From Telopea speciosissima (lineage: Eukaryota; Streptophyta; Magnoliopsida; Proteales; Proteaceae): a DNA stretch of 64,000 nucleotides. Where the stretch lies: assembly GCF_018873765.1 (NCBI RefSeq), contig NC_057916.1:28309501-28373500 (forward strand), given 5' to 3'. Both the position numbers and the translations under genes were made by a program. Shown piece after piece: positions 1 to 64,000 of this stretch. Every line of letters starts with the position of its first letter. Position 1 is the stretch's first letter. Under the pieces are notes generated by a model. The model was not told the origin of the DNA, made no database searches, and worked only from the letters and a program-made list of their open reading frames with translations.

Positions 1-93
1 TCATGTGAGAAAAAGAAATAATCATATAATGCTTCAGCAGTTCATAGAACTTTTTTCCTTTATAATATTAGTAGGGAGAATGTTTTCTGTGTC

Positions 94-190
94 GCAGCGC
101 AGGTTGTGTCTAGATACATGGGCCTGTCAATCGGAGGGCAGGGTGATCATTGCACCCACCTCCATGTATCTGGATGCAGCCTGCACTGTA
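94..190. repeat. short foldback element
   Basis: The arms at about 98-122 and 160-186 are inverted copies (GCAGGTTGTGTCTAGATAC against a near match in reverse). They enclose a G-rich core containing GGGCAGGGTGATCATTG. A similar core sits inside other foldbacks at about 52.2 kb and 55.3 kb with different arms. Nothing else in 1-1180 looks like a gene: the small open frames have no recognisable protein content. Confidence 0.6.
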
Positions 191-1180
191 GCACAGAGAA
201 CAACACCCCATACTAGCATTAGCATTAGGAAATTCTTTTTGCTAACCGTTTTTTTTTTTTTAATGGGCACAATTGCGTTTACAGTTGTCTATAGGACCAC
301 CTTATATCCTGAATAGGACCACTTTATTTGATTTATGGAAGCTTGTTCAGAGTAGACATTTGGATTTGGATTTGGTTTCTATTACAACTCGTATGATGAT
401 GGGGATTAGGGAGGACATCTTTCTCTACTTAAATTCTTGGTATCTCAAAAAGTGTAGACTAAACCCATTATAGAGATAGGATTAGAAATGACAATGGTTG
501 GATCGTATGACTAAGGTCTCTTCATCCTACGTGATGGCAGGTGGGACCTTGGCCTTTCCACCTCCCCTTCCCTCGTGGAAGCCTGGGCTGACCAGTAGAG
601 TATCCCTAGAAGGCTCAGGGGCAGGTTTAAGGAAAATATTCCTAGCCATAGTTTCACTACCTAGAAATACACTTCACCTACTCAAGTTTTCCTTTAACAA
701 AGATCCCTTTCGATTCTTATTTGTTGTTTGCATTGGAATGCCCTACGAGATGTCAACCATCTTATCTTATCTTTTCCTGTCAGTTCTGTCAAAGGTAATT
801 TAGGAATCCATCTATGCCAAGTGTTGCCATTCTTTAGACCCATTAGGTCCTTTGACTGGGAGTGGACATGGTTATTATCCGATTTCTTTTGAAATCGATT
901 TATGATAATATTGGACAGTTAATGTTTTCTGTTATAATTTATCATATTTGGTGAAAATGAAACAAGAGATATTGGTTTACCTTCTCCCACACATTTCATT
1001 AGATTTGGACTTCCATCTCATTTGATGTTCGATAGAAAAGCCTATACCTACTCTCCTCGTCTAAAGATACCCCAAGGAACCAGCATATATCACTTTGTCT
1101 TGGGATCTTCCAGTTCAATTTGTCTCCCCCACCCCATTCCTTGGTGCCCCCCTCTTCCCTCATTTTTGTTCCTCTTGGTT

Positions 1181-1402
1181 GGATAAAAATCCTCATCAGT
1201 GCTTAATCTTACGGTGCCTTTGCAGTTTGGGTTTACGAGTTCGACACATGGAAGATGTTTTATCCAAAAGGTACGAACTCAAGCAAACCCAGTTGTTATT
1301 ATTTTTTTTCCTTTCTACTCGAACTCGCACCGTTGGATAAAGTATCTTCCACGTGTCGAGACTTGAGAGCTCGCAAACCCAAATTGCAGAGGATTTTTAT
1401 CC
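1181..1402. repeat. MITE-like foldback element, family 1
   Basis: It begins GGATAAAAATCCTC and ends with the exact reverse complement. Inside, longer imperfect arms pair (TTTGGGTTT, GAGTTCGACAC and TGGAAGATG recur in reverse near 1330-1390). A second, more diverged member lies at 47356-47565. No coding content is seen, so it is a non-autonomous DNA transposon remnant. No clear target duplication was found, so the superfamily is open. Confidence 0.65.
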
Positions 1403-2115
1403 CCTTTGATTTGTGTTTCCTGTTGGTTGCTCGCTTGTTGAGCTGTGGCTCTTGTCCTTTGTTGTAGGCTTGTTGAGCGGCTTGTGTTGAGGGGTTTGCC
1501 ATGTTCACGTTGGTTTCTTGTTAGTATATTATTTATTCATAGCAATGGTTTCCCTCAATAGTATTGGGAAAATTTTAATCCCTAAAAGCCTCTTTTTGTT
1601 GTAGTGCAGCCGACTACACTTCTCTTTAATATTAAAATAAAAAGATCCAATTTTTTACAGAATTTATTTGACCTTCTAGCATAATTTAAAATTTTGATAT
1701 TATTTCTGTTTTTTTTTAATGCATCTTATATAGATTTATACGGAGAAGTCGGTTTCGTATGGATCATGGACAAGGCTACATTATTGGTTGCAGATCATAA
1801 AAAAATCAGACAAAATCAAACTATTTCAACAACTATGATACTCTTAACTGAAAGAATTCGATCTGTTGGAGTGAGAAAAAAAATAGTTTTTTCAGTCTGA
1901 CCTTCACTCTATGTGATGATTTCCTTTCATAGTAGTATATTACAGATCAATTTTCAATATCTGTTTTTCCATTTTAAATTACAATGACAACAACTAAATA
2001 ATGATCCAAAAGAAAAGAAAAAATCATATTTCACGAATCAAATCCACCTCTCTTATTTTTCTTCAAATAAATAGAATTTAGAATAGACCGCGTGAGAATG
2101 TGTTGCTAAATTAAA

Positions 2116-2302
2116 TTACAGGGAAAAGACCCCCACGATGCCAGCTGAAATCAGAAATTGCATGTGAACAACCCTCTCTCACCCAAAACACTGTAGCACC
2201 ATTTCTTAAAAAGGCCTAAATATTCCCCCTATTTTAAAGATTTCTCGTAATACCCTCCCTTCAACGCCCGAAACTGCACACAACATTGTAGGGCTCCCCC
2301 TT
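2116..2302. repeat. dispersed repeat, copy 1
   Basis: This stretch shares ordered words with 15075-15235, including CCCGAAACTGCACA, ACTGTAGC and CCTAAATA, in the same orientation. The two are moderately diverged copies of one dispersed repeat of unknown class. The surrounding 1403-2115 is AT-rich, with no gene seen. Confidence 0.5.
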
Positions 2303-2311
2303 GAATTAATG

Positions 2312-2477
2312 GGATCAGGATCGTCTCCAGGGAGCCCAGCGCCCAGGGGGCATCCAACGGTTGAACTGTACCGCACATGTCTCGGTGCACATCTAGGGAT
2401 GTGTGCGACACAGCCCAACAGCTAGTAGCACCCTAGGCATGCTAGGCTCCCTGGAGACGAGCTAAACGCCTAAACTC
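2312..2477. mobile_element. short inverted-repeat transposon (MITE) with 9-bp target duplication
   Basis: The direct repeat GAATTAATG lies at 2303-2311 and again at 2478-2486. Between them the element carries the inverted pair CGTCTCCAGGGAGCC and GGCTCCCTGGAGACG. A 9-bp duplication is typical of Mutator-like elements. It has no coding capacity. Confidence 0.7.
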
Positions 2478-3172
2478 GAATTAATGTATTTTTCTCATAC
2501 CAATTTCAATAAAATTCTTCCAAAACAAATTCAAATAAAATGTTACAAAAACATGTTTCCTTCATGCCTTCACTCTCAAGTTGACAATCTTATTTCATTT
2601 TTTCTAGCATGTGGACCAATGATTCTCCAGGCCAAACAATAGGCAGATTTAGATTCTCTTGACCCACCAAATTTTGTAACCTATCTCAACTGTATAGTGC
2701 ACCAAATATGGGTATTTCTCTCTCTTTTTTTTTTTTTTTTTTTTTTAATGTCTAATCAATTCTTATTGAGTTCCTTTCGGTTCCCTTCCCTCAACATTTC
2801 AAACTATTTTTAAATGTGTTTAATGACACATCAGATTTTTATATTAATTTGAAATTTGACCAAGATTAGATGATGTCATGGATAACGTTGCTACCAATTT
2901 TGAACCCCATCTATCGTAGGTAGTGAAATTCTTTTATAATAGAATTTTTTTACTTACATTTTCTCTCAAACAAAAAATTTACTTTGTAATAAATCCAGAA
3001 AAAAAAAAGAAAAAAGAACAGAGAGATATTTGAACCTTAGAACAACATTAAATTGCATAACAACATCTAGTATTTTAGTGGTGGGCACTTGGGTGGGTTT
3101 ACCCTAACCCAACCTAGCCCAGCCCAGCCCATGACAAGAAAATGACACTTTTATGATTGTTGGACAGACTCA
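2478..3172. other. intergenic, AT-rich
   Basis: No gene was seen. It contains a long T run at about 2727-2748 and A-rich tracts near 3000. Confidence 0.6.
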
Positions 3173-3609
3173 TAGGGCTGTAAATGAATAACCGAAAATC
3201 TGAATTCGATCGACATCCGTATCCGTTTAAGGGCATCCATATTCGATTAGAGATATCCGGAAAAAAAAATCCGAATACTCCGATCAAAATTCGAATCCGA
3301 ATATTTAATTTTAAAAAATTACGTAAATAACGATTTTGAGGGTTTTTGAAGATTCAACAGGTTCTAGAATATGAGGAGAAGAGAATCATGATCTAAAACT
3401 ATGGATTGAGAGTGAATTGTATCCACTAGGGGGAGGAAGGTTCAGGTTACACAAGGCAGAGGTGTAAATGGACGGTCGAAAATCCGAATTGGAACTGTAT
3501 CCGAATCCATCTGAATCCGTTTAGAGGTATCAGTATTCGACTAGGAAATATCCGAATTCGATTACATCCGATCTGTATCCGAGCCGAATCCGATCCGTTT
3601 ACAGGCCTA
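3173..3609. mobile_element. hAT-like non-autonomous element
   Basis: The ends are TAGGGCTGTAAATG at the left and CGTTTACAGGCCTA at the right, an imperfect inverted pair. Both subterminal zones are full of short ATCCGAAT/ATCCGTATCC words. The TAGGGCTG-type end resembles other elements here at 24.05 and 48.2 kb. No 8-bp target duplication could be made out, so the class rests on the ends alone. Confidence 0.5.
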
Positions 3610-3610
3610 G

Positions 3611-4090
3611 ACGGAGGATATAGTGGCAGTAATTTTTTTGCCGATGCTATGTAACATTTTCTATGGCGATAATATATTACCGCTGCTATATAGGTGGAGT
3701 ATAGTATTTTATGTGACGGTAATATGTTTTTTTGGGTAGAAGTAGCGGTAATATGTTACTGTTTCTATATCAATAAAATTCACGACAGAAAAATATTATC
3801 ATTGCTATGTATCAGTATTACGCGACAGTAATACATTGTCGATGGCATATATTAACAATTAAAAGCGGTAGTAACTGCGACAAAAAGCAAATTTTATACT
3901 TTATATTTAGTGATGATAAATATTTTACCGCTGCTAAATGTCATTATTTCACAATGGTAGTATATTACTACCACTAAATAAATAATATTCGATGGCAAAA
4001 AGCCTTCTAATTAATTCATGTGCCCGCCAAAAATTTCATGTGTGAAGCTTGAATGGAAATTAAAAATCTACCTCTAAATAACTTAGAGGT
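3611..4090. repeat. palindromic GCGGTAATATATTACCGC-type repeat cluster
   Basis: The block holds many degenerate copies of a motif close to GCGGTAATATATTACCGC. About 200 bp of it (roughly 3885-4090) is repeated in direct orientation at about 8970-9200. Such motif arrays are common in the subterminal regions of CACTA transposons, but no CACTA terminus was found. It immediately precedes the large palindrome and ends in its own small hairpin (AATCTACCTCTAA with its reverse). Confidence 0.5.
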
Positions 4091-4123
4091 AGATTAGGAG
4101 ATTTTGGACTTGCAATAATTTGA

Positions 4124-5931
4124 AGATGTCTCATACTCAATGACTTTGGTGACTAATTGAAAGCTACGTTTTAAAATCAGGAATCGGTGATGGAAACGGT
4201 CGTGCCAATTATTGATTCTGATCTGAATCGAATGGAATCAGTCTGAATAACTCTAGAATTGACCTGAAATGACAGAAATTGAAGGAATCTTAGCATGAAT
4301 ATTCAATTCACAACGCTAGAAATCAAAATCAGTCACAATCAATTCTGATACAAATAAGCCGTTTACCGATCCAATTCACCGATTTTTGATACCCTGATTG
4401 AGAGTTGAGACGACTTGAGACCATTCCGTTCTGCGACCTTCAATTTGCACTGCCCAACAGAAATCTTTTTCCCATAAGAGATCCCACACCCACTGACTTT
4501 AGCGGTCACTTAATTGGCGGGTTAAATACGCGTAACCCCCTAAAATGTACCCAATATTCTTCGTATCCCCCTAAGGTTCTGACAAGTCCACGTACCACTC
4601 CTAAAAATTCCATGTACCACCCCTACTTTACCCCCTAAAGCCATTTAAGTCCACACCAGGTGTTAAATGCTAAAAAAGACCAAACTACCCTTTCTTCTAT
4701 CTTTTCTAAAATTTGAAAAGACCTATTTGCCCTGACCTATTTGCTAAAATTTAAAAGACCAAAATACCCTTATCTTCCCCAAATCATCATCTTCTTCTTT
4801 TACATACCCAATACTACCACCACCACCACCCACCATTAACACCATCACCACCGTGAAGCCCCACCTCCAACTCCTCCACCTTTACCGATTCCACCATCGT
4901 GAAGCATCGGTCTCTTCCCCCACCCCTCTCCCAATCTCCCTTCTTCCTATTTAGTTAGTTGTTTTAGGGTTTTCTTTCGAAAGGAAAAAGGTGTTTTAGG
5001 TAGCTGAGATACAGGATTCTGAGTTATAATCTGATTTTGATTTTTCCTTTCGAAAGAAAACCCTAAGACAACTAACTAAATAGGAAGAAGGGAGATTGGG
5101 AGAGGGGTGGGGGAAGAGACCGATGCTTCACGATGGTGGAATCGGAAAAAGGTGGAGCAGTTGGAGGTGGTGCTAGAGGTGGGGCTTCACGGTGGTGATG
5201 GTGTTAATGGTGGGTGGTGGTGGTGGTAGTATTGGGTATGTAAAAGAAGAAGATGATGATTTGGGGAAGATGAGGGTATTTTGGTCTTTTTAAATTTTAG
5301 CAAATAGGTCAGGGCAATAAGGTCTTTTCAAATTTTAGAAAAGATAGAAGAAAGGGTAGTTTGGTCTTTTTTAGCATTTAACACCTGGTGTGGACTTAAA
5401 TGGCTTTAGGGGGGGTAAAGTAGGGGTGGTACATGGAATTTTCAGGGGTGGTACGTGGACTTGTCAGAACCTTAGGGGGTACGAAGAATATTGGGTACAT
5501 TTTAGGGGGGTACGCGTATTTAACCCGTCAATTAAGTGACCGCTAAAGTCAGTGGGTATGGCACCTCTTATGGGAAAAAGATTTCTGTCTGGCAGTGCAA
5601 ATTGAAGGTTGCAGAACGGAATGGTCTCAAGTCGTCCCAAGTCGTCTCAACTCTCAATCAGGGTATCAAAAATCGGTGAATTGGATCGGTAAACGGCATA
5701 TTTGTATCGGAATTGATTGGGACTGATTTTGATTTCTAGCGTTGTGAATCAAATATGCATGCTAAGATTCCTTCAATTTCTGTCATTTCAGGTCAATTCT
5801 AGAGTTATTCAGACTGATTCCATTCGATTCAGATCAGAATCAATAATTGGCACGACCGATTCCGTCACCGATTCCTGATTTTAAAACCTAGTTTTCAATT
5901 AGTCACTCAAGTCATCGAGTATGAGACATCT
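4124..5931. repeat. giant palindrome (inverted repeat with arms near 0.87 kb)
   Basis: The left arm, about 4124-4989, is matched in reverse complement by about 5042-5931. The loop is only about 52 bp. The outer ends are GATGTCTCATACTC and GAGTATGAGACATC. The outer 400 bp of each arm also occurs at 29562-29960, just upstream of lectin receptor kinase 2. The inner 450 bp (about 4531-4989 and 5042-5525) has no other copy in the window and begins GGGTTAAATACGCGTA, so it may be a foldback transposon inserted into that sequence. The outer arms contain a short repeat family (near 4165-4395 and 5657-5890) also seen near 20043-20240. The small open frame at 4405-4638 lies within an arm and is not a gene. 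Confidence 0.9.
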
Positions 5932-6585
5932 TGTGTCAAAAAATTCCATACCTAGAGACTTGGGGAAAATATCTGGATTCTTTCCCATACTATTCCCTTC
6001 TTATCACATGGGGGCCATAGTAATATCTCCCGGCTCATGGTGTTCATACAATGGAAGAGAAGGTAACTGGTTATAGGTATGCCACGCGTCACCAGTTAAC
6101 ATACAATGGACGCTAGTTCACGTCCTTGTACAAGGACATGATCCTGACTCCCTACATCTGAACACTCTCCCTAATAAATTAAAGAAAGAGGAACGAATGA
6201 TCTCCATTTCCAATGTGGCTTAGACTACTTGAAAATTGAGTTATTAGAATATTTGTTATTATTGTATAGATGATCCCAACCGTCGGATCGTAATATCCTT
6301 TATAACATTTTGAGCTTCCAAAATTTAACAATCCTTAAGAACCTTATCAACCCCTATAGCGATTGTACATATGGAGAAGGGAGATGAGCCCACCAACATG
6401 ATTCTCTTTGCTGCCTAACATTGTCAATATATATCAGAAGCACCAGCTAATTAGTTGTACACACTAATTCAAAAGATTAGTTATAATTATTTTTCCATTT
6501 CGTATCTAAAAATTAATTACTCTTGGGAAGGCAAGATGACTATTCAAATATTCATCAACTATCCAACTTAATTGCATCGGATGAA

Positions 6586-6590
<5 letters not shown>

Positions 6591-6624
<34 letters not shown>
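6591..6624. repeat. (GA)n microsatellite
   Basis: A pure GA dinucleotide run of about 17 units. The paralogous position near 34271-34298 has a shorter run. Confidence 0.9.
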
Positions 6625-6626
<2 letters not shown>

Positions 6627-7065
6627 GTAGCCTAGAAGGCAAAATGGTCAAATTGAAAGAAAAAAAATTTGTGAGTTTTAAGAAAGAATTAATTTATCGA
6701 CTATGCTTTTATTAATTATTACATTTACTGACTTATTTAATCAACTAGGTATTTTAAAAAAATGATTAGAGTCGTCAAATTTATAGTTCACCCTGGCCGA
6801 GTCTATATGACTCTTGACCAAGTTTTCCAAAATTTTGACTTGATTCGGGTGACTCGCTTGAATTAAAACTTGATTTTCAAACTATGCTATGAAGTGGATG
6901 TTTTTTTCTGCCTCGAAGGGCATATAAAGTGCCACTATAAGCCGTCGAAAATCCGCCACTAAATGTGGCACCAGTATTACTTTGTATTTTGTAGCAATAT
7001 TAAGTTCCGCCCGTGTAGAGACCTTTAGAGACAGAAGTTATAGCGCCACTAAAGGTTAAATTTTT

Positions 7066-8309
<1,244 letters not shown>

Positions 8310-8533
8310 TAAATTTTTTATTAAAAAATAGTATATTGAAACGGAATACATTTGCCACTAAAGGTTTGCTTTTAAAAAAGTATTACCCTTTAGCAATTAC
8401 CAGCGGTAATTTACCGCCGCAAAAGCTACTTTTTGATATGAAAAAAAATCTTTTTTGTACACAAGTACACAACCAATTTGGTCTCGGATAAAGCATTCAT
8501 TGATCTCATGTACAAAAGTATTCATAAACTAAG

Positions 8534-9493
8534 GCTCTGTATGATAACGTTTCTGTTTTCTTTTTAGTGTTTTTGGGTTCGGCGCACTTTTATGTGTTTA
8601 TGTGTTTTTTGAGCCTTTTTGGGTCCTAAAATGCTGTATGGTAACCCTGAAAAAAAAAAAACGTTTCTAAAGTTTAGAAGAAACAGAAATCTGTATGGAT
8701 TGCACTTAACAGAATCATTTCTGATGTTTACCAAAAATTAGGTAATTACCACCTACACCATGGCTTTTATACTTATGGCCAATCATTGTAATTCCAACAT
8801 CAGTTTTGCTTCTATGATATACTTCCACATACAAAGAAATCAGGATGATAGTAAGAGAGAGAGAGAGAGAGAAGAATTTCTGAATTTTGATTAAAACAGA
8901 ATTGTTTCATCAAACTCCATTTATAAACATTAGACCTATAAAATCTCATTCTTTTCCCTATACAAATTATAAGAGCAAAATTTATACTTTATATGTAGTG
9001 ACGATAAATATTTTACCGCTACTAAATATCAATATTTCACAGTGGTAGTATATATTTTTGGTAGAACAGTGGTAGTATATTACTACCACTAAATATATAA
9101 TATTCAACCGCAAAAAGCCTTTTAAATAATTCATATGCCCGTAAAAAATTTCATGTGTGAAGCTTGAATGGAAATTAAAAATCTACCTCTAAATAACTTA
9201 TATAGTAGCAGTAATATATTACTGCCAGGTTATAGATGTGATGACGGTAATATATTATTGCAGCTATACAAAATTTTGGTTTTTTTATTAAAAATCATAT
9301 GTTAATATGATGATAGTATTACTACTAAAACCTAATATTCTTTATTGGATTTCTAGGGTTTAGGGTGATTCTTGTCAAATCTATTGATTCAAACTATCTG
9401 AGTAAAGTTATCTAGGAAATGAAGTGTTAAGCATATTCACACATTACCATGTATGAAAGTTTTTATTAAAAATAATATAATATATTTATTTAA
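8534..9493. other. intergenic repeat-derived DNA
   Basis: No gene was seen. About 8536-8720 resembles a hAT-type MITE by its start. About 8970-9290 repeats the GCGGTAATATATTACCGC-type cluster of 3.6-4.1 kb. Confidence 0.5.
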
Positions 9494-9539
9494 CTAAAAA
9501 GAGGGAGAGGGATGAACACACCACCCATTGTAGGTATCA

Positions 9540-9790
9540 GGGAAAAACACGTGGGGCTCGGCCCCTCGATCGATGATTGACGTCAAAATAGAGACAGTGA
9601 CCAGAATTCTTTGGGAGTCACCACCTAGATAAATATCTAGAATCCATAAAGGTCTCCCCCTTTTGGTGGAGAAAAACAAGCTCAAATGGATAAGGTTTTT
9701 GATCCACTCAGAGGCTATGTCAAGCTTACAGGCAGGAAAGGTGTTAGACACCCAGACCGCTTGGCCGGAGGTTGGGCTCCCTCTATTTGA
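9540..9790 (-). mobile_element. LTR retrotransposon fragment (Tat-like LTR piece), fossil
   Basis: Words such as GGAAAGGTGTTAGACACCC and GGGAGTCACCACCTAG match, in the same order, the end region of the solo LTRs at 31.7-33.1 and 35.8-37.1 kb (GGTGCCTAACACCTTCC and TAGGTGGCGGCTCC there). These words are typical of Ty3/gypsy Tat-lineage LTRs. This is an isolated, truncated, old fragment without flanking duplications. Confidence 0.55.
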
Positions 9791-10131
9791 ACCATATCTA
9801 AACAATATATGAACATGTATATTAAAGTATGAAATCTAAATTGATTCTAGGTATCTAGGTTGGAAAACCGTAAAGCATATGAAACAATATATATTGAAGG
9901 AAAAAATATGTAAGATAGGGGGTATCGAACTTGAACATAACTTTGTCAAACTTACCCCTTACCAGGGAACAGGTCAAACATAGTTCCAAATGGGGATTGG
10001 ACGGTATTTGAGGATTATATCTTGAGTTTAATGAAAATTTTCCAAAATGTTACAAACAAATAAGGTAAATATCTTAATGAAACTAATAAGGTAAATATTA
10101 CTTATCAAAGGTCATTAATTAGGTGCCTAAA

Positions 10132-10310
10132 TTTTTATTTTTTGATTAAAAGAAAATCTATTAATCAGAAAAGTCATTACAAACAGTAGCATTTGCATTA
10201 CAAAATTGCAAAAACCACGGAGAGGTAAGTGGTCAAACTATCAGAGACTCAATCGATAGGACCGACCTGGCCAAAGAGTTCGCCACAGAATTGGAGGATC
10301 TTGAAACATA
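10132..10310 (-). mobile_element. LINE 3' end (RNase H-type C-terminus and 3' tail)
   Basis: On the minus strand, translation gives residues such as NSVANSLARSVLSIESLIV and then WFLQFCNANATVCN. This resembles the C-terminus of the RNase H-like domain of plant L1-type LINEs. There is an in-frame stop after the first block. The end is followed by an AT-rich tail. This is a 5'-truncated copy, the usual form of LINE insertions. Confidence 0.6.
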
Positions 10311-12135
10311 AAAAAAAACTGCAAAAAACAAAAAACTTTTGCAGATGAAAAATATCTTGACATATGCTATTAATATCTTGACTTTTTTGCACCTACGGAA
10401 TGAGATTCTAGGGTTGTAATTAATAAGAGCTTGTTTCTTCCATGGTTAAGGAAAAACGAGTCCCTAGACAAGTTAGGGATCAGGTTCAAATATGAAGAGA
10501 AGTCTATCTAGGGTTCTATGTACTTAGTCATGTTCTCATATCCGTCCAAGTGTGCTCATCTTATTTTGTCAAGTTGGAATTCCGCAGCAGAAGACTTTCC
10601 ACAAACCTAAACCAAAAATAATTGTTGAGACGAAGTTCTTTGAAGTAATCTCATTTGGCAGATGATTTCTTTTTTGGTTGGTTATATCAACTATTTCAAT
10701 GCATCATTTTCTTTGATGAACAAAATTTTCTTAGATATATACAGCCAGGTGAACTCCTCACTCACAACTCTATCATCATAATTACCTGCCCCTCATATGT
10801 AAAAACCCCAAATGTCCCTTCACATACCTATTGCGTCTAAAAAGAGTCTTCACCGTAGGTGAAATAAAACTTGGTCCTTTGACAACTAAATGAGATTTAT
10901 TTTATTTTATTTTATTTTATTTCATATTACCTAATTCGTAGCCAAATCCAAAATGCTGCTATTACCAGCGCGAGACCTTACCACCAGGCTAACTAAATGA
11001 GACTATGAGAGTTGTTGATAATGATTGGTCAAAAGCAATCCATTGATCAAATATATAGTTAGAGGATTGAGCTTGGATATTGCTTGTCTAAAAGGAAAAG
11101 ATATATACCCATAAGATTTTGGAGAAAATATTCCTTCAACATGTGATGAAGGTTCACCACATCATCCTAGGGTTCACAAATCCCTATACGATTTTAGTAT
11201 GTTTCCTAAAATACCCTCCCAAGGCACTCTCGTGCGCATTTGAAGCCCCACGAAATCCATCAACCATGGCTTAAGGAAAACTTGGTTCTTATCATTACAT
11301 GTGAATCTTATAAAATCAATGCTTTGAACTAGTTAGTTTCTTTGACGAATTAGGTTAGGAATGTCTCGTTTCTTGTTCTATAAAAATACTGTGGGGTCAT
11401 TGCTTCTAGCATATGACCATACCTGGTTTTATATCGTTTGTCAAAGATCTCCTCGAATGCTCTTCTCTCATTCTTGTTAGTCTTGTCTGCTTCATGCTCT
11501 ACATAATTGTCAATAATAACAAGTAATGGGCATTGCCACTTTCATATAGACAGGGTGTAGGGACCAATCCTGAAATAAGAGTAATTGAATCTCTCTCATG
11601 ATAAGACCCAATCACTAATAGGACTAATCACAGTTTAAGGCGGATAACCAAAGCCCATGATACTCATTAGGAGATCACCCTCAATCAATTGGGCTCCATC
11701 CAACTAAACATGTCAATCAACACACATCCACTAATTTGAACCTACAAAATGACTGGTGCATATCACATACATGTGTAGCTTTAGATTGTATCTTATCTAT
11801 TCCAAAACCCTCCTTTTTTTTGTTCTAAGTTGAACCATCACCTGGTAGAGATCGAAATGTTGAGAGAGATTGAGAGAGATCAACCACCCAAAGGGGGAGA
11901 AAAAGAACTAGAAGAAGAAGAAAGAAAGGAGTTAGGGGGAGTGGGATTTTTCAGCTAGTTACAATGAGTCCAATCCCTAGTAAAGGACAGTTAAATGATA
12001 ATGTTCTTGATGGCTTTATAAGTTCTACATTATTGGAAGAGGACCACAATCAAAAGTGGTTGTATTTATGAAACAAAAAAAAAAATAAAAAAATTGACTA
12101 CAAAAAAACCCATTTTAGCTAGGTTGAGAATCAAG
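10311..12135. other. intergenic region downstream of lectin receptor kinase 1
   Basis: No gene was seen. It includes a short TTTTA repeat near 10893-10922. The stretch from about 11960 to 12060 (AGTCCAATCCCTAGTAAAG and following) has a diverged partner at about 26815-26870, downstream of receptor kinase 2, so the tandem duplication included some 3' flank. Confidence 0.5.
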
Positions 12136-14169
12136 TTAACGTCCTCCAGAGAGTAGAAATTCTGAAACTTTTGGTGATGATGGAATTTTCATCCCCTGAG
12201 AAGAAGTAGAAGGATACGACATGGTTAAACACTCATCAAAGCCTTCGCCATCCACAGATGTTATGCCACTGGCAGACAGACTAAGAGATGACAAATCTGG
12301 TAGAGGGAGTTCTCCCTCCAAATACTGCACAATTTGTCTCATAGTTGGCCTTGCTGTTGGAACACAATGAGAGCAAAGCAATCCAAGATTCAAAACCAAC
12401 TCCATTTCCTTCTCGACATAATTAATCCCCAAGTTTGGATCCACAGTGTCAAGAATTTTCCCTATTCTCTTACAAGAGAACACCCAATCCACCAACATCA
12501 GTTCCTCTGCTGTTGCTCTTGGCTCTATTGGCTTCCTCCCACAAGCAACTTCCAATGTAAAAGCCCCAAATGCAAACACATCTGTGCTTGGGTTGGCCAA
12601 CCCTGTTCTTGAAAGTTCTGGTGCAAGATAACCCAGTGTCCCAACCACTTGTGTTGTTTGAGGATCAGATCCATGGTCATACAATTTCGCAAGTCCAAAA
12701 TCTCCTAATCTTGCATTCATTTCCCCATCCAATAGAACATTACTGGACTTTACATCTCTGTGAAGCACAACCTTCTCCCATTCCTCATGTAGATAAAACA
12801 GTGCAGATGCTACACCTCGAATAATTCGATACCTCTGACTCCAATTCAGCACCGGCATTGATGAATCGAAAAGGAACTTGTCTAGACTTCCATTGGGCAT
12901 GAATTCATATACCAAAAGAAGTTCTCCTTTACGCCGGCAATACCCCAAGAGTGTTACTAAGTTCCGATGTCGTAATTGACCCACGCTAACAATCTCAGCA
13001 ACAAATTCCTTCATCCCTTGTCTTGAATCATGTGAGATCTTCTTCACTGCAACTTCAATTTTGGAAATGGGTAATACACCTCTATAAACTCTACCAAAGC
13101 CACCAATACCAAGAAGCTCCTTGTGCTTAAACCCATCAGTCGCGACGTAGAGATCTTTATACTTGAATCTATGAGGCCCATAATCAAGTTCCCATTCTTC
13201 AAGTACTTCTGCATATTTTATCTTCCTTCTAATCAATATGCCAATTACAATACCTAACACTAAAGCAGAGACAATTACAGGAAGCCCAATGGTCAGAATT
13301 GCTGGTTTCTGGTTGCTTTGGGGAAGTTTGGGAAGCTGGGAGATATTGAATTCATTTGCTTGCCCGTTCAGTTTGAAGCTCCATCCCAATACATAGTGAG
13401 AAGTGAGAATAGAACCAAGAGAGGATGAGAAACCGATGAACATAGACTCTTGCATGATCAGAGAAAGATCGAGAGACTCTGACAAGAGGGGAAGAGCTGG
13501 TTTAGGAACATTTATTGGAGCTAATGTGACGTTTAGCTGTTTGTGTACACCATCATAATCCACCCAGACTTGCATGGAATCGCCACTGATGAGGGTGAGG
13601 TTCTTGGACACACCATCGCTCTCATCGAAATAGGATGCCGGAGCAGAAGCAACAGAGTCCAATCCATTGATATCGATACCGACATGATTGTTGTTGATAT
13701 CATTGAGCTCCTTACTCTCTATGGTATCGAGTTCGATTGCGAATACATTATTGGTTGAATGGCCATTGTCGGTTTCATTGAAGAGGCCAAGATATTGGCT
13801 TGGAAAAGCACCAGGGAAGCCTCTTGTGGGTGCGATGAACCAAGCGATACCGTGACCACCCAAATTGGGATACTGGGGGAGGATGGCAAAAACAAAAGTG
13901 GTCGAGAAGGAGAGTACCGCAGCGGTGCCGGTGCCACCACCGGATGATGATTTGTTGAGGAAGTGAATTGGGTTGGTGTAGAAGGCATGGCCCGTATCTT
14001 GCAATGTATTGTTTGTCAGCAAGAGAAGGCCATTGGATGTGATCTCAGCTATACCGTCCAAGCTCACATGATCAACTCCTCTGAGGCCATGGTAGATGAA
14101 ATCAACTTCTTCTGCTCCAATATTTCTCACAAGAAGGAACAAAACTGTAAGCTTGAAAACGGAAAACAT
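12136..14169 (-). CDS. L-type lectin receptor-like kinase 1
   Basis: This is an intronless gene of 677 residues. Family members are plasma-membrane receptors with an outer legume-lectin domain and an inner Ser/Thr kinase, and several act in defence signalling. Visible parts are a signal peptide (about 1-18), a lectin domain (about 20-270, with AIELDT at 144-149 and NNHVGIDIN at 160-168) and one membrane span (about 291-313). The kinase (about 345-620) has glycine loop GIGGFG at 354-359, Lys376 in VAVKK, HRDVKSSN from 470 and DFG at 490-492. All catalytic residues are present, so an active RD-type kinase is expected. The C-terminus ends LSGGR. The start is supported by the signal peptide directly after Met1 and by the match to the start of gene 2. 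The closest named group is probably clade IV or S.4, judged from memory. Gene 2 at 27.2-29.2 kb is its tandem paralogue. Confidence 0.95.
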   Translation of the reverse strand: MFSVFKLTVLFLLVRNIGAEEVDFIYHGLRGVDHVSLDGIAEITSNGLLLLTNNTLQDTGHAFYTNPIHFLNKSSSGGGTGTAAVLSFSTTFVFAILPQYPNLGGHGIAWFIAPTRGFPGAFPSQYLGLFNETDNGHSTNNVFAIELDTIESKELNDINNNHVGIDINGLDSVASAPASYFDESDGVSKNLTLISGDSMQVWVDYDGVHKQLNVTLAPINVPKPALPLLSESLDLSLIMQESMFIGFSSSLGSILTSHYVLGWSFKLNGQANEFNISQLPKLPQSNQKPAILTIGLPVIVSALVLGIVIGILIRRKIKYAEVLEEWELDYGPHRFKYKDLYVATDGFKHKELLGIGGFGRVYRGVLPISKIEVAVKKISHDSRQGMKEFVAEIVSVGQLRHRNLVTLLGYCRRKGELLLVYEFMPNGSLDKFLFDSSMPVLNWSQRYRIIRGVASALFYLHEEWEKVVLHRDVKSSNVLLDGEMNARLGDFGLAKLYDHGSDPQTTQVVGTLGYLAPELSRTGLANPSTDVFAFGAFTLEVACGRKPIEPRATAEELMLVDWVFSCKRIGKILDTVDPNLGINYVEKEMELVLNLGLLCSHCVPTARPTMRQIVQYLEGELPLPDLSSLSLSASGITSVDGEGFDECLTMSYPSTSSQGMKIPSSPKVSEFLLSGGR

Positions 14170-15515
14170 GGCTTCCGGATTCTGGATCCTTTTCCCTTTT
14201 CTTGGTCCTTAGTTCTGTTCATGAGACGAACGAAACTAATATAAAACAGGAAAATGTACAATTTGACTTTGATAGCAGTTAACCATCATGTGTCAGGTCA
14301 ACCTAGTTACAGAGTCGAAGACTTGGTCGACTATCTAATCAGTAAACCGCATGTAGCCACCAGCCATGGCGGCCATTCCCACTTCAAATTGATAGAATTG
14401 AAGTTGGTGGACGAGGGTAATGCCGTAGTATTACCGGGAATTGGAAGTTAATAGGTCGTGGCAGGATTCGATGGTCAATTAATCTACTCCGCTAAAATCA
14501 TGGTATGTGAAGATTTTGTGTTTCTCGTGTGTTCTACTGTATTCTATGCGCAAGTTTGGCCTGGCAAGACCGAGGGTGAGAGCAACTACCGTTTCTCAAA
14601 AGGAAGTATTCTTCTTTCTAGGAACCAAAAAAATAAAGAAAAGGAAGTATTCTCACCAATGGAATCCGTAAAACCAAAAGTCAAGGTGCGGATCAGGTGG
14701 AGGGTCAAAGAATCCAGGTGTTAGGCACCTCGATGCATCTGGTTAAACTAATATTCGTATCTATTTTTAAATTTGAGAAAAAGAATAGTGCTTGGTTGTG
14801 TGTCTACAGTGTCAAGCCACAGGAGCACGTGAAATTATCACCAAGTCCCTCTTGAAATAATAAATCTCATCTATGCTGATACCTCAATGCGTGTTGGTGC
14901 CAGAGCTACCCGATCAAGTAGCTATCTCTTGCCCGTAAAATTAAACATAACTAATATAAAATATGAAAAACAAAATAAAAAATTAGAGTAGCACATAATT
15001 GATGGTTGGGCTACAATACAAGAAAAATAATATACATGTTTAACAGATGAAAAATGTAAACAAGTTATATTTAGGGGGAAAAGAATCTCATGTTGTCAGC
15101 TCAGAATCGAAATTACATGCCCCCACCTGAAATACTGTAGCTTGTTCGTTAGGAATTGTCCTAAATACCCCCAATTGAATAGGGTCATCTTTTTCAACTC
15201 CTTCCTTTGCCCGAAACTGCACAAAAGCATTGGAGGGAACTTATTCCCTATATTTATAGAATCAACATTAACTAGTTGACATGCAAAACCCTAACTAGCT
15301 AGATTTATGGAATGGCTAAAAACACTATGACCTAACATGCATGAGTGCATTAAGTAATCTAGATAATATTCAAATCACTCTATATACATAGAAAAACCCT
15401 AAAAATGCTTGGATGCATCAAAATAAACCCTAAAAATATAAGAAAAAACATAATACAATAGAGAATAATCACATTCAACACATTTATCAGCATTAGAGAT
15501 GTCATATAAAAAATA
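14170..15515. other. upstream region of lectin receptor kinase 1
   Basis: Short stretches match the upstream region of gene 2. One is GGTAATGCCGTAGTATTAC near 14415; another, near 14473, begins GGTCAATTAA. After that the similarity stops, whereas gene 2 continues into the duplicated segment. The region 15075-15235 is copy 2 of the dispersed repeat first seen at 2116-2302. No other gene was seen. Confidence 0.6.
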
Positions 15516-16171
15516 TAAAATTTAGGGTTTTTGACAAATGCTCCCCTAAAAATGCCTATCTGTCCAAATGCCTCCCTACAACTTTTTTAATTGCAAATAT
15601 CCCCTAACTTTAAAACATTATAGCATTTTGGTCTAATCTGTTAATTTGAGATGTTAAACGTTAGTTTCAAGGAATCTAATGACCAAAATACTCCTCTACT
15701 TAAAACCCATCAAAATTAATTAAAATTGCCGAGATCTATTAGATAAAAATATTAATTACAACATATGTAGATTAAAAATATGTTTTACATTCACTAGTTT
15801 TGATTTTGAAAATATTTACTTAATCCCCAAAAATATTAATTGCTCATGGGTTCCATGAACAAAAGAAAATTGAACTTCTCAAAGTACCTCAATTTTTTAT
15901 CATTCTCTTTTTTATTTTTTATTTTTCTTTCAATTCTTTCACTATAATCACATGTGGGACCCACTTCCTCCTCGTCCTCCTCGTCCTCCACTATAGAAGG
16001 TCGCACCATCCTCGCCGTTGCAACCTCGCACTCCAATTCTGCTCTTTTCTCTCTCTCTCTCTTTCTCTTTCCAAAGCTAGAAATCCCTCAGGAGAGCGAC
16101 ACAGCACTGACTTGCTTTATGTTTTGTTTTTTTTGTCGCTGTTGTTCTTCACCCTCAGGTTTCACATTTAT

Positions 16172-16705
16172 TTATAGAGGGAACTCCTCTCCTCTTGAAT
16201 CCAACTCTGGCTCCTTTGCATAGTTCACTTGCAACCCTATTGCTTTTTCCTGTGACCTTTTGGTTTTCAACACCTTCCCAGCATCAGCACCACCGCCACC
16301 ATTCTTTTGCGAGAAGCAAGGAATTAGTATTAAATAAAAAATCATAAACCTCAGAACGCACGCGCCTATTATAATACCCAATAACGCTGATTCACTGAGC
16401 TTAACACCACTTGGAGACGGTTGAGATGGAGATGGTTGAGGAGCAGGTGGGCCAACTGGAAGAGCTGGAGGAGGAGAATTTGTGAAAGAAATATCGTTAC
16501 CAAGGAAATCTGAACTGGGAAATCTCTGAAGCCTTTTCCAGTAAAATTATTGTTCGCTAGGTTTAATTGTTGCAGATTTGGAAGATTGAGATCGGGGATT
16601 TCACCAGAAAGCGAGTTATTAGCAAGGTTCAGAGACATTAAATGTGTCAAATTTGAAATGGAAGAAGGAATACTGCCGTTGAATCCAACTATTGCTCCGG
16701 TTCAC
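16172..16705 (-). pseudogene. captured fragment of an LRR receptor-like kinase gene
   Basis: Minus-strand reading gives LRR residues (HLMSLNLANNSLSGEIPDL, then LPNLQQLNLANNNFTG). A proline/serine-rich linker (PPPALPVGPPAPQPSPSQ) and a membrane span (ALLGIIIGACV onward) follow. The order and wording match plant probable inactive LRR receptor kinases of the At4g23740 type. The frame changes after the LRR part and again in the juxtamembrane part, and the kinase domain is absent. It is a truncated, frameshifted fragment within the Pack-MULE, not a working gene. Confidence 0.8.
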
Positions 16706-17545
16706 ACCCTCTGCTTGGCTTCGAGTCAAACGAGGTATACAATGTCGTCTTAGCTGGAGCTTTCCACGAAGGAAAGAAAAACAACATCGTTGGTTTCCTG
16801 TGTGTCTTCATGGAATAGGCTGAGAAACCCTTCCCCCTCTACTCCTCCTGCAGCTATGTAGTTTTTCCTCTGCTATAAAACATCTGTAACTCGAAAAGCT
16901 GCGCTTTGCTTCAATATCTTCCATATAATCCGTGAATAATTTGATGCCGGTGAAGTTCTTGCTGTTCGTTTCTATCGATTTCTATTTTTGTCGTCCTGGA
17001 GATATTTTCTGTTAAGAATGTCACTAATTTGGATTCTAGTTCCTCTTTTAATAATTTTTTTTTTAAAATTGGAGGTGGGGGATGTATAAGCGGTGAAGTG
17101 TGTTTGTCTGCATTCTTCATCGTAACGTTTGGTCTTGTATGGGCTAAGTGAGAATGGAAATCTCTCTCTCACACGGTCCAACCAAAACCAAGCTAGGAAG
17201 GGGCATGTTTGTGGGAAATACAAAGTTCTCCTAGTTTGCCGCTGCAGCCTCGTAGGAGGAGGGGTGTTACAGGTCTGTTGGAGTGCAAGGTTGCAGCGGT
17301 CTTCTATGGAGGAGGGGGTGGGTCTCACATGTGATTAAAAATGAAAGAATTGAAAATAAATAAATAAATAAATCAAATTAGGATATTTTAGAATATTTTA
17401 TTTTATTTTATTCTTGGATCCATATCCTTGGGGATTAGGTAAATATTTTCAAAAACAAAATTAGTGGATGTAAAACATATTTTTGACCTACTTAAATTGT
17501 AATTAATATTTTTATCTAATAGATCTCGATAATTTTTTCTTAAAA

Positions 17546-18665
17546 TTAAAGAATAAAATGATCAAATTGCCCTAATCCTCCCCAAATGATTTAGGATTTG
17601 AAACTGAAATTTTTTTCCCCAAATCGTTTAGGATTTGAAATTGAAAATTTTTTCTCCATATGAATTTGAACCCATCTGAAAAGCAAGATCACAAGCTGTC
17701 CGAAATTGAGCGCCTTGAGGACTATGAATCCTTAATTTTTTCCCATACATTCCCGATTCCACCCCCCCCCAACACTATTTAAAAGCCCGTTTTGATGGCG
17801 GAAAAGAGGGCAAGTCCTGCGTTTTTGCCACACCTCTGTAGTTTCTCCTGTTTATTTCCATTCTAACACCAGTTCTCTTAAAAAAGTAAAATAAAATAAA
17901 AACTCGAATTCTAGAAATGTACTAAAGAAACCAAAATCGTATACTAGAATTAAGATTTGCAGAAAATTCGCAGAAGTTTAAGAAGGGACATGGACTTATA
18001 AACTCAGTCATCTTTTATTACTTACAAAATTCCAATTTTTTTCCTTCTTCCACTCTTCTAAATTGTGTTGTTAAGCTGAAACCCATTACCCTAAAACCCA
18101 AAAATTCGTAAAACCAAAATCACAAGAAGAGTACTTTGTGTTGTTCTCGGGGGAGCCCATAGAGCCAGAATCAAAAGGAAAAGTAAAATTGAATAAACAG
18201 AAAAGCTAATAGATTCTACCTTCAGAAGAAAGAAAATCCAGAGGTGACTAAAGCAATCCCCGTCTCCAACAAAAGCAAGTTAAAACCTCAAACCCACCGC
18301 CATTACTGGATCTAGTGAGGTAGCGTCCAGTATCAGAAGGGAAATGTTTGAATAGAAGATTTCGAGTCTTTGGAACGCTTTAAGTGGTAAAGATATGATT
18401 TGATTGACTTACGTGTATGAAATACATGGAAATCCCAGTCATATGTTGTAGTGCCCTGCCGAACTTTGGCAAGCTGAATGAAAGAAACCCATGGCGGACG
18501 TAATTTGAATACCATTGGTATAATTTCCCCTCAATTTTTTTCCCCCATATCAGATGGGTTCAAACCCTAAACGATTTGGGGAAAAAAAATTTCAGTTTCG
18601 TACCCTAAATCATTTGAAGAAGATGAGGACAATTTGATCATTTTATTTTTTAATTTTGATGGGTT
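17546..18665. mobile_element. inner inverted-repeat unit nested in the Pack-MULE
   Basis: About 17546-17690 and 18525-18665 are inverted copies sharing AATAAAATGATCAAATTG, CCAAATGATTTAGG and CCCCAAATCGTTTAGG. The unit sits inside the right arm of the larger Mutator-like element, so it is either a nested transposon or an older arm rearranged by a second event. Its interior carries an exon-like stretch on the minus strand (18413-18515). Exact ends could not be set because the arms of the two elements merge. Confidence 0.55.
18413..18515 (-). pseudogene. captured first-exon-like stretch, unidentified
   Basis: The ATG at 18515 opens a clean frame (MVFKLRPPWVSFIQLAKVR and onward to FHVFHT). It ends at a good splice donor, ACACGTAAGTC, around 18406-18416. 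The composition is coding-like, unlike its surroundings. No following exon was seen within the element. It is probably a first exon captured from a host gene that I do not recognise. Confidence 0.4.
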
Positions 18666-18851
18666 TTTATAGAGGGGCATTTTGGTCATTAGATTCCTTG
18701 AAACTACCGTTCAAGTGTTCAACATCCCAAATTAACGGACTGGACCAAAATACTATAATATTTTAAAATTAGGAGGACATTTGTAATTAAAAAAGTTATA
18801 AAGGGCCATTTGGACAAATGGGCATTTTCAGGTGACATTTATCCAAAACCC

Positions 18852-18963
18852 TAAAATTTATGCACCGTAGTTTGAAAATGATAAAAACACCCCTACGACT
18901 AGAAGAAGCCTAAAAAATTTATCCTAATATATATATATAAAATGCGTTGTGGGCATTTGTCGC

Positions 18964-19000
<37 letters not shown>

Positions 19001-20042
19001 CTTGGATCCACTTTAGTTTAATGTGCTAGGGCTAATGTTATTTTGAATTACTGTTGCTATTTTGGACTCAAATGTTCAGTTTTTGATACACAATGTATAC
19101 AAAAAAGAAATCCTAGTGATCTGATTTGTGTCGGAATTCAAATTTGAGTCATTAGGGGCCTTTCTGAAATGATTGCAATAATTAAGGGTGCAGTTCAGCT
19201 GAAAATCCCAAGTATACCTCACCTTATAATCTAATCCATTTTTTTTATCATCTCCTCCAAACACTGAGTGCAAAATGGTACTTGGTATTTCTAAGTTTTG
19301 GAAAGGTTGGGAAGTTCATGTAGAGGTTCCCCCTCAAGTTGGGGGCTAATGATGATTTTTTAATAAGGCCAGGTGCAAGACCAACCCATTGTTGTTTTGA
19401 TTTCCTTGTGGGATGTCTCAAGTTGTATTCATAGTTCCATAGGTAGGTCACATGTCATTTTAGTTCCATATCCTAAGAAAATCGACCGCCAGTCCAGGTT
19501 TTTCTCCTTGTTTTCTCAACCTTTTATATTCTTCAAATAGAATATATTTTTTTTGTTATTTTATAAAGTATAATTTTAGCACATGTAACTATCAGGTTGA
19601 ACTGTACACAAGAATGAAGAAATGAGACTGTACAATTGAGTTGCAGATCAGGCATGATAGCGGTGTATGATAAAGAGTTGGAGAAAATTGAACTAAAGGT
19701 TCAGATTCTGAATGTCATTAGAAAAGAATTGAATTGAATTCAAGAAGGAACTGGCATCTAGTTTCTTTTTCATTGTATAGAGGAGCTGGAAGGAAGAATT
19801 TGCGAAGTGAAAATCTCACATGGTTGCGGCATAACCATCAGAAGAAGCCAGGCAAAGTAAGCCAATGAAGAATTTGAATAGGAGCTCTGGAAATTTGGAC
19901 ATGATGTTGGGAACACCGACTCAAAAAATCAAATACATTTGAACAAAACAATGAAATGGAAGTGCCAGAAGTGAATAATAAAGAGATAATAGAAAGACAG
20001 ATTACTTACCAAAAAAGAAGACTGATTGAGGTGTAGGGAGCA
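18852..20042. other. intergenic region
   Basis: No gene was seen. It contains a GA repeat at about 18968-18994. At 18922 the sequence TCCTAATATATATATATAA followed by AATGCGTTGTGGGC resembles a Helitron 5' end on the plus strand. Confidence 0.4.
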
Positions 20043-20240
20043 AGGTTTCAAAAATCAGTGAATCGGATTGGAATTGGTCAGGATCGATTCCGATTTCTGC
20101 AGTTACAAACCTTAATATTCTTGCCAAGATTCCCCCTGAATCTATGAGTTATGGTGTATTCTAGTGTTATTGGGACCGATTCCAGCTGATTATGATCCGA
20201 TCTGAATCGGTATCAGTAGGGCCAATTCCATCACTGGCAG
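20043..20240. repeat. short dispersed repeat (AATCGGTGAATCGG family)
   Basis: It begins AGGTTTCAAAAATCAGTGAA and is rich in GATTCCGAT-type words, ending with a degenerate reverse version. Related copies lie in both palindrome arms (about 4165-4395 and 5657-5890) and at about 29688-29910. The right end overlaps the polygalacturonase fragment boundary. Confidence 0.5.
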
Positions 20241-20640
20241 AGCATTTGGATCAAACTTGTCATCTGGGTGGGATCCAATTTGACTCGTGGCTTTGAGTGC
20301 CATGTTCACAATTACCATTTCTAAATATGATATAATGTCTTTCATGTATCCGTGTCTGCAATTGGTAGTCTTGAATGAAATACCAGTGAAGGAATTTTGT
20401 ATGTGCAGGCCCCCCCACAACAATGCCAGAGATGCCACCAGACATCTCACTACCAAAAGAAAGGGCAGAACCTGTAGAAACTTGAAGGTAAGCCCCTCTG
20501 ATGTGAACATTTCTGGTCGATCTTCCATAGGCAATGCCATACTCATCCCAACCACTCTTCAGCGCAATAGCATCAGGACCCACGCTACTATTGGAGTCCT
20601 CAATGCACATCTTGTCAGCTGAATCAGAAAAAATGAGATT
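20196..20640 (-). pseudogene. polygalacturonase-like (GH28) exon fragment
   Basis: Minus-strand reading gives ALKSGWDEYGIAYGRST and GSALSFGSEMSGGISG. In another frame it gives NSFTGISFKTT and GSHPDDKFDPNALPV. These are hallmark stretches, in order, of plant glycoside hydrolase 28 proteins of the probable polygalacturonase type, which loosen cell-wall pectin. The change of frame near 20410 and the lack of neighbouring exons mark it as broken. A splice-acceptor-like GATTCAG precedes the coding part near 20615. Confidence 0.8.
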
Positions 20641-21285
20641 CATGCACCATAAATGAGGATAAAACTCTACAAACCTTTCATGTTATCTACTCAAAACAGC
20701 AGGAAACAACAAATAACTTGAAAGACCCAGATGGGAGGATGACCAAGGATGGGAGGATGACCAAGGAATTAGATCCTATTTTACACCGTTTTTAAACAAA
20801 GTATAAGTATTTAGGTTCTAGGGCCATATATAGCTGACATTAAAAGGATACAAATGGATTATGTCTTCAGAGTTTAAATAAAAGTTTCATGGATTAGAGG
20901 CAGAGAACAAAGTTTCTGAATGCTCGAGTCACAGTTCATATGATAACCATGGTATGGCTAAATTAGAAGGCTTGGTTTTGAGAAATTTGCTCAGAGAAAT
21001 ACAGAAAAACAGATTCAATGTTGCAGAGATGTGCATACATGGAGATACTTAATACTCTTGTCCCATTTCAAGGGCTATTCTATCTATACATTATTCAAAA
21101 AATTCAATGGTAAATGTGTATAGACTGATGCAGCTTCAAGTGCATACTGTAATCCTCAACATTTAGAGATATAAATCACATCCAAACATAAAGCTATATG
21201 GAAAAATTACAAAACTCAGATTGGTGGGAAATATGCGCTATAAATTTCATAGTAAATGCAAAGGCATTTTGACAGCCTCCTATCT

Positions 21286-22400
21286 TTACGTGAGGAAAGT
21301 GGAGATAACTCCAGCAAGTTCCATGAAATCACCATAAGTTGACGTGGGGGGGGGGGGGGGGAGGAGGAGAGAGGAATGGTGAAAGGGAGATTGTGAAGAG
21401 AGGGAGAGTGTTTTGGGGAAGAGAAAGGAACTTGGACAATTTTTCTGTAAAAAATATAAAAAGCATTGAATCAATATCTTAATGTGTAATCTTGTTTTTC
21501 TTTTCCTTTTTCCACTTAGGTGGGTAGGAGTAGGGCCATATGGGGTGGTAGCATTGAGGCATCATAAGCCATAACATTTCCCTGTAGTGACTAAATCACA
21601 AATTCTAGCACAAAATTAGTTTCTGATTGTCATCTGTGCAAAAGATGATGAAAACAAAAAAGAGTAGAAACATGCCAATGAAGACCAAATATGGCAAATT
21701 GTTAATTCTCAGTAAACATGTTGTTGCTACCTCTTCAAACGGGGTGAGGGGTTATAATCCTTCAGAAAACCAAATATGGCAAGCAGTAAGCAATCACCAC
21801 TATGTTGGCCAAAATTGATCCCTAAGTATCCATTGTAGTATTAAAAGTTCCAACATCTCCTTTTTATCACAACACTATGCTCATAAAATTTCAAATGTAT
21901 TATAAACAAACCTATGCAAATGATATCCTACAACAGCATGGACAATTGACCCATTAGTAAATAATATAAGATACCATTTATCAGCTTCTTGTACTCCAGA
22001 CACTTTGGAACTGGGACAACTCAAGAAGCACTCCTCCCCATCTCGTGATGTTCTGCACGAATCAAGCAAGAAATTGATAAGATCCATAGCAATGAAGCAA
22101 AAAATTTGGGACAAATCAAGACTGGCCTCACTTGTATCAATTAACTTACTTATGAATGAGGACAAACTGTTGGTGTAGACACCCCACTACAGATTCCTAT
22201 CCTTGAGATAATTGACGGTATAATTTCAATACTGGAGCTTGAAATAATGCACACCAATAAAAGGGAGACATCTAAATATAGGATGAGAAATTATAGGTAT
22301 TGGTTCATAGAAGATTTCTCATACATACCTATCTCTACCAGTGTATGTAGGACAACACCATAGATACATACATTGCTATAGCTGATAGGTAATAATCATA
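21286..22400. other. non-coding stretch between captured fragments
   Basis: No recognisable gene was seen. It includes a G run at about 21345-21361. A minus-strand open frame at 21881-22165 looks mildly protein-like (FTNGSIVHAVVGYHLHRFV) but matches nothing I know; it could be a further captured piece. Confidence 0.35.
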
Positions 22401-22572
22401 CAACTTAAAAAGAGGGGAAAGAACTGCAAAACGTGTGTTTTGAATAGAAAGTAAGAACTCTACTTATACTATGAGAACAAGATTTGATCCTTAACAAGTT
22501 CCAGTGGTGCTGACCGCAAAAACCCAAAATTTCCAAGAAGGCAAGGGAGTAAAAAAGAATGAGTGACGATAC

Positions 22573-22715
22573 CTGGTTCTTAATAGGATTAACGGTGCTG
22601 CTATTTCTCCAATCAAAATCCGTGAGAAGATCATTTATGGGGAGGATGGGAGCCTTATCAACATCAGAAGATAGCATGAGAGACTTCAATCCAAGATAAT
22701 TCGCTTCACCACAGA
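22573..22715 (-). pseudogene. RD19-type cysteine protease exon fragment
   Basis: Minus-strand residues YLGLKSLMLSSDVDKAPI, LPINDL and TDFDWRNSSTVNPIKNQ match the end of the prodomain and the start of the mature enzyme in papain-family RD19 proteases (typical FDWRDHGAVTPVKNQ). The stretch ends at a splice donor (CAGGTATCG) exactly after KNQ. The catalytic Cys exon does not follow. It is an isolated exon, not a gene. Confidence 0.75.
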
Positions 22716-22942
22716 TCTGCCGGGAGAGAGAAAGAGAGAGAGAGAGAATCACTTGCCCAAAAAGAGTAGTACTATAGCTTTAGGATATGTCAATTATGCT
22801 AGGGTTCAAGGAAACAAAATAAGAGAATTACCACAACTGCCATCCCCATCACAGCCCCAGTACAGAGAATCAGTTAAGACATATATTCATGTTTTGGGGT
22901 TCTATCAGGAAAAAAAATGGTGACTGATATAAAGACAGTTAC

Positions 22943-23101
22943 TCTGCTCTGAGGGCTCTTCTTCATCCTTTCAAGAACTCTTTGGAAGGCTGGCTTTCCG
23001 GTTGTCTCCCCCAGAGCTGCAATTAGATCTGCTCTTTGGGGTCCAATAAAGCACCAAATGCTGAGCCAAGAGCCACTGCTGCTTGCTGCCATCCATTAAG
23101 C
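22943..23101 (-). pseudogene. COQ4 (ubiquinone biosynthesis) exon fragment
   Basis: Minus-strand reading gives [20 protein letters not shown], then, one frame over, [17 protein letters not shown] and [11 protein letters not shown]. These are the conserved N-terminal part of plant COQ4, the mitochondrial ubiquinone-complex scaffold. The exon is bounded by an acceptor (CATTAG at about 23102) and a donor (AGAGTAACTG at about 22943). One base is missing around the DPK-R junction, which shifts the frame. No later COQ4 exon was recognised nearby. Host-gene fragment, non-functional. Confidence 0.85.
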
Positions 23102-23943
23102 CTAATGTGTGCACCTTTTAGCATAATGCCGATCTTCTAATTTCAAAATCTAGCAAACCTGAAGGTTTATAGCAAAAGAAGAGGCAAGATGTAAGCGATG
23201 TTCTCCTTGATTCCCTCCCTTCTCCCTCCCCCCACCCTTCTCCCTCCCAATAAAAACACAAAGAAAGGGGGCCAAGAGAAGCAACCTAATAAAATGTTCA
23301 GACTATACATTGAAGAAGGAAACCACAGTTATGAATTTAATCAAAAGGCCTGAATCGTTCCCTTATTAAAACCCCCAAGGTTTTAAATTATTAGAAATTA
23401 AACGGAAATTCCATCTAGGCATAAATAGACACATTGCCCATAATGGGGAAAAAGAAACAATGGCGTTCATTACAAGGACAGAAATAAGGTAAAACAAAAC
23501 AATATGGGTTCTCGGCTTTACCTTCAAAACACTGAGATTGGGAGAGAGGTGATCGTGGAGAGGGAGACTCATAAAACAAAATAACAAAAAGAAACTGTAG
23601 GAGAAGAATTATGAGAAATTAAAGAGAGAGATATGGAAAGTGGAGATATCTCTCGTGGAATAGGAGGACTCAATTTAGAATTATCAAAAATTATAAAAAT
23701 TTGAGGGTAAGGGTACCATTAATAAATAAAGGAAAAGTAGCAATTGAAAGATTTGTTTTAAATAATAATAAATATATTAATTAAAAACAGTAATTAATAC
23801 TAAGGGTATCTAAGATTATGAAATTATAAGAAAGAATGACATAAAGATTAAGATTTGAAGAATAGAATTTTAGATAAGAATGAAGAGTAGAATAGATAAC
23901 TGAAAGATTTGCCACAACGTGCTTTTATATAATAGTATGATAA

Positions 23944-23970
23944 TATGATATATATATATATATATATTTT
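23944..23970. repeat. (TA)n microsatellite
   Basis: A run of TA dinucleotides lies immediately outside the proposed Helitron 5' end, consistent with the AT-rich targets such elements use. Confidence 0.8.
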
Positions 23971-24051
23971 GATAATAAGTTGATCCAAATATGGGGAACA
24001 AAATAAATGAATTAACACAAAAAAGTTATCAAAAACAAACTTGCAATATGT

Positions 24052-24931
24052 TAGGACTGCAAGTTTGGCCTTGTCGGGCCGAACTCACCCTGAGCTGGAA
24101 CAGGGCCTGGATTAAAGATTTATGGCCCTGAGGGTGAGATTAGGGCAAAAAAATCCTTGGCCCTAAGTTAGGGTAGGGCTGGGTCAGGGTTGAGACCTCG
24201 AGCTTAGCCCGACCCTGATTTTGGCCTAGGTGTTTTATCCTGATTTTGGTCCTAATTTTGACCCTGATCTTGGCCCTAATTGTGACCCTAATTTTGGCCT
24301 TGATCTTGGCCTCGATATGTTTATTGTGTTAGTATTCTAGTATGTGCTCTATGGTTTATTGAAGCATCATTTCTAGGTTGTACTCCGTAAAGAAAATTCT
24401 TTATTTGTCAAAACATAGAATTTATGATACATGTGATCAAAGAATATAATTATTTAAAATTGGGCCTAACCATTGTACCAAGGAAAAAGAAACATAATAA
24501 AATAACCAGATTTATATAAATATTCAGTTATTTTAATTTGCTAATTGCAGTCGGAGCCTAGTGAGGGGCATGAACTGTGGGTTTGACTAATGGAGGAGGT
24601 CAATACTGGTCAATTACATGTAACATTTCACATGTTGGTAAGTTAAATCATTTTTGTGCCACGGTCAGAGTTAGGGTCAGGGCCAGGGCCAAGGTCAGGG
24701 TCAGGGTTAGGGCCAAGGCCCAGGGTCAGGGCCAATAGGCCAAGCCCGGCCCAATCAAGGCCAATCAGGGCCAATCAAGGCAGGCTTGGGTTGGGCTTGG
24801 CCCATCAGGGTCGGTCAAGGTTTTTAGGCCCTGAGTCAGGGTCAGGGCGGGCCTAGGCCCAACTAAGGGGGACTCAAGGTTAGGCTAGGGTTTTAAAGAG
24901 CCCGATCCAACCCGATCCTATTGCAGCCCTA
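24052..24931. mobile_element. hAT-like non-autonomous element
   Basis: The ends are TAGGACTGCAA and TTGCAGCCCTA, inverted. The 8-bp flanks are CAATATGT (24044-24051) and CAAAATGT (24932-24939), a target duplication with one mismatch; 8 bp is typical of hAT. Both subterminal zones are dense with GGGTCAGGG and GGGCCAAGGC words. The centre is AT-rich. No transposase was seen. The open frame at 24656-24856 is repeat-encoded and not a gene. Confidence 0.75.
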
Positions 24932-25124
24932 CAAAATGTATGGAGGATTCGGCAGTAAGAGGTGAAGGGAGGGAGTGGGGGTTTGACCTCGGTCCCATCC
25001 TCTATATCCTTGTGCTATTCTGTTTTTTCTTTGGTTCGGGGGTGTTCCCCTGTGCTATTCTCTTTTTTATTTGGTTAGGGGGTGTTCCCCCCTTTTGTAA
25101 TTTTTTTTAGGGAAAGAAAAAATT

Positions 25125-25370
25125 ACCTGGGCAAGTGTAGTGCAATGTCTTTGCACCCAGACACAAGATGCGCGGAATGACCACCGTGCCCCGGGAATTT
25201 TTTGTCTTTCCATGGGGGCACAGTGGTCATTCCATGCCCCTCTCAAGGGCAGAATGATCATAAAATTCTTTAAAAACTCCTCCCATAAATAATTAACATA
25301 ATTCTCTAACAAAAGACAAGTGTACTTTAGCCATTTGTCAGGGATGTCTGTGTAATTTACCCAAAACAAT
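25125..25370. repeat. foldback-like short element
   Basis: GGAATGACCACCGTGCCCC (about 25176) and GGGGCACAGTGGTCATTCC (about 25217) form an inverted pair around a short loop. They are flanked by CACCCAGACACA words like those in other small foldbacks here. Non-coding. Confidence 0.5.
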
Positions 25371-25601
25371 ATAGGATCATTGCTTCTGCCTTCTAGTAGG
25401 CCTTTTTCAAGTTCTGTAAGATTTTATTATTGAAGTGGTTTGGATATTTAATTTTTTTGAGTGGAGGGTTGGGGGGGAGGGAGGGGGAGGGGGGATGATT
25501 CGGAAGTTACGTTTTGTCAAATTCTAGCTTGACTAGTTGATCTAGGTTGGACCTTGTTATATTCCCCCTCATAAAGAGGATTTGGAATACAAATCTAGTC
25601 T

Positions 25602-25708
25602 AAAAGGGCATACTCAGTGCATGAGGCTCCCACCATTGTAGGGTCTGGAGTGGGTTATAATATATGCAACCTTATCCTTGCTTTCACAAAGATGTTGTTT
25701 CTAGAGAA
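25602..25708 (-). mobile_element. Au-type SINE fragment 1
   Basis: Read in reverse, the sequence matches the 3' part of the plant Au SINE as I remember it (TAAGG..GCGTACATTATGACCC and GGGTACGCCCTTTT type words). On the plus strand this appears as AAAAGGGCATACTCAGTGCA, GAGGCTCCCACC and GGGTTATAATATATGCAAC. Au is a tRNA-derived, LINE-mobilised element. The copy is diverged and truncated. The (AATTAA)n run near 25790-25815 is separate. Confidence 0.65.
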
Positions 25709-26309
25709 AACATATTTAGTCTTTGGAAAAGATTTTTCAGGCCCTAGGGAGCATACCAACTTCACAATCATCTTTTTAGAGAATGAAAAATTAAAATTAA
25801 AATTAAAATTAAAATTAGGATAGAAGATCACAGTCAGGCTATGTGGCCTTTGCACAAGCGTGGGCCACTGAAAGTGTGCACAAAGGCAACAATGGGTAGG
25901 ATTTTTTTCATTTATAGGGGGTGGGGCGGTGATTTCGCAGAGTCCTTTGTCTGGGCACAGGCTACACATAGACTAGCAAGGATCTTTTTCCCTTAAAAAT
26001 ATCATTATTCATTGTTTTTGGCTTTTACGTTAGAATATAATATGATATCAGAGTCTCTCACAATATTAGGCAACAATTGAAGAAATTGTAACAGATCACA
26101 CAATGAAATTAATTGAAATAGAAACAAAGAAGAAAATAGAAAATAGAAAAAAAAAGGATAGGATTGGATCGAGTATCCCACGGTCTCTCACCATACTCTC
26201 ATAGAAGAAAGCACAAAGCTATGTTTTTTTTATCCCTCATTCTCATTAATGAAATTCGTGGTGTGTCATTTCACACATGTAAATTCATTTGGTCTAAACA
26301 TTTCTTTTA
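25709..26309. other. intergenic region
   Basis: No gene was seen. An ATTAAA/AATTAA repeat at about 25787-25818 creates repetitive short open frames on both strands. Confidence 0.5.
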
Positions 26310-26577
26310 AGCATGGAATTAGTGCACTGTATTGGATTGGGTATCGGTCATCCCAAAAATTGATACAATTACCCGATCGGTATCAAATAGTCCGTATTGG
26401 ACAGAAATGTCCTTGGCTTTCCTTAAAAATTAGCTTTTTTTGACATTTTTACACCTAATCTATACCATTCCACCAATACGGTATCGGCCATGGATCAGGA
26501 TCGTGGCTAGTGATATTGATACAGATCGCCTGATAGGGGCGATCCCATACTGATACCTCAAACCATGCTCTTGCATC
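26310..26577. repeat. MITE-like element (GGTATCGGT family)
   Basis: Inverted, degenerate ends (GCATGGAATTAG at left; GAGGTATCAGTATGGGATCG read in reverse at right) bound a stretch rich in GGTATCGG words. Non-coding. Confidence 0.45.
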
Positions 26578-26917
26578 TTTCCAGTTGAACAATGCCGTCC
26601 CATTCCACCTATACTTGAGGGGGTGTTGGTAATAATCCAACTTTGATTAATTTTCCGATCTTGAATGTATTTATATACTAAGTTGGGTCATGAGCATTTA
26701 AGTTGAAATCTAATAGTAAGTTCATGGTTTCATAGGAAATTTTGAGAGCTTGAGATTTATAGGAGCATGGGAAACCTTTGGAAGCCTTTAATACTCATCC
26801 AAAATTAATGGAATGGTCCAGTCCCTAGTAAGTGACAATTAATAATTGATAATAATCTTGATTGAAAGAGAATGATGCCAAACAAGAGGTGATATAGTTT
26901 CTATAGAAGAAACAAAA

Positions 26918-27010
26918 CACAGAAGGCTCCCCGTCATTGCGGGTCCGAGGAGGTTCAATAATGTACGCAATCTTACTCTTGCTTTCACATAGAAACTGTT
27001 TCTTGTGTGT
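26918..27010 (-). mobile_element. Au-type SINE fragment 2
   Basis: The plus strand shows GAAGGCTCCCCGTCATTGCG, then AATAATGTACGCAATCTTAC and CTGTTTCTTG, the reverse of the Au SINE 3' region. It is a diverged partial copy. Confidence 0.65.
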
Positions 27011-27056
27011 ACGGAAAACAAAATCCACTTAATAAGAAGAAGAATATGGCATGACA

Positions 27057-27130
27057 AATGCACAAGGAACCCGGAGGAGGATCATAATGTACACAGCCTT
27101 ACCTGCTATTACAAAGAGATTGTTTCTAGC
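27057..27130 (-). mobile_element. Au-type SINE fragment 3
   Basis: The plus strand shows AATGCACAAGG, GGATCATAATGTACACAGCC and GAGATTGTTTCTAG, again the reverse of Au. It is shorter than fragment 2, lies about 50 bp from it in the same orientation, and both sit just past the 3' end of receptor kinase 2. Confidence 0.6.
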
Positions 27131-27199
27131 ATGAGGGAAAACAAAACCCAATTAATACAACATTACAAATGCATCAAGCCCTTTGCTATCCACAAAAAT

Positions 27200-29242
27200 T
27201 CAACGTCCTCCAGAGAGTATCGATTCTGAAACTGATGTTGATTGAGTACTTCTCTTCCCCAGAGAAGAAGGATACGACATGGCAAAATCATCAAAGCCTT
27301 GATCGCTACCTACATATGTTACGCCACCAACATTCAGACTAAGAGTTGACAACTCTGGTAGAGGAAGTTCTCCCTCCAAATACTGCACTACTTGTCTCAT
27401 AGTTGGCCTTCCTGTTGGAATGCAATTAGAACAGAGCAATCCAAGCTCCAACACAAGCTCCATTTCCTTCGCTGCATAATTAATTCCCAATTTTGGATCC
27501 ACAGTGTCAAGAACCATACCTCTGCTCCAGCAAGAGAAAACCCTATCCACTAACACCAGATCCTCTGCTGATGCTATGGGTTCTATTGGCCTTCTCCCAC
27601 AAGCAACTTCCAATATAAAAGCCCCAAATGCAAACACATCTGTGCTAGGGTTGGCCTTGCCGGTTCTTGAAAGTTCTGGGGCAAGATAACCCAGCGTTCC
27701 AACTATATGTGTTGTTTGAGGATCAGATCCATGATCATACAATCTTGCAAGTCCAAAATCTCCTAATCTTGCATTCATTTCCCCATCCAATAGAACATTA
27801 CTGGACTTTACATCTCTGTGAATCACAACCTGCTCCCATTCTTCATGTAGATAAAACAGTGCAGATGCTACACCTCGAATAATTCGAAACCTCTGAACCC
27901 AATCCAGCACCGGCATGAATGGATCGAAGAGGTACTTGTCTAGGCTTCCATTAGGCATGAATTCGTATACCAAGAGAAGTTCTCCTTTACGCCGGCAATA
28001 CCCCAAGAGGGTTACTAGATTCCGATGTCGTAATTGACCGATGCTAACGATCTCAGCAACAAATTCTTTCATCCCTTGTCTTGATTCATGTGAGACTTTC
28101 TTCACTGCAACTTCAATTTTGGAGCTGGGTAACACACCTCTATAAACCCTACCAAACCCACCAATACCCAGAAGCTCCTTCTGCTTAAACCCATTAGTCG
28201 CCATATACAGATCTTTATACTTGAACCTATGAGGTCCATAATCGAGTTCCCATTCTTCAAGCACTTCTGCAAATTTTCTCTTCCGTTTCACTATAGACTG
28301 GATCCCAAATACCGACACCAACACTAAAACAACGGCAATTACAGGTAGTCCGATGGTCATCAGGGGTGATCTCTTCTTGGGTCCTCTTTTGGGAAGTTTG
28401 GGAAGTTGGGAGAGATTAAGGTCTTCTGCTTGTCCGTTCACCTTGAAACTCCATCCCAACACACAGTGGGATGTGAGAACGGAACCGGTAGCAGATGAGA
28501 AACCGACGAACATGGTCTCCTTCATAACCGGAAAAAGATCGAGAGACCGTGATAAAAGGGGAGCAGGTTTAGGATCACCGATTGGAGCTATTGATACATT
28601 GAGATACTTGTGGACACCATCGTAATTCACCCAGACTTGCATGGCGTGGCCACTGAAGAGGCTGAGGTTCTCAGACCGACCGTTCTTATCCAAATAGGTT
28701 ACCGGAATTGAAGCCACAGAGGTCAATCCATTGATGTCGATACCGACATGGTTGTCGTTGATATCATTGAACTCCTTGCTCTGTATGGTGTCGAGCTCGA
28801 CTGCGAAAACATGATTGGTTGAATTACCCACGTTGGACTCATTGAAGAGGCCAAGATATTGGCTTGGAAGAGCACCAGGAAGGCCTTTTGTGGGTGCAAT
28901 GACAAAGGCGATCCCATGACCACTCAAATCGGGATATGGGGGAATGATGGCAAAGACAAAAGTGGTAGAAAAGGAAAAAACAGAGGTGGCACCGGAAGAG
29001 GAAGAGGAAGAGGAAGGGTAAAGGAAGTGAATAGGATCATTGTAGAAAGCATGGCCTTTCTGTTGCCTGGTGGTGTTGGTCAGCAGAAGAAGGCCTTTGG
29101 ATGTGATCTGGGCTAGGCCGTCCAGCTTCAGGTTACTTCCTGTGAAACCATTGTAGGTGAAACTAACTTGTTCACCTTGTGAGGCTACTGATCCAATTCT
29201 GGCGATGAGGAACAGAACAGTAAGCTTGAAAACAGAAAACAT
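27200..29242 (-). CDS. L-type lectin receptor-like kinase 2
   Basis: This is an intronless gene of 680 residues, parallel to gene 1 along its whole length. It has a signal peptide, legume-lectin domain, one membrane span near residue 300, and a kinase with GIGGFGRVYRG, VAVKK, HRDVKSSNVLLD, DFGLARLYDHG and GTLGYLAPELSRTG. It ends LSGGR. An in-frame Met lies 22 residues further upstream (29308). I chose the Met at 29242 because it begins MFSVFKLTVLFL like gene 1 and puts the signal peptide at the start. A serine run near the lectin N-terminal third (28990-29020) differs from the glycine-rich stretch in gene 1. All kinase residues are intact, so it is expected to be functional. Its upstream flank from 29562 is shared with the large palindrome. 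Confidence 0.94.
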   Translation of the reverse strand: MFSVFKLTVLFLIARIGSVASQGEQVSFTYNGFTGSNLKLDGLAQITSKGLLLLTNTTRQQKGHAFYNDPIHFLYPSSSSSSSGATSVFSFSTTFVFAIIPPYPDLSGHGIAFVIAPTKGLPGALPSQYLGLFNESNVGNSTNHVFAVELDTIQSKEFNDINDNHVGIDINGLTSVASIPVTYLDKNGRSENLSLFSGHAMQVWVNYDGVHKYLNVSIAPIGDPKPAPLLSRSLDLFPVMKETMFVGFSSATGSVLTSHCVLGWSFKVNGQAEDLNLSQLPKLPKRGPKKRSPLMTIGLPVIAVVLVLVSVFGIQSIVKRKRKFAEVLEEWELDYGPHRFKYKDLYMATNGFKQKELLGIGGFGRVYRGVLPSSKIEVAVKKVSHESRQGMKEFVAEIVSIGQLRHRNLVTLLGYCRRKGELLLVYEFMPNGSLDKYLFDPFMPVLDWVQRFRIIRGVASALFYLHEEWEQVVIHRDVKSSNVLLDGEMNARLGDFGLARLYDHGSDPQTTHIVGTLGYLAPELSRTGKANPSTDVFAFGAFILEVACGRRPIEPIASAEDLVLVDRVFSCWSRGMVLDTVDPKLGINYAAKEMELVLELGLLCSNCIPTGRPTMRQVVQYLEGELPLPELSTLSLNVGGVTYVGSDQGFDDFAMSYPSSLGKRSTQSTSVSESILSGGR

Positions 29243-29561
29243 GGCGGCTTCCGGATTCTCGAACCTCTGTGAACTCATCATTCCATTTTCTTGGTGCTTT
29301 GATTCCATCTGTTAAAAGGAGACGAACTTAATAAACATGTATGAGTACATCTTGACTTACTAGAATTAGGGGTTAACATTTAGTTGGGTGGTGGTGAATG
29401 TTCACGAATACGATTTCCAGCGGTTCAGATGGAACATTTCCATTAAATGAAGTATCTTTTCCTTTTGGTAGACATTAAATGAAGTATCGACGAAGGGTAA
29501 TGCCGTGGTATTACGGGAATTGAAAGTTAAGAGGTTGATGGGTCAATCAAAGCGGCCAATG
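29243..29561. promoter_or_regulatory. proximal upstream region of lectin receptor kinase 2
   Basis: This is the stretch between the start codon and the palindrome-related segment. GGGTAATGCCGTGGTATTAC near 29486 matches the region upstream of gene 1, so part of the ancestral promoter was duplicated with the gene. No reliable TATA box could be chosen by eye. Confidence 0.45.
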
Positions 29562-30176
29562 GTCAATTAAGTGACCGCTAAAGTCAATGGGTGTGGGATC
29601 TCTTATGGGAAAAAGATTTCTGTCGGCCAGTGCAAATTGAAGGTCGCAGACCGGAATGGTCTCAAGTCGTCTCAACTCTCAATCAGGTATCAAAAATCGG
29701 AGAACTGGATCGGTAAACGGCTTATTTGTATCGGAATTGATTGGGACTGATTTTGATTTCTAGCGTTCTGAATCGAATATACACTAGATTACTTCAACTT
29801 CTGTCATTTCAGGTCAATTCTAAAGTTATTCAAACTGATTCCATTCGATTCAAATCAGAATTCGATAATTGGCACGACCGATTCCGTCACCGATTCCTGA
29901 TTTTAAAACCTAGCTTTCAATTAACCACCAAAAAGTCATTGGGTATGAGACATCTTGTGTCAAAAAATTCCATACGTAGAGACAAAACTCTCCCTTTCCT
30001 TCGAGGAAAATATCCGGATTCTTTCCCATATTATTCCCTTCTTATCACATGCGGGCCCTAGTAGTGTCTCCCGGCTCGTGGTGTTCATACAATGGAAGAG
30101 AAGGTAACTGGTTATAGGTATGCCACGTGTCACTAGTTAACATACAATGGACACTAGTTCATGTCCTTGTACAAGA

Positions 30177-33100
30177 TGTTTACACTCTATTTTTGGTCTA
30201 TTTCGATCAATAGACAAATAGATCGAAATCTATTTATGTCAAAACTGACTTGTTAGTAAGTGATCGAAAAACGGTCAGTGACTGAAAACAGTCAGGCAAA
30301 AAACGGTCAATGATCGAAAACGGTCAGTTCCGTAAAAAACGGTCAATGATCGAAAATGGTCAATGACCGATAAACGATCAGCGACTGACGAACGGCCAGT
30401 GACTGGCGAACGGTCAGCAAAATGGTTGCAACCAACTCTCAAAGAAGTGGGTAGTTATGAAACTACCTAGTATGCCATGAAATGGATTCCTTTGAATTTG
30501 AAAAAAAAATGGGAAGGTGGTGTAGGAGATTATGAGCAGTTGTGTAACCAACTAAAGAGTTCAAATTCAAATTCAAAATGAGAAATGGAAGTTGCTGGAA
30601 TTACCTACAACTCAAGATTTTGCAAGTTTAGTCTATATATAATATTTTCATCTTTTACTTAGGGGGGGATCAACATTTGGAAGAGGCATCATGTTCTGCA
30701 CATCAACAGGCTACTTGACATCATATTGACATCTGTAGGCCAGAAACGAAGACATCATGTTATAGCATCAGTACGCCAAGGCAACCATGTGATCTACCAA
30801 CATCTGTAGGCCAGGGGCATCATGTTATCAACATCAATAGGTTTGAAACACTGGGCATCATGTTCAATATCAACAGGTCATTAGTACCATGTTATCAACA
30901 TCAGCAGGCCAGGAATGGAATGTTGATCTACCATTTTCTTTTGTTTTTTCTTTCCTTCTTTCCTAAATCAATATCAATATCAATATCTTTCTATCTTCCT
31001 CTTCTTAGCATTGCAATCTTTGCATTTGTTTTGAAAAGTCATTGGATTACCAAGGCATTGGTAGAACCCACTCTTTGATTCAATTCACTTTATGGAATAG
31101 GTTCCTCATCCAACAACAGTCTGCAGACCGAAGAAATTTGGGGGAAACAATTTGGCACGCCCAGTGGGACACCAGCCAGAATTGAATCTTATTGCCAAGA
31201 AGAAGAATTGTTGATGAAGGGGATCCAATCCCGAATCAGGCACTGAAAGGTGCTCAACTGGGGGCAAATCCCATTGCAAAAATGGTCAGACCGAAAACGG
31301 TCAGTTCGATCAAAAACGGTCAATAATCAAAAACGGTTAGAAACGATCAATGACCGAAAACGAGAGTCTTATGCAACTACATATGGACTTTATAGCATCG
31401 TCCACAGTGGTTGCAGGGGGCATTGTTTACACCCTATTTTCGGTCAAGACAAATAGACCGAAATGTATTTATGTCAAGAGTGACTTGTTAGTAAGTGATG
31501 GAAAAACGGGCAGTGACTGAAAACAGTTAGAAGCAGTCAGGCCGAAAACGGTCAATGATAAAAAATGGTCAGCTCGGTCAGAAACGGCCAATGATTGAAA
31601 ACGATCAGAAAAGGTCAATGACCGATAAACGATCAGCGACTGACGAACGGTCAGCAAAGTGGTTGCAACCAACTCTCAAAGAAGTGGGTAGTTGTGAAAC
31701 TACCTAGTATGCCATGTGTAGACACTGAATTTTGTCACCCCCCGGCGATGATGACGACAAGACACGGACAGACATCGGTATCTCTCTCAAGAAGGACTCT
31801 TGTCCCTACATCTGAACCAAATCACCCTAACATCCCTAAAATGACTTATCAGACCCTTTTACTAAACGCTAAAGGAGGTACTGCTCACCCTCCCCCACCA
31901 CGGTGGTCCCGCTAGCCGGTTAGCAGGCCGTGGGGGTCTAAGGGGGTAGGCAGCCCCCCTGCGGGGGGTGTAGGGGGGCGAAGCCCCCCGACAGAAAATT
32001 TTCTGTAGAGTCAGAAGGGAGACAAAAATCCAAAAAGACCAAGCCCATGGGCCCAGATAGAACCCCTTTAGAACCCATTTCAGGCCAAAAAACAAAGGAA
32101 AAAAGGCACTGCGCTCCCACGGCGCCATGAGGGGGTGTAACGTCAGCTTGCTGACGTCACCCACAGCGCCGTGGGGGATTTATCTAGCTAGGAGAGAGAA
32201 GGGGCCCCTCCCTATAAATAGGAGGGTCCCCCTCCCTCATTTCCCAAGCTTTTCTCGGGTAAGGAGACCTTCCAGGGCTTGTTTTGCCCCCTTTTCATTC
32301 TCTTTCCCCCCATCTTTTCCGCATGAGTATGTGAGCGAGTGGAGTTCTTCGACCTGGGTAGATCCTTCGGTTATCCATCCAAATATAGAGCGATTCGCTC
32401 TTAGATATTGTTATCCCATCGAGTGTACGGATAACGAAAAACCCCCTTCACTAGTTATTCTGCATCGTATACGGATAACGAGAATCTCTTATATAGCCGT
32501 TACTCGCTCGAAGTCCGAGTGACAAAACTCATCTCGTATAGCCTCATTCTGTCTGACAAGAGAGAGACAAGCCGATCGTCCGTCTCCACCTGAGCCGTGG
32601 GACATCACATATTTCGCCCTCGGTGCGCTTTCATTTATTTTTTGCATTTCTAGACATGTATCTGTCTCTTTCCCTATCATTATTTTTGGCATAATGTAGA
32701 CAATTAAAGCAACTTGTTTAGTGTACATAATAAATGATTTTTTCTTTCTTTATCAATATTAGTGCATCATAACTTAGCCTTACATGTTAGTATATGATAT
32801 ATTATCAAGGGAGAATATTCGAAAACCAACATATAGTAGAAAGACCGATTTATCCGGGCGAGGTGGGTGCCTAACACCTTCCCACCCTTGTAACCTGACT
32901 ACTTACCCTGAATCTCTGACCAGACCATATGGAATCACATAGCCCTTTCCGCTAACCCCGGATGGGGCTACACCCATTGGGTCCTAGGCCCTAATCCTAG
33001 GTGGCGGCTCCATTTCTTTATAAAGCATGATCCTAATCCCCATGATGATATATCGGAACGATACACCGTTATTCATCGAAGCCAATCTTTGTCGCCAAGA

Positions 33101-33815
33101 GGCTGAGGAACCCTCGTCCCGAGGACCATGGTACTTACACAATGAAATGGGTTTCTTTGAATTTGAAAAAAAAGTGGGAAGGTGGTGTAGGAGGTTATGA
33201 GCAGTTATGTAACCACCTAAAGAGTTCAAATTCAAATTCAAAATGAGAAATGGAAGTTGTTGGAACTACCCACAACTCAAGATTCTGTAAGTTTAGTCTA
33301 TATATAAGATTTTCATCTTTTACTGAGGGGGGGATCAACATTTGGAAGAGGCATCATGTTCTACACATCAGCAGACTACTTGACATCATATTGACATTTG
33401 TAGGCCAGAAACGAAGACATCATGTTATAGCATCAGTAGACCAAGGCAACCATGTGATCTACCAACATCTGTAGGCCAGGGGCATCATGTTATCAACATC
33501 AGTAGGTTTGAAACACTGGGCATCATGTTCAATATCAGCAGGTCATTAGCACCATGTTATCAACATCAACAAGCCAGGAATGGAATGTTGATCTACCATT
33601 TTCTTTTTTGTTTTTTTCCTTTTCTTTCCTAAATCAATATCAATATCAATATCTTTCTATCTTCCTCTTCTTGGCATTTCAATCTTTGCATTTGTTTTGA
33701 AAAGTCCTTGGATTACCAAGGCATTGGTAGAACCCACTCTTTGATTCAATTCACTTTATGGAATAGTTTCCTCATCCAACAACGGTCTCCAGACTAAAGA
33801 AATTTGGGGGAAACA
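30177..33815 (+). mobile_element. non-autonomous LTR retrotransposon, fossil, with a nested solo LTR
   Basis: The 5' LTR is 30177-31149 (973 bp). The internal part is 31150-31423. The 3' LTR is 31424-33815, or about 964 bp without the solo LTR inserted in it. LTRs start TGTTTACAC and end GGGAAACA. The 5-bp target duplication is CAAGA/CAAGG (30172-30176, 33816-33820). A TTTGGCACGCCCAGTGGGAC-type sequence directly follows the 5' LTR, at the usual primer-binding position. With only 274 bp inside and no gag or pol, it is a small-interior non-autonomous element. The LTR contains an array of CGGTCAATGACCGAAAA-like units and a second array of ATCATGTTATCAACATC-like units. The LTRs have visibly diverged, so it is not recent, but it postdates the segment duplication. 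Confidence 0.85.
31717..33139 (+). mobile_element. solo LTR (Tat-like Ty3/gypsy family), nested, fossil
   Basis: It starts TGTAGACACTGAATTTTGTC and ends GTACTTACA. The 5-bp duplication is CCATG/CAATG (31712-31716, 33140-33144). It lies inside the 3' LTR of the element at 30177-33815, so it is the younger of the two. The order of motifs (GGTGCCTAACACCTTCC, TAGGTGGCGGCTCC near the end) suggests the Tat lineage. A single LTR without an interior is the product of recombination between two LTRs. The small open frames inside are not genes. Confidence 0.85.
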
Positions 33816-34267
33816 CAAGGACATGATTCGGACTCCCTACATCTGAACACTCCCCCTAATAAATTAAAGAAAGAGGAACGAATGATCTCCATTTCTAATG
33901 TGGCTTAGATTACTTGAAAATTGGATCAATAAAATATTTGTTATTATCGTATAGATGATCCCAACCATCAGATTGTAATATCCTGTATAACATTTTGAGC
34001 TTCCAAAATTTAACAACCCTTATGAAGCTTATCAACCCCTATAGCAATTGTACATATGGAGGGAGATGAGCCCACCAAGATGATTCTCTTTGTTGTCTAA
34101 CATTGTCAATATATATCAGAAGCACTAACTAATAAGTTGTACATACTAATTCAAAAGATTAGTTATAATTATTTTTCCATTTCGCATCTAAAAATTAACT
34201 ACTCTTGGGAAGGCAAGATGACTATTCAAATATTCATCAACTATCCAACTTAATTGCATCGGATGAA

Positions 34268-34298
<31 letters not shown>

Positions 34299-34737
34299 TT
34301 GTAGCCTTGAAGACAAAATGGTCAAATTGAAAGAAATTTTTTTTGTTAGTTTTAAGAAAGAATTAATTTATCGACTATGCTTTTATTAATTATTAAATTT
34401 ATTGACTTATTTAATCAACTAGGTATTTCAAAAAATGATTAGAGTCGTCGAATTTATAGTTCACCCTGATCGAGTCTACTTGACTCTTGACCAAGTTTTC
34501 CAAAATTTTGACTTGATTCGGGTGACTAGCTCGAGTTAAAACCTGATTTTCAAACTATGATATTAAGTGGATGTTTTTTCTGCCTCTAAGGGCATATAAA
34601 GTGCCACTATAACCCATCAAAAATCCGCCACTAAATGTGGCACTAGTATTACTTTGTACTTTGTAGCAATATTAAGTTCAGCCCGTGTAGAGACCTTTAG
34701 AGGCGGAAGTTATAGCGCCACTAAAGGTTAAATTTTT

Positions 34738-37336
<2,599 letters not shown>

Positions 37337-37441
37337 TAAATTTTTTATTAAAAAAAAAGTATATTGAAACGGAATATATTTGCCTATGCTTTTAAAAAAG
37401 TATTACCCTTTAGCAATTACCTGCGGTAATTTACCGCTGCG

Positions 37442-37472
<31 letters not shown>

Positions 37473-37568
37473 ACCGCCGCAAAATCTACGTTTTGATATG
37501 AAAAAGAATCTTTTTTGTACACAAGTACACAACCAATTTGGTCTCGGATAAAGTATTCATAAACTAAA

Positions 37569-40000
37569 ACTACAACGTTAGAACACTCACACTTCCGAAA
37601 TAAGAAAAGTTATTGAAAACAAAAACAATCATATCCATCCAAGTTTCACTTGCTAAAGACAAATTAAATAACAGTCAAACTATTCATCCAAAAAAATATA
37701 AAATAACAGTCAAATTCATGACTTCGTCACATAAATATTTTGTAGTATTTTGTAGTAGCCTCGTTAGACCGTACATCTCGCTTGGTATATCCAAATGATA
37801 GGTAGGAGTATAAACCGAAACATTCTGGAGCTACAAAGACAGTTATTAAATCGTTAGCACCACATAAAAACATTCTTCCTAGAATAGTTGTTAATACGAA
37901 TAACAGAAAATCTGAGAATTAATACATGAAAAATAAAGAAATTGAAGTCTAGTTCTCCATCATTTTCACTCTTCATGCATCGATGCCCTGCAAAAACACA
38001 ATTTCTCCTTTAGCACAAATTGACCTGGACACACTCACATGATACTGACAAAGCCTGGTTTGATTTGAACATTGCATACGGTCGTGCATAGACAATGTGC
38101 CCACACTAAAAACCAGCAAGCTTACCAATCAATAAAGGATCATTAATTTAGCAGAATGAACAGCCATCACCAGACATTAAGATGAAACACATTACCTTTC
38201 CACAGACTGAACAGCTGCCACTTCTCTCCAACCATTCATATTAACAACCAAGGTGGAACTGGTGAGAACATTTTTTCAGTATATTCTGCAAATAAAATTG
38301 CAATGAAGAATCAACAGAATTTAAGAGTATTAGTTTCATGAACTGTTCATCTATAAGAAATGAAGAGTACAAAAGATAAAAACGGCGAACTCTTTGTAGT
38401 ATTATAAATTGTTGGTACCCAAAAGAGGTGAAATTTCTGAAGTTTATAACAAGTGATCCACAATATTTATGGCAAACTATATAGAATAGCATCTTTTTCC
38501 CTAACTAAAGCAGAGACATTAAGCAAGACTAAAATAACTAAACCAAAAAAGATAAAGGCTACATTCAAAAACTATACCCTCAAGACGTAGAGAAGAAATC
38601 TTCATCGGCTGCAGATGAATAAACATACCCAACTACACCCATCACTTCTGCCAAAAAGTGCTTCAGTGAGGACTAACAGCGTTCTTTAGATCCCCCAATC
38701 AAAATCTGATCATTCCATTTGTCTCCCGCACTTATAGATTCTTGATCTGCATCTGTGTCACTCTAAGTTGCTCAAATCCCTTGTGTTAAAGACTTGAGCC
38801 CTTTTCATGTCTTGAGACAAGCCCATCATGCTGCAAACGGAAACATCTGGGATCAATATCACAAGGCAAAGGCCTTGGAAGAGAACGGTACATGTCTGAC
38901 AAAGAATTGTTGATTGAGATTTTGAAGTCAAAGAAGTAACCCCCTGTCTGAATTCTGGAAGCTCATCCAGAGTTTTGTCACTGAACCGCCTTCTGTCTCT
39001 CACCGGTATCTTCATGCTCAACCTGACAAGGCAAGAGTTTGAGGATATTTCAGTTGGTTAATAGCCATGACAAGATTTGATAAACATGCACAGTAATATA
39101 ATTAAATAGATAGCCTGTCTTTTACATAATCTCCAGTCATCAATGACAGAGCAGCCAAGTTGTATGATCAATTAATAAAGTCTCTTGCAGAAAGCATGGT
39201 GAAAAAAAATGTATGATTTCAACTCAAGGCATTACCTACAATTAAAAACTAGAAAATGGTGCTATTTTTTACTATCCCATGACACCACCAGCGAGGAGAC
39301 CTTCCCAATGGAAGGTGAGAACCAAGCAATGTTAATGTTGGTGGTTCACATAGAACAGTTAGTGGGAAAATCCAGAAAAAGAAGAGTAAGAATAAAACTA
39401 TATTCGACTAAGAAATAAATAGAAAAACTTTTTCACCGTATTTCCGATATCAGCTAAAATCTAACAATAATTTCAGTTAAGAACCAATCAAAGGCATGAA
39501 CCACTCTATACTGAGCAACAAACATGTACATCCAACACCAAATACGGTAGCCATGATGTGGTAGAGCACAATTACAAATTATGAGAGGCCTTTTGTACTA
39601 TTATCAGCCTAGCTGATAGATTGAAAGCAAGGTGGTACAATTCAAATGGAGATGTAGCATGTGTGCAGTGTCATTTAAATGGAGATGTACCACGAAAAAT
39701 TTCTGGCTTTTCTTACCACTCTTAATGTAGTTAATCAACTGAGCAGTAATTTCTCCCTGCTCCCTTATAGCATCTCTTATTTTGGAGAAAGCTAGATGAC
39801 CAATGAAGCTTAAAATAAACATATTGTCCTATAAAAAATAAAGAGACTCAAGACATAAAGAGAATACAACTATAAGATGCTATTGATATGCCGGTTGGAG
39901 ATACCAAACTAGAGTGAATTTAGGGCCTCATAGAAACCAGCACAATTCTAGGATTAATACTAACTTGATATAACCCATACCTACCAAACCATTACACCAG
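37569..40000. other. gene-poor region with an exon-like remnant
   Basis: No complete gene was seen. On the minus strand around 38780-39020 there are coding-like words. One frame gives DRRRFSDKTLDELPEFR; an overlapping frame gives SDMYRSLPRPLPCDIDPR and FRLQHDGLVSRHEKGSS. This looks like a diverged or frameshifted exon of a plant gene that I cannot name. Confidence 0.35.
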
Positions 40001-40004
40001 GACA

Positions 40005-40640
40005 GATGGCAGTATACATATACCAGACTAGCGGAGTGAGCTTCAACTTCGTCATCATCAGGATCATCATCCTCTAAAGGATAAGGGTATGAATTAGTTG
40101 TATCATCATCTTCATCCTTCTCTGCTACATTCACGGGATGAGACTTATTGGGAAATTTGTTGCAAAAGTGACCCTTCTCGCCACAATTGCGACACACGAT
40201 GTTCTTCAACAAATCATTGTCACTATTAACTTCCGGCTTTTTTCTTCCACTCTGCGAGATTCAGGTTTCTTTTCTTCAATCCATGGTGGAGGTCTATAAG
40301 TTGAAGGAGTCTTAAGCATATTCTTTAAATAAATTTACTTCTCTTCAGCGGTCTTGGCATAAGCCAAGCCACATCAATGGACTTGAAATCCATGTTAGCC
40401 AACTCTAATTGAATCTCAGTACTCAGGCCACTGATATATCTCAGAACCCATTGCTGGTTTGTCTCCCGAAGTCAACACCTCGAAGATAATTTGAGGAACT
40501 CTATCGTATAGGTATCCAAATCCTTGTTGTCTTGATGAAAATTGAGCAATTTGTGAAATAGTACATTTTTGTAATTAGGAGGAACGAACTTTTCGTTCAA
40601 AATCTGCTTCATGACCTCTTAAATTACTTAAGTGACTTAA
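40005..40640 (-). mobile_element. Ty3/gypsy-type gag fragment, fossil
   Basis: Minus-strand words of a retrotransposon gag domain are seen (for example NFHQDNKDLDTYTIEF and ISGLSTEIQLELANM), followed by a zinc-knuckle-type word (CRNCGEKGHFCNKFP). The copy is truncated and broken in several places, with no LTRs visible nearby. It is an old fossil. Confidence 0.65.
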
Positions 40641-41851
40641 GTGTTGTGGCCGGCTCTCTTTGCTAGTGGTCCCCATCTCATACTTCAATAATATATAGAA
40701 ACTTGTATGGGAATACAACAACATATCATAAACTAAATCATTGAAAATTGAAAGCTGGACATGCAGATAAAGAGAAAGCTGAAAAGCTCAAAGAAAGAAG
40801 TAACTTTATTGATGTATATTAGTATGCATCCATAACAGCAATGGTAAGAAACTAATTCCTAGCTTAATGCTATCTATAATATAAGAGTGACTAATTAATC
40901 CTAAAACAAATATGAGAAGAACTGAAATAAAAGGGAAAATGAAGAAGAAAGTGAAGTATTGGACAGTGAGAGTGAAGAGTGGAGAGCACAGTGTAGACTG
41001 TACAGTGCAATGAAGTTGGATGGAAATACTGTGGGTGCATTAGAGGAAGAGTTACATGGAACCTGAGAGAGAGAGAGAGAGAGAGAGAGAGACGAGCTAA
41101 TGGGTTGAGCTGTTACTTCAAACCTCTTTTTGCTGTAATGAATCAGAGACACCAACCACCGCTAATACCCGAGAGGGGCCAAGCCATATATAATCACCTT
41201 TTTATAGACGTGTTATTTTGTTATAATAATCCTCTCGGTCCTCAATCAGCCTATCCAGAGTCTCCGGTCCCCACATATTGTTCTCCTTCCACTGCACAGC
41301 CATTCCCATGAGCTAACATCACAAGAGTTCCAACTCCCGAGTCTCTGCTCCATCCAAATTCCAAATCCATCTCATGATCCCACTCATCCACAGGTCTACA
41401 AGTCTGCAATATAATTGCCTAAGCGCTTAGGAAGGATCTAGAACGCCTTGAAAACTATGATCTGTACGGAGGAGTGTTGTTACATATAATATGGTACCTT
41501 CAATATTAATTGACATTTCTTGATTTCTGAGTACCACCAAATAAAAATTAGTACAACTTTTTTTTTTCTTGATTACCATATTTCAACATGTGAACCTTAA
41601 ATTTGAGGAGGCATAACAGCAATTTCTTCACACCCACAGGTTGCCCATGCTGGCTGGTCCATGCCTAGATCTACTCAGAATATAAAAAGTTAGATTCCAG
41701 TTTCCTACTGATTATGGGCATGACGGCAAATTCTTTATACCAATGGGTAGAGCATGCTTATCTTTTACAAGCCCAAGTCCTGGTACAAGGTTCAATGTCT
41801 GATTGCTTCATGCTCACAGTGAGTCATTTACATCTGTGCAAAACCAAGTTT
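40641..41851. other. intergenic region
   Basis: No gene was seen. It contains a GA repeat at about 41069-41092 and pyrimidine/purine-biased stretches that create low-complexity open frames. Confidence 0.5.
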
Positions 41852-42060
41852 CTAAACAAGATTAAGTCCAAAGAGGGTCAAATCACGAGGATAGTGTAGA
41901 GATATCCTTTCAATAATTTCTTTAGGGCTTTGACCATCTTCTAAGAAGCTACCAAGAACCTCCCCATGACAAGACAGTTGTAATATGTGAAACGCATAAT
42001 TAGTAACCAAAGGAATTATTTGAAGCATAATTGCAATTGCACCCACAAATATCAAAAGTA
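41852..42060 (-). pseudogene. unidentified exon-like stretch
   Basis: Minus-strand translation gives VTNYAFHILQLSCHGEVL, then GSFLEDGQSPKEIIERIS and LHYPRDLTLFGLNLV. The codon use and composition look like a real helical-repeat protein exon, ending near a GT (CTTGTTTAG). Upstream the frame runs into AT-rich, intron-like sequence. I do not recognise the protein. It may belong with the exon-like stretches at 38.8 and 47.0 kb on the same strand, or be a captured or degraded fragment. Confidence 0.35.
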
Positions 42061-42686
42061 AGCTAATAAACACGATGAAGTGGATTTTCACAATGGCTAT
42101 CTTATGATGTCTGTTAAGTTTGAAACATTTTTCTATGCTCAGTACAGCAATTCTTTTAGTTGACATCATAAGAAGCAAATTATCATAAATCAACAGGAAT
42201 GTCTCTTGCAACAATATTCAACAACCAGTTCAGAAACCCACTGTCCCCACTCTAGTTAAGCTAATATAACCAGGTAACTGGAAGTAGTTATCCACAGTTG
42301 TATTTCTGAGCTATTTGCTGTGCTTTTTCAGTCATTCAAGAAAATGCGATAGATTGAATGTCTAAAATCATTACCTTAGTAGGATTTACTGGATTGGGAT
42401 AGTCTGGTGGACAGGTCCGTTCACCTCACCATAATTGAATCAATTATAGGGGAAAAGATAAATGTGCATAGATAGAAAAAATCAATCAATTCAAACAAGA
42501 AGCCCGATCTTGAGGCATTTTTTGAACACCTAATGTATGCCGAAATCAAGTGAGCTACTAGTGGAAAGTACAATAACTCAACATTTCCCAACAAAGGACA
42601 TCAGTTTAGAGACCATAACGAAGACTGAAAACCAACGGTTATGTGGAGCAGAATCGATTGAATATCAACACCAATTGAAAGCCCTA

Positions 42687-45600
42687 TGATGCAGCTCCAA
42701 GTAGGAAGAAGAAGAAGAAGCCCTGAACTTAGGGCTTGATTAGGGAGCCATAGATTAGGACTATTATTTTCCATACTTAGTTTATTTTCCTGTTTTTAGA
42801 TTGAACCGGTTTAGAATTGGTTGCACCCAATTGGTTCATTTGGTCTAATTTAAGTGAAGTGTTCCTATTGGTTAATAGGTCCTTAAATCCTATTGGCTAG
42901 TAGGGAATCTTCTTTTAAATTAGTTGTTTTAAGTTAGAGTCTTTTAATTTAAGTTAGTAGGGGTATCTTAGTCAATTTACTGTTTTAAATTAGTTAAGTT
43001 AGATTTACATCTCTCCCTTCCACGATTTTGTGAAGGAGAAGACTTTAATTTGTATTAGGAGTTGGCATAAAGCCATATTATAAATAAAGAAATCGTGGAG
43101 GGCTCCCCCACATTGAATTTGAATTTAAAAAAGACTGTTACTGCTGGCCGATTGCTACTGCTGCTGTTACTGCTCCTTTGTGAGTGTATCCTTGTGGATT
43201 TCAAGGTGGATAGGGTGAGTGGACTCCTACGACTCCTTGCATCGAGAAGATCGGGAGGTTCCTTCAATTATCAAGCTACTGCCGGTGGATTCCTACTGTA
43301 AGTTTGAAGCTTAATTTCTGTTTTTCCATTCATCCTCCCTCCCAATCATTCCCCTTTTTAATTTTATTTGAATCCCATCAAAACCCTAAGCTTCCATTAT
43401 CCCATCGATTCCTTTAAACCCTAGATCATCTAGGTTACATTAAACCTTCATCCATTATCAGAATTCAATCAGATTCAGACCACAGCCCCTTCATACCACT
43501 ACCTATACTCGACCCCAAGCTGCTGCCTTATTTGTCTCTCAAACCCTAAAATCCCCCAACTCCATTAAACCCCAAAAACCCTAAAATTCCTGAATCAGTA
43601 CTTCCAACCATCAAAACCTCTCATACTTGGATCGAGCCCTTCCCTCCCTACCTGGAAAATTCGATCCTAACTCTAGCCCTAAACTCCCATTAAAAACCCT
43701 AATTTCAACCTAAGTTCTAAATCCCAAAACCCAAAACCTAGAATTTCAGAATTTTAATTTTCTGTTTAAACCTATTCCAAACCTATTCCATTAGCTTCCT
43801 TTTGACCTGCACATCATTACTAAATAAAACCCTAGCTCAAATCCCTAATTCTGCCCTAGTTTACCTATTCTGCCCATTCGAACCAGCAGTCCATTGAGAT
43901 CCTGTTGCTTGGCCTCTAATAGGATCCTTCTCCTATTTAGAGCTACATTAACTTGGTATCAGAGCCATGGCTGAACATGGCAATCCAGTGCTGCCACAAC
44001 CACTCGATCCTTTGGCAGCAATGTTAGAGATGTTTCAAAAATTTACTGCTGTCCAGAAGACTTTGGTTGAAGATTTTAGAGCTGAACAGAGAGCTATTGC
44101 TGAAAGGCTGCAAGTAATTGAGCATAGACAACTTGCACTTAATGGGGACAGCAATGTACCCATAGAAGAAGACAAGTATCAACTCCATTCAGTGGTACAG
44201 AGGCTACCTGACAGAGATGGGAGCCCCAGAGATGAATACAGGGGTTATAGAGATGGACACATAGGTCACAGGGATGGATTCAGGACTGACCGAGATGACA
44301 GGGATGGTAGAAATTATTATAGAGATCGTCAGGACAGACCTAGAGATGCCCATGAGCCTTCTAGGGAACACAGAGATCACCACCGAGGCTACAGAGACAG
44401 AGATAGAGAAGACCGGGACAAAAATAGAGGTCACCAGCCTACTTTTGAGGAGTATATGAGGTCCTACTTCACTGGAAACCAGGGTACTAATCGGCGCTAT
44501 ACAGGCAACCAAAAGGTGAAGCTTGAGCTGAAAGAATTCAATGGTCACTCTGACCCCCAGGTGTTTTATGACTGGCTTGCTGCAATAGAAGATTATTTCG
44601 ACTGGTATGACCTGTCTGAAGAGGGGAAAATGAAGTTAGTCCGTGCTAAACTTGTCGGACCAGCACGTGAGTGGTGGAAAACTACTGAAAGAGAGATGGA
44701 CTTTAATGGTACTGCACCCCGCACTTGGGAAGACATGAAATATGACCTGAGTAAGCAATACTTACCAAGGCACTTCAGGTCTCAGCTACAGGATCAATTC
44801 AACTCCCTCCGCCAAGGAACCATGACTGTGACTGAGTACATGAGGAAATTCGATGCTCTTTCTTCTCGCACTGGCATTAGGGAGGAGGGCATCCAAATGC
44901 TTTCCCGGTTCAAGTTGGGTCTGTCAAGTGAGATCAACAGGACAATTGGGGTGGTTGACGTTGCAGACGTTCGAGATTGTTTTGAGAAGGCCTTGAAAGC
45001 AGAGGAGCTATTAGCTTCAAGTAAACAGCCGGGTTCTACTTTCAAGCCGGCCTACATCAACACTAGCACCTCAAAACAAGGTTCCTCTATAAGCAGCACC
45101 TCTCGCCCTGCTGTTTCCCCACGTGTGGATGATAAGGGCAAAGCTCCTATGGGCCGAAATGACCCTTTCACTTGTTATTACTATTAAGACAAGGGGCATA
45201 TTGCTAGGGACTGCCCACACAAGAAGAAGTCTGTCAACGTGGCTGAAAAGGAAGGAGTTCAAGGTGAAGGTGAAGACCAGGGCGGAATTCATTGCCATGC
45301 ACTTCCTCCTGATGATGATGACGATGTGGCTGCTTATCTTGAAGACGAAGTTAATGATCCTAGAGGTGTTCATGTGATCCTTCAAGAGGCTGCTGCCCAG
45401 CCGGAGTTCCAGCCTTCTTCATCCGTCAAAGAGCTGTTGTCCGCATACAAACTAGAACCATCTGCTGAAGATGAACTCAAGAAACTTGATCCTGATTTGG
45501 AAGACCATTCTGTGATCTCCAGCCATTCATCGGAGATGAATGCTTTCAAGACGGGGAGAGTTGATGCAGCTCCAAGTAGGAAGAAGAAGAAGAAGGCCTG

Positions 45601-46837
45601 AACTTAGGGCTTGATTAAGGAACCATAGATTAGGACTATTATTTTCCATACTTAGTTTATTTTCCTGTTTTTAGATTGAACCGGTTTAGAATTGGTTACA
45701 CCCAATTGGTTCAATTGGTCTAATTTAAGTGAAGTGTTCCTATTGGTTAATAGATCCTTAAATCCTATTAGCTAGTAGGGAATCTTCTTTTAAATTAGTT
45801 GTTTTAAGTTAGAGTCTTTTAATTTAAGTTAGTAGGGGTATCTTAGTCAATTTACTGTTTTAAATTAGTTAAGCTAGATTTACATCTCTCCCTTCCACGA
45901 TTTTGTGAAGGAGAAGACTTTAATTTGTATTAGGACTTGGCATAAAGCAATATTATAAATAAAGAAATCGTGGAGGGCTCCCCCACATTGAATTTGAATT
46001 TAAAAAAGGCTGTTACTGCTGGCCGATTGCTGCTGCTGCTGTTCCTGCTCCTTTGTGAGTGTATCCTTGTGGATTTCAAGGTGGATAGGATGGGTGGACT
46101 CCTGCAACTCCTTGCATCGAGAAGATCGGGAGGTTCCTTCAATTATCAAGCTACTACCGATGGATTCCTGCTGTAAGTTTGAAGCTTAATTTCTGTTTTT
46201 TCATTCATCCTCCCTCCCAATCATTACCCTTTTTAATTTTATTTGAATCCCATCAAAACCCTAAGCCTTCATTGTCCCATCGATTCCTTTAAACCCTAGA
46301 CCATCTAGGTTACATTAAACCTTCATCCATTATCAGAATTCAATCAGATTCAGACCACAGCCCCTTCATACCACTACCTATACTCAACCCCAAGCTACTG
46401 CCTTGTTTGTCTCTCAAACCCTAAAATCCCCCAACTCCATTAAACCCCAAAAACCCTAAAATTTAAGAATCAGTACTTCCAACCATAAAAAACCTCTCAT
46501 ACTTGGATCGAGCCCTTCCTCCCTACCTGGAAAATTCGATCCTAACCGTAGCCCTAAACTCCCATTAAAAACCCTAATTTCAACCTTAGTTCTAAATCCC
46601 AAAACCCTAACCCTAGAATTTCAGATTTTTAATTTTCTGTTTAAACCTATTCCAAACCTATTCCATTAGCTTCCTTTTGACCTGCACATCATTACTAAAT
46701 AAAACCCTAGCTCAAATCCCTATTCCTAACCCTAATTCTGCCCTAGTATACCTATTCTGCCCATTCGAACCAGCAGTCCATTGAGATCCTGTTGCTTGGC
46801 CTCTAATAGGATGATTCCCCTATTTAGAGCTACATTA
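42687..46837 (+). mobile_element. gag-only LTR retrotransposon, fossil
   Basis: The 5' LTR is 42687-43950 and the 3' LTR is 45562-46837, both starting TGATGCAGCTCC and ending CTACATTA. The 5-bp target duplication CCCTA is exact (42682-42686, 46838-46842). TGGTATCAGAGC just inside the 5' LTR is the common plant primer-binding site for initiator tRNA-Met. A purine-rich tract (ACGGGGAGAG) precedes the 3' LTR. The interior of about 1.6 kb holds a gag-type region beginning at 43967 (domain words such as LKEFNGHSDPQVFYDWL and LSKQYLPRHFRSQL). No protease, reverse transcriptase or integrase was seen. It is non-autonomous, of the terminal-repeat-plus-gag kind. The coding part looks broken at about one point. 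The LTRs are very similar by eye, suggesting a fairly young insertion. Confidence 0.9.
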
Positions 46838-46952
46838 CCCTAACAATAGACAGAAAGAGAGAAAATCTAATTTTAGATGTTGCAACTAAAATCCCTAACA
46901 AAAGCCCTTTACCAGAGAGGCAGATAAACAAAGAAGAGAGATAGAATCATAC

Positions 46953-47038
46953 CTTCTCGGAAGCTTGGAGAAGGCCAGGTGTTGTTCGTCTTTACTGTTC
47001 ATACGCCTGCAACCAAAACCCCTATCCAGCTTGTTCAT
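46953..47038 (-). other. candidate first exon of an unidentified gene
   Basis: On the minus strand an ATG at 47038 opens MNKLDRGFGCRRMNSKDEQ and then HLAFSKLPR, ending at a donor-like GAGAAGGTATGA near 46953. Pyrimidine-rich, 5'-UTR-like sequence precedes it. If real, the gag-only LTR element (42687-46837) would lie in its first intron, and exon-like stretches at about 41.9 and 38.8 kb could follow. The protein is not recognised. Confidence 0.25.
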
Positions 47039-47355
47039 GACAATTGGAGAGAGAAGAGAGTGGGAGTTGAGGAAGGGGTTTTCCTGCGCTAAGGAATGCC
47101 TTTAACTTCAAGAAGTCGTAACCGTAGCAGCCAGTGAAGAATGTCTTTGAGGCAACAGTGGCAGAGAGATATGACCAGAAGGAGGAGGGAAGGTTTTAAG
47201 GGTTTTAAAAGTGATCGGAGGAAGATTCCGTTGGATTTGCGTGACATCTCTTGCGTGGCTTGAGATATGTAGTATTTTGGCTGGTTTGTAATACCTATGG
47301 ATCTTACCGTCCTTACTATTTCATCAGCTGGGTAGAGCCGTAGAGGGATATTTTG

Positions 47356-47565
47356 GGATTAAAATCCTCTGCAGTCAGGTCATCTGGCAGCCGCAGTGCT
47401 GCGCTGAGAACTCGACTTGTGTGGAAGAAGATTCAGTCAACAGTGCGCGCTTGATGCAAGAAAATTAAAATTTTTTTTATTCTCGAACTCGGCACAGGTG
47501 GATGTCACATCTTCCAGATCTCAGGCCCTACAGTGCACTGCCGGATTAAGGAGGATTTTTTCTCC
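47356..47565. repeat. MITE-like foldback element, family 1, second copy
   Basis: The ends GGATTAAAATCCTC and GAGGATTTTTTCTCC are inverted. Inner words (GAACTCG, TGGAAGA, CATCTTCCA) pair in the same way as at 1181-1402. Non-coding. Confidence 0.55.
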
Positions 47566-47611
47566 ATATTTTAACTCCTATCTAAAAAATTAGGACAAGA
47601 GTCTATTGGAC

Positions 47612-48152
47612 ATAAGGTTGTCAATTGGTTTGTTTTGGTTATCCGGTTCGGTTTTGATTAGGTTTAAGAAACAAAATGTAGAAACAAAACCGAGAATAGG
47701 AATACAATTTCAAAACCAAAACCGAATCGATTGGGTTCAGTTCGATTTCAACTTTTATTCGATTTTGCTTTCAGATTCTTAGTGGGTTTTAATTTGGTTT
47801 CAAATTCGATTTTGATTCTATTTTAGATATTCGGGCCAACTTTTTTACATCTTCACCTCTAAAAAACCCTTATTTGTTAGGATTATAGTACACCAAACTT
47901 TTCACAAACACTAAAAGGGAAAAAGAATTTATCATCCATAATTGATTACAAAACTAATAAATAATATATTTTGATCCAGTTCCTTATTCGATTTGAAAAT
48001 AGGTAATTCAATTTGGTTTAACGATTTTAGGCATGAAATCGAAACTGAACTGAATCGAACTTAGAAAAGATTCTAGCTTTGGAAACCAAAACCAAACCGA
48101 TTTGATTCGGTTAGGTTTTAAATGGCCGGTTTCGATTCTAAATTGACACCTT
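47612..48152. repeat. MITE-like element with GGTTTCGGTTT-type subterminal words
   Basis: The ends AAGGTTGTCAATTGG and CTAAATTGACACCTTT are imperfect inverted repeats. Both sides carry repeated CCGGTTCGGTTTTGAT-like words. No clear target duplication was found. Confidence 0.5.
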
Positions 48153-48204
48153 TAACTAGACATTTTCTTAGAGACCAAGTCCATCAGAAGTGCAGACCTT
48201 AAGT

Positions 48205-48600
48205 TAGGGTTGCAATAGGGTCGGGTTGGGTCGGGCTTTTTAAAACCCAGCCCAACTCTGAGTCTCCTTAGTTGGGTCCAAACCCAGCCTTGACTCAAGG
48301 TCCGAAAAATCTAACCCTGATTTGCCCTCAGGGTTGGGACGGGCTGAACTTGACTGGTCCTGACCATGGGGAGGGATAAGGGAGATGCAGGAGCTGGCCA
48401 GGCCAGGAAGAAGAAGAAAAAGAAAGAAGACGAAGAAGAAAGGGCCGGGCTCAGTCCAAAACCTCAACCTGGCCCTTCCCAACCTTGACTCAGGGCCAGA
48501 ATTCCCAACCCTGAACTGCCTCCTGGCAGTGTATCTCAGCTCAGGCCTTGTTCAGGCTCAGGGAAAGCTCCGGCCAACTGGGCTAAGCTTGCAACCTTAA
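48205..48600. mobile_element. hAT-like non-autonomous element, second member
   Basis: Ends of the TAGGGTTGCAA and TTGCAACCTTA type, with GGGTCGGG and CAGGGCC words inside, as in 24052-24931. CTTAAGT occurs at both borders (about 48198 and 48596), a possible target duplication. The open frames here come from the repeats. Confidence 0.55.
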
Positions 48601-48854
48601 GTCATAGTCTCCTAGGCAAGCAACGGTACAGAGGAAAGAAACGCTGGTTTAAGACTGAGCAAAAGGTACACATTACAACACAAAATTACAGGATAACAAG
48701 TCCATTAAGATTACAGAGATTTTGATTTATATATATAAATTATCCGACTCTTCTTCCTGTTTGCCTAGGGAAACAAAAAACATTTTATTATCCTTCCTTG
48801 AGCACAGGCAATTGAGGCAAGACTCCTATTTTTCTTACAAAAGCAAGAAGACCC

Positions 48855-51655
48855 TTAGAATTGGTACAAGCAGCTCCCATCGTCGCTCCTTGCTGTGGGA
48901 TCAAAGTTTGCTGCATTTGGGTCAGTGCAACCTTCTGGGACAGGAACGTTCACTTGTTGGGCTGCCTTGCCTGCATACACCACAATGCGAATGAAAAAAG
49001 AAAGAAGAAGGAAAAAGAAACTACAGAGAGTTTAAGAACACAGAATTGGGAAGAAGAAGAAGCTCCAGAATTGATTGATTTGAATTTGATTCTTTTACTA
49101 CCAAAAGTACCAACTACAAGCTCCTATACACATTCGTTTATTCCATAGAACTAATTAGTTCTTTCCCACCCAATTTTCCTCCCATCCATGACGGCCACTG
49201 CTAGGATGAAAAGGTGCTAACCATAGAAAGTTCCTCTGTCAATGGCATCCGAGTTGGCTTCTCCCAGGGCAGCCTCGCTCAAATACTTGTCGGCTAACTG
49301 CACTCTCTTGACATTCTCCTGCTCTTGGACCAGCATGTTACCATACTCGAGTAGCTTCTCCACTGTCATCTTGGGCTGTTCGAAGGTTGGAGGTCCTTCC
49401 TTGGAGTTCACCAACTTCTTCCCGATGCTGTCCACTCCAACACCTGATATCCACTTCCTCACCTCATCGTCGTACACTCTCGCCCTCAGAGCCCCAAAGA
49501 AGTCTGCAAGCAAAGCAACAAACAAAACCATTAATTATACCACTTGTTGGGACTTAGATAGATCAACTCATCCTTAAAAACTAACTATTAAAGAGAGGGT
49601 GTCCAAATCCTTATAAGTCCACTTGTTCAGACTTAGATAGATAAACCCATCCTTAAAACTAACTATTAAGGAGAGGGTGTTCAAATCCTTATAAGTCTTC
49701 TCATCGGCTACTCGCATGTGGGATAATTGTTGTAACCCAATAATCTCCCGGAGCATCATACATGGAAATTGAGATCTTCCCCGAAGAGTTTTTCTCAAAC
49801 TAGATTGAATAAAGCTTGAAGGTAAATTAATACCGATTGATTGGCCAGGGAAGGTGTCGACGATCTTGATGACATCTTCTTGGGGAACATTGTCGCTCTT
49901 GAAGATACCAGTGCAGACACCGATGCGATCGTCTCTGGTGGGAGCCCAGTAGAACTTCTCCATACGCCCATCACGGATGAGAGGGGCATAGAGTGTGGAG
50001 AAGTCGTTACCAGTGACGATGATGGGGACACGGGGGTTCTCCTCCTTGTTGTACATCCCTGGGAGCTGCACGCTTGTTGGGTTGTCAGCGATGTTCATTA
50101 GAGTGGCGTTCACCATCTGGTTGTTCACTGTGTATTGAGTGGTTCCACCCATCCTACCAGCTCCCGCGTCAAGATCGTTGATGAAGAGGCAGCACATCTT
50201 TCCCTTCCTGATTATGTCTGCTGCCTCACGGTATCTCTGCCTGATCAACTTTGCTGGTTCTCCGGCGTTCCCACTTTCCAATTCTCCGGCGCTCATCATA
50301 ATTGGACTGCACACCACGACATGTCATCGATCATCTAATCAACGATATATAATCCAATCAAATTGCTGAGGAATTATTGAAGATGAACTCACCTGATTCC
50401 CATCTTGGCAAAGACGAGTTCACACTGGAAAGATTTCCCCTGACCTTTGCCTCCCCAGATACCCAGGATGAGAGGAACCTGTACCCAGAAGATGTAAGAA
50501 TCCGACAATTTGATTCCCCAAAAAAAGACACCTATTTTTGACATAATTGAATGAAAGATACCAACCTTGATGTTGGGCAAGGACATGAAGTTCTTGGTGA
50601 TGTGAACGACAAGCTTGTCCATGAAAGAAGGAGCGATGTAGAAGCCATCCATGTTGTTGTCCAAGTATCTGAGAATGCAACAGGAAAGTTATGCAGCGAT
50701 TGCAAAGACATTAACAAAACAGAGTGGCGTACATGGGAGGAAATTGCTTACGTGCGAAGACCAGTGCTGAGGTACTCGTATGAACTCAAGACAGCGTAGT
50801 GGGTTCCACTTCCCGTGGGAGCTTGGAAGAGAGAGTCCACCATTCCCTTCCCTCTGGTGATGTCTTGTTGGTCGTCTGAGGTGTCGTAGGCCAACCCCTT
50901 CCATTTGTCCTTGTTAGTCTGTTTGCCCTCGTCGATTTCGGCAACCACCTTGAAACTTCCCGATGAGATCTTCGTGTGGGTGAAACTGGAACTCACCTTC
51001 TTCAAGCTGCTGCCCAAGAAGGCCGAGCTCGGGACTGAAGCTCCAGCACCAGAGCTGTGCAAGCTCAACTGCATCCAAGACAAACCCAACTCTTTATACC
51101 CAGAGTAACCAAGAAATTCAAACAGAATCACAGAGTTTATATGTTCCCGAAATAAAACTGAAACCGGAAAAGAAAATTTAGAAATAAAAAATGAGAAACC
51201 CATAAATGAAGCCAAAGGCGTCGAGAATTTCGGCGATCACGAATGGAAAATAGAAATACCCGTGAAAAAAAATAATAATGAGATGAAATTCAAACGAAAT
51301 TACAGATCGTCTCTCAAATCTCTAAATCCAACAGAACTCGAAAAAGCCAAATTAAGGGGCAAAAAATTCGGAAGAACTCATACTGAATCCAAAAAGAGGT
51401 TGAATTCGGACAAAAAGTAATTGAAAACAGATATACCCATGAATGGTCATTATAATTTTGAATGTATTTTGGACAAAAAAAAATGAAAGAAACCCAGCAA
51501 TTAAGAAGAGATCATGGAACTGTTCCCTCCTGCCATGTGAAATTGAAGCGAAAGAAAGAAGGAAGGATTGGTACAAACTACAAAGGGTGAAAAGGGCGGG
51601 AAGAATACAGTACCGGTGCTCTGTTAACAACTCCGATGGAGACAGCGGTAGCCAT
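48855..51655 (-). CDS. RCA: Rubisco activase, alpha form, copy A
   Basis: Seven exons on the minus strand: 51614-51655, 50752-51068, 50566-50668, 50393-50478, 49834-50306, 49222-49503 and 48855-48970. The lengths keep one frame and give 472 residues, the usual size of the long form. The protein is a chloroplast-stroma AAA+ ATPase that removes inhibitory sugar phosphates from Rubisco. It has an N-terminal transit peptide ([14 protein letters not shown] then a Ser-rich stretch), Walker A GGKGQGKS at about 163-170 and Walker [12 protein letters not shown] at about 221-231. The C-terminal extension ([20 protein letters not shown], then SCLYQF) has cysteines near 449 and 468. In Arabidopsis, two such cysteines let thioredoxin-f control the alpha form. 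All introns begin GT and end AG. A near-identical copy lies 6.8 kb away in the same orientation. Confidence 0.96.
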
Positions 51656-51707
51656 TGTGGGATCCGACTGGGTGTGATCGAAGGTGGAGCGAACTGAAAG
51701 GCTCAGT

Positions 51708-51743
<36 letters not shown>

Positions 51744-51960
51744 TAGACTCTTCTTGAGCAGAGAAGGTAAAGAGTATGAAAGGCTTATAACAGTGAGTTT
51801 GAGTGTGCAGATGAACTGGGGAATCCGGTGGTTTGCCTTACGAATTCCAACGGCCACACAATGGAGATTAGCTGCTCTGACACGTGGCGTCCTTATAGGT
51901 AAGCTATTGGTTAGGGATAAAATTACAAAATGGGGGCATCTCGCTACAAAAAGCCTTCCG
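51656..51960 (-). promoter_or_regulatory. promoter region of Rubisco activase copy A
   Basis: On the minus strand a TATA-like TTATAAG lies at 51784-51790, about 130 bp upstream of the start codon. A G-box (CACGTG at 51881-51886, within GCCACGTGTC) lies about 95 bp further up. Both are found at matching places in copy B. G-boxes are common in light-regulated photosynthesis genes. A CT/GA microsatellite at about 51711-51738 falls in the presumed 5' UTR. Confidence 0.6.
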
Positions 51961-52136
51961 TGGTCAAGGTTTAAGCTGTTCTCTTCTCCACTAAAATTTA
52001 GCTTCCTCTTTAAAAGAAAATGAAACTATTTTTCTTAATTAGTATTAGAAAACAAAAATAAAACCTAAATTTTATTCAGATTCTCTTACCCCAAAAAAAA
52101 TTATTCAGAATCCAAGCGTATTTTTATCTGCACCTT

Positions 52137-52282
52137 CATTTCCTATCCGCTCCATTTCCCTAAATTCCTCTAATAGAGGGAGATGGACCCCACCTGGGCA
52201 GTGTATTCGGGTAGGGGTAGGGTGATCATTTTTACCCCTTCTATTAGAGGAATTTGGGAAAATGGATCTGCCTAGGAAATGG
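52137..52282. repeat. short foldback element
   Basis: TTTCCCTAAATTCCTCTAAT and its reverse (near 52237-52256) form the arms. The core (GGGTAGGGGTAGGGTGATCA) resembles those of the foldbacks at 94-190 and 55253-55433. Confidence 0.65.
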
Positions 52283-55252
52283 AACAAATAAATGTCCGAA
52301 TCCAATCTATGATAAATGAGAGAAGACCCATTCGAGGGAGTACTAGTGCTTTAGAGAGAGAGAGGATGCTTCTTTTACATTAACCTAGTTCCTTTTTTGC
52401 TTTGTTTACGGGTCATAAGTTGTTCTCTTTGTTTCTCCTTCCCTTGTGTTTTTCGTTACTGTCTACCTTGTTGCGTCTTTCTTCCTTTTCTGATGTCTTC
52501 TTCCTTACCTTCTAAATCAAAAATAGAAATTAGATCTCTAAGTGTTGTAATATAATAAGATGAGCAAAAAGTAGAAGACTAGAAATATAACATAACAACT
52601 AGTAAATATAAGACTTATCTGTTTGTATGGCAGGTGTACGACACGTGCATGACATGTACAACATGTATGTTAATGCATATGGATGATGTTCAAATGTATA
52701 ACATGCATGTATATATGATGATGTTGGCATGTATGGTGATGCAGGTGCATATGTATAATACGATGGCAGAATGATGATGAATGTATGAAATGCATGCATG
52801 TTTGTGAAGATGCTAACATGGCAGCCAGTTGAGTGATTTGGCATGTAGTGTTGACATGGACCTTGAGATGGTGTGCATGGAGGCCAAGCATGTGGAGTAA
52901 AATGGTGTGATGCATGCGCATGGGGATATGCTATGAATGGATAAGATGAACCAATGATGATGGTTATGTATGATAAGAGATGCATAGAAAGTGTTGACGT
53001 GGCATCATTTGGTTTGATGTGGCCTTTAGACAAAGGAGGTGGCAGCCACATAGGCACACTGCCCAGGTGGATAGTCACAGAGACTCGGCCATGACAGCAG
53101 GCTGTAGCACCCACAACACCATCAAGTAGCAAGGTGGCATGGGGCATGGCACCCATGCGCTGGGCGGCATGCTCGCAGAGGCCCCCGCGCATGGGATGCT
53201 GATGCTGTGCCAGCCTTGAGGCTTATGAAGGGCATTGTTGGTACTTTATCAAAAAAAAAAAAAAGGGGCATAGTTGGTATGGGCATATGGTCGAACCAGT
53301 GGCATCTCTCCACACTTGGCCAAAATTTTGGCTTGAAAATTGGGAGTTCTCGGCAACCTTATCACTGAGAAACATTTTTTGATCCATATGAATAGTTTCA
53401 GAGTGTTAATGGCCCTCGGATGGGTTCCCATCTCCTAAGATTCCATATCGATGCGTTAAATGAAAGCCAAATTTGATATGATTTCTATTTTAATTTCAGA
53501 TTGATTTCAAGAAATAGTCAACAAGTATTTGTTTTTTTGTTCTGGTTGTATCAATCTGAAATATTTCAAGAATGAAAAATCCATTTGATAGTTTAATTTT
53601 TGAGAATAAATTCTCACTATTACTTTGGGAGATGGTGGAAGTAGTGGTGGTGGTAGCACTAGCGGACCAACGGTGATGCTGGTAACAATGATGGTGGCGG
53701 GGAGGTGATGCTGGTGGTGGCGATGATGGCAACGGGGCAGTGGTGGTTGTGACTTGTGAGACCATTAGGAGAAGAAGAAAAGTAGTGTTTTATTTTAACA
53801 TAAAATTACTATTTTACCCATTAAATTAACCATGTGCTCATTAAAGAGCAAGAGTGAAATCAATTTTAATTTCAAAAACAGAATTTCTATTCCTTATGAT
53901 TTTTATTTCAGTGAGATAAAGTGCAAAAATCAAACCAAACAATTTCCCAAATAGAATTCACCGCATGAAATTGTAACAAAAATCATACCAAATCAGGCCC
54001 TAATTGTTGTGTTACACCATCTTTCGGTGTTTTGCGGTCGCACGGTGTGCAACAAAGAGATGCCATTAATTGGCTGAGACATGTCATATTTCGTGTGATG
54101 GATGCACTCAAATCCGAAGGTTAATATCTCGCACGTCGGGAATCTCTTAATCTAGGTACTCAAAATTGAGCCGACAAGGCTCGTTACAAACAGAAACTCA
54201 CGTCAACACCTCCTGCGATTCCCCATATCACGAAAATTAGACTCAAATTGACTGTTTTGCCACTGAAAGTTCAATTTAGCATAACTTGCTCATTCTAGGT
54301 CTAAATTGAAAGATTGAAATCGTTATTTTTCAAGAAAAACGATGAGAAGAGAATGGGAGTGCTTGTGGAAGCTCAAATACACCCTTTTGCACATATTTTG
54401 AAGGAGAAGCTTGTTTTGTACATTTGGAACATTGATTGCAGTCAATTCTTTCTATTACATCAATTGAATTCCCACGAGCATGGGGAAGATGGTGGTGATG
54501 GTGTTGTGAGCATTGGTCTTCAAGTGGCTAGTCCACTTAAGTGAAATCTTCCATATTTTCATTTGCAAATCCTAAGTTGAGTTGAATTTGATGTATATGC
54601 CTAGTTGATCATTGTGAGGTTTAGAGAATTCAATTTTATCATTTTATTTGCATTGTAAGGGACCTTGGAATGCATGCTTCCAAGGTGTTTGACAAAAAGT
54701 CTAGTAATGGCTAGTCCCTCATAGTTGAAGTTGTGAGTGGTTAGGGTTGTACCCTTTAGCCTTTGTATTATCAAGGACAAAAACACTATAACCTGGACTG
54801 TGGGAGCAGTCATTTTGAGTTGAGTATTGAACAAATACGAAACCCCATAGGGTGTATTGCTCTGTGCATATAGGCATTTTGCGTGCATATAGGCATTTTG
54901 ACGAACCCCGTAAACTTGTGTGTTGTGATTGTTTGCCTTGATTAGAAGTGTTGAAGTGTGTAGAATAAGTGTGCATCTCCTAAAAGGCCTAACCAATCTT
55001 GGTGGTAGGCGGAAATGCACACCAATTGTAGATGGTAAAATTGGGATTGCCCCAACCAATTGTGTATTGCAGTGTTTGAAGAGTTAGTAGTATAGTGACA
55101 ATGGACTGCAAGGTTTTATTTATTTAAAAAAAAAAAAAGAGCCTATTATTCAACCCCCACCCCCCACCTCTTGGTAGTGAAGTTGGTTCAACAATTTTTA
55201 CCTTCACCTGAAAAGTTAAGGTTAAAGCCTACCGGACACTTCATTAGCAATT
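52283..55252. other. intergenic region between the activase copies
   Basis: No gene was seen. About 52600-53000 is rich in ATG/CATG/TGATG words and poor in C on the plus strand, which leaves a long but low-complexity minus-strand open frame (52599-53192) that I do not accept as a gene. About 53640-53760 is rich in GGTGGTGATG-type words. The rest is AT-rich. An A run lies at about 55126-55138. Confidence 0.5.
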
Positions 55253-55433
55253 TGGATCCTCTACTGCCGCCTAACCGTCCGGCTTGTGTGCTTCCTCACA
55301 CAGGCAGGACCGCAATGACCTCCCTACCCACTGCCCGAGTGCCCTGCCCGGGTGGGGTAGGGCGGTCACTGCACCCCTGCCTGTGTGAGGAAGCACACAG
55401 GCAGGATGGTCAGGCGGCAGTAGAGGATCAAAA
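55253..55433. repeat. short foldback element with near-perfect arms
   Basis: The arms of about 50 bp (GATCCTCTACTGCCGCC through TGTGTGCTTCCTCACACAGG and the reverse) are almost identical. The core contains CCCGGGTGGGGTAGGGCGG. It lies just downstream of activase copy B. Confidence 0.75.
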
Positions 55434-55686
55434 TGCTGACCTTGAGCCACAATCTCCACGGTAAGCAAGGGTGGACAGACAGGAAGGGTAGTTTAAAACT
55501 GAGCAAAAGTATACATTACAAATCAAAATTACATGATAACTAATTTTAGACAACAGAGATTTTGATTTATATATAAATTATCCGACTGTTTCTCGTTTGC
55601 TTAGGAAACATAAACGTTTTATTATCCTTCCTTGAGCATAGGCATTGAGGCACAGTTCCTAATTTCTTACAAAAGCAAGAAGACCC

Positions 55687-58454
55687 TTAGAGTTGGTACG
55701 AGCAGCTACCATTGTCGCTCCTTGCTGTGGGATCAAAGTTTGTTGCATTAGGGTCGGTGCAACCTTCTGGGACTGGAACGTTCACTTGTTGGGCGGCTTT
55801 GCCTGCATACACCACAATGGGAAAGAAAGAAGAAAGAAAAAGAGGGTTTAAGAACACAGAATTGGGAAGAAGACGAAGCTCTTGAATTGATTTGATTTGA
55901 TTCTTTGACTACCAAAAGTACCAACTACAAGCTCCTATAGACATTCGTTCATTCCAGTAATATCCATGAGAATTCCAGATTCAAACGAAACAAACGTCCC
56001 AATTAAATTAAATAGGTTCTTTCCCACCCCATTTTTCTGCCATCCATGAAGGCCATTGCTAGGATGAAAGGGTGCTAACCATAGAAAGTTCCTCTGTCAA
56101 TGGCATCCGAGTTGGCTTCTCCCAGGGCAGCCTCGCTCAAATACTTGTCGGCTAACTGCACTCTCTTGACATTCTCCTGCTCTTGGACCAGCATGTTACC
56201 ATACTCGAGTAGCTTCTCCAGAGTCATCTTAGGCTGTTCGAAGGTTGGAGGTCCTTCCTTGGAGTTCACCAACTTCTTCCCGATGGTGTCCACTCCAACA
56301 CCTGATATCCACTTCCTCACCTCATCGTCGTACACTCTCGCCCTCAGAGCCCCAAAGAAATCTGCAAGCAAAGCAACAAACAAAACCATTAATTATACCA
56401 TTTGTTAGGACTTGGATAGATCAACTATAAATCCACTTATTGGGAATTAGATAGATAAACCCATCCTTAAAAGCTAACTATTAAGGGGAGGGTGTCTAAA
56501 TCCTTATAAGTCTTCTCATCGGCTACTCGCATGTGGGATAATTGTTGTAACCCCATAATCCCCCGGAGCATACATGAGAATTGAGATCTTCCCACAGGAG
56601 TTTTTCTCAAACTAGCTGAAACCTGAATGGTGGTATAGATTGAATAAAGCTTGAAGGTAAATTAATACCGATTGATTGGCCAGGGAAGGTGTCGACGATC
56701 TTGATGACATCTTCTTGGGGAACATTGTCGCTCTTGAAGATACCAGTGCAGACACCGATGCGATCGTCTCTGGTGGGAGCCCAGTAGAACTTCTCCATAC
56801 GCCCATCACGGATGAGAGGGGCATAGAGTGTGGAGAAGTCGTTACCAGTGACGATGATGGGGACACGGGGGTTCTCCTCCTTGTTGTACATCCCTGGGAG
56901 CTGCACGCTTGTTGGGTTGTCAGCGATGTTCATTAGAGTGGCGTTCACCATCTGGTTGTTCACTGTGTATTGAGTGGTTCCACCCATCCTACCAGCTCCC
57001 GCGTCAAGATCGTTGATGAAGAGGCAGCACATCTTTCCCTTCCTGATTATGTCTGCTGCCTCACGGTATCTCTGCCTGATCAACTTTGCTGGTTCTCCGG
57101 CGTTCCCACTTTCCAATTCTCCGGCGCTCATCATAATTGGACTGCACACCACGACATGTCATCGATCATCTAATCAACGATATATAATCCAATCAAATTG
57201 CTGAGGAATTATTGAAGATGAACTCACCTGATTCCCATCTTGGCAAAGACGAGTTCACACTGGAAAGATTTCCCCTGACCTTTGCCTCCCCAGATACCCA
57301 GGATGAGAGGAACCTGTACCCAGAAGATGTAAGAATCCGACAATTTGATTCCCCAAAAAAAGACACCTATTTTTGACATAATTGAATGAAAGATACCAAC
57401 CTTGATGTTGGGCAAGGACATGAAGTTCTTGGTGATGTGAACGACAAGCTTGTCCATGAAAGAAGGAGCGATGTAGAAGCCATCCATGTTGTTGTCCAAG
57501 TATCTGAGAATGCAACAGGAAAGTTATGCAGCGATTGCAAAGACATTAACAAAACAGAGTGGCGTACATGGGAGGAAATTGCTTACGTGCGAAGACCAGT
57601 GCTGAGGTACTCGTATGAACTCAAGACAGCGTAGTGGGTTCCACTTCCCGTGGGAGCTTGGAAGAGAGAGTCCACCATTCCCTTCCCTCTGGTGATGTCT
57701 TGTTGGTCGTCTGAGGTGTCGTAGGCCAACCCCTTCCATTTGTCCTTGTTAGTCTGTTTGCCCTCGTCGATTTCGGCAACCACCTTGAAACTTCCCGATG
57801 AGATCTTCGTGTGGGTGAAACTGGAACTCACCTTCTTCAAGCTGCTGCCCAAGAATGCCGAGCTCGGGACTGAAGTTCCAGCACCAGAGCTGTGCAAGCT
57901 CAACTGCATCCAAAACAAACCCAACTCTTTATACCCAAAGTAACCAAGAAATTCAAACAGAATCACAGAGTATATATGTTCCCGAAATAAAACTGAAACC
58001 GGAAAAGAAAATTTAGACAAAAAAAATTGAAAGGCGTCGTGAATTTCGGCGATCACCAATGGAAAATTGAAATACCCATGAACAAAAATAATACAGGGAT
58101 GAAATTCAAACGAAACTATAGATTCTCTCTCTCATCTCTAAATCCCACAGAACTCGGAAAAGGAAAATTGAGGAACAAAAAATTCGGAAGAACTCGTACT
58201 TAACCGAAGAGGTTGAAAACAGATAAACCCATGAATGATCATTATGATTTTGAATGTACTTTGGAGAAAAAAACGAAAGAAACCCAACAATTCAGAAGAG
58301 ATGGTGGAACTATTTCCCTTCTGCCATGTGAAATTGAAAAGAAAGAAAGAAAGAAAGAAACAAGCAAGGATTGGTACAAAAGGTGAAAAGGGCGGGAAGA
58401 ACACAGTACCGGTGCTCTGTTAACAGCTCCGACGGTGGAAATGGCGGTAGCCAT
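55687..58454 (-). CDS. RCA: Rubisco activase, alpha form, copy B
   Basis: Seven exons on the minus strand: 58410-58454, 57587-57903, 57401-57503, 57228-57313, 56669-57141, 56080-56361 and 55687-55802. They give 473 residues in one frame. The architecture is as in copy A: transit peptide ([15 protein letters not shown]), Walker A GGKGQGKS at 164-171, Walker B around 222-232, and a redox-type tail ([20 protein letters not shown] then SCSYQL) with cysteines near 450 and 469. It is chloroplast-targeted and ATP-dependent, acting on Rubisco. Exon 1, the start of exon 2, exons 6-7, introns 1, 5 and 6 and the flanks differ from copy A. The block from late exon 2 through exon 5 looks identical, introns included. 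No retained splice site for a short beta form was evident. Confidence 0.96.
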
Positions 58455-58800
58455 AGTGGGATCCGACTGGCTGTGATCGAAGGTGGAGCGAACTGAAAGG
58501 CGCAGAAGCGCAGGGCGTGCGAGCCTCTCTCTCTCTCTCTCTTGAGTGATGGATCTTCTTGAGCAGATAAGGTGCTGAGTAGGAAAGGCTTATAACAGTG
58601 TGAGTTTGAGTGTGCAGATGAAGTGAGGAATCCTGTGGTTTTGGCTTGCGAATTCCAACGGCCACACAATGGAGATTAGATGGTTTGAGCTCTGACACGT
58701 GGCGCAATTTTAGGTAAGCCGTGGTTGGGGATAAAATTACAAAATGGAGGGTTCTCGCAACTAAGTGCCTTCTGCGGTTAAGGTTTAAGCTGTTCTCTTC
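58455..58800 (-). promoter_or_regulatory. promoter region of Rubisco activase copy B
   Basis: A TATA-like TTATAAG (58589-58595, minus strand) and a G-box CACGTG (58696-58701) sit at the same spacing as in copy A, and AAGCTGTTCTCTTCTCCACT is shared near 58785. The conserved block between copies reaches about 58830, which fits a tandem duplication that included the promoter. Confidence 0.6.
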
Positions 58801-58830
58801 TCCACTAAAATTTAGCTTCCTCTATTACCA

Positions 58831-59433
58831 CAGGATACCCTTTAAGTTAGAAATAAAATTAAATGAAATTATTTCTTATTAAAAACATTTAAAATAAAAA
58901 TGAATCCTAAATTTTATTCAGATTCCAATCTATGACAAGTGAGACGTGGTGATGAGCAGGTCTATTTTTTCTTCATTTATTTATCTTTTGTCCTCTTTAG
59001 TTTATTTGTTTTTTGTATGGAATGATAGGTCTTTATTGGTTTGTCTAGTTCTTCCAAATGTGAGGCATACATGATACAATCCTCTGGCCATCAGATGGAA
59101 GTGGATCACTGGATCCCATTTTTTTCTGGCCACCATTGGCCTTGGCTGAATGCTAGGAACAATTCAAGGTATTTCAGACCTTTAAAAAATAGTGGAATAA
59201 AAATGACCCTAAATTAGTAGGTGTTTCCTTCATCGTGATTCTCCATATAATAAAGAGTAATAATGACCCTAGATTAGTAGGTGTTTCCTTCACCGTGATT
59301 CTCCATATAAGAAACTTGTAGCACCCATATTTCAAAAATTGTCTCACAAAATATCTCTTTTTGGTTACTAAACCTCATTCTTCATGGGTAAAAATATAAC
59401 GAAAACTTTACACATGACCCTGAGAGATTTCCA

Positions 59434-59464
<31 letters not shown>

Positions 59465-60723
59465 GGGTAAGGAATTTTCCAGTCTTATTTGATATTTATA
59501 ATAATACTAAACCATGTGATTATGTAATATTTCTAAAGCAAGAGAGACAATTTTGTAGGAGTAATTCATAACATAGCTCAGAAAGCGAGATTTGGTAAAA
59601 CAAGATGTTGCTTTAACTGATAACATTAATACATTATAGAGTACTACTCGTAATATTCTACCTCTTAATCTATTAAAATATCTTAACTTATTAATTAAAA
59701 AAATACAAGAAAAAATTTTATAAATGTATACACATCAATGTAATAGTAGTGGGCAAGAGATCATCGTTGCTTGGCCGTGTAACCCTGAACTAACGTAGGG
59801 GCATCAACAAAGATGAGATTTTGATATTAGAAGGGGCTAGGTAGTAATTTTGCATACTCCTATGTCTGGGTGCAAGAGCCACACAATCAAGCAACATTCT
59901 TTTTCCCCAATAGTTTAATAAACATGTTAAGATAATATGTAAGGTATATTACCATAGGATCGATTTTTCCTCAAGCCATGGTGAAGGAAGAATTTTTTTC
60001 ATTGATGATGCATTTGGATGGATGTCAAGGAGTAATGAAAGGTATTTCGAACCTCAAACAAATAACGGGAGAGTAATAATGATCCTAGATCTGTGAGTGT
60101 TTTCTTTACTGTGCGTAAAGAAAAACTTTCTCCATTATCAAATGTATAAAAAATAAAAATATAAACATAATAACATATTTTAGGGGCAGAGGATTAAAGT
60201 AAAAGTAAAACTGAAGTGAGTTAGGCTCTTGGATAATGAATAGACCCCAATTCCAAAATGAATACGTTTGTAGTTTAGGAGCTCCAGTCACTAACTTCTT
60301 CCCACAACAAAAATTTCTTGTGTACTTGTTAGCTGTTTTTGGTAGTCTATATTATCATGGAACCGTACTCGGGACAAAGGTAGAGGCCGCACTGCAGGGA
60401 CTTGAATGAATGCTGCCAGTGTAGAATAGAATCCCCCACGCCAAGCCAACAGGAATACAGGATGGGGCGCTGCACGGTTTGTATGCTAAAGAGCGCACTT
60501 ATCAGGGAGGAGAGAGAGTTTGAGACGGCACATGATACCGGCAGCATGTCCATCATTTTCCCTTATTTTATGCTTCACTTTTAACTAGTTTCTTTGGAAA
60601 ATGGAAAACTTGATTTGGAAAGTTGGTAACCATAGAACGGTTCAGAAAACAATGGATCAAATATTGTGTGTTTGCTACTTAAGAAAAAAAAAAAAGATAC
60701 ATCTAATAGTAAAGAATGATAAA
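58831..60723. other. intergenic region
   Basis: No gene was supported. It holds a long T run at about 59438-59464 and a tandem pair of a 60-bp unit at 59201-59310 (AATGACCCTAAATTAGTAGG and on). A related sequence lies at about 60020-60100. A more GC-rich patch at 60360-60550 stands out, but neither strand gave a recognisable product. Confidence 0.5.
59201..59310. repeat. 60-bp tandem duplication
   Basis: Two adjacent units, each containing AATGACCCTA, TTAGTAGGTGTTTCCTTCA and GTGATTCTCCATATAA, differ at a few positions. Confidence 0.8.
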
Positions 60724-62157
60724 GGATAATTATCAGCCCCATCCCCTGATGTTTGCCTATATTTTAAAACACACCCACTAACTATCATAATATCAATCGT
60801 TACTTATTTTTAAATGGTGTTAACCTATGAAATTATTTTGATCAAAATGCCCCTAACACTAAAACATAAAAAACCTATTCCTAAAACATTTCTTACCGTT
60901 GGAGACTTAAAAACCAGCTACCTGAGTTTCCCTCCCCCACTCCTTGTTGTCCGACTACCTGAGCTTCTCTCCCCCCATCCCTTCCCCTGCTATCTCTCCC
61001 CCACCCATTTCTGGCCACTGCTACTTGAGCTTCTCTCCCCCACCCATTTCCGGCCACTGTAAATAATTCTATACTCTCCATTCTATCTATTACTGCAGTA
61101 GTAGGATATCGACCCATTAGTAGCATTGGCAGAGAAAATTGCATTTCCAACTGATTAGATCCATATCCATAAAAAAAATAAAAAATAAAAGTGCAGTTAC
61201 GTACTAGTGATTTTTAGGCACATAGAAAGCAATTTAATCAGTAAGTGCTCCACATAACCATCATTAATCTTACCACATTTAGTTTAGATTAGTGCTGCTA
61301 TACTCGATATCAAATACAACCCAAACATTCAAACTCCACATGTCAAGGTGTTAATCGGCTTGACACTCGAGGACAATAAACTATATTATGGATTTGACAG
61401 GGAGGAGAATAAAATACTTACAAGGAGCGTCGGTTATTCACTTGGAAATATGGAGTAACCAAACAGAAAAATAGGCGAAATAGGCTGAACCAGGAGCACT
61501 TCGATTTCAGTCCAAGAGAGCATGTGTCACAGATCGATTTTAGGCCAAGAGAGCAGGTGTCACAAATCAATTTCAGGTGTTGCAGCTCGATTTCAGGAAT
61601 TTGACGGTAAAGCAGAGAGAGAGAGATTCTAGCCTCTGGATCGCCAGGTGGAACTTCCTCAAATGTTGCCATTGTTCCTCACAAACTTAGGGTTTTGACT
61701 CCTTCTATTCCACAGCTCTGAGAACGAGAGCTTTCTAGAGAAGAAATATAGGAATCACCCGCGATTAGATAAGAAAGAGAAGGAGTTGCAGAGTAGAAAA
61801 GATGAGTTGAAGAGGTACTGGTTGTCGAGGTTTCTTCGGGGTAGTTGTGAATGCACGCATTGCATCGAGTAAAATTTACTAAGTTTTGTCGAGCAACGGT
61901 GGTGGGTTGACGCCGGGCTGGTTTATGGGTGTTTTAATTGAAAGGGTAGATTAAGTACTTCGATCATTAAGAAGGGCAGAATTGTCATTTAAAAATTATT
62001 AAACTGCTGACATCACCACTTAACAGATCTTAACTAATGGTAGGGAGTCTGTGTGGAATTAGTTTGATAAAACAAGATAGACGATTGATATTATGAAAGT
62101 TAACGGGTGTGCTTTAAAATATAGGCAAACGTCAGGGGGTGGCGTTGATAAGTTTCC
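60724..62157. mobile_element. Mutator-like element with gene fragment (Pack-MULE)
   Basis: The perfect 9-bp duplication AATGATAAA lies at 60715-60723 and 62158-62166. The ends GGATAATTATCAGCCCC and the reverse lead into inverted arms of about 75 bp or more (GTTTGCCTATATTTTAAAA and CATAATATCAATCG on both sides). The interior holds a minus-strand start of a cytochrome c-like gene (61631-61672) and a small tandem repeat at about 61500-61580. No transposase was seen. Confidence 0.85.
61631..61672 (-). pseudogene. captured start of a cytochrome c-like gene
   Basis: The minus-strand ATG at 61672 reads MATFEEVPPGDPEA, close to plant cytochrome c N-termini (for example MASFDEAPPGNPKAG in Arabidopsis). 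It then turns into non-matching sequence before the heme-binding CxxCH. The upstream minus-strand sequence looks like a 5' UTR. With only 14 residues the identity is likely but not certain. Confidence 0.5.
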
Positions 62158-62256
62158 AATGATAAAACATTAAACAACTAATGTTAATATCCCTAATATC
62201 AAATCATTTTCCCTTATTTTATGTCTCTCTCTCTCTCTCAATGGTCTTTCAAAAAA

Positions 62257-62641
62257 GGGTAAATTATATATCATCCCCTGATTTTTAAGCAAAACTCAAA
62301 TCACCCCCTGATTTTTAAAAATTCTCAAATCAACCCTTGTATTAAACCCCAATATGACAAATTAATCCCTACTATTAGTTTTATGCTGTTAAGTGATGAT
62401 ATCAACCAGTTAAATAAATTTAAATCCCTAAACTACCCTTGACATCCAAACATAGATTTTGAAGGGTAATATTGTAAATTTAATTCTAATATTTTAGTAC
62501 AAGAATAAAATAATCCTTTCACACTAATAACTAACAGCAGACTAACACCGTTACTGTAGAGGGGGACGGATGAGTATTTTCAAAAACTAAGGGGTGATTT
62601 GAGTTTCGTTTGATAACCAGGGGGTGACATGTAATTTACCC
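62257..62641. mobile_element. Mutator-type MITE
   Basis: The perfect 9-bp duplication TTCAAAAAA lies at 62248-62256 and 62642-62650. The ends GGGTAAATTATATATCA and TGACATGTAATTTACCC are inverted and continue with CTCAAATCACCCC and its reverse. It is 385 bp and non-coding. The first bases resemble the ends of the element at 7066-8309, so the two may be related. Confidence 0.85.
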
Positions 62642-62750
62642 TTCAAAAAACCAACATAATGTATGTCCTAATTTTATTTTGTCTTTCCTCCATGATCTTT
62701 CAAAAAACCAACATAACGTACGTCCTGATTTTATTGTCTTTCCTCCATGT
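62642..62750. repeat. 57-bp tandem duplication beside the MITE
   Basis: TTCAAAAAACCAACATAA.. GTCTTTCCTCCATG occurs twice in a row. The first unit overlaps the right target duplication of the MITE. Confidence 0.75.
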
Positions 62751-63129
62751 TTAAACAACCTTCATGCTCAGTAGTTTCCTGTAAAGTTTTGAGGCATCCA
62801 AAGTGGGAAGTATCAAAAGCTAGGAACTTGGGTTTTTCATGTTATTCTTCTGTCTGCCTATTATCAGTGCTGAAGAACTGTCCATTACCAACAATGCAAA
62901 ATGTTAAATATGAGGAACTATTTTTAGATCTGTGTATGCTTACTACTGAAAATCTTTTATAGAGTACATCTGTGTTGGTGATTCAGTTACAAATGGATGA
63001 CCCTCCAAGTATTCAAATCCACAGCAGGAATATGAAGAACCAAGGAGCTGACTAATTAAGATCTGTCATAGCAGGGTTTACGGGCAGCATGACAATTGTT
63101 TTTGCCCCATAGAAGGAAACTCAGAGCAT

Positions 63130-64000
63130 TTACTTCAAAACCTTGGATTCAATTTCTTCCAAGCTCAAGCCTTTTGTTTCCGGCACAAAGAAGATTACAA
63201 ATAAAAGTGATAGCAATGCAATACCCCCAAACAGGAGGAAAAGGTAATCCGCCCCCAAGAGATCCTGCAGGAATAGAGAATATTAGCCAGATAACTCATT
63301 ACTAGTAAATTTACATGCAAAATTGGAGCCTTGTATGATTTATGTGTTCTCTAAAGACTAAAAGGAAAATTTTATAAGACAGCTACAAGGATAGCAATTA
63401 CATTATGGAGTTAAATTTTATGTGATAAAGAAAAACATACATTTAAAGGGAGTGATCTGAAAGAAGGATAATGAGATGAAAGGATGGCAATACTAGGTTG
63501 GATAGAAGGAAAGAAAAGGGGGGGAGGGGGGAGGGAGAACATGTCGTGTGGAACTTAGTAGTAGCACCAATAGGTGACAGATCAAGGGAGATTAATTTAG
63601 ATGGAGTGGCCATATACAATTAAGACCAATAACTACACCAGTTAGTAGGAGCAATAAGATACACAATAGTAAGAAAATGCGTGAGAACTTATAAGCTGAG
63701 AGCAACTATGGCAAATAAAGGAGTGGAATACTAGAACTGTTCAAGTAGCCAACCCCAAGTAGCTTCGAAGAGGGGTGGGGGAGGCTGGAGAAAAATATCC
63801 CAATGGGTGGGAATGGGGCTTGAAGAGTTTTGGTTGTTATTTTGAAGAAAAAGTTTCCACCCGTTAAAGTCAATACCTTCAGTGGAGAGAAAGCAAAGGT
63901 TACAATTGCATTTGAACCGAAGTTGGTAAGAACAGCAAGACTAATCCCACGCCCTCTTGTCTGAAGTGGGAAGATTTCAGACACCATTAGCCAACTAATT
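63130..64000 (-). CDS. chloroplast-type sugar (xylose/H+ symporter-like) transporter, 3' end, partial
   Basis: The last two exons are on the minus strand, with the gene continuing past the window. The exon from 64000 to 63877 reads [17 protein letters not shown], then [19 protein letters not shown] and SPLK, ending at donor AAGGTATTG. The last exon, 63264-63130, reads [40 protein letters not shown] and KVLK, then stop. The [12 protein letters not shown] motif is the signature at the end of the last membrane helix in the major facilitator sugar-porter family. The wording is closest, from memory, to Arabidopsis At5g59250 (D-xylose-proton symporter-like 3, chloroplastic, also called pSuT) rather than the vacuolar VGT members. 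The exon junction is in phase 0 and in the expected place. Most of the 12-helix protein is outside the window. Confidence 0.9.

Follow-up and report, generated by a model that had tools for sequence, protein, structure and literature searches.

A palindrome in Telopea speciosissima with a Mutator-like element end at its core, probably made by fold-back break repair

Mu killer of maize, well known as a dominant silencer, arose spontaneously when one Mutator end was duplicated in inverted orientation. The PAI inverted repeat of Arabidopsis is built from gene copies and includes their coding sequence. According to one account, both terminal inverted repeats (TIRs) of Mu killer come from one end of MuDR by inverted duplication and a through-transcript would be a long hairpin (PMC3440606). 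The same account ties silencing by Mu killer to antisense transcripts which are short and unable to form large hairpins, and the hairpin model is therefore disputed even for Mu killer (PMC3440606). Human inverted duplications are described with fold-back, an unduplicated spacer and template insertions at the junctions (PMC3907307), and fold-back inverted duplications are described in yeast as well (PMC7467729).

In this study, we describe a palindrome in a 64,000-nt window of the Telopea speciosissima genome (NC_057916.1, 28,309,501-28,373,500). All coordinates refer to this window, negative ones lying to its left, and genome-wide searches were run over the 823-Mb genome. The palindrome had been predicted at 4124..5931, and a near-perfect mirror is indeed found at 4123-5932 (Table 1). 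It resembles Mu killer in being an inverted duplication of one Mutator-type element end, as it appears, although two pre-existing TIRs are possible. Mu killer differs in that it carries about 1.3 kb of mudrA per half and was discovered through its silencing effect, whereas the arms described here consist of TIR, subterminal DNA and 400 bp of mirrored host flank and hold no recognised transposase sequence. The original prediction had invoked Mu killer and PAI as inverted repeats whose siRNAs silence matching genes. The comparison with Mu killer is apt, but for another reason, namely that both loci appear to be inverted duplications of one Mutator-type end. With PAI the palindrome shares an inverted repeat and a homologous single copy elsewhere. 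It differs from PAI in that the arms are not homologous to the coding sequence of any of the three neighbouring kinase genes (genes 0, 1 and 2); it is the DNA upstream of gene 2 that matches, and the only kinase coding sequence is 25 nt of filler, which sit close by the left arm but outside it. Mirror copy, unduplicated spacer and short junction insertions are features in common with the human fold-back duplications, which the same source portrays as very large and in many cases accompanied by terminal deletions (PMC3907307), whereas the palindrome has arms of about 0.9 kb and is chromosome-internal and in a plant. As in non-autonomous plant Mutator-like elements (MULEs), there are GGGTTAAATACGCG-type ends, long TIRs and, in the family copies, 9-bp target duplications; unlike them, the copy in the window lacks a target duplication and is mirrored along with its flank.

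Table 1. Features of the palindrome and its surroundings (window coordinates; negative positions lie left of the window)
Feature	Position	Strand	Remarks
Gene 0 (L009), lectin receptor kinase	about -2543 to -438, from MIFIF start	same orientation as genes 1 and 2	homology -2486 to -405
Direct duplication, left copy	3883..4085	+	flanks segment 4086-8970
Snap-back hairpin, left junction	4065..4095	.	31 nt, 14 pairs, loop of 3
Kinase filler, 25 nt	4091..4115	+	identical to DFG-motif coding region of gene 2, 27769-27745
Outer left arm	4123..4518	-	copies 29956-29564 (DNA upstream of gene 2) in inverted orientation
Inner left arm	4519..4989	+	MULE TIR plus subterminal DNA; GGGTTAAATACGCG outermost
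Turn of palindrome, 11 nt	4990..5000	.	covered by 0 of 15 matches outside the window
Inner right arm	5001..5526	-	same MULE end as left; extends 40 nt further inward than left copy
Outer right arm	5527..5932	+	copy of 29562-29960 upstream of gene 2; contains diverged dispersed repeat 5659-5889
Continuation of copied upstream DNA past palindrome	5933..8500	+	match to gene 2 side
Direct duplication, right copy	8971..9200	+	flanks segment 4086-8970
Gene 1, L-type lectin receptor kinase	12136..14169	-	Pfam Lectin_legB and Pkinase
Gene 2, L-type lectin receptor kinase	27200..29242	-	Pfam Lectin_legB and Pkinase
Third outer-arm copy	29562..29960	+	upstream of gene 2; possibly original place

Each arm of the palindrome is about 870 bp long. 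Over 868 aligned columns the two differ by 35 substitutions (4.0%), besides which there are 27 gap columns, and a spacer of 51 nt (4990-5040) lies between them. The longest exact mirror stretch measures 101 nt, compared to a maximum of 28 and a mean of 11.4 in 200 letter shuffles. No open frame of at least 150 codons overlaps 4123-5932. The palindrome is a composite, in which the outer 400 bp or so of each arm and the inner 1008 bp (4519-5526) are of different origin. An assembly artefact from palindromic reads was considered and is unlikely, given the 4% divergence between the arms, their indels and the complexity of the left junction.

Concerning the outer arms, the predicted match to 29562-29960 was recovered with 92% identity for the left and 89% for the right arm. 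Position 29562 lies about 320 bp upstream of the start codon of gene 2 (ATG at 29242), as had been stated, and gene 1 was correctly said to have only about 30 bp of this sequence (14471-14500, a weak match of 80% with an E value of 1.5). Over the genome, the outer arm gave 24 matches. It is present at full length at three places only, all within 26 kb; the other 21 matches are partial, with 67-79% identity save for two short ones at 89% and 100%, and the five partial matches that were examined contain a diverged dispersed repeat internal to the arm. The homology to the DNA upstream of gene 2 does not end with the palindrome. It runs on to about 8500, so that one upstream segment is present twice, as 5527-8500 and as 29562-37560, with about 3 kb shared in three collinear blocks (5527-6134/29562-30175, 6130-8120/33815-35792 and 8109-8500/37137-37560), and two stretches lying between these blocks in the gene 2 copy are missing from the palindrome unit. 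Past the palindrome, the copied flank shows 151 substitutions in 2510 columns, about 6% (counted over 5935-6132, 6132-8100 and 8130-8500 against 29962-30173, 33817-35780 and 37160-37560). When 5933-8120 was searched against the genome, the sole other long collinear match, with 40 of 1455 candidates scored, was the one near gene 2, for 6130-8120; the other listed matches are shorter and mostly fall on dispersed repeats inside the query. At 7057-7437 lies a dispersed repeat, about 380 bp in length, whose numerous genome copies are mostly of 75-88% identity.

The segment copied upstream of gene 2 has to be seen together with the kinase genes themselves. Besides genes 1 and 2, there is a full-length paralogue just left of the window, gene 0, with one open frame of 747 codons and a protein 72% identical to those of genes 1 and 2. 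It is the kinase gene closest to the palindrome, and about 4.5 kb separate its start from the palindrome, which is on the upstream side. Among the three kinase genes, the divergence of the coding sequences is 16-17%, compared to about 6% for the copied segment; the segment was thus probably copied later than the gene duplications took place, and a reading of the upstream match as part of a kinase gene duplication was rejected on the same figures. Comparison of the DNA upstream of gene 1 and gene 2 reveals clear resemblance up to 29535 and weak similarity at 29559-29586 (E value 1.5). This weak similarity near its left edge suggests that 29562-29960 is possibly the original place of the segment. 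Neither a MULE nor a visible footprint was seen at 29562 in the present gene 2 copy, where the target duplication of a hypothetical MULE would be GTCAATTAA. This counts against the fold-back reading given below, for which the MULE must have been present on another haplotype, have been cleanly excised or have been inserted after the copying.

Several further repeats were observed in the window. On the gene 2 side, 30176-33815, one of the stretches missing from the palindrome unit, has ACAAG at both edges and contains direct repeats (30477-31149 and 33142-33815) which are 94.5% alike, and upstream of gene 2 two sequences of about 1 kb (32118-33139 and 35793-36840) are inverted repeats of each other with 89% identity. 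An LTR-type element is found at 42687-46837, with direct repeats of 95.5% identity (42687-43950 and 45562-46837), CCCTA on both sides and an enclosed gag frame at 43952-45187 (Retrotrans_gag). Moreover, 48594-52009 and 55439-58823 are a 3.4-kb duplication, 88% alike, each copy of which has a minus-strand open frame that resembles AAA/Rubisco activase.

The inner 1008 bp, judged from the sequence of related copies, are two mirror copies of one MULE end, and this end makes up over half of the length of the palindrome. When 4400-5010 was searched against the genome (1896 first-look candidates, 40 scored), 41 matches were listed outside the window, and 36 of them start at query position 119-122, corresponding to 4518-4521. 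Twenty of these places, picked among the best matches, were fetched, four of them again with longer flanks, and 12 proved to be two-ended. Long terminal inverted repeats are common to the dispersed copies, as expected for a Mutator-like element, and 9-bp target duplications (at least 8 of 9 positions, allowing a shift of one base) flank 11 of the 12 two-ended copies. Seven of these are perfect and in frame, two perfect with a shift of one base and two match at 8 of 9 positions; the sole two-ended copy in which no target duplication was found is L036. The target duplications of L028, L033 and L039 are T-rich and L033 and L039 have common flanks; the two 8/9 copies, T-rich and with common flanks, are probably a single insertion that was duplicated. 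The 9-bp target duplications and the G-rich ends assign the family to the Mutator-like elements. One member, L044, spans 8 kb between its TIRs and encodes a MuDR-type transposase in two open frames, one with the domains DBD_Tnp_Mut (PF03108) and MULE (PF10551), the other with SWIM (PF04434). In the 12 two-ended copies the TIRs are 218-483 bp long, interiors can be short and TIR alignments show 75-93% identity (in L044, one 125-bp block reaches 97%), compared to about 97% between the whole inner arms of the palindrome. Around the window copy no target duplication was found, 4510-4518 and 5527-5535 agreeing at 3 of 9 positions. Flanks mirrored over more than about 10 bp were seen neither in the 12 two-ended copies nor in the other eight fetched stretches. 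Just inside the left end of another MULE copy (L037:1588-2307), we observed a Frigida-like coding fragment which looks like gene capture, of the type that we take to be a Pack-MULE.

Both the turn and the outer junction of the palindrome carry marks of their own. At the turn, family sequence stops by 4989 on the left and restarts at 5001 or later on the right, and no match among the 15 from outside the window spans 4990-5000. The spacer is unduplicated, 40 of its 51 nt being family sequence on the right side only. At the outer junction on the left, the snap-back hairpin and the 25-nt kinase filler correspond to the templated insertions or microhomology expected of a fold-back duplication. The hairpin was also picked up by a sigma-70 scan, a tool built for bacterial promoters from which only the hairpin was taken. 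No snap-back follows the right copy of the direct duplication, which continues into TATAGTAG. The filler, extended to 4088-4115, agrees with gene 0 at 27 of 28 nt, and its source could be another kinase gene; only one of 3000 random 37-mers of the window equalled its score against the three kinase coding sequences, and this one may overlap the filler itself. The two copies of the direct duplication, of about 200 bp, differ by 17 mismatches and one 27-bp gap, and their final 57 nt are identical. This sequence has three matches in the genome including itself, one of which is a 42-bp fragment, which leaves two substantial copies only. That the pair belongs to a dispersed repeat family was rejected for this reason.

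Divergence gives some indication of the order of events. The left and right outer arms differ from each other at 21 of 395 positions and from the gene 2 copy at 27 of 391 (left) and 29 of 393 (right); private changes in 391 columns number 9 in the left arm, 11 in the right arm and 17 in the gene 2 copy. The outer arms are thus closest to each other, only slightly so, which weakly suggests a shared origin after the copying. When the arms are split at 4511, the inner parts show 14 substitutions in 478 columns (2.9%) and the outer parts 21 in 390 (5.4%; Fisher p 0.08), a difference in age that does not reach significance. The inner arms are therefore not more diverged than the outer ones, which fits mirroring in a single event. 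Taken whole, the arms (35/868) are less diverged than the copied flank (151/2510, p 0.03). These figures would fit a single mirror copying, either once the segment had been copied or towards the end of that process. The right inner arm is 98% identical to the MULE copy L026 and 97% to the left arm, in a tree in which good support was obtained for 4 of the 29 inner branches, and this slightly nearer relationship leaves room for two pre-existing TIRs, against a single event.

In our view, the palindrome is probably an inverted duplication that arose by fold-back, template-switching break repair at a MULE end. This reading draws on the nested anatomy, the membership of the inner arms in a MULE family with 9-bp target duplications elsewhere, the lack of a target duplication at this locus, the filler, the direct duplication and the homology to the gene 2 side that runs on past the arms. 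The segment of about 3 kb which is common to the DNA upstream of gene 2 would have ended at a MULE end about 4.5 kb upstream of gene 0. A DNA break at or in this MULE end, adjoining the copied upstream DNA, would have let the strand turn back there, and fold-back synthesis with template switching may then have added a mirror copy of the MULE end together with about 400 bp of the DNA next to it. Short fillers would have been picked up before the product was sealed, leaving the direct duplication of about 200 bp on both sides of the segment 4086-8970. The direction of copying, from gene 2 to the palindrome locus, is what we infer here, as are the event order and the repair pathway. It is unlikely that a normal MULE with two TIRs lost its interior and that its flank was mirrored later by a separate event. 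The long TIRs and sometimes short interiors of the other two-ended copies are in keeping with such a course, and so is the closeness of the right arm to L026; yet it predicts inner arms older than the outer ones, which if anything are the older, and the TIR alignments of the 12 two-ended copies, one 125-bp block of L044 aside, fall short of the identity seen over the whole inner arm, their range ending at 93%. Far less probable still is an ordinary foldback or MITE-like transposon whose terminal repeats would be the outer arms, 29562-29960 then being a solo arm. Such an element would show mirror arms that are long and nearly perfect around a short spacer, but the match with the third copy runs past the supposed right element end, the three full-length matches of the outer arm cluster within 26 kb, and no target duplication was seen at 4123/5932 in the alignment, read by eye. 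Outer arms as transposon ends were rejected also because the genome search found no dispersed copies ending at 4123 and 5932.

With regard to silencing, the claim that a through-transcript would form long dsRNA agrees with the fold predicted for RNA 4400-5660 (-1103.5 kcal/mol, a value without a shuffle control at that length). Exact 24-mers of 29562-29960 occur in the palindrome in 82 of 376 cases, whereas none of its 24-mers is found in 14164-15163, upstream of gene 1, and none of its 21-mers or 24-mers in the coding sequences of genes 0, 1 and 2. Each of the 20 fetched MULE places, chosen among the best matches, has 13 to 211 exact 24-mers in common with the palindrome. Five partial outer-arm matches were likewise fetched; L007 and L008 have 6 and 1 palindrome 24-mers, respectively, and the other three none. 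The claim that the palindrome is aimed at the promoter of gene 2 found no support; the segmental copy of about 3 kb, which extends past the arms, explains the homology. The more specific claim, that gene 2 would be the target and gene 1 spared, is supported insofar as palindrome 24-mers are found upstream of gene 2 and not in 14164-15163 upstream of gene 1; it is weakened in that the MULE ends form a wider set of predicted targets and that gene 0 had been left out. A silencing contrast between gene 1 and gene 2 is possible in principle. If the palindrome is transcribed, its siRNAs would match MULE ends genome-wide, and the DNA upstream of gene 2 would be a side target at most.

Most likely the palindrome is a relic without a selected role. 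We judge the chances about even that it makes some siRNA and quite small that gene 2 is measurably silenced. It is improbable that the palindrome is a natural hairpin-RNA locus, with siRNAs that act on the upstream DNA of gene 2 to silence this gene and leave gene 1 unaffected. Near-perfect dsRNA is predicted in the event of transcription, and the distribution of exact 24-mers favours gene 2 over the upstream DNA of gene 1 and over every kinase coding sequence. However, the homology comes from a segmental duplication and extends to where there is no hairpin, the common part lies at least 320 bp upstream of the start codon, the inner arms, over half of the whole palindrome, match MULE ends instead, and the contrast omits gene 0. 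A locus like Mu killer, with a hairpin that silences its own MULE family in trans regardless of gene 2, seems a little less improbable, though still doubtful. Its build is the same as that described for Mu killer, both TIRs coming from one element end by inverted duplication (PMC3440606), and the family includes a member with transposase domains, L044, whose locus has 78 exact palindrome 24-mers. Against it stand the arms, which in Mu killer hold transposase sequence and here TIR and subterminal DNA, their drift by 4%, and the dispute over the hairpin model for Mu killer itself (PMC3440606); a family of so high a copy number, moreover, may be silenced anyway. It is very unlikely, and more so than either of these alone, that one repair-made hairpin locus outside maize, with element end and host upstream DNA in the same dsRNA, both silences a MULE family and marks the upstream region of a neighbouring lectin kinase.

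A search of an open-access library gave no title that points to a second Muk-like locus with MULE and siRNA, which is not proof of absence. Homology between a hairpin and a promoter is by itself not evidence of targeting, as a segmental duplication yields the same match. A build of the Mu killer type in another plant, where the junctions are legible at single-base level, suggests a way in which loci of this kind can arise: the route may be a fold-back at an element end that also captures the adjoining host DNA.
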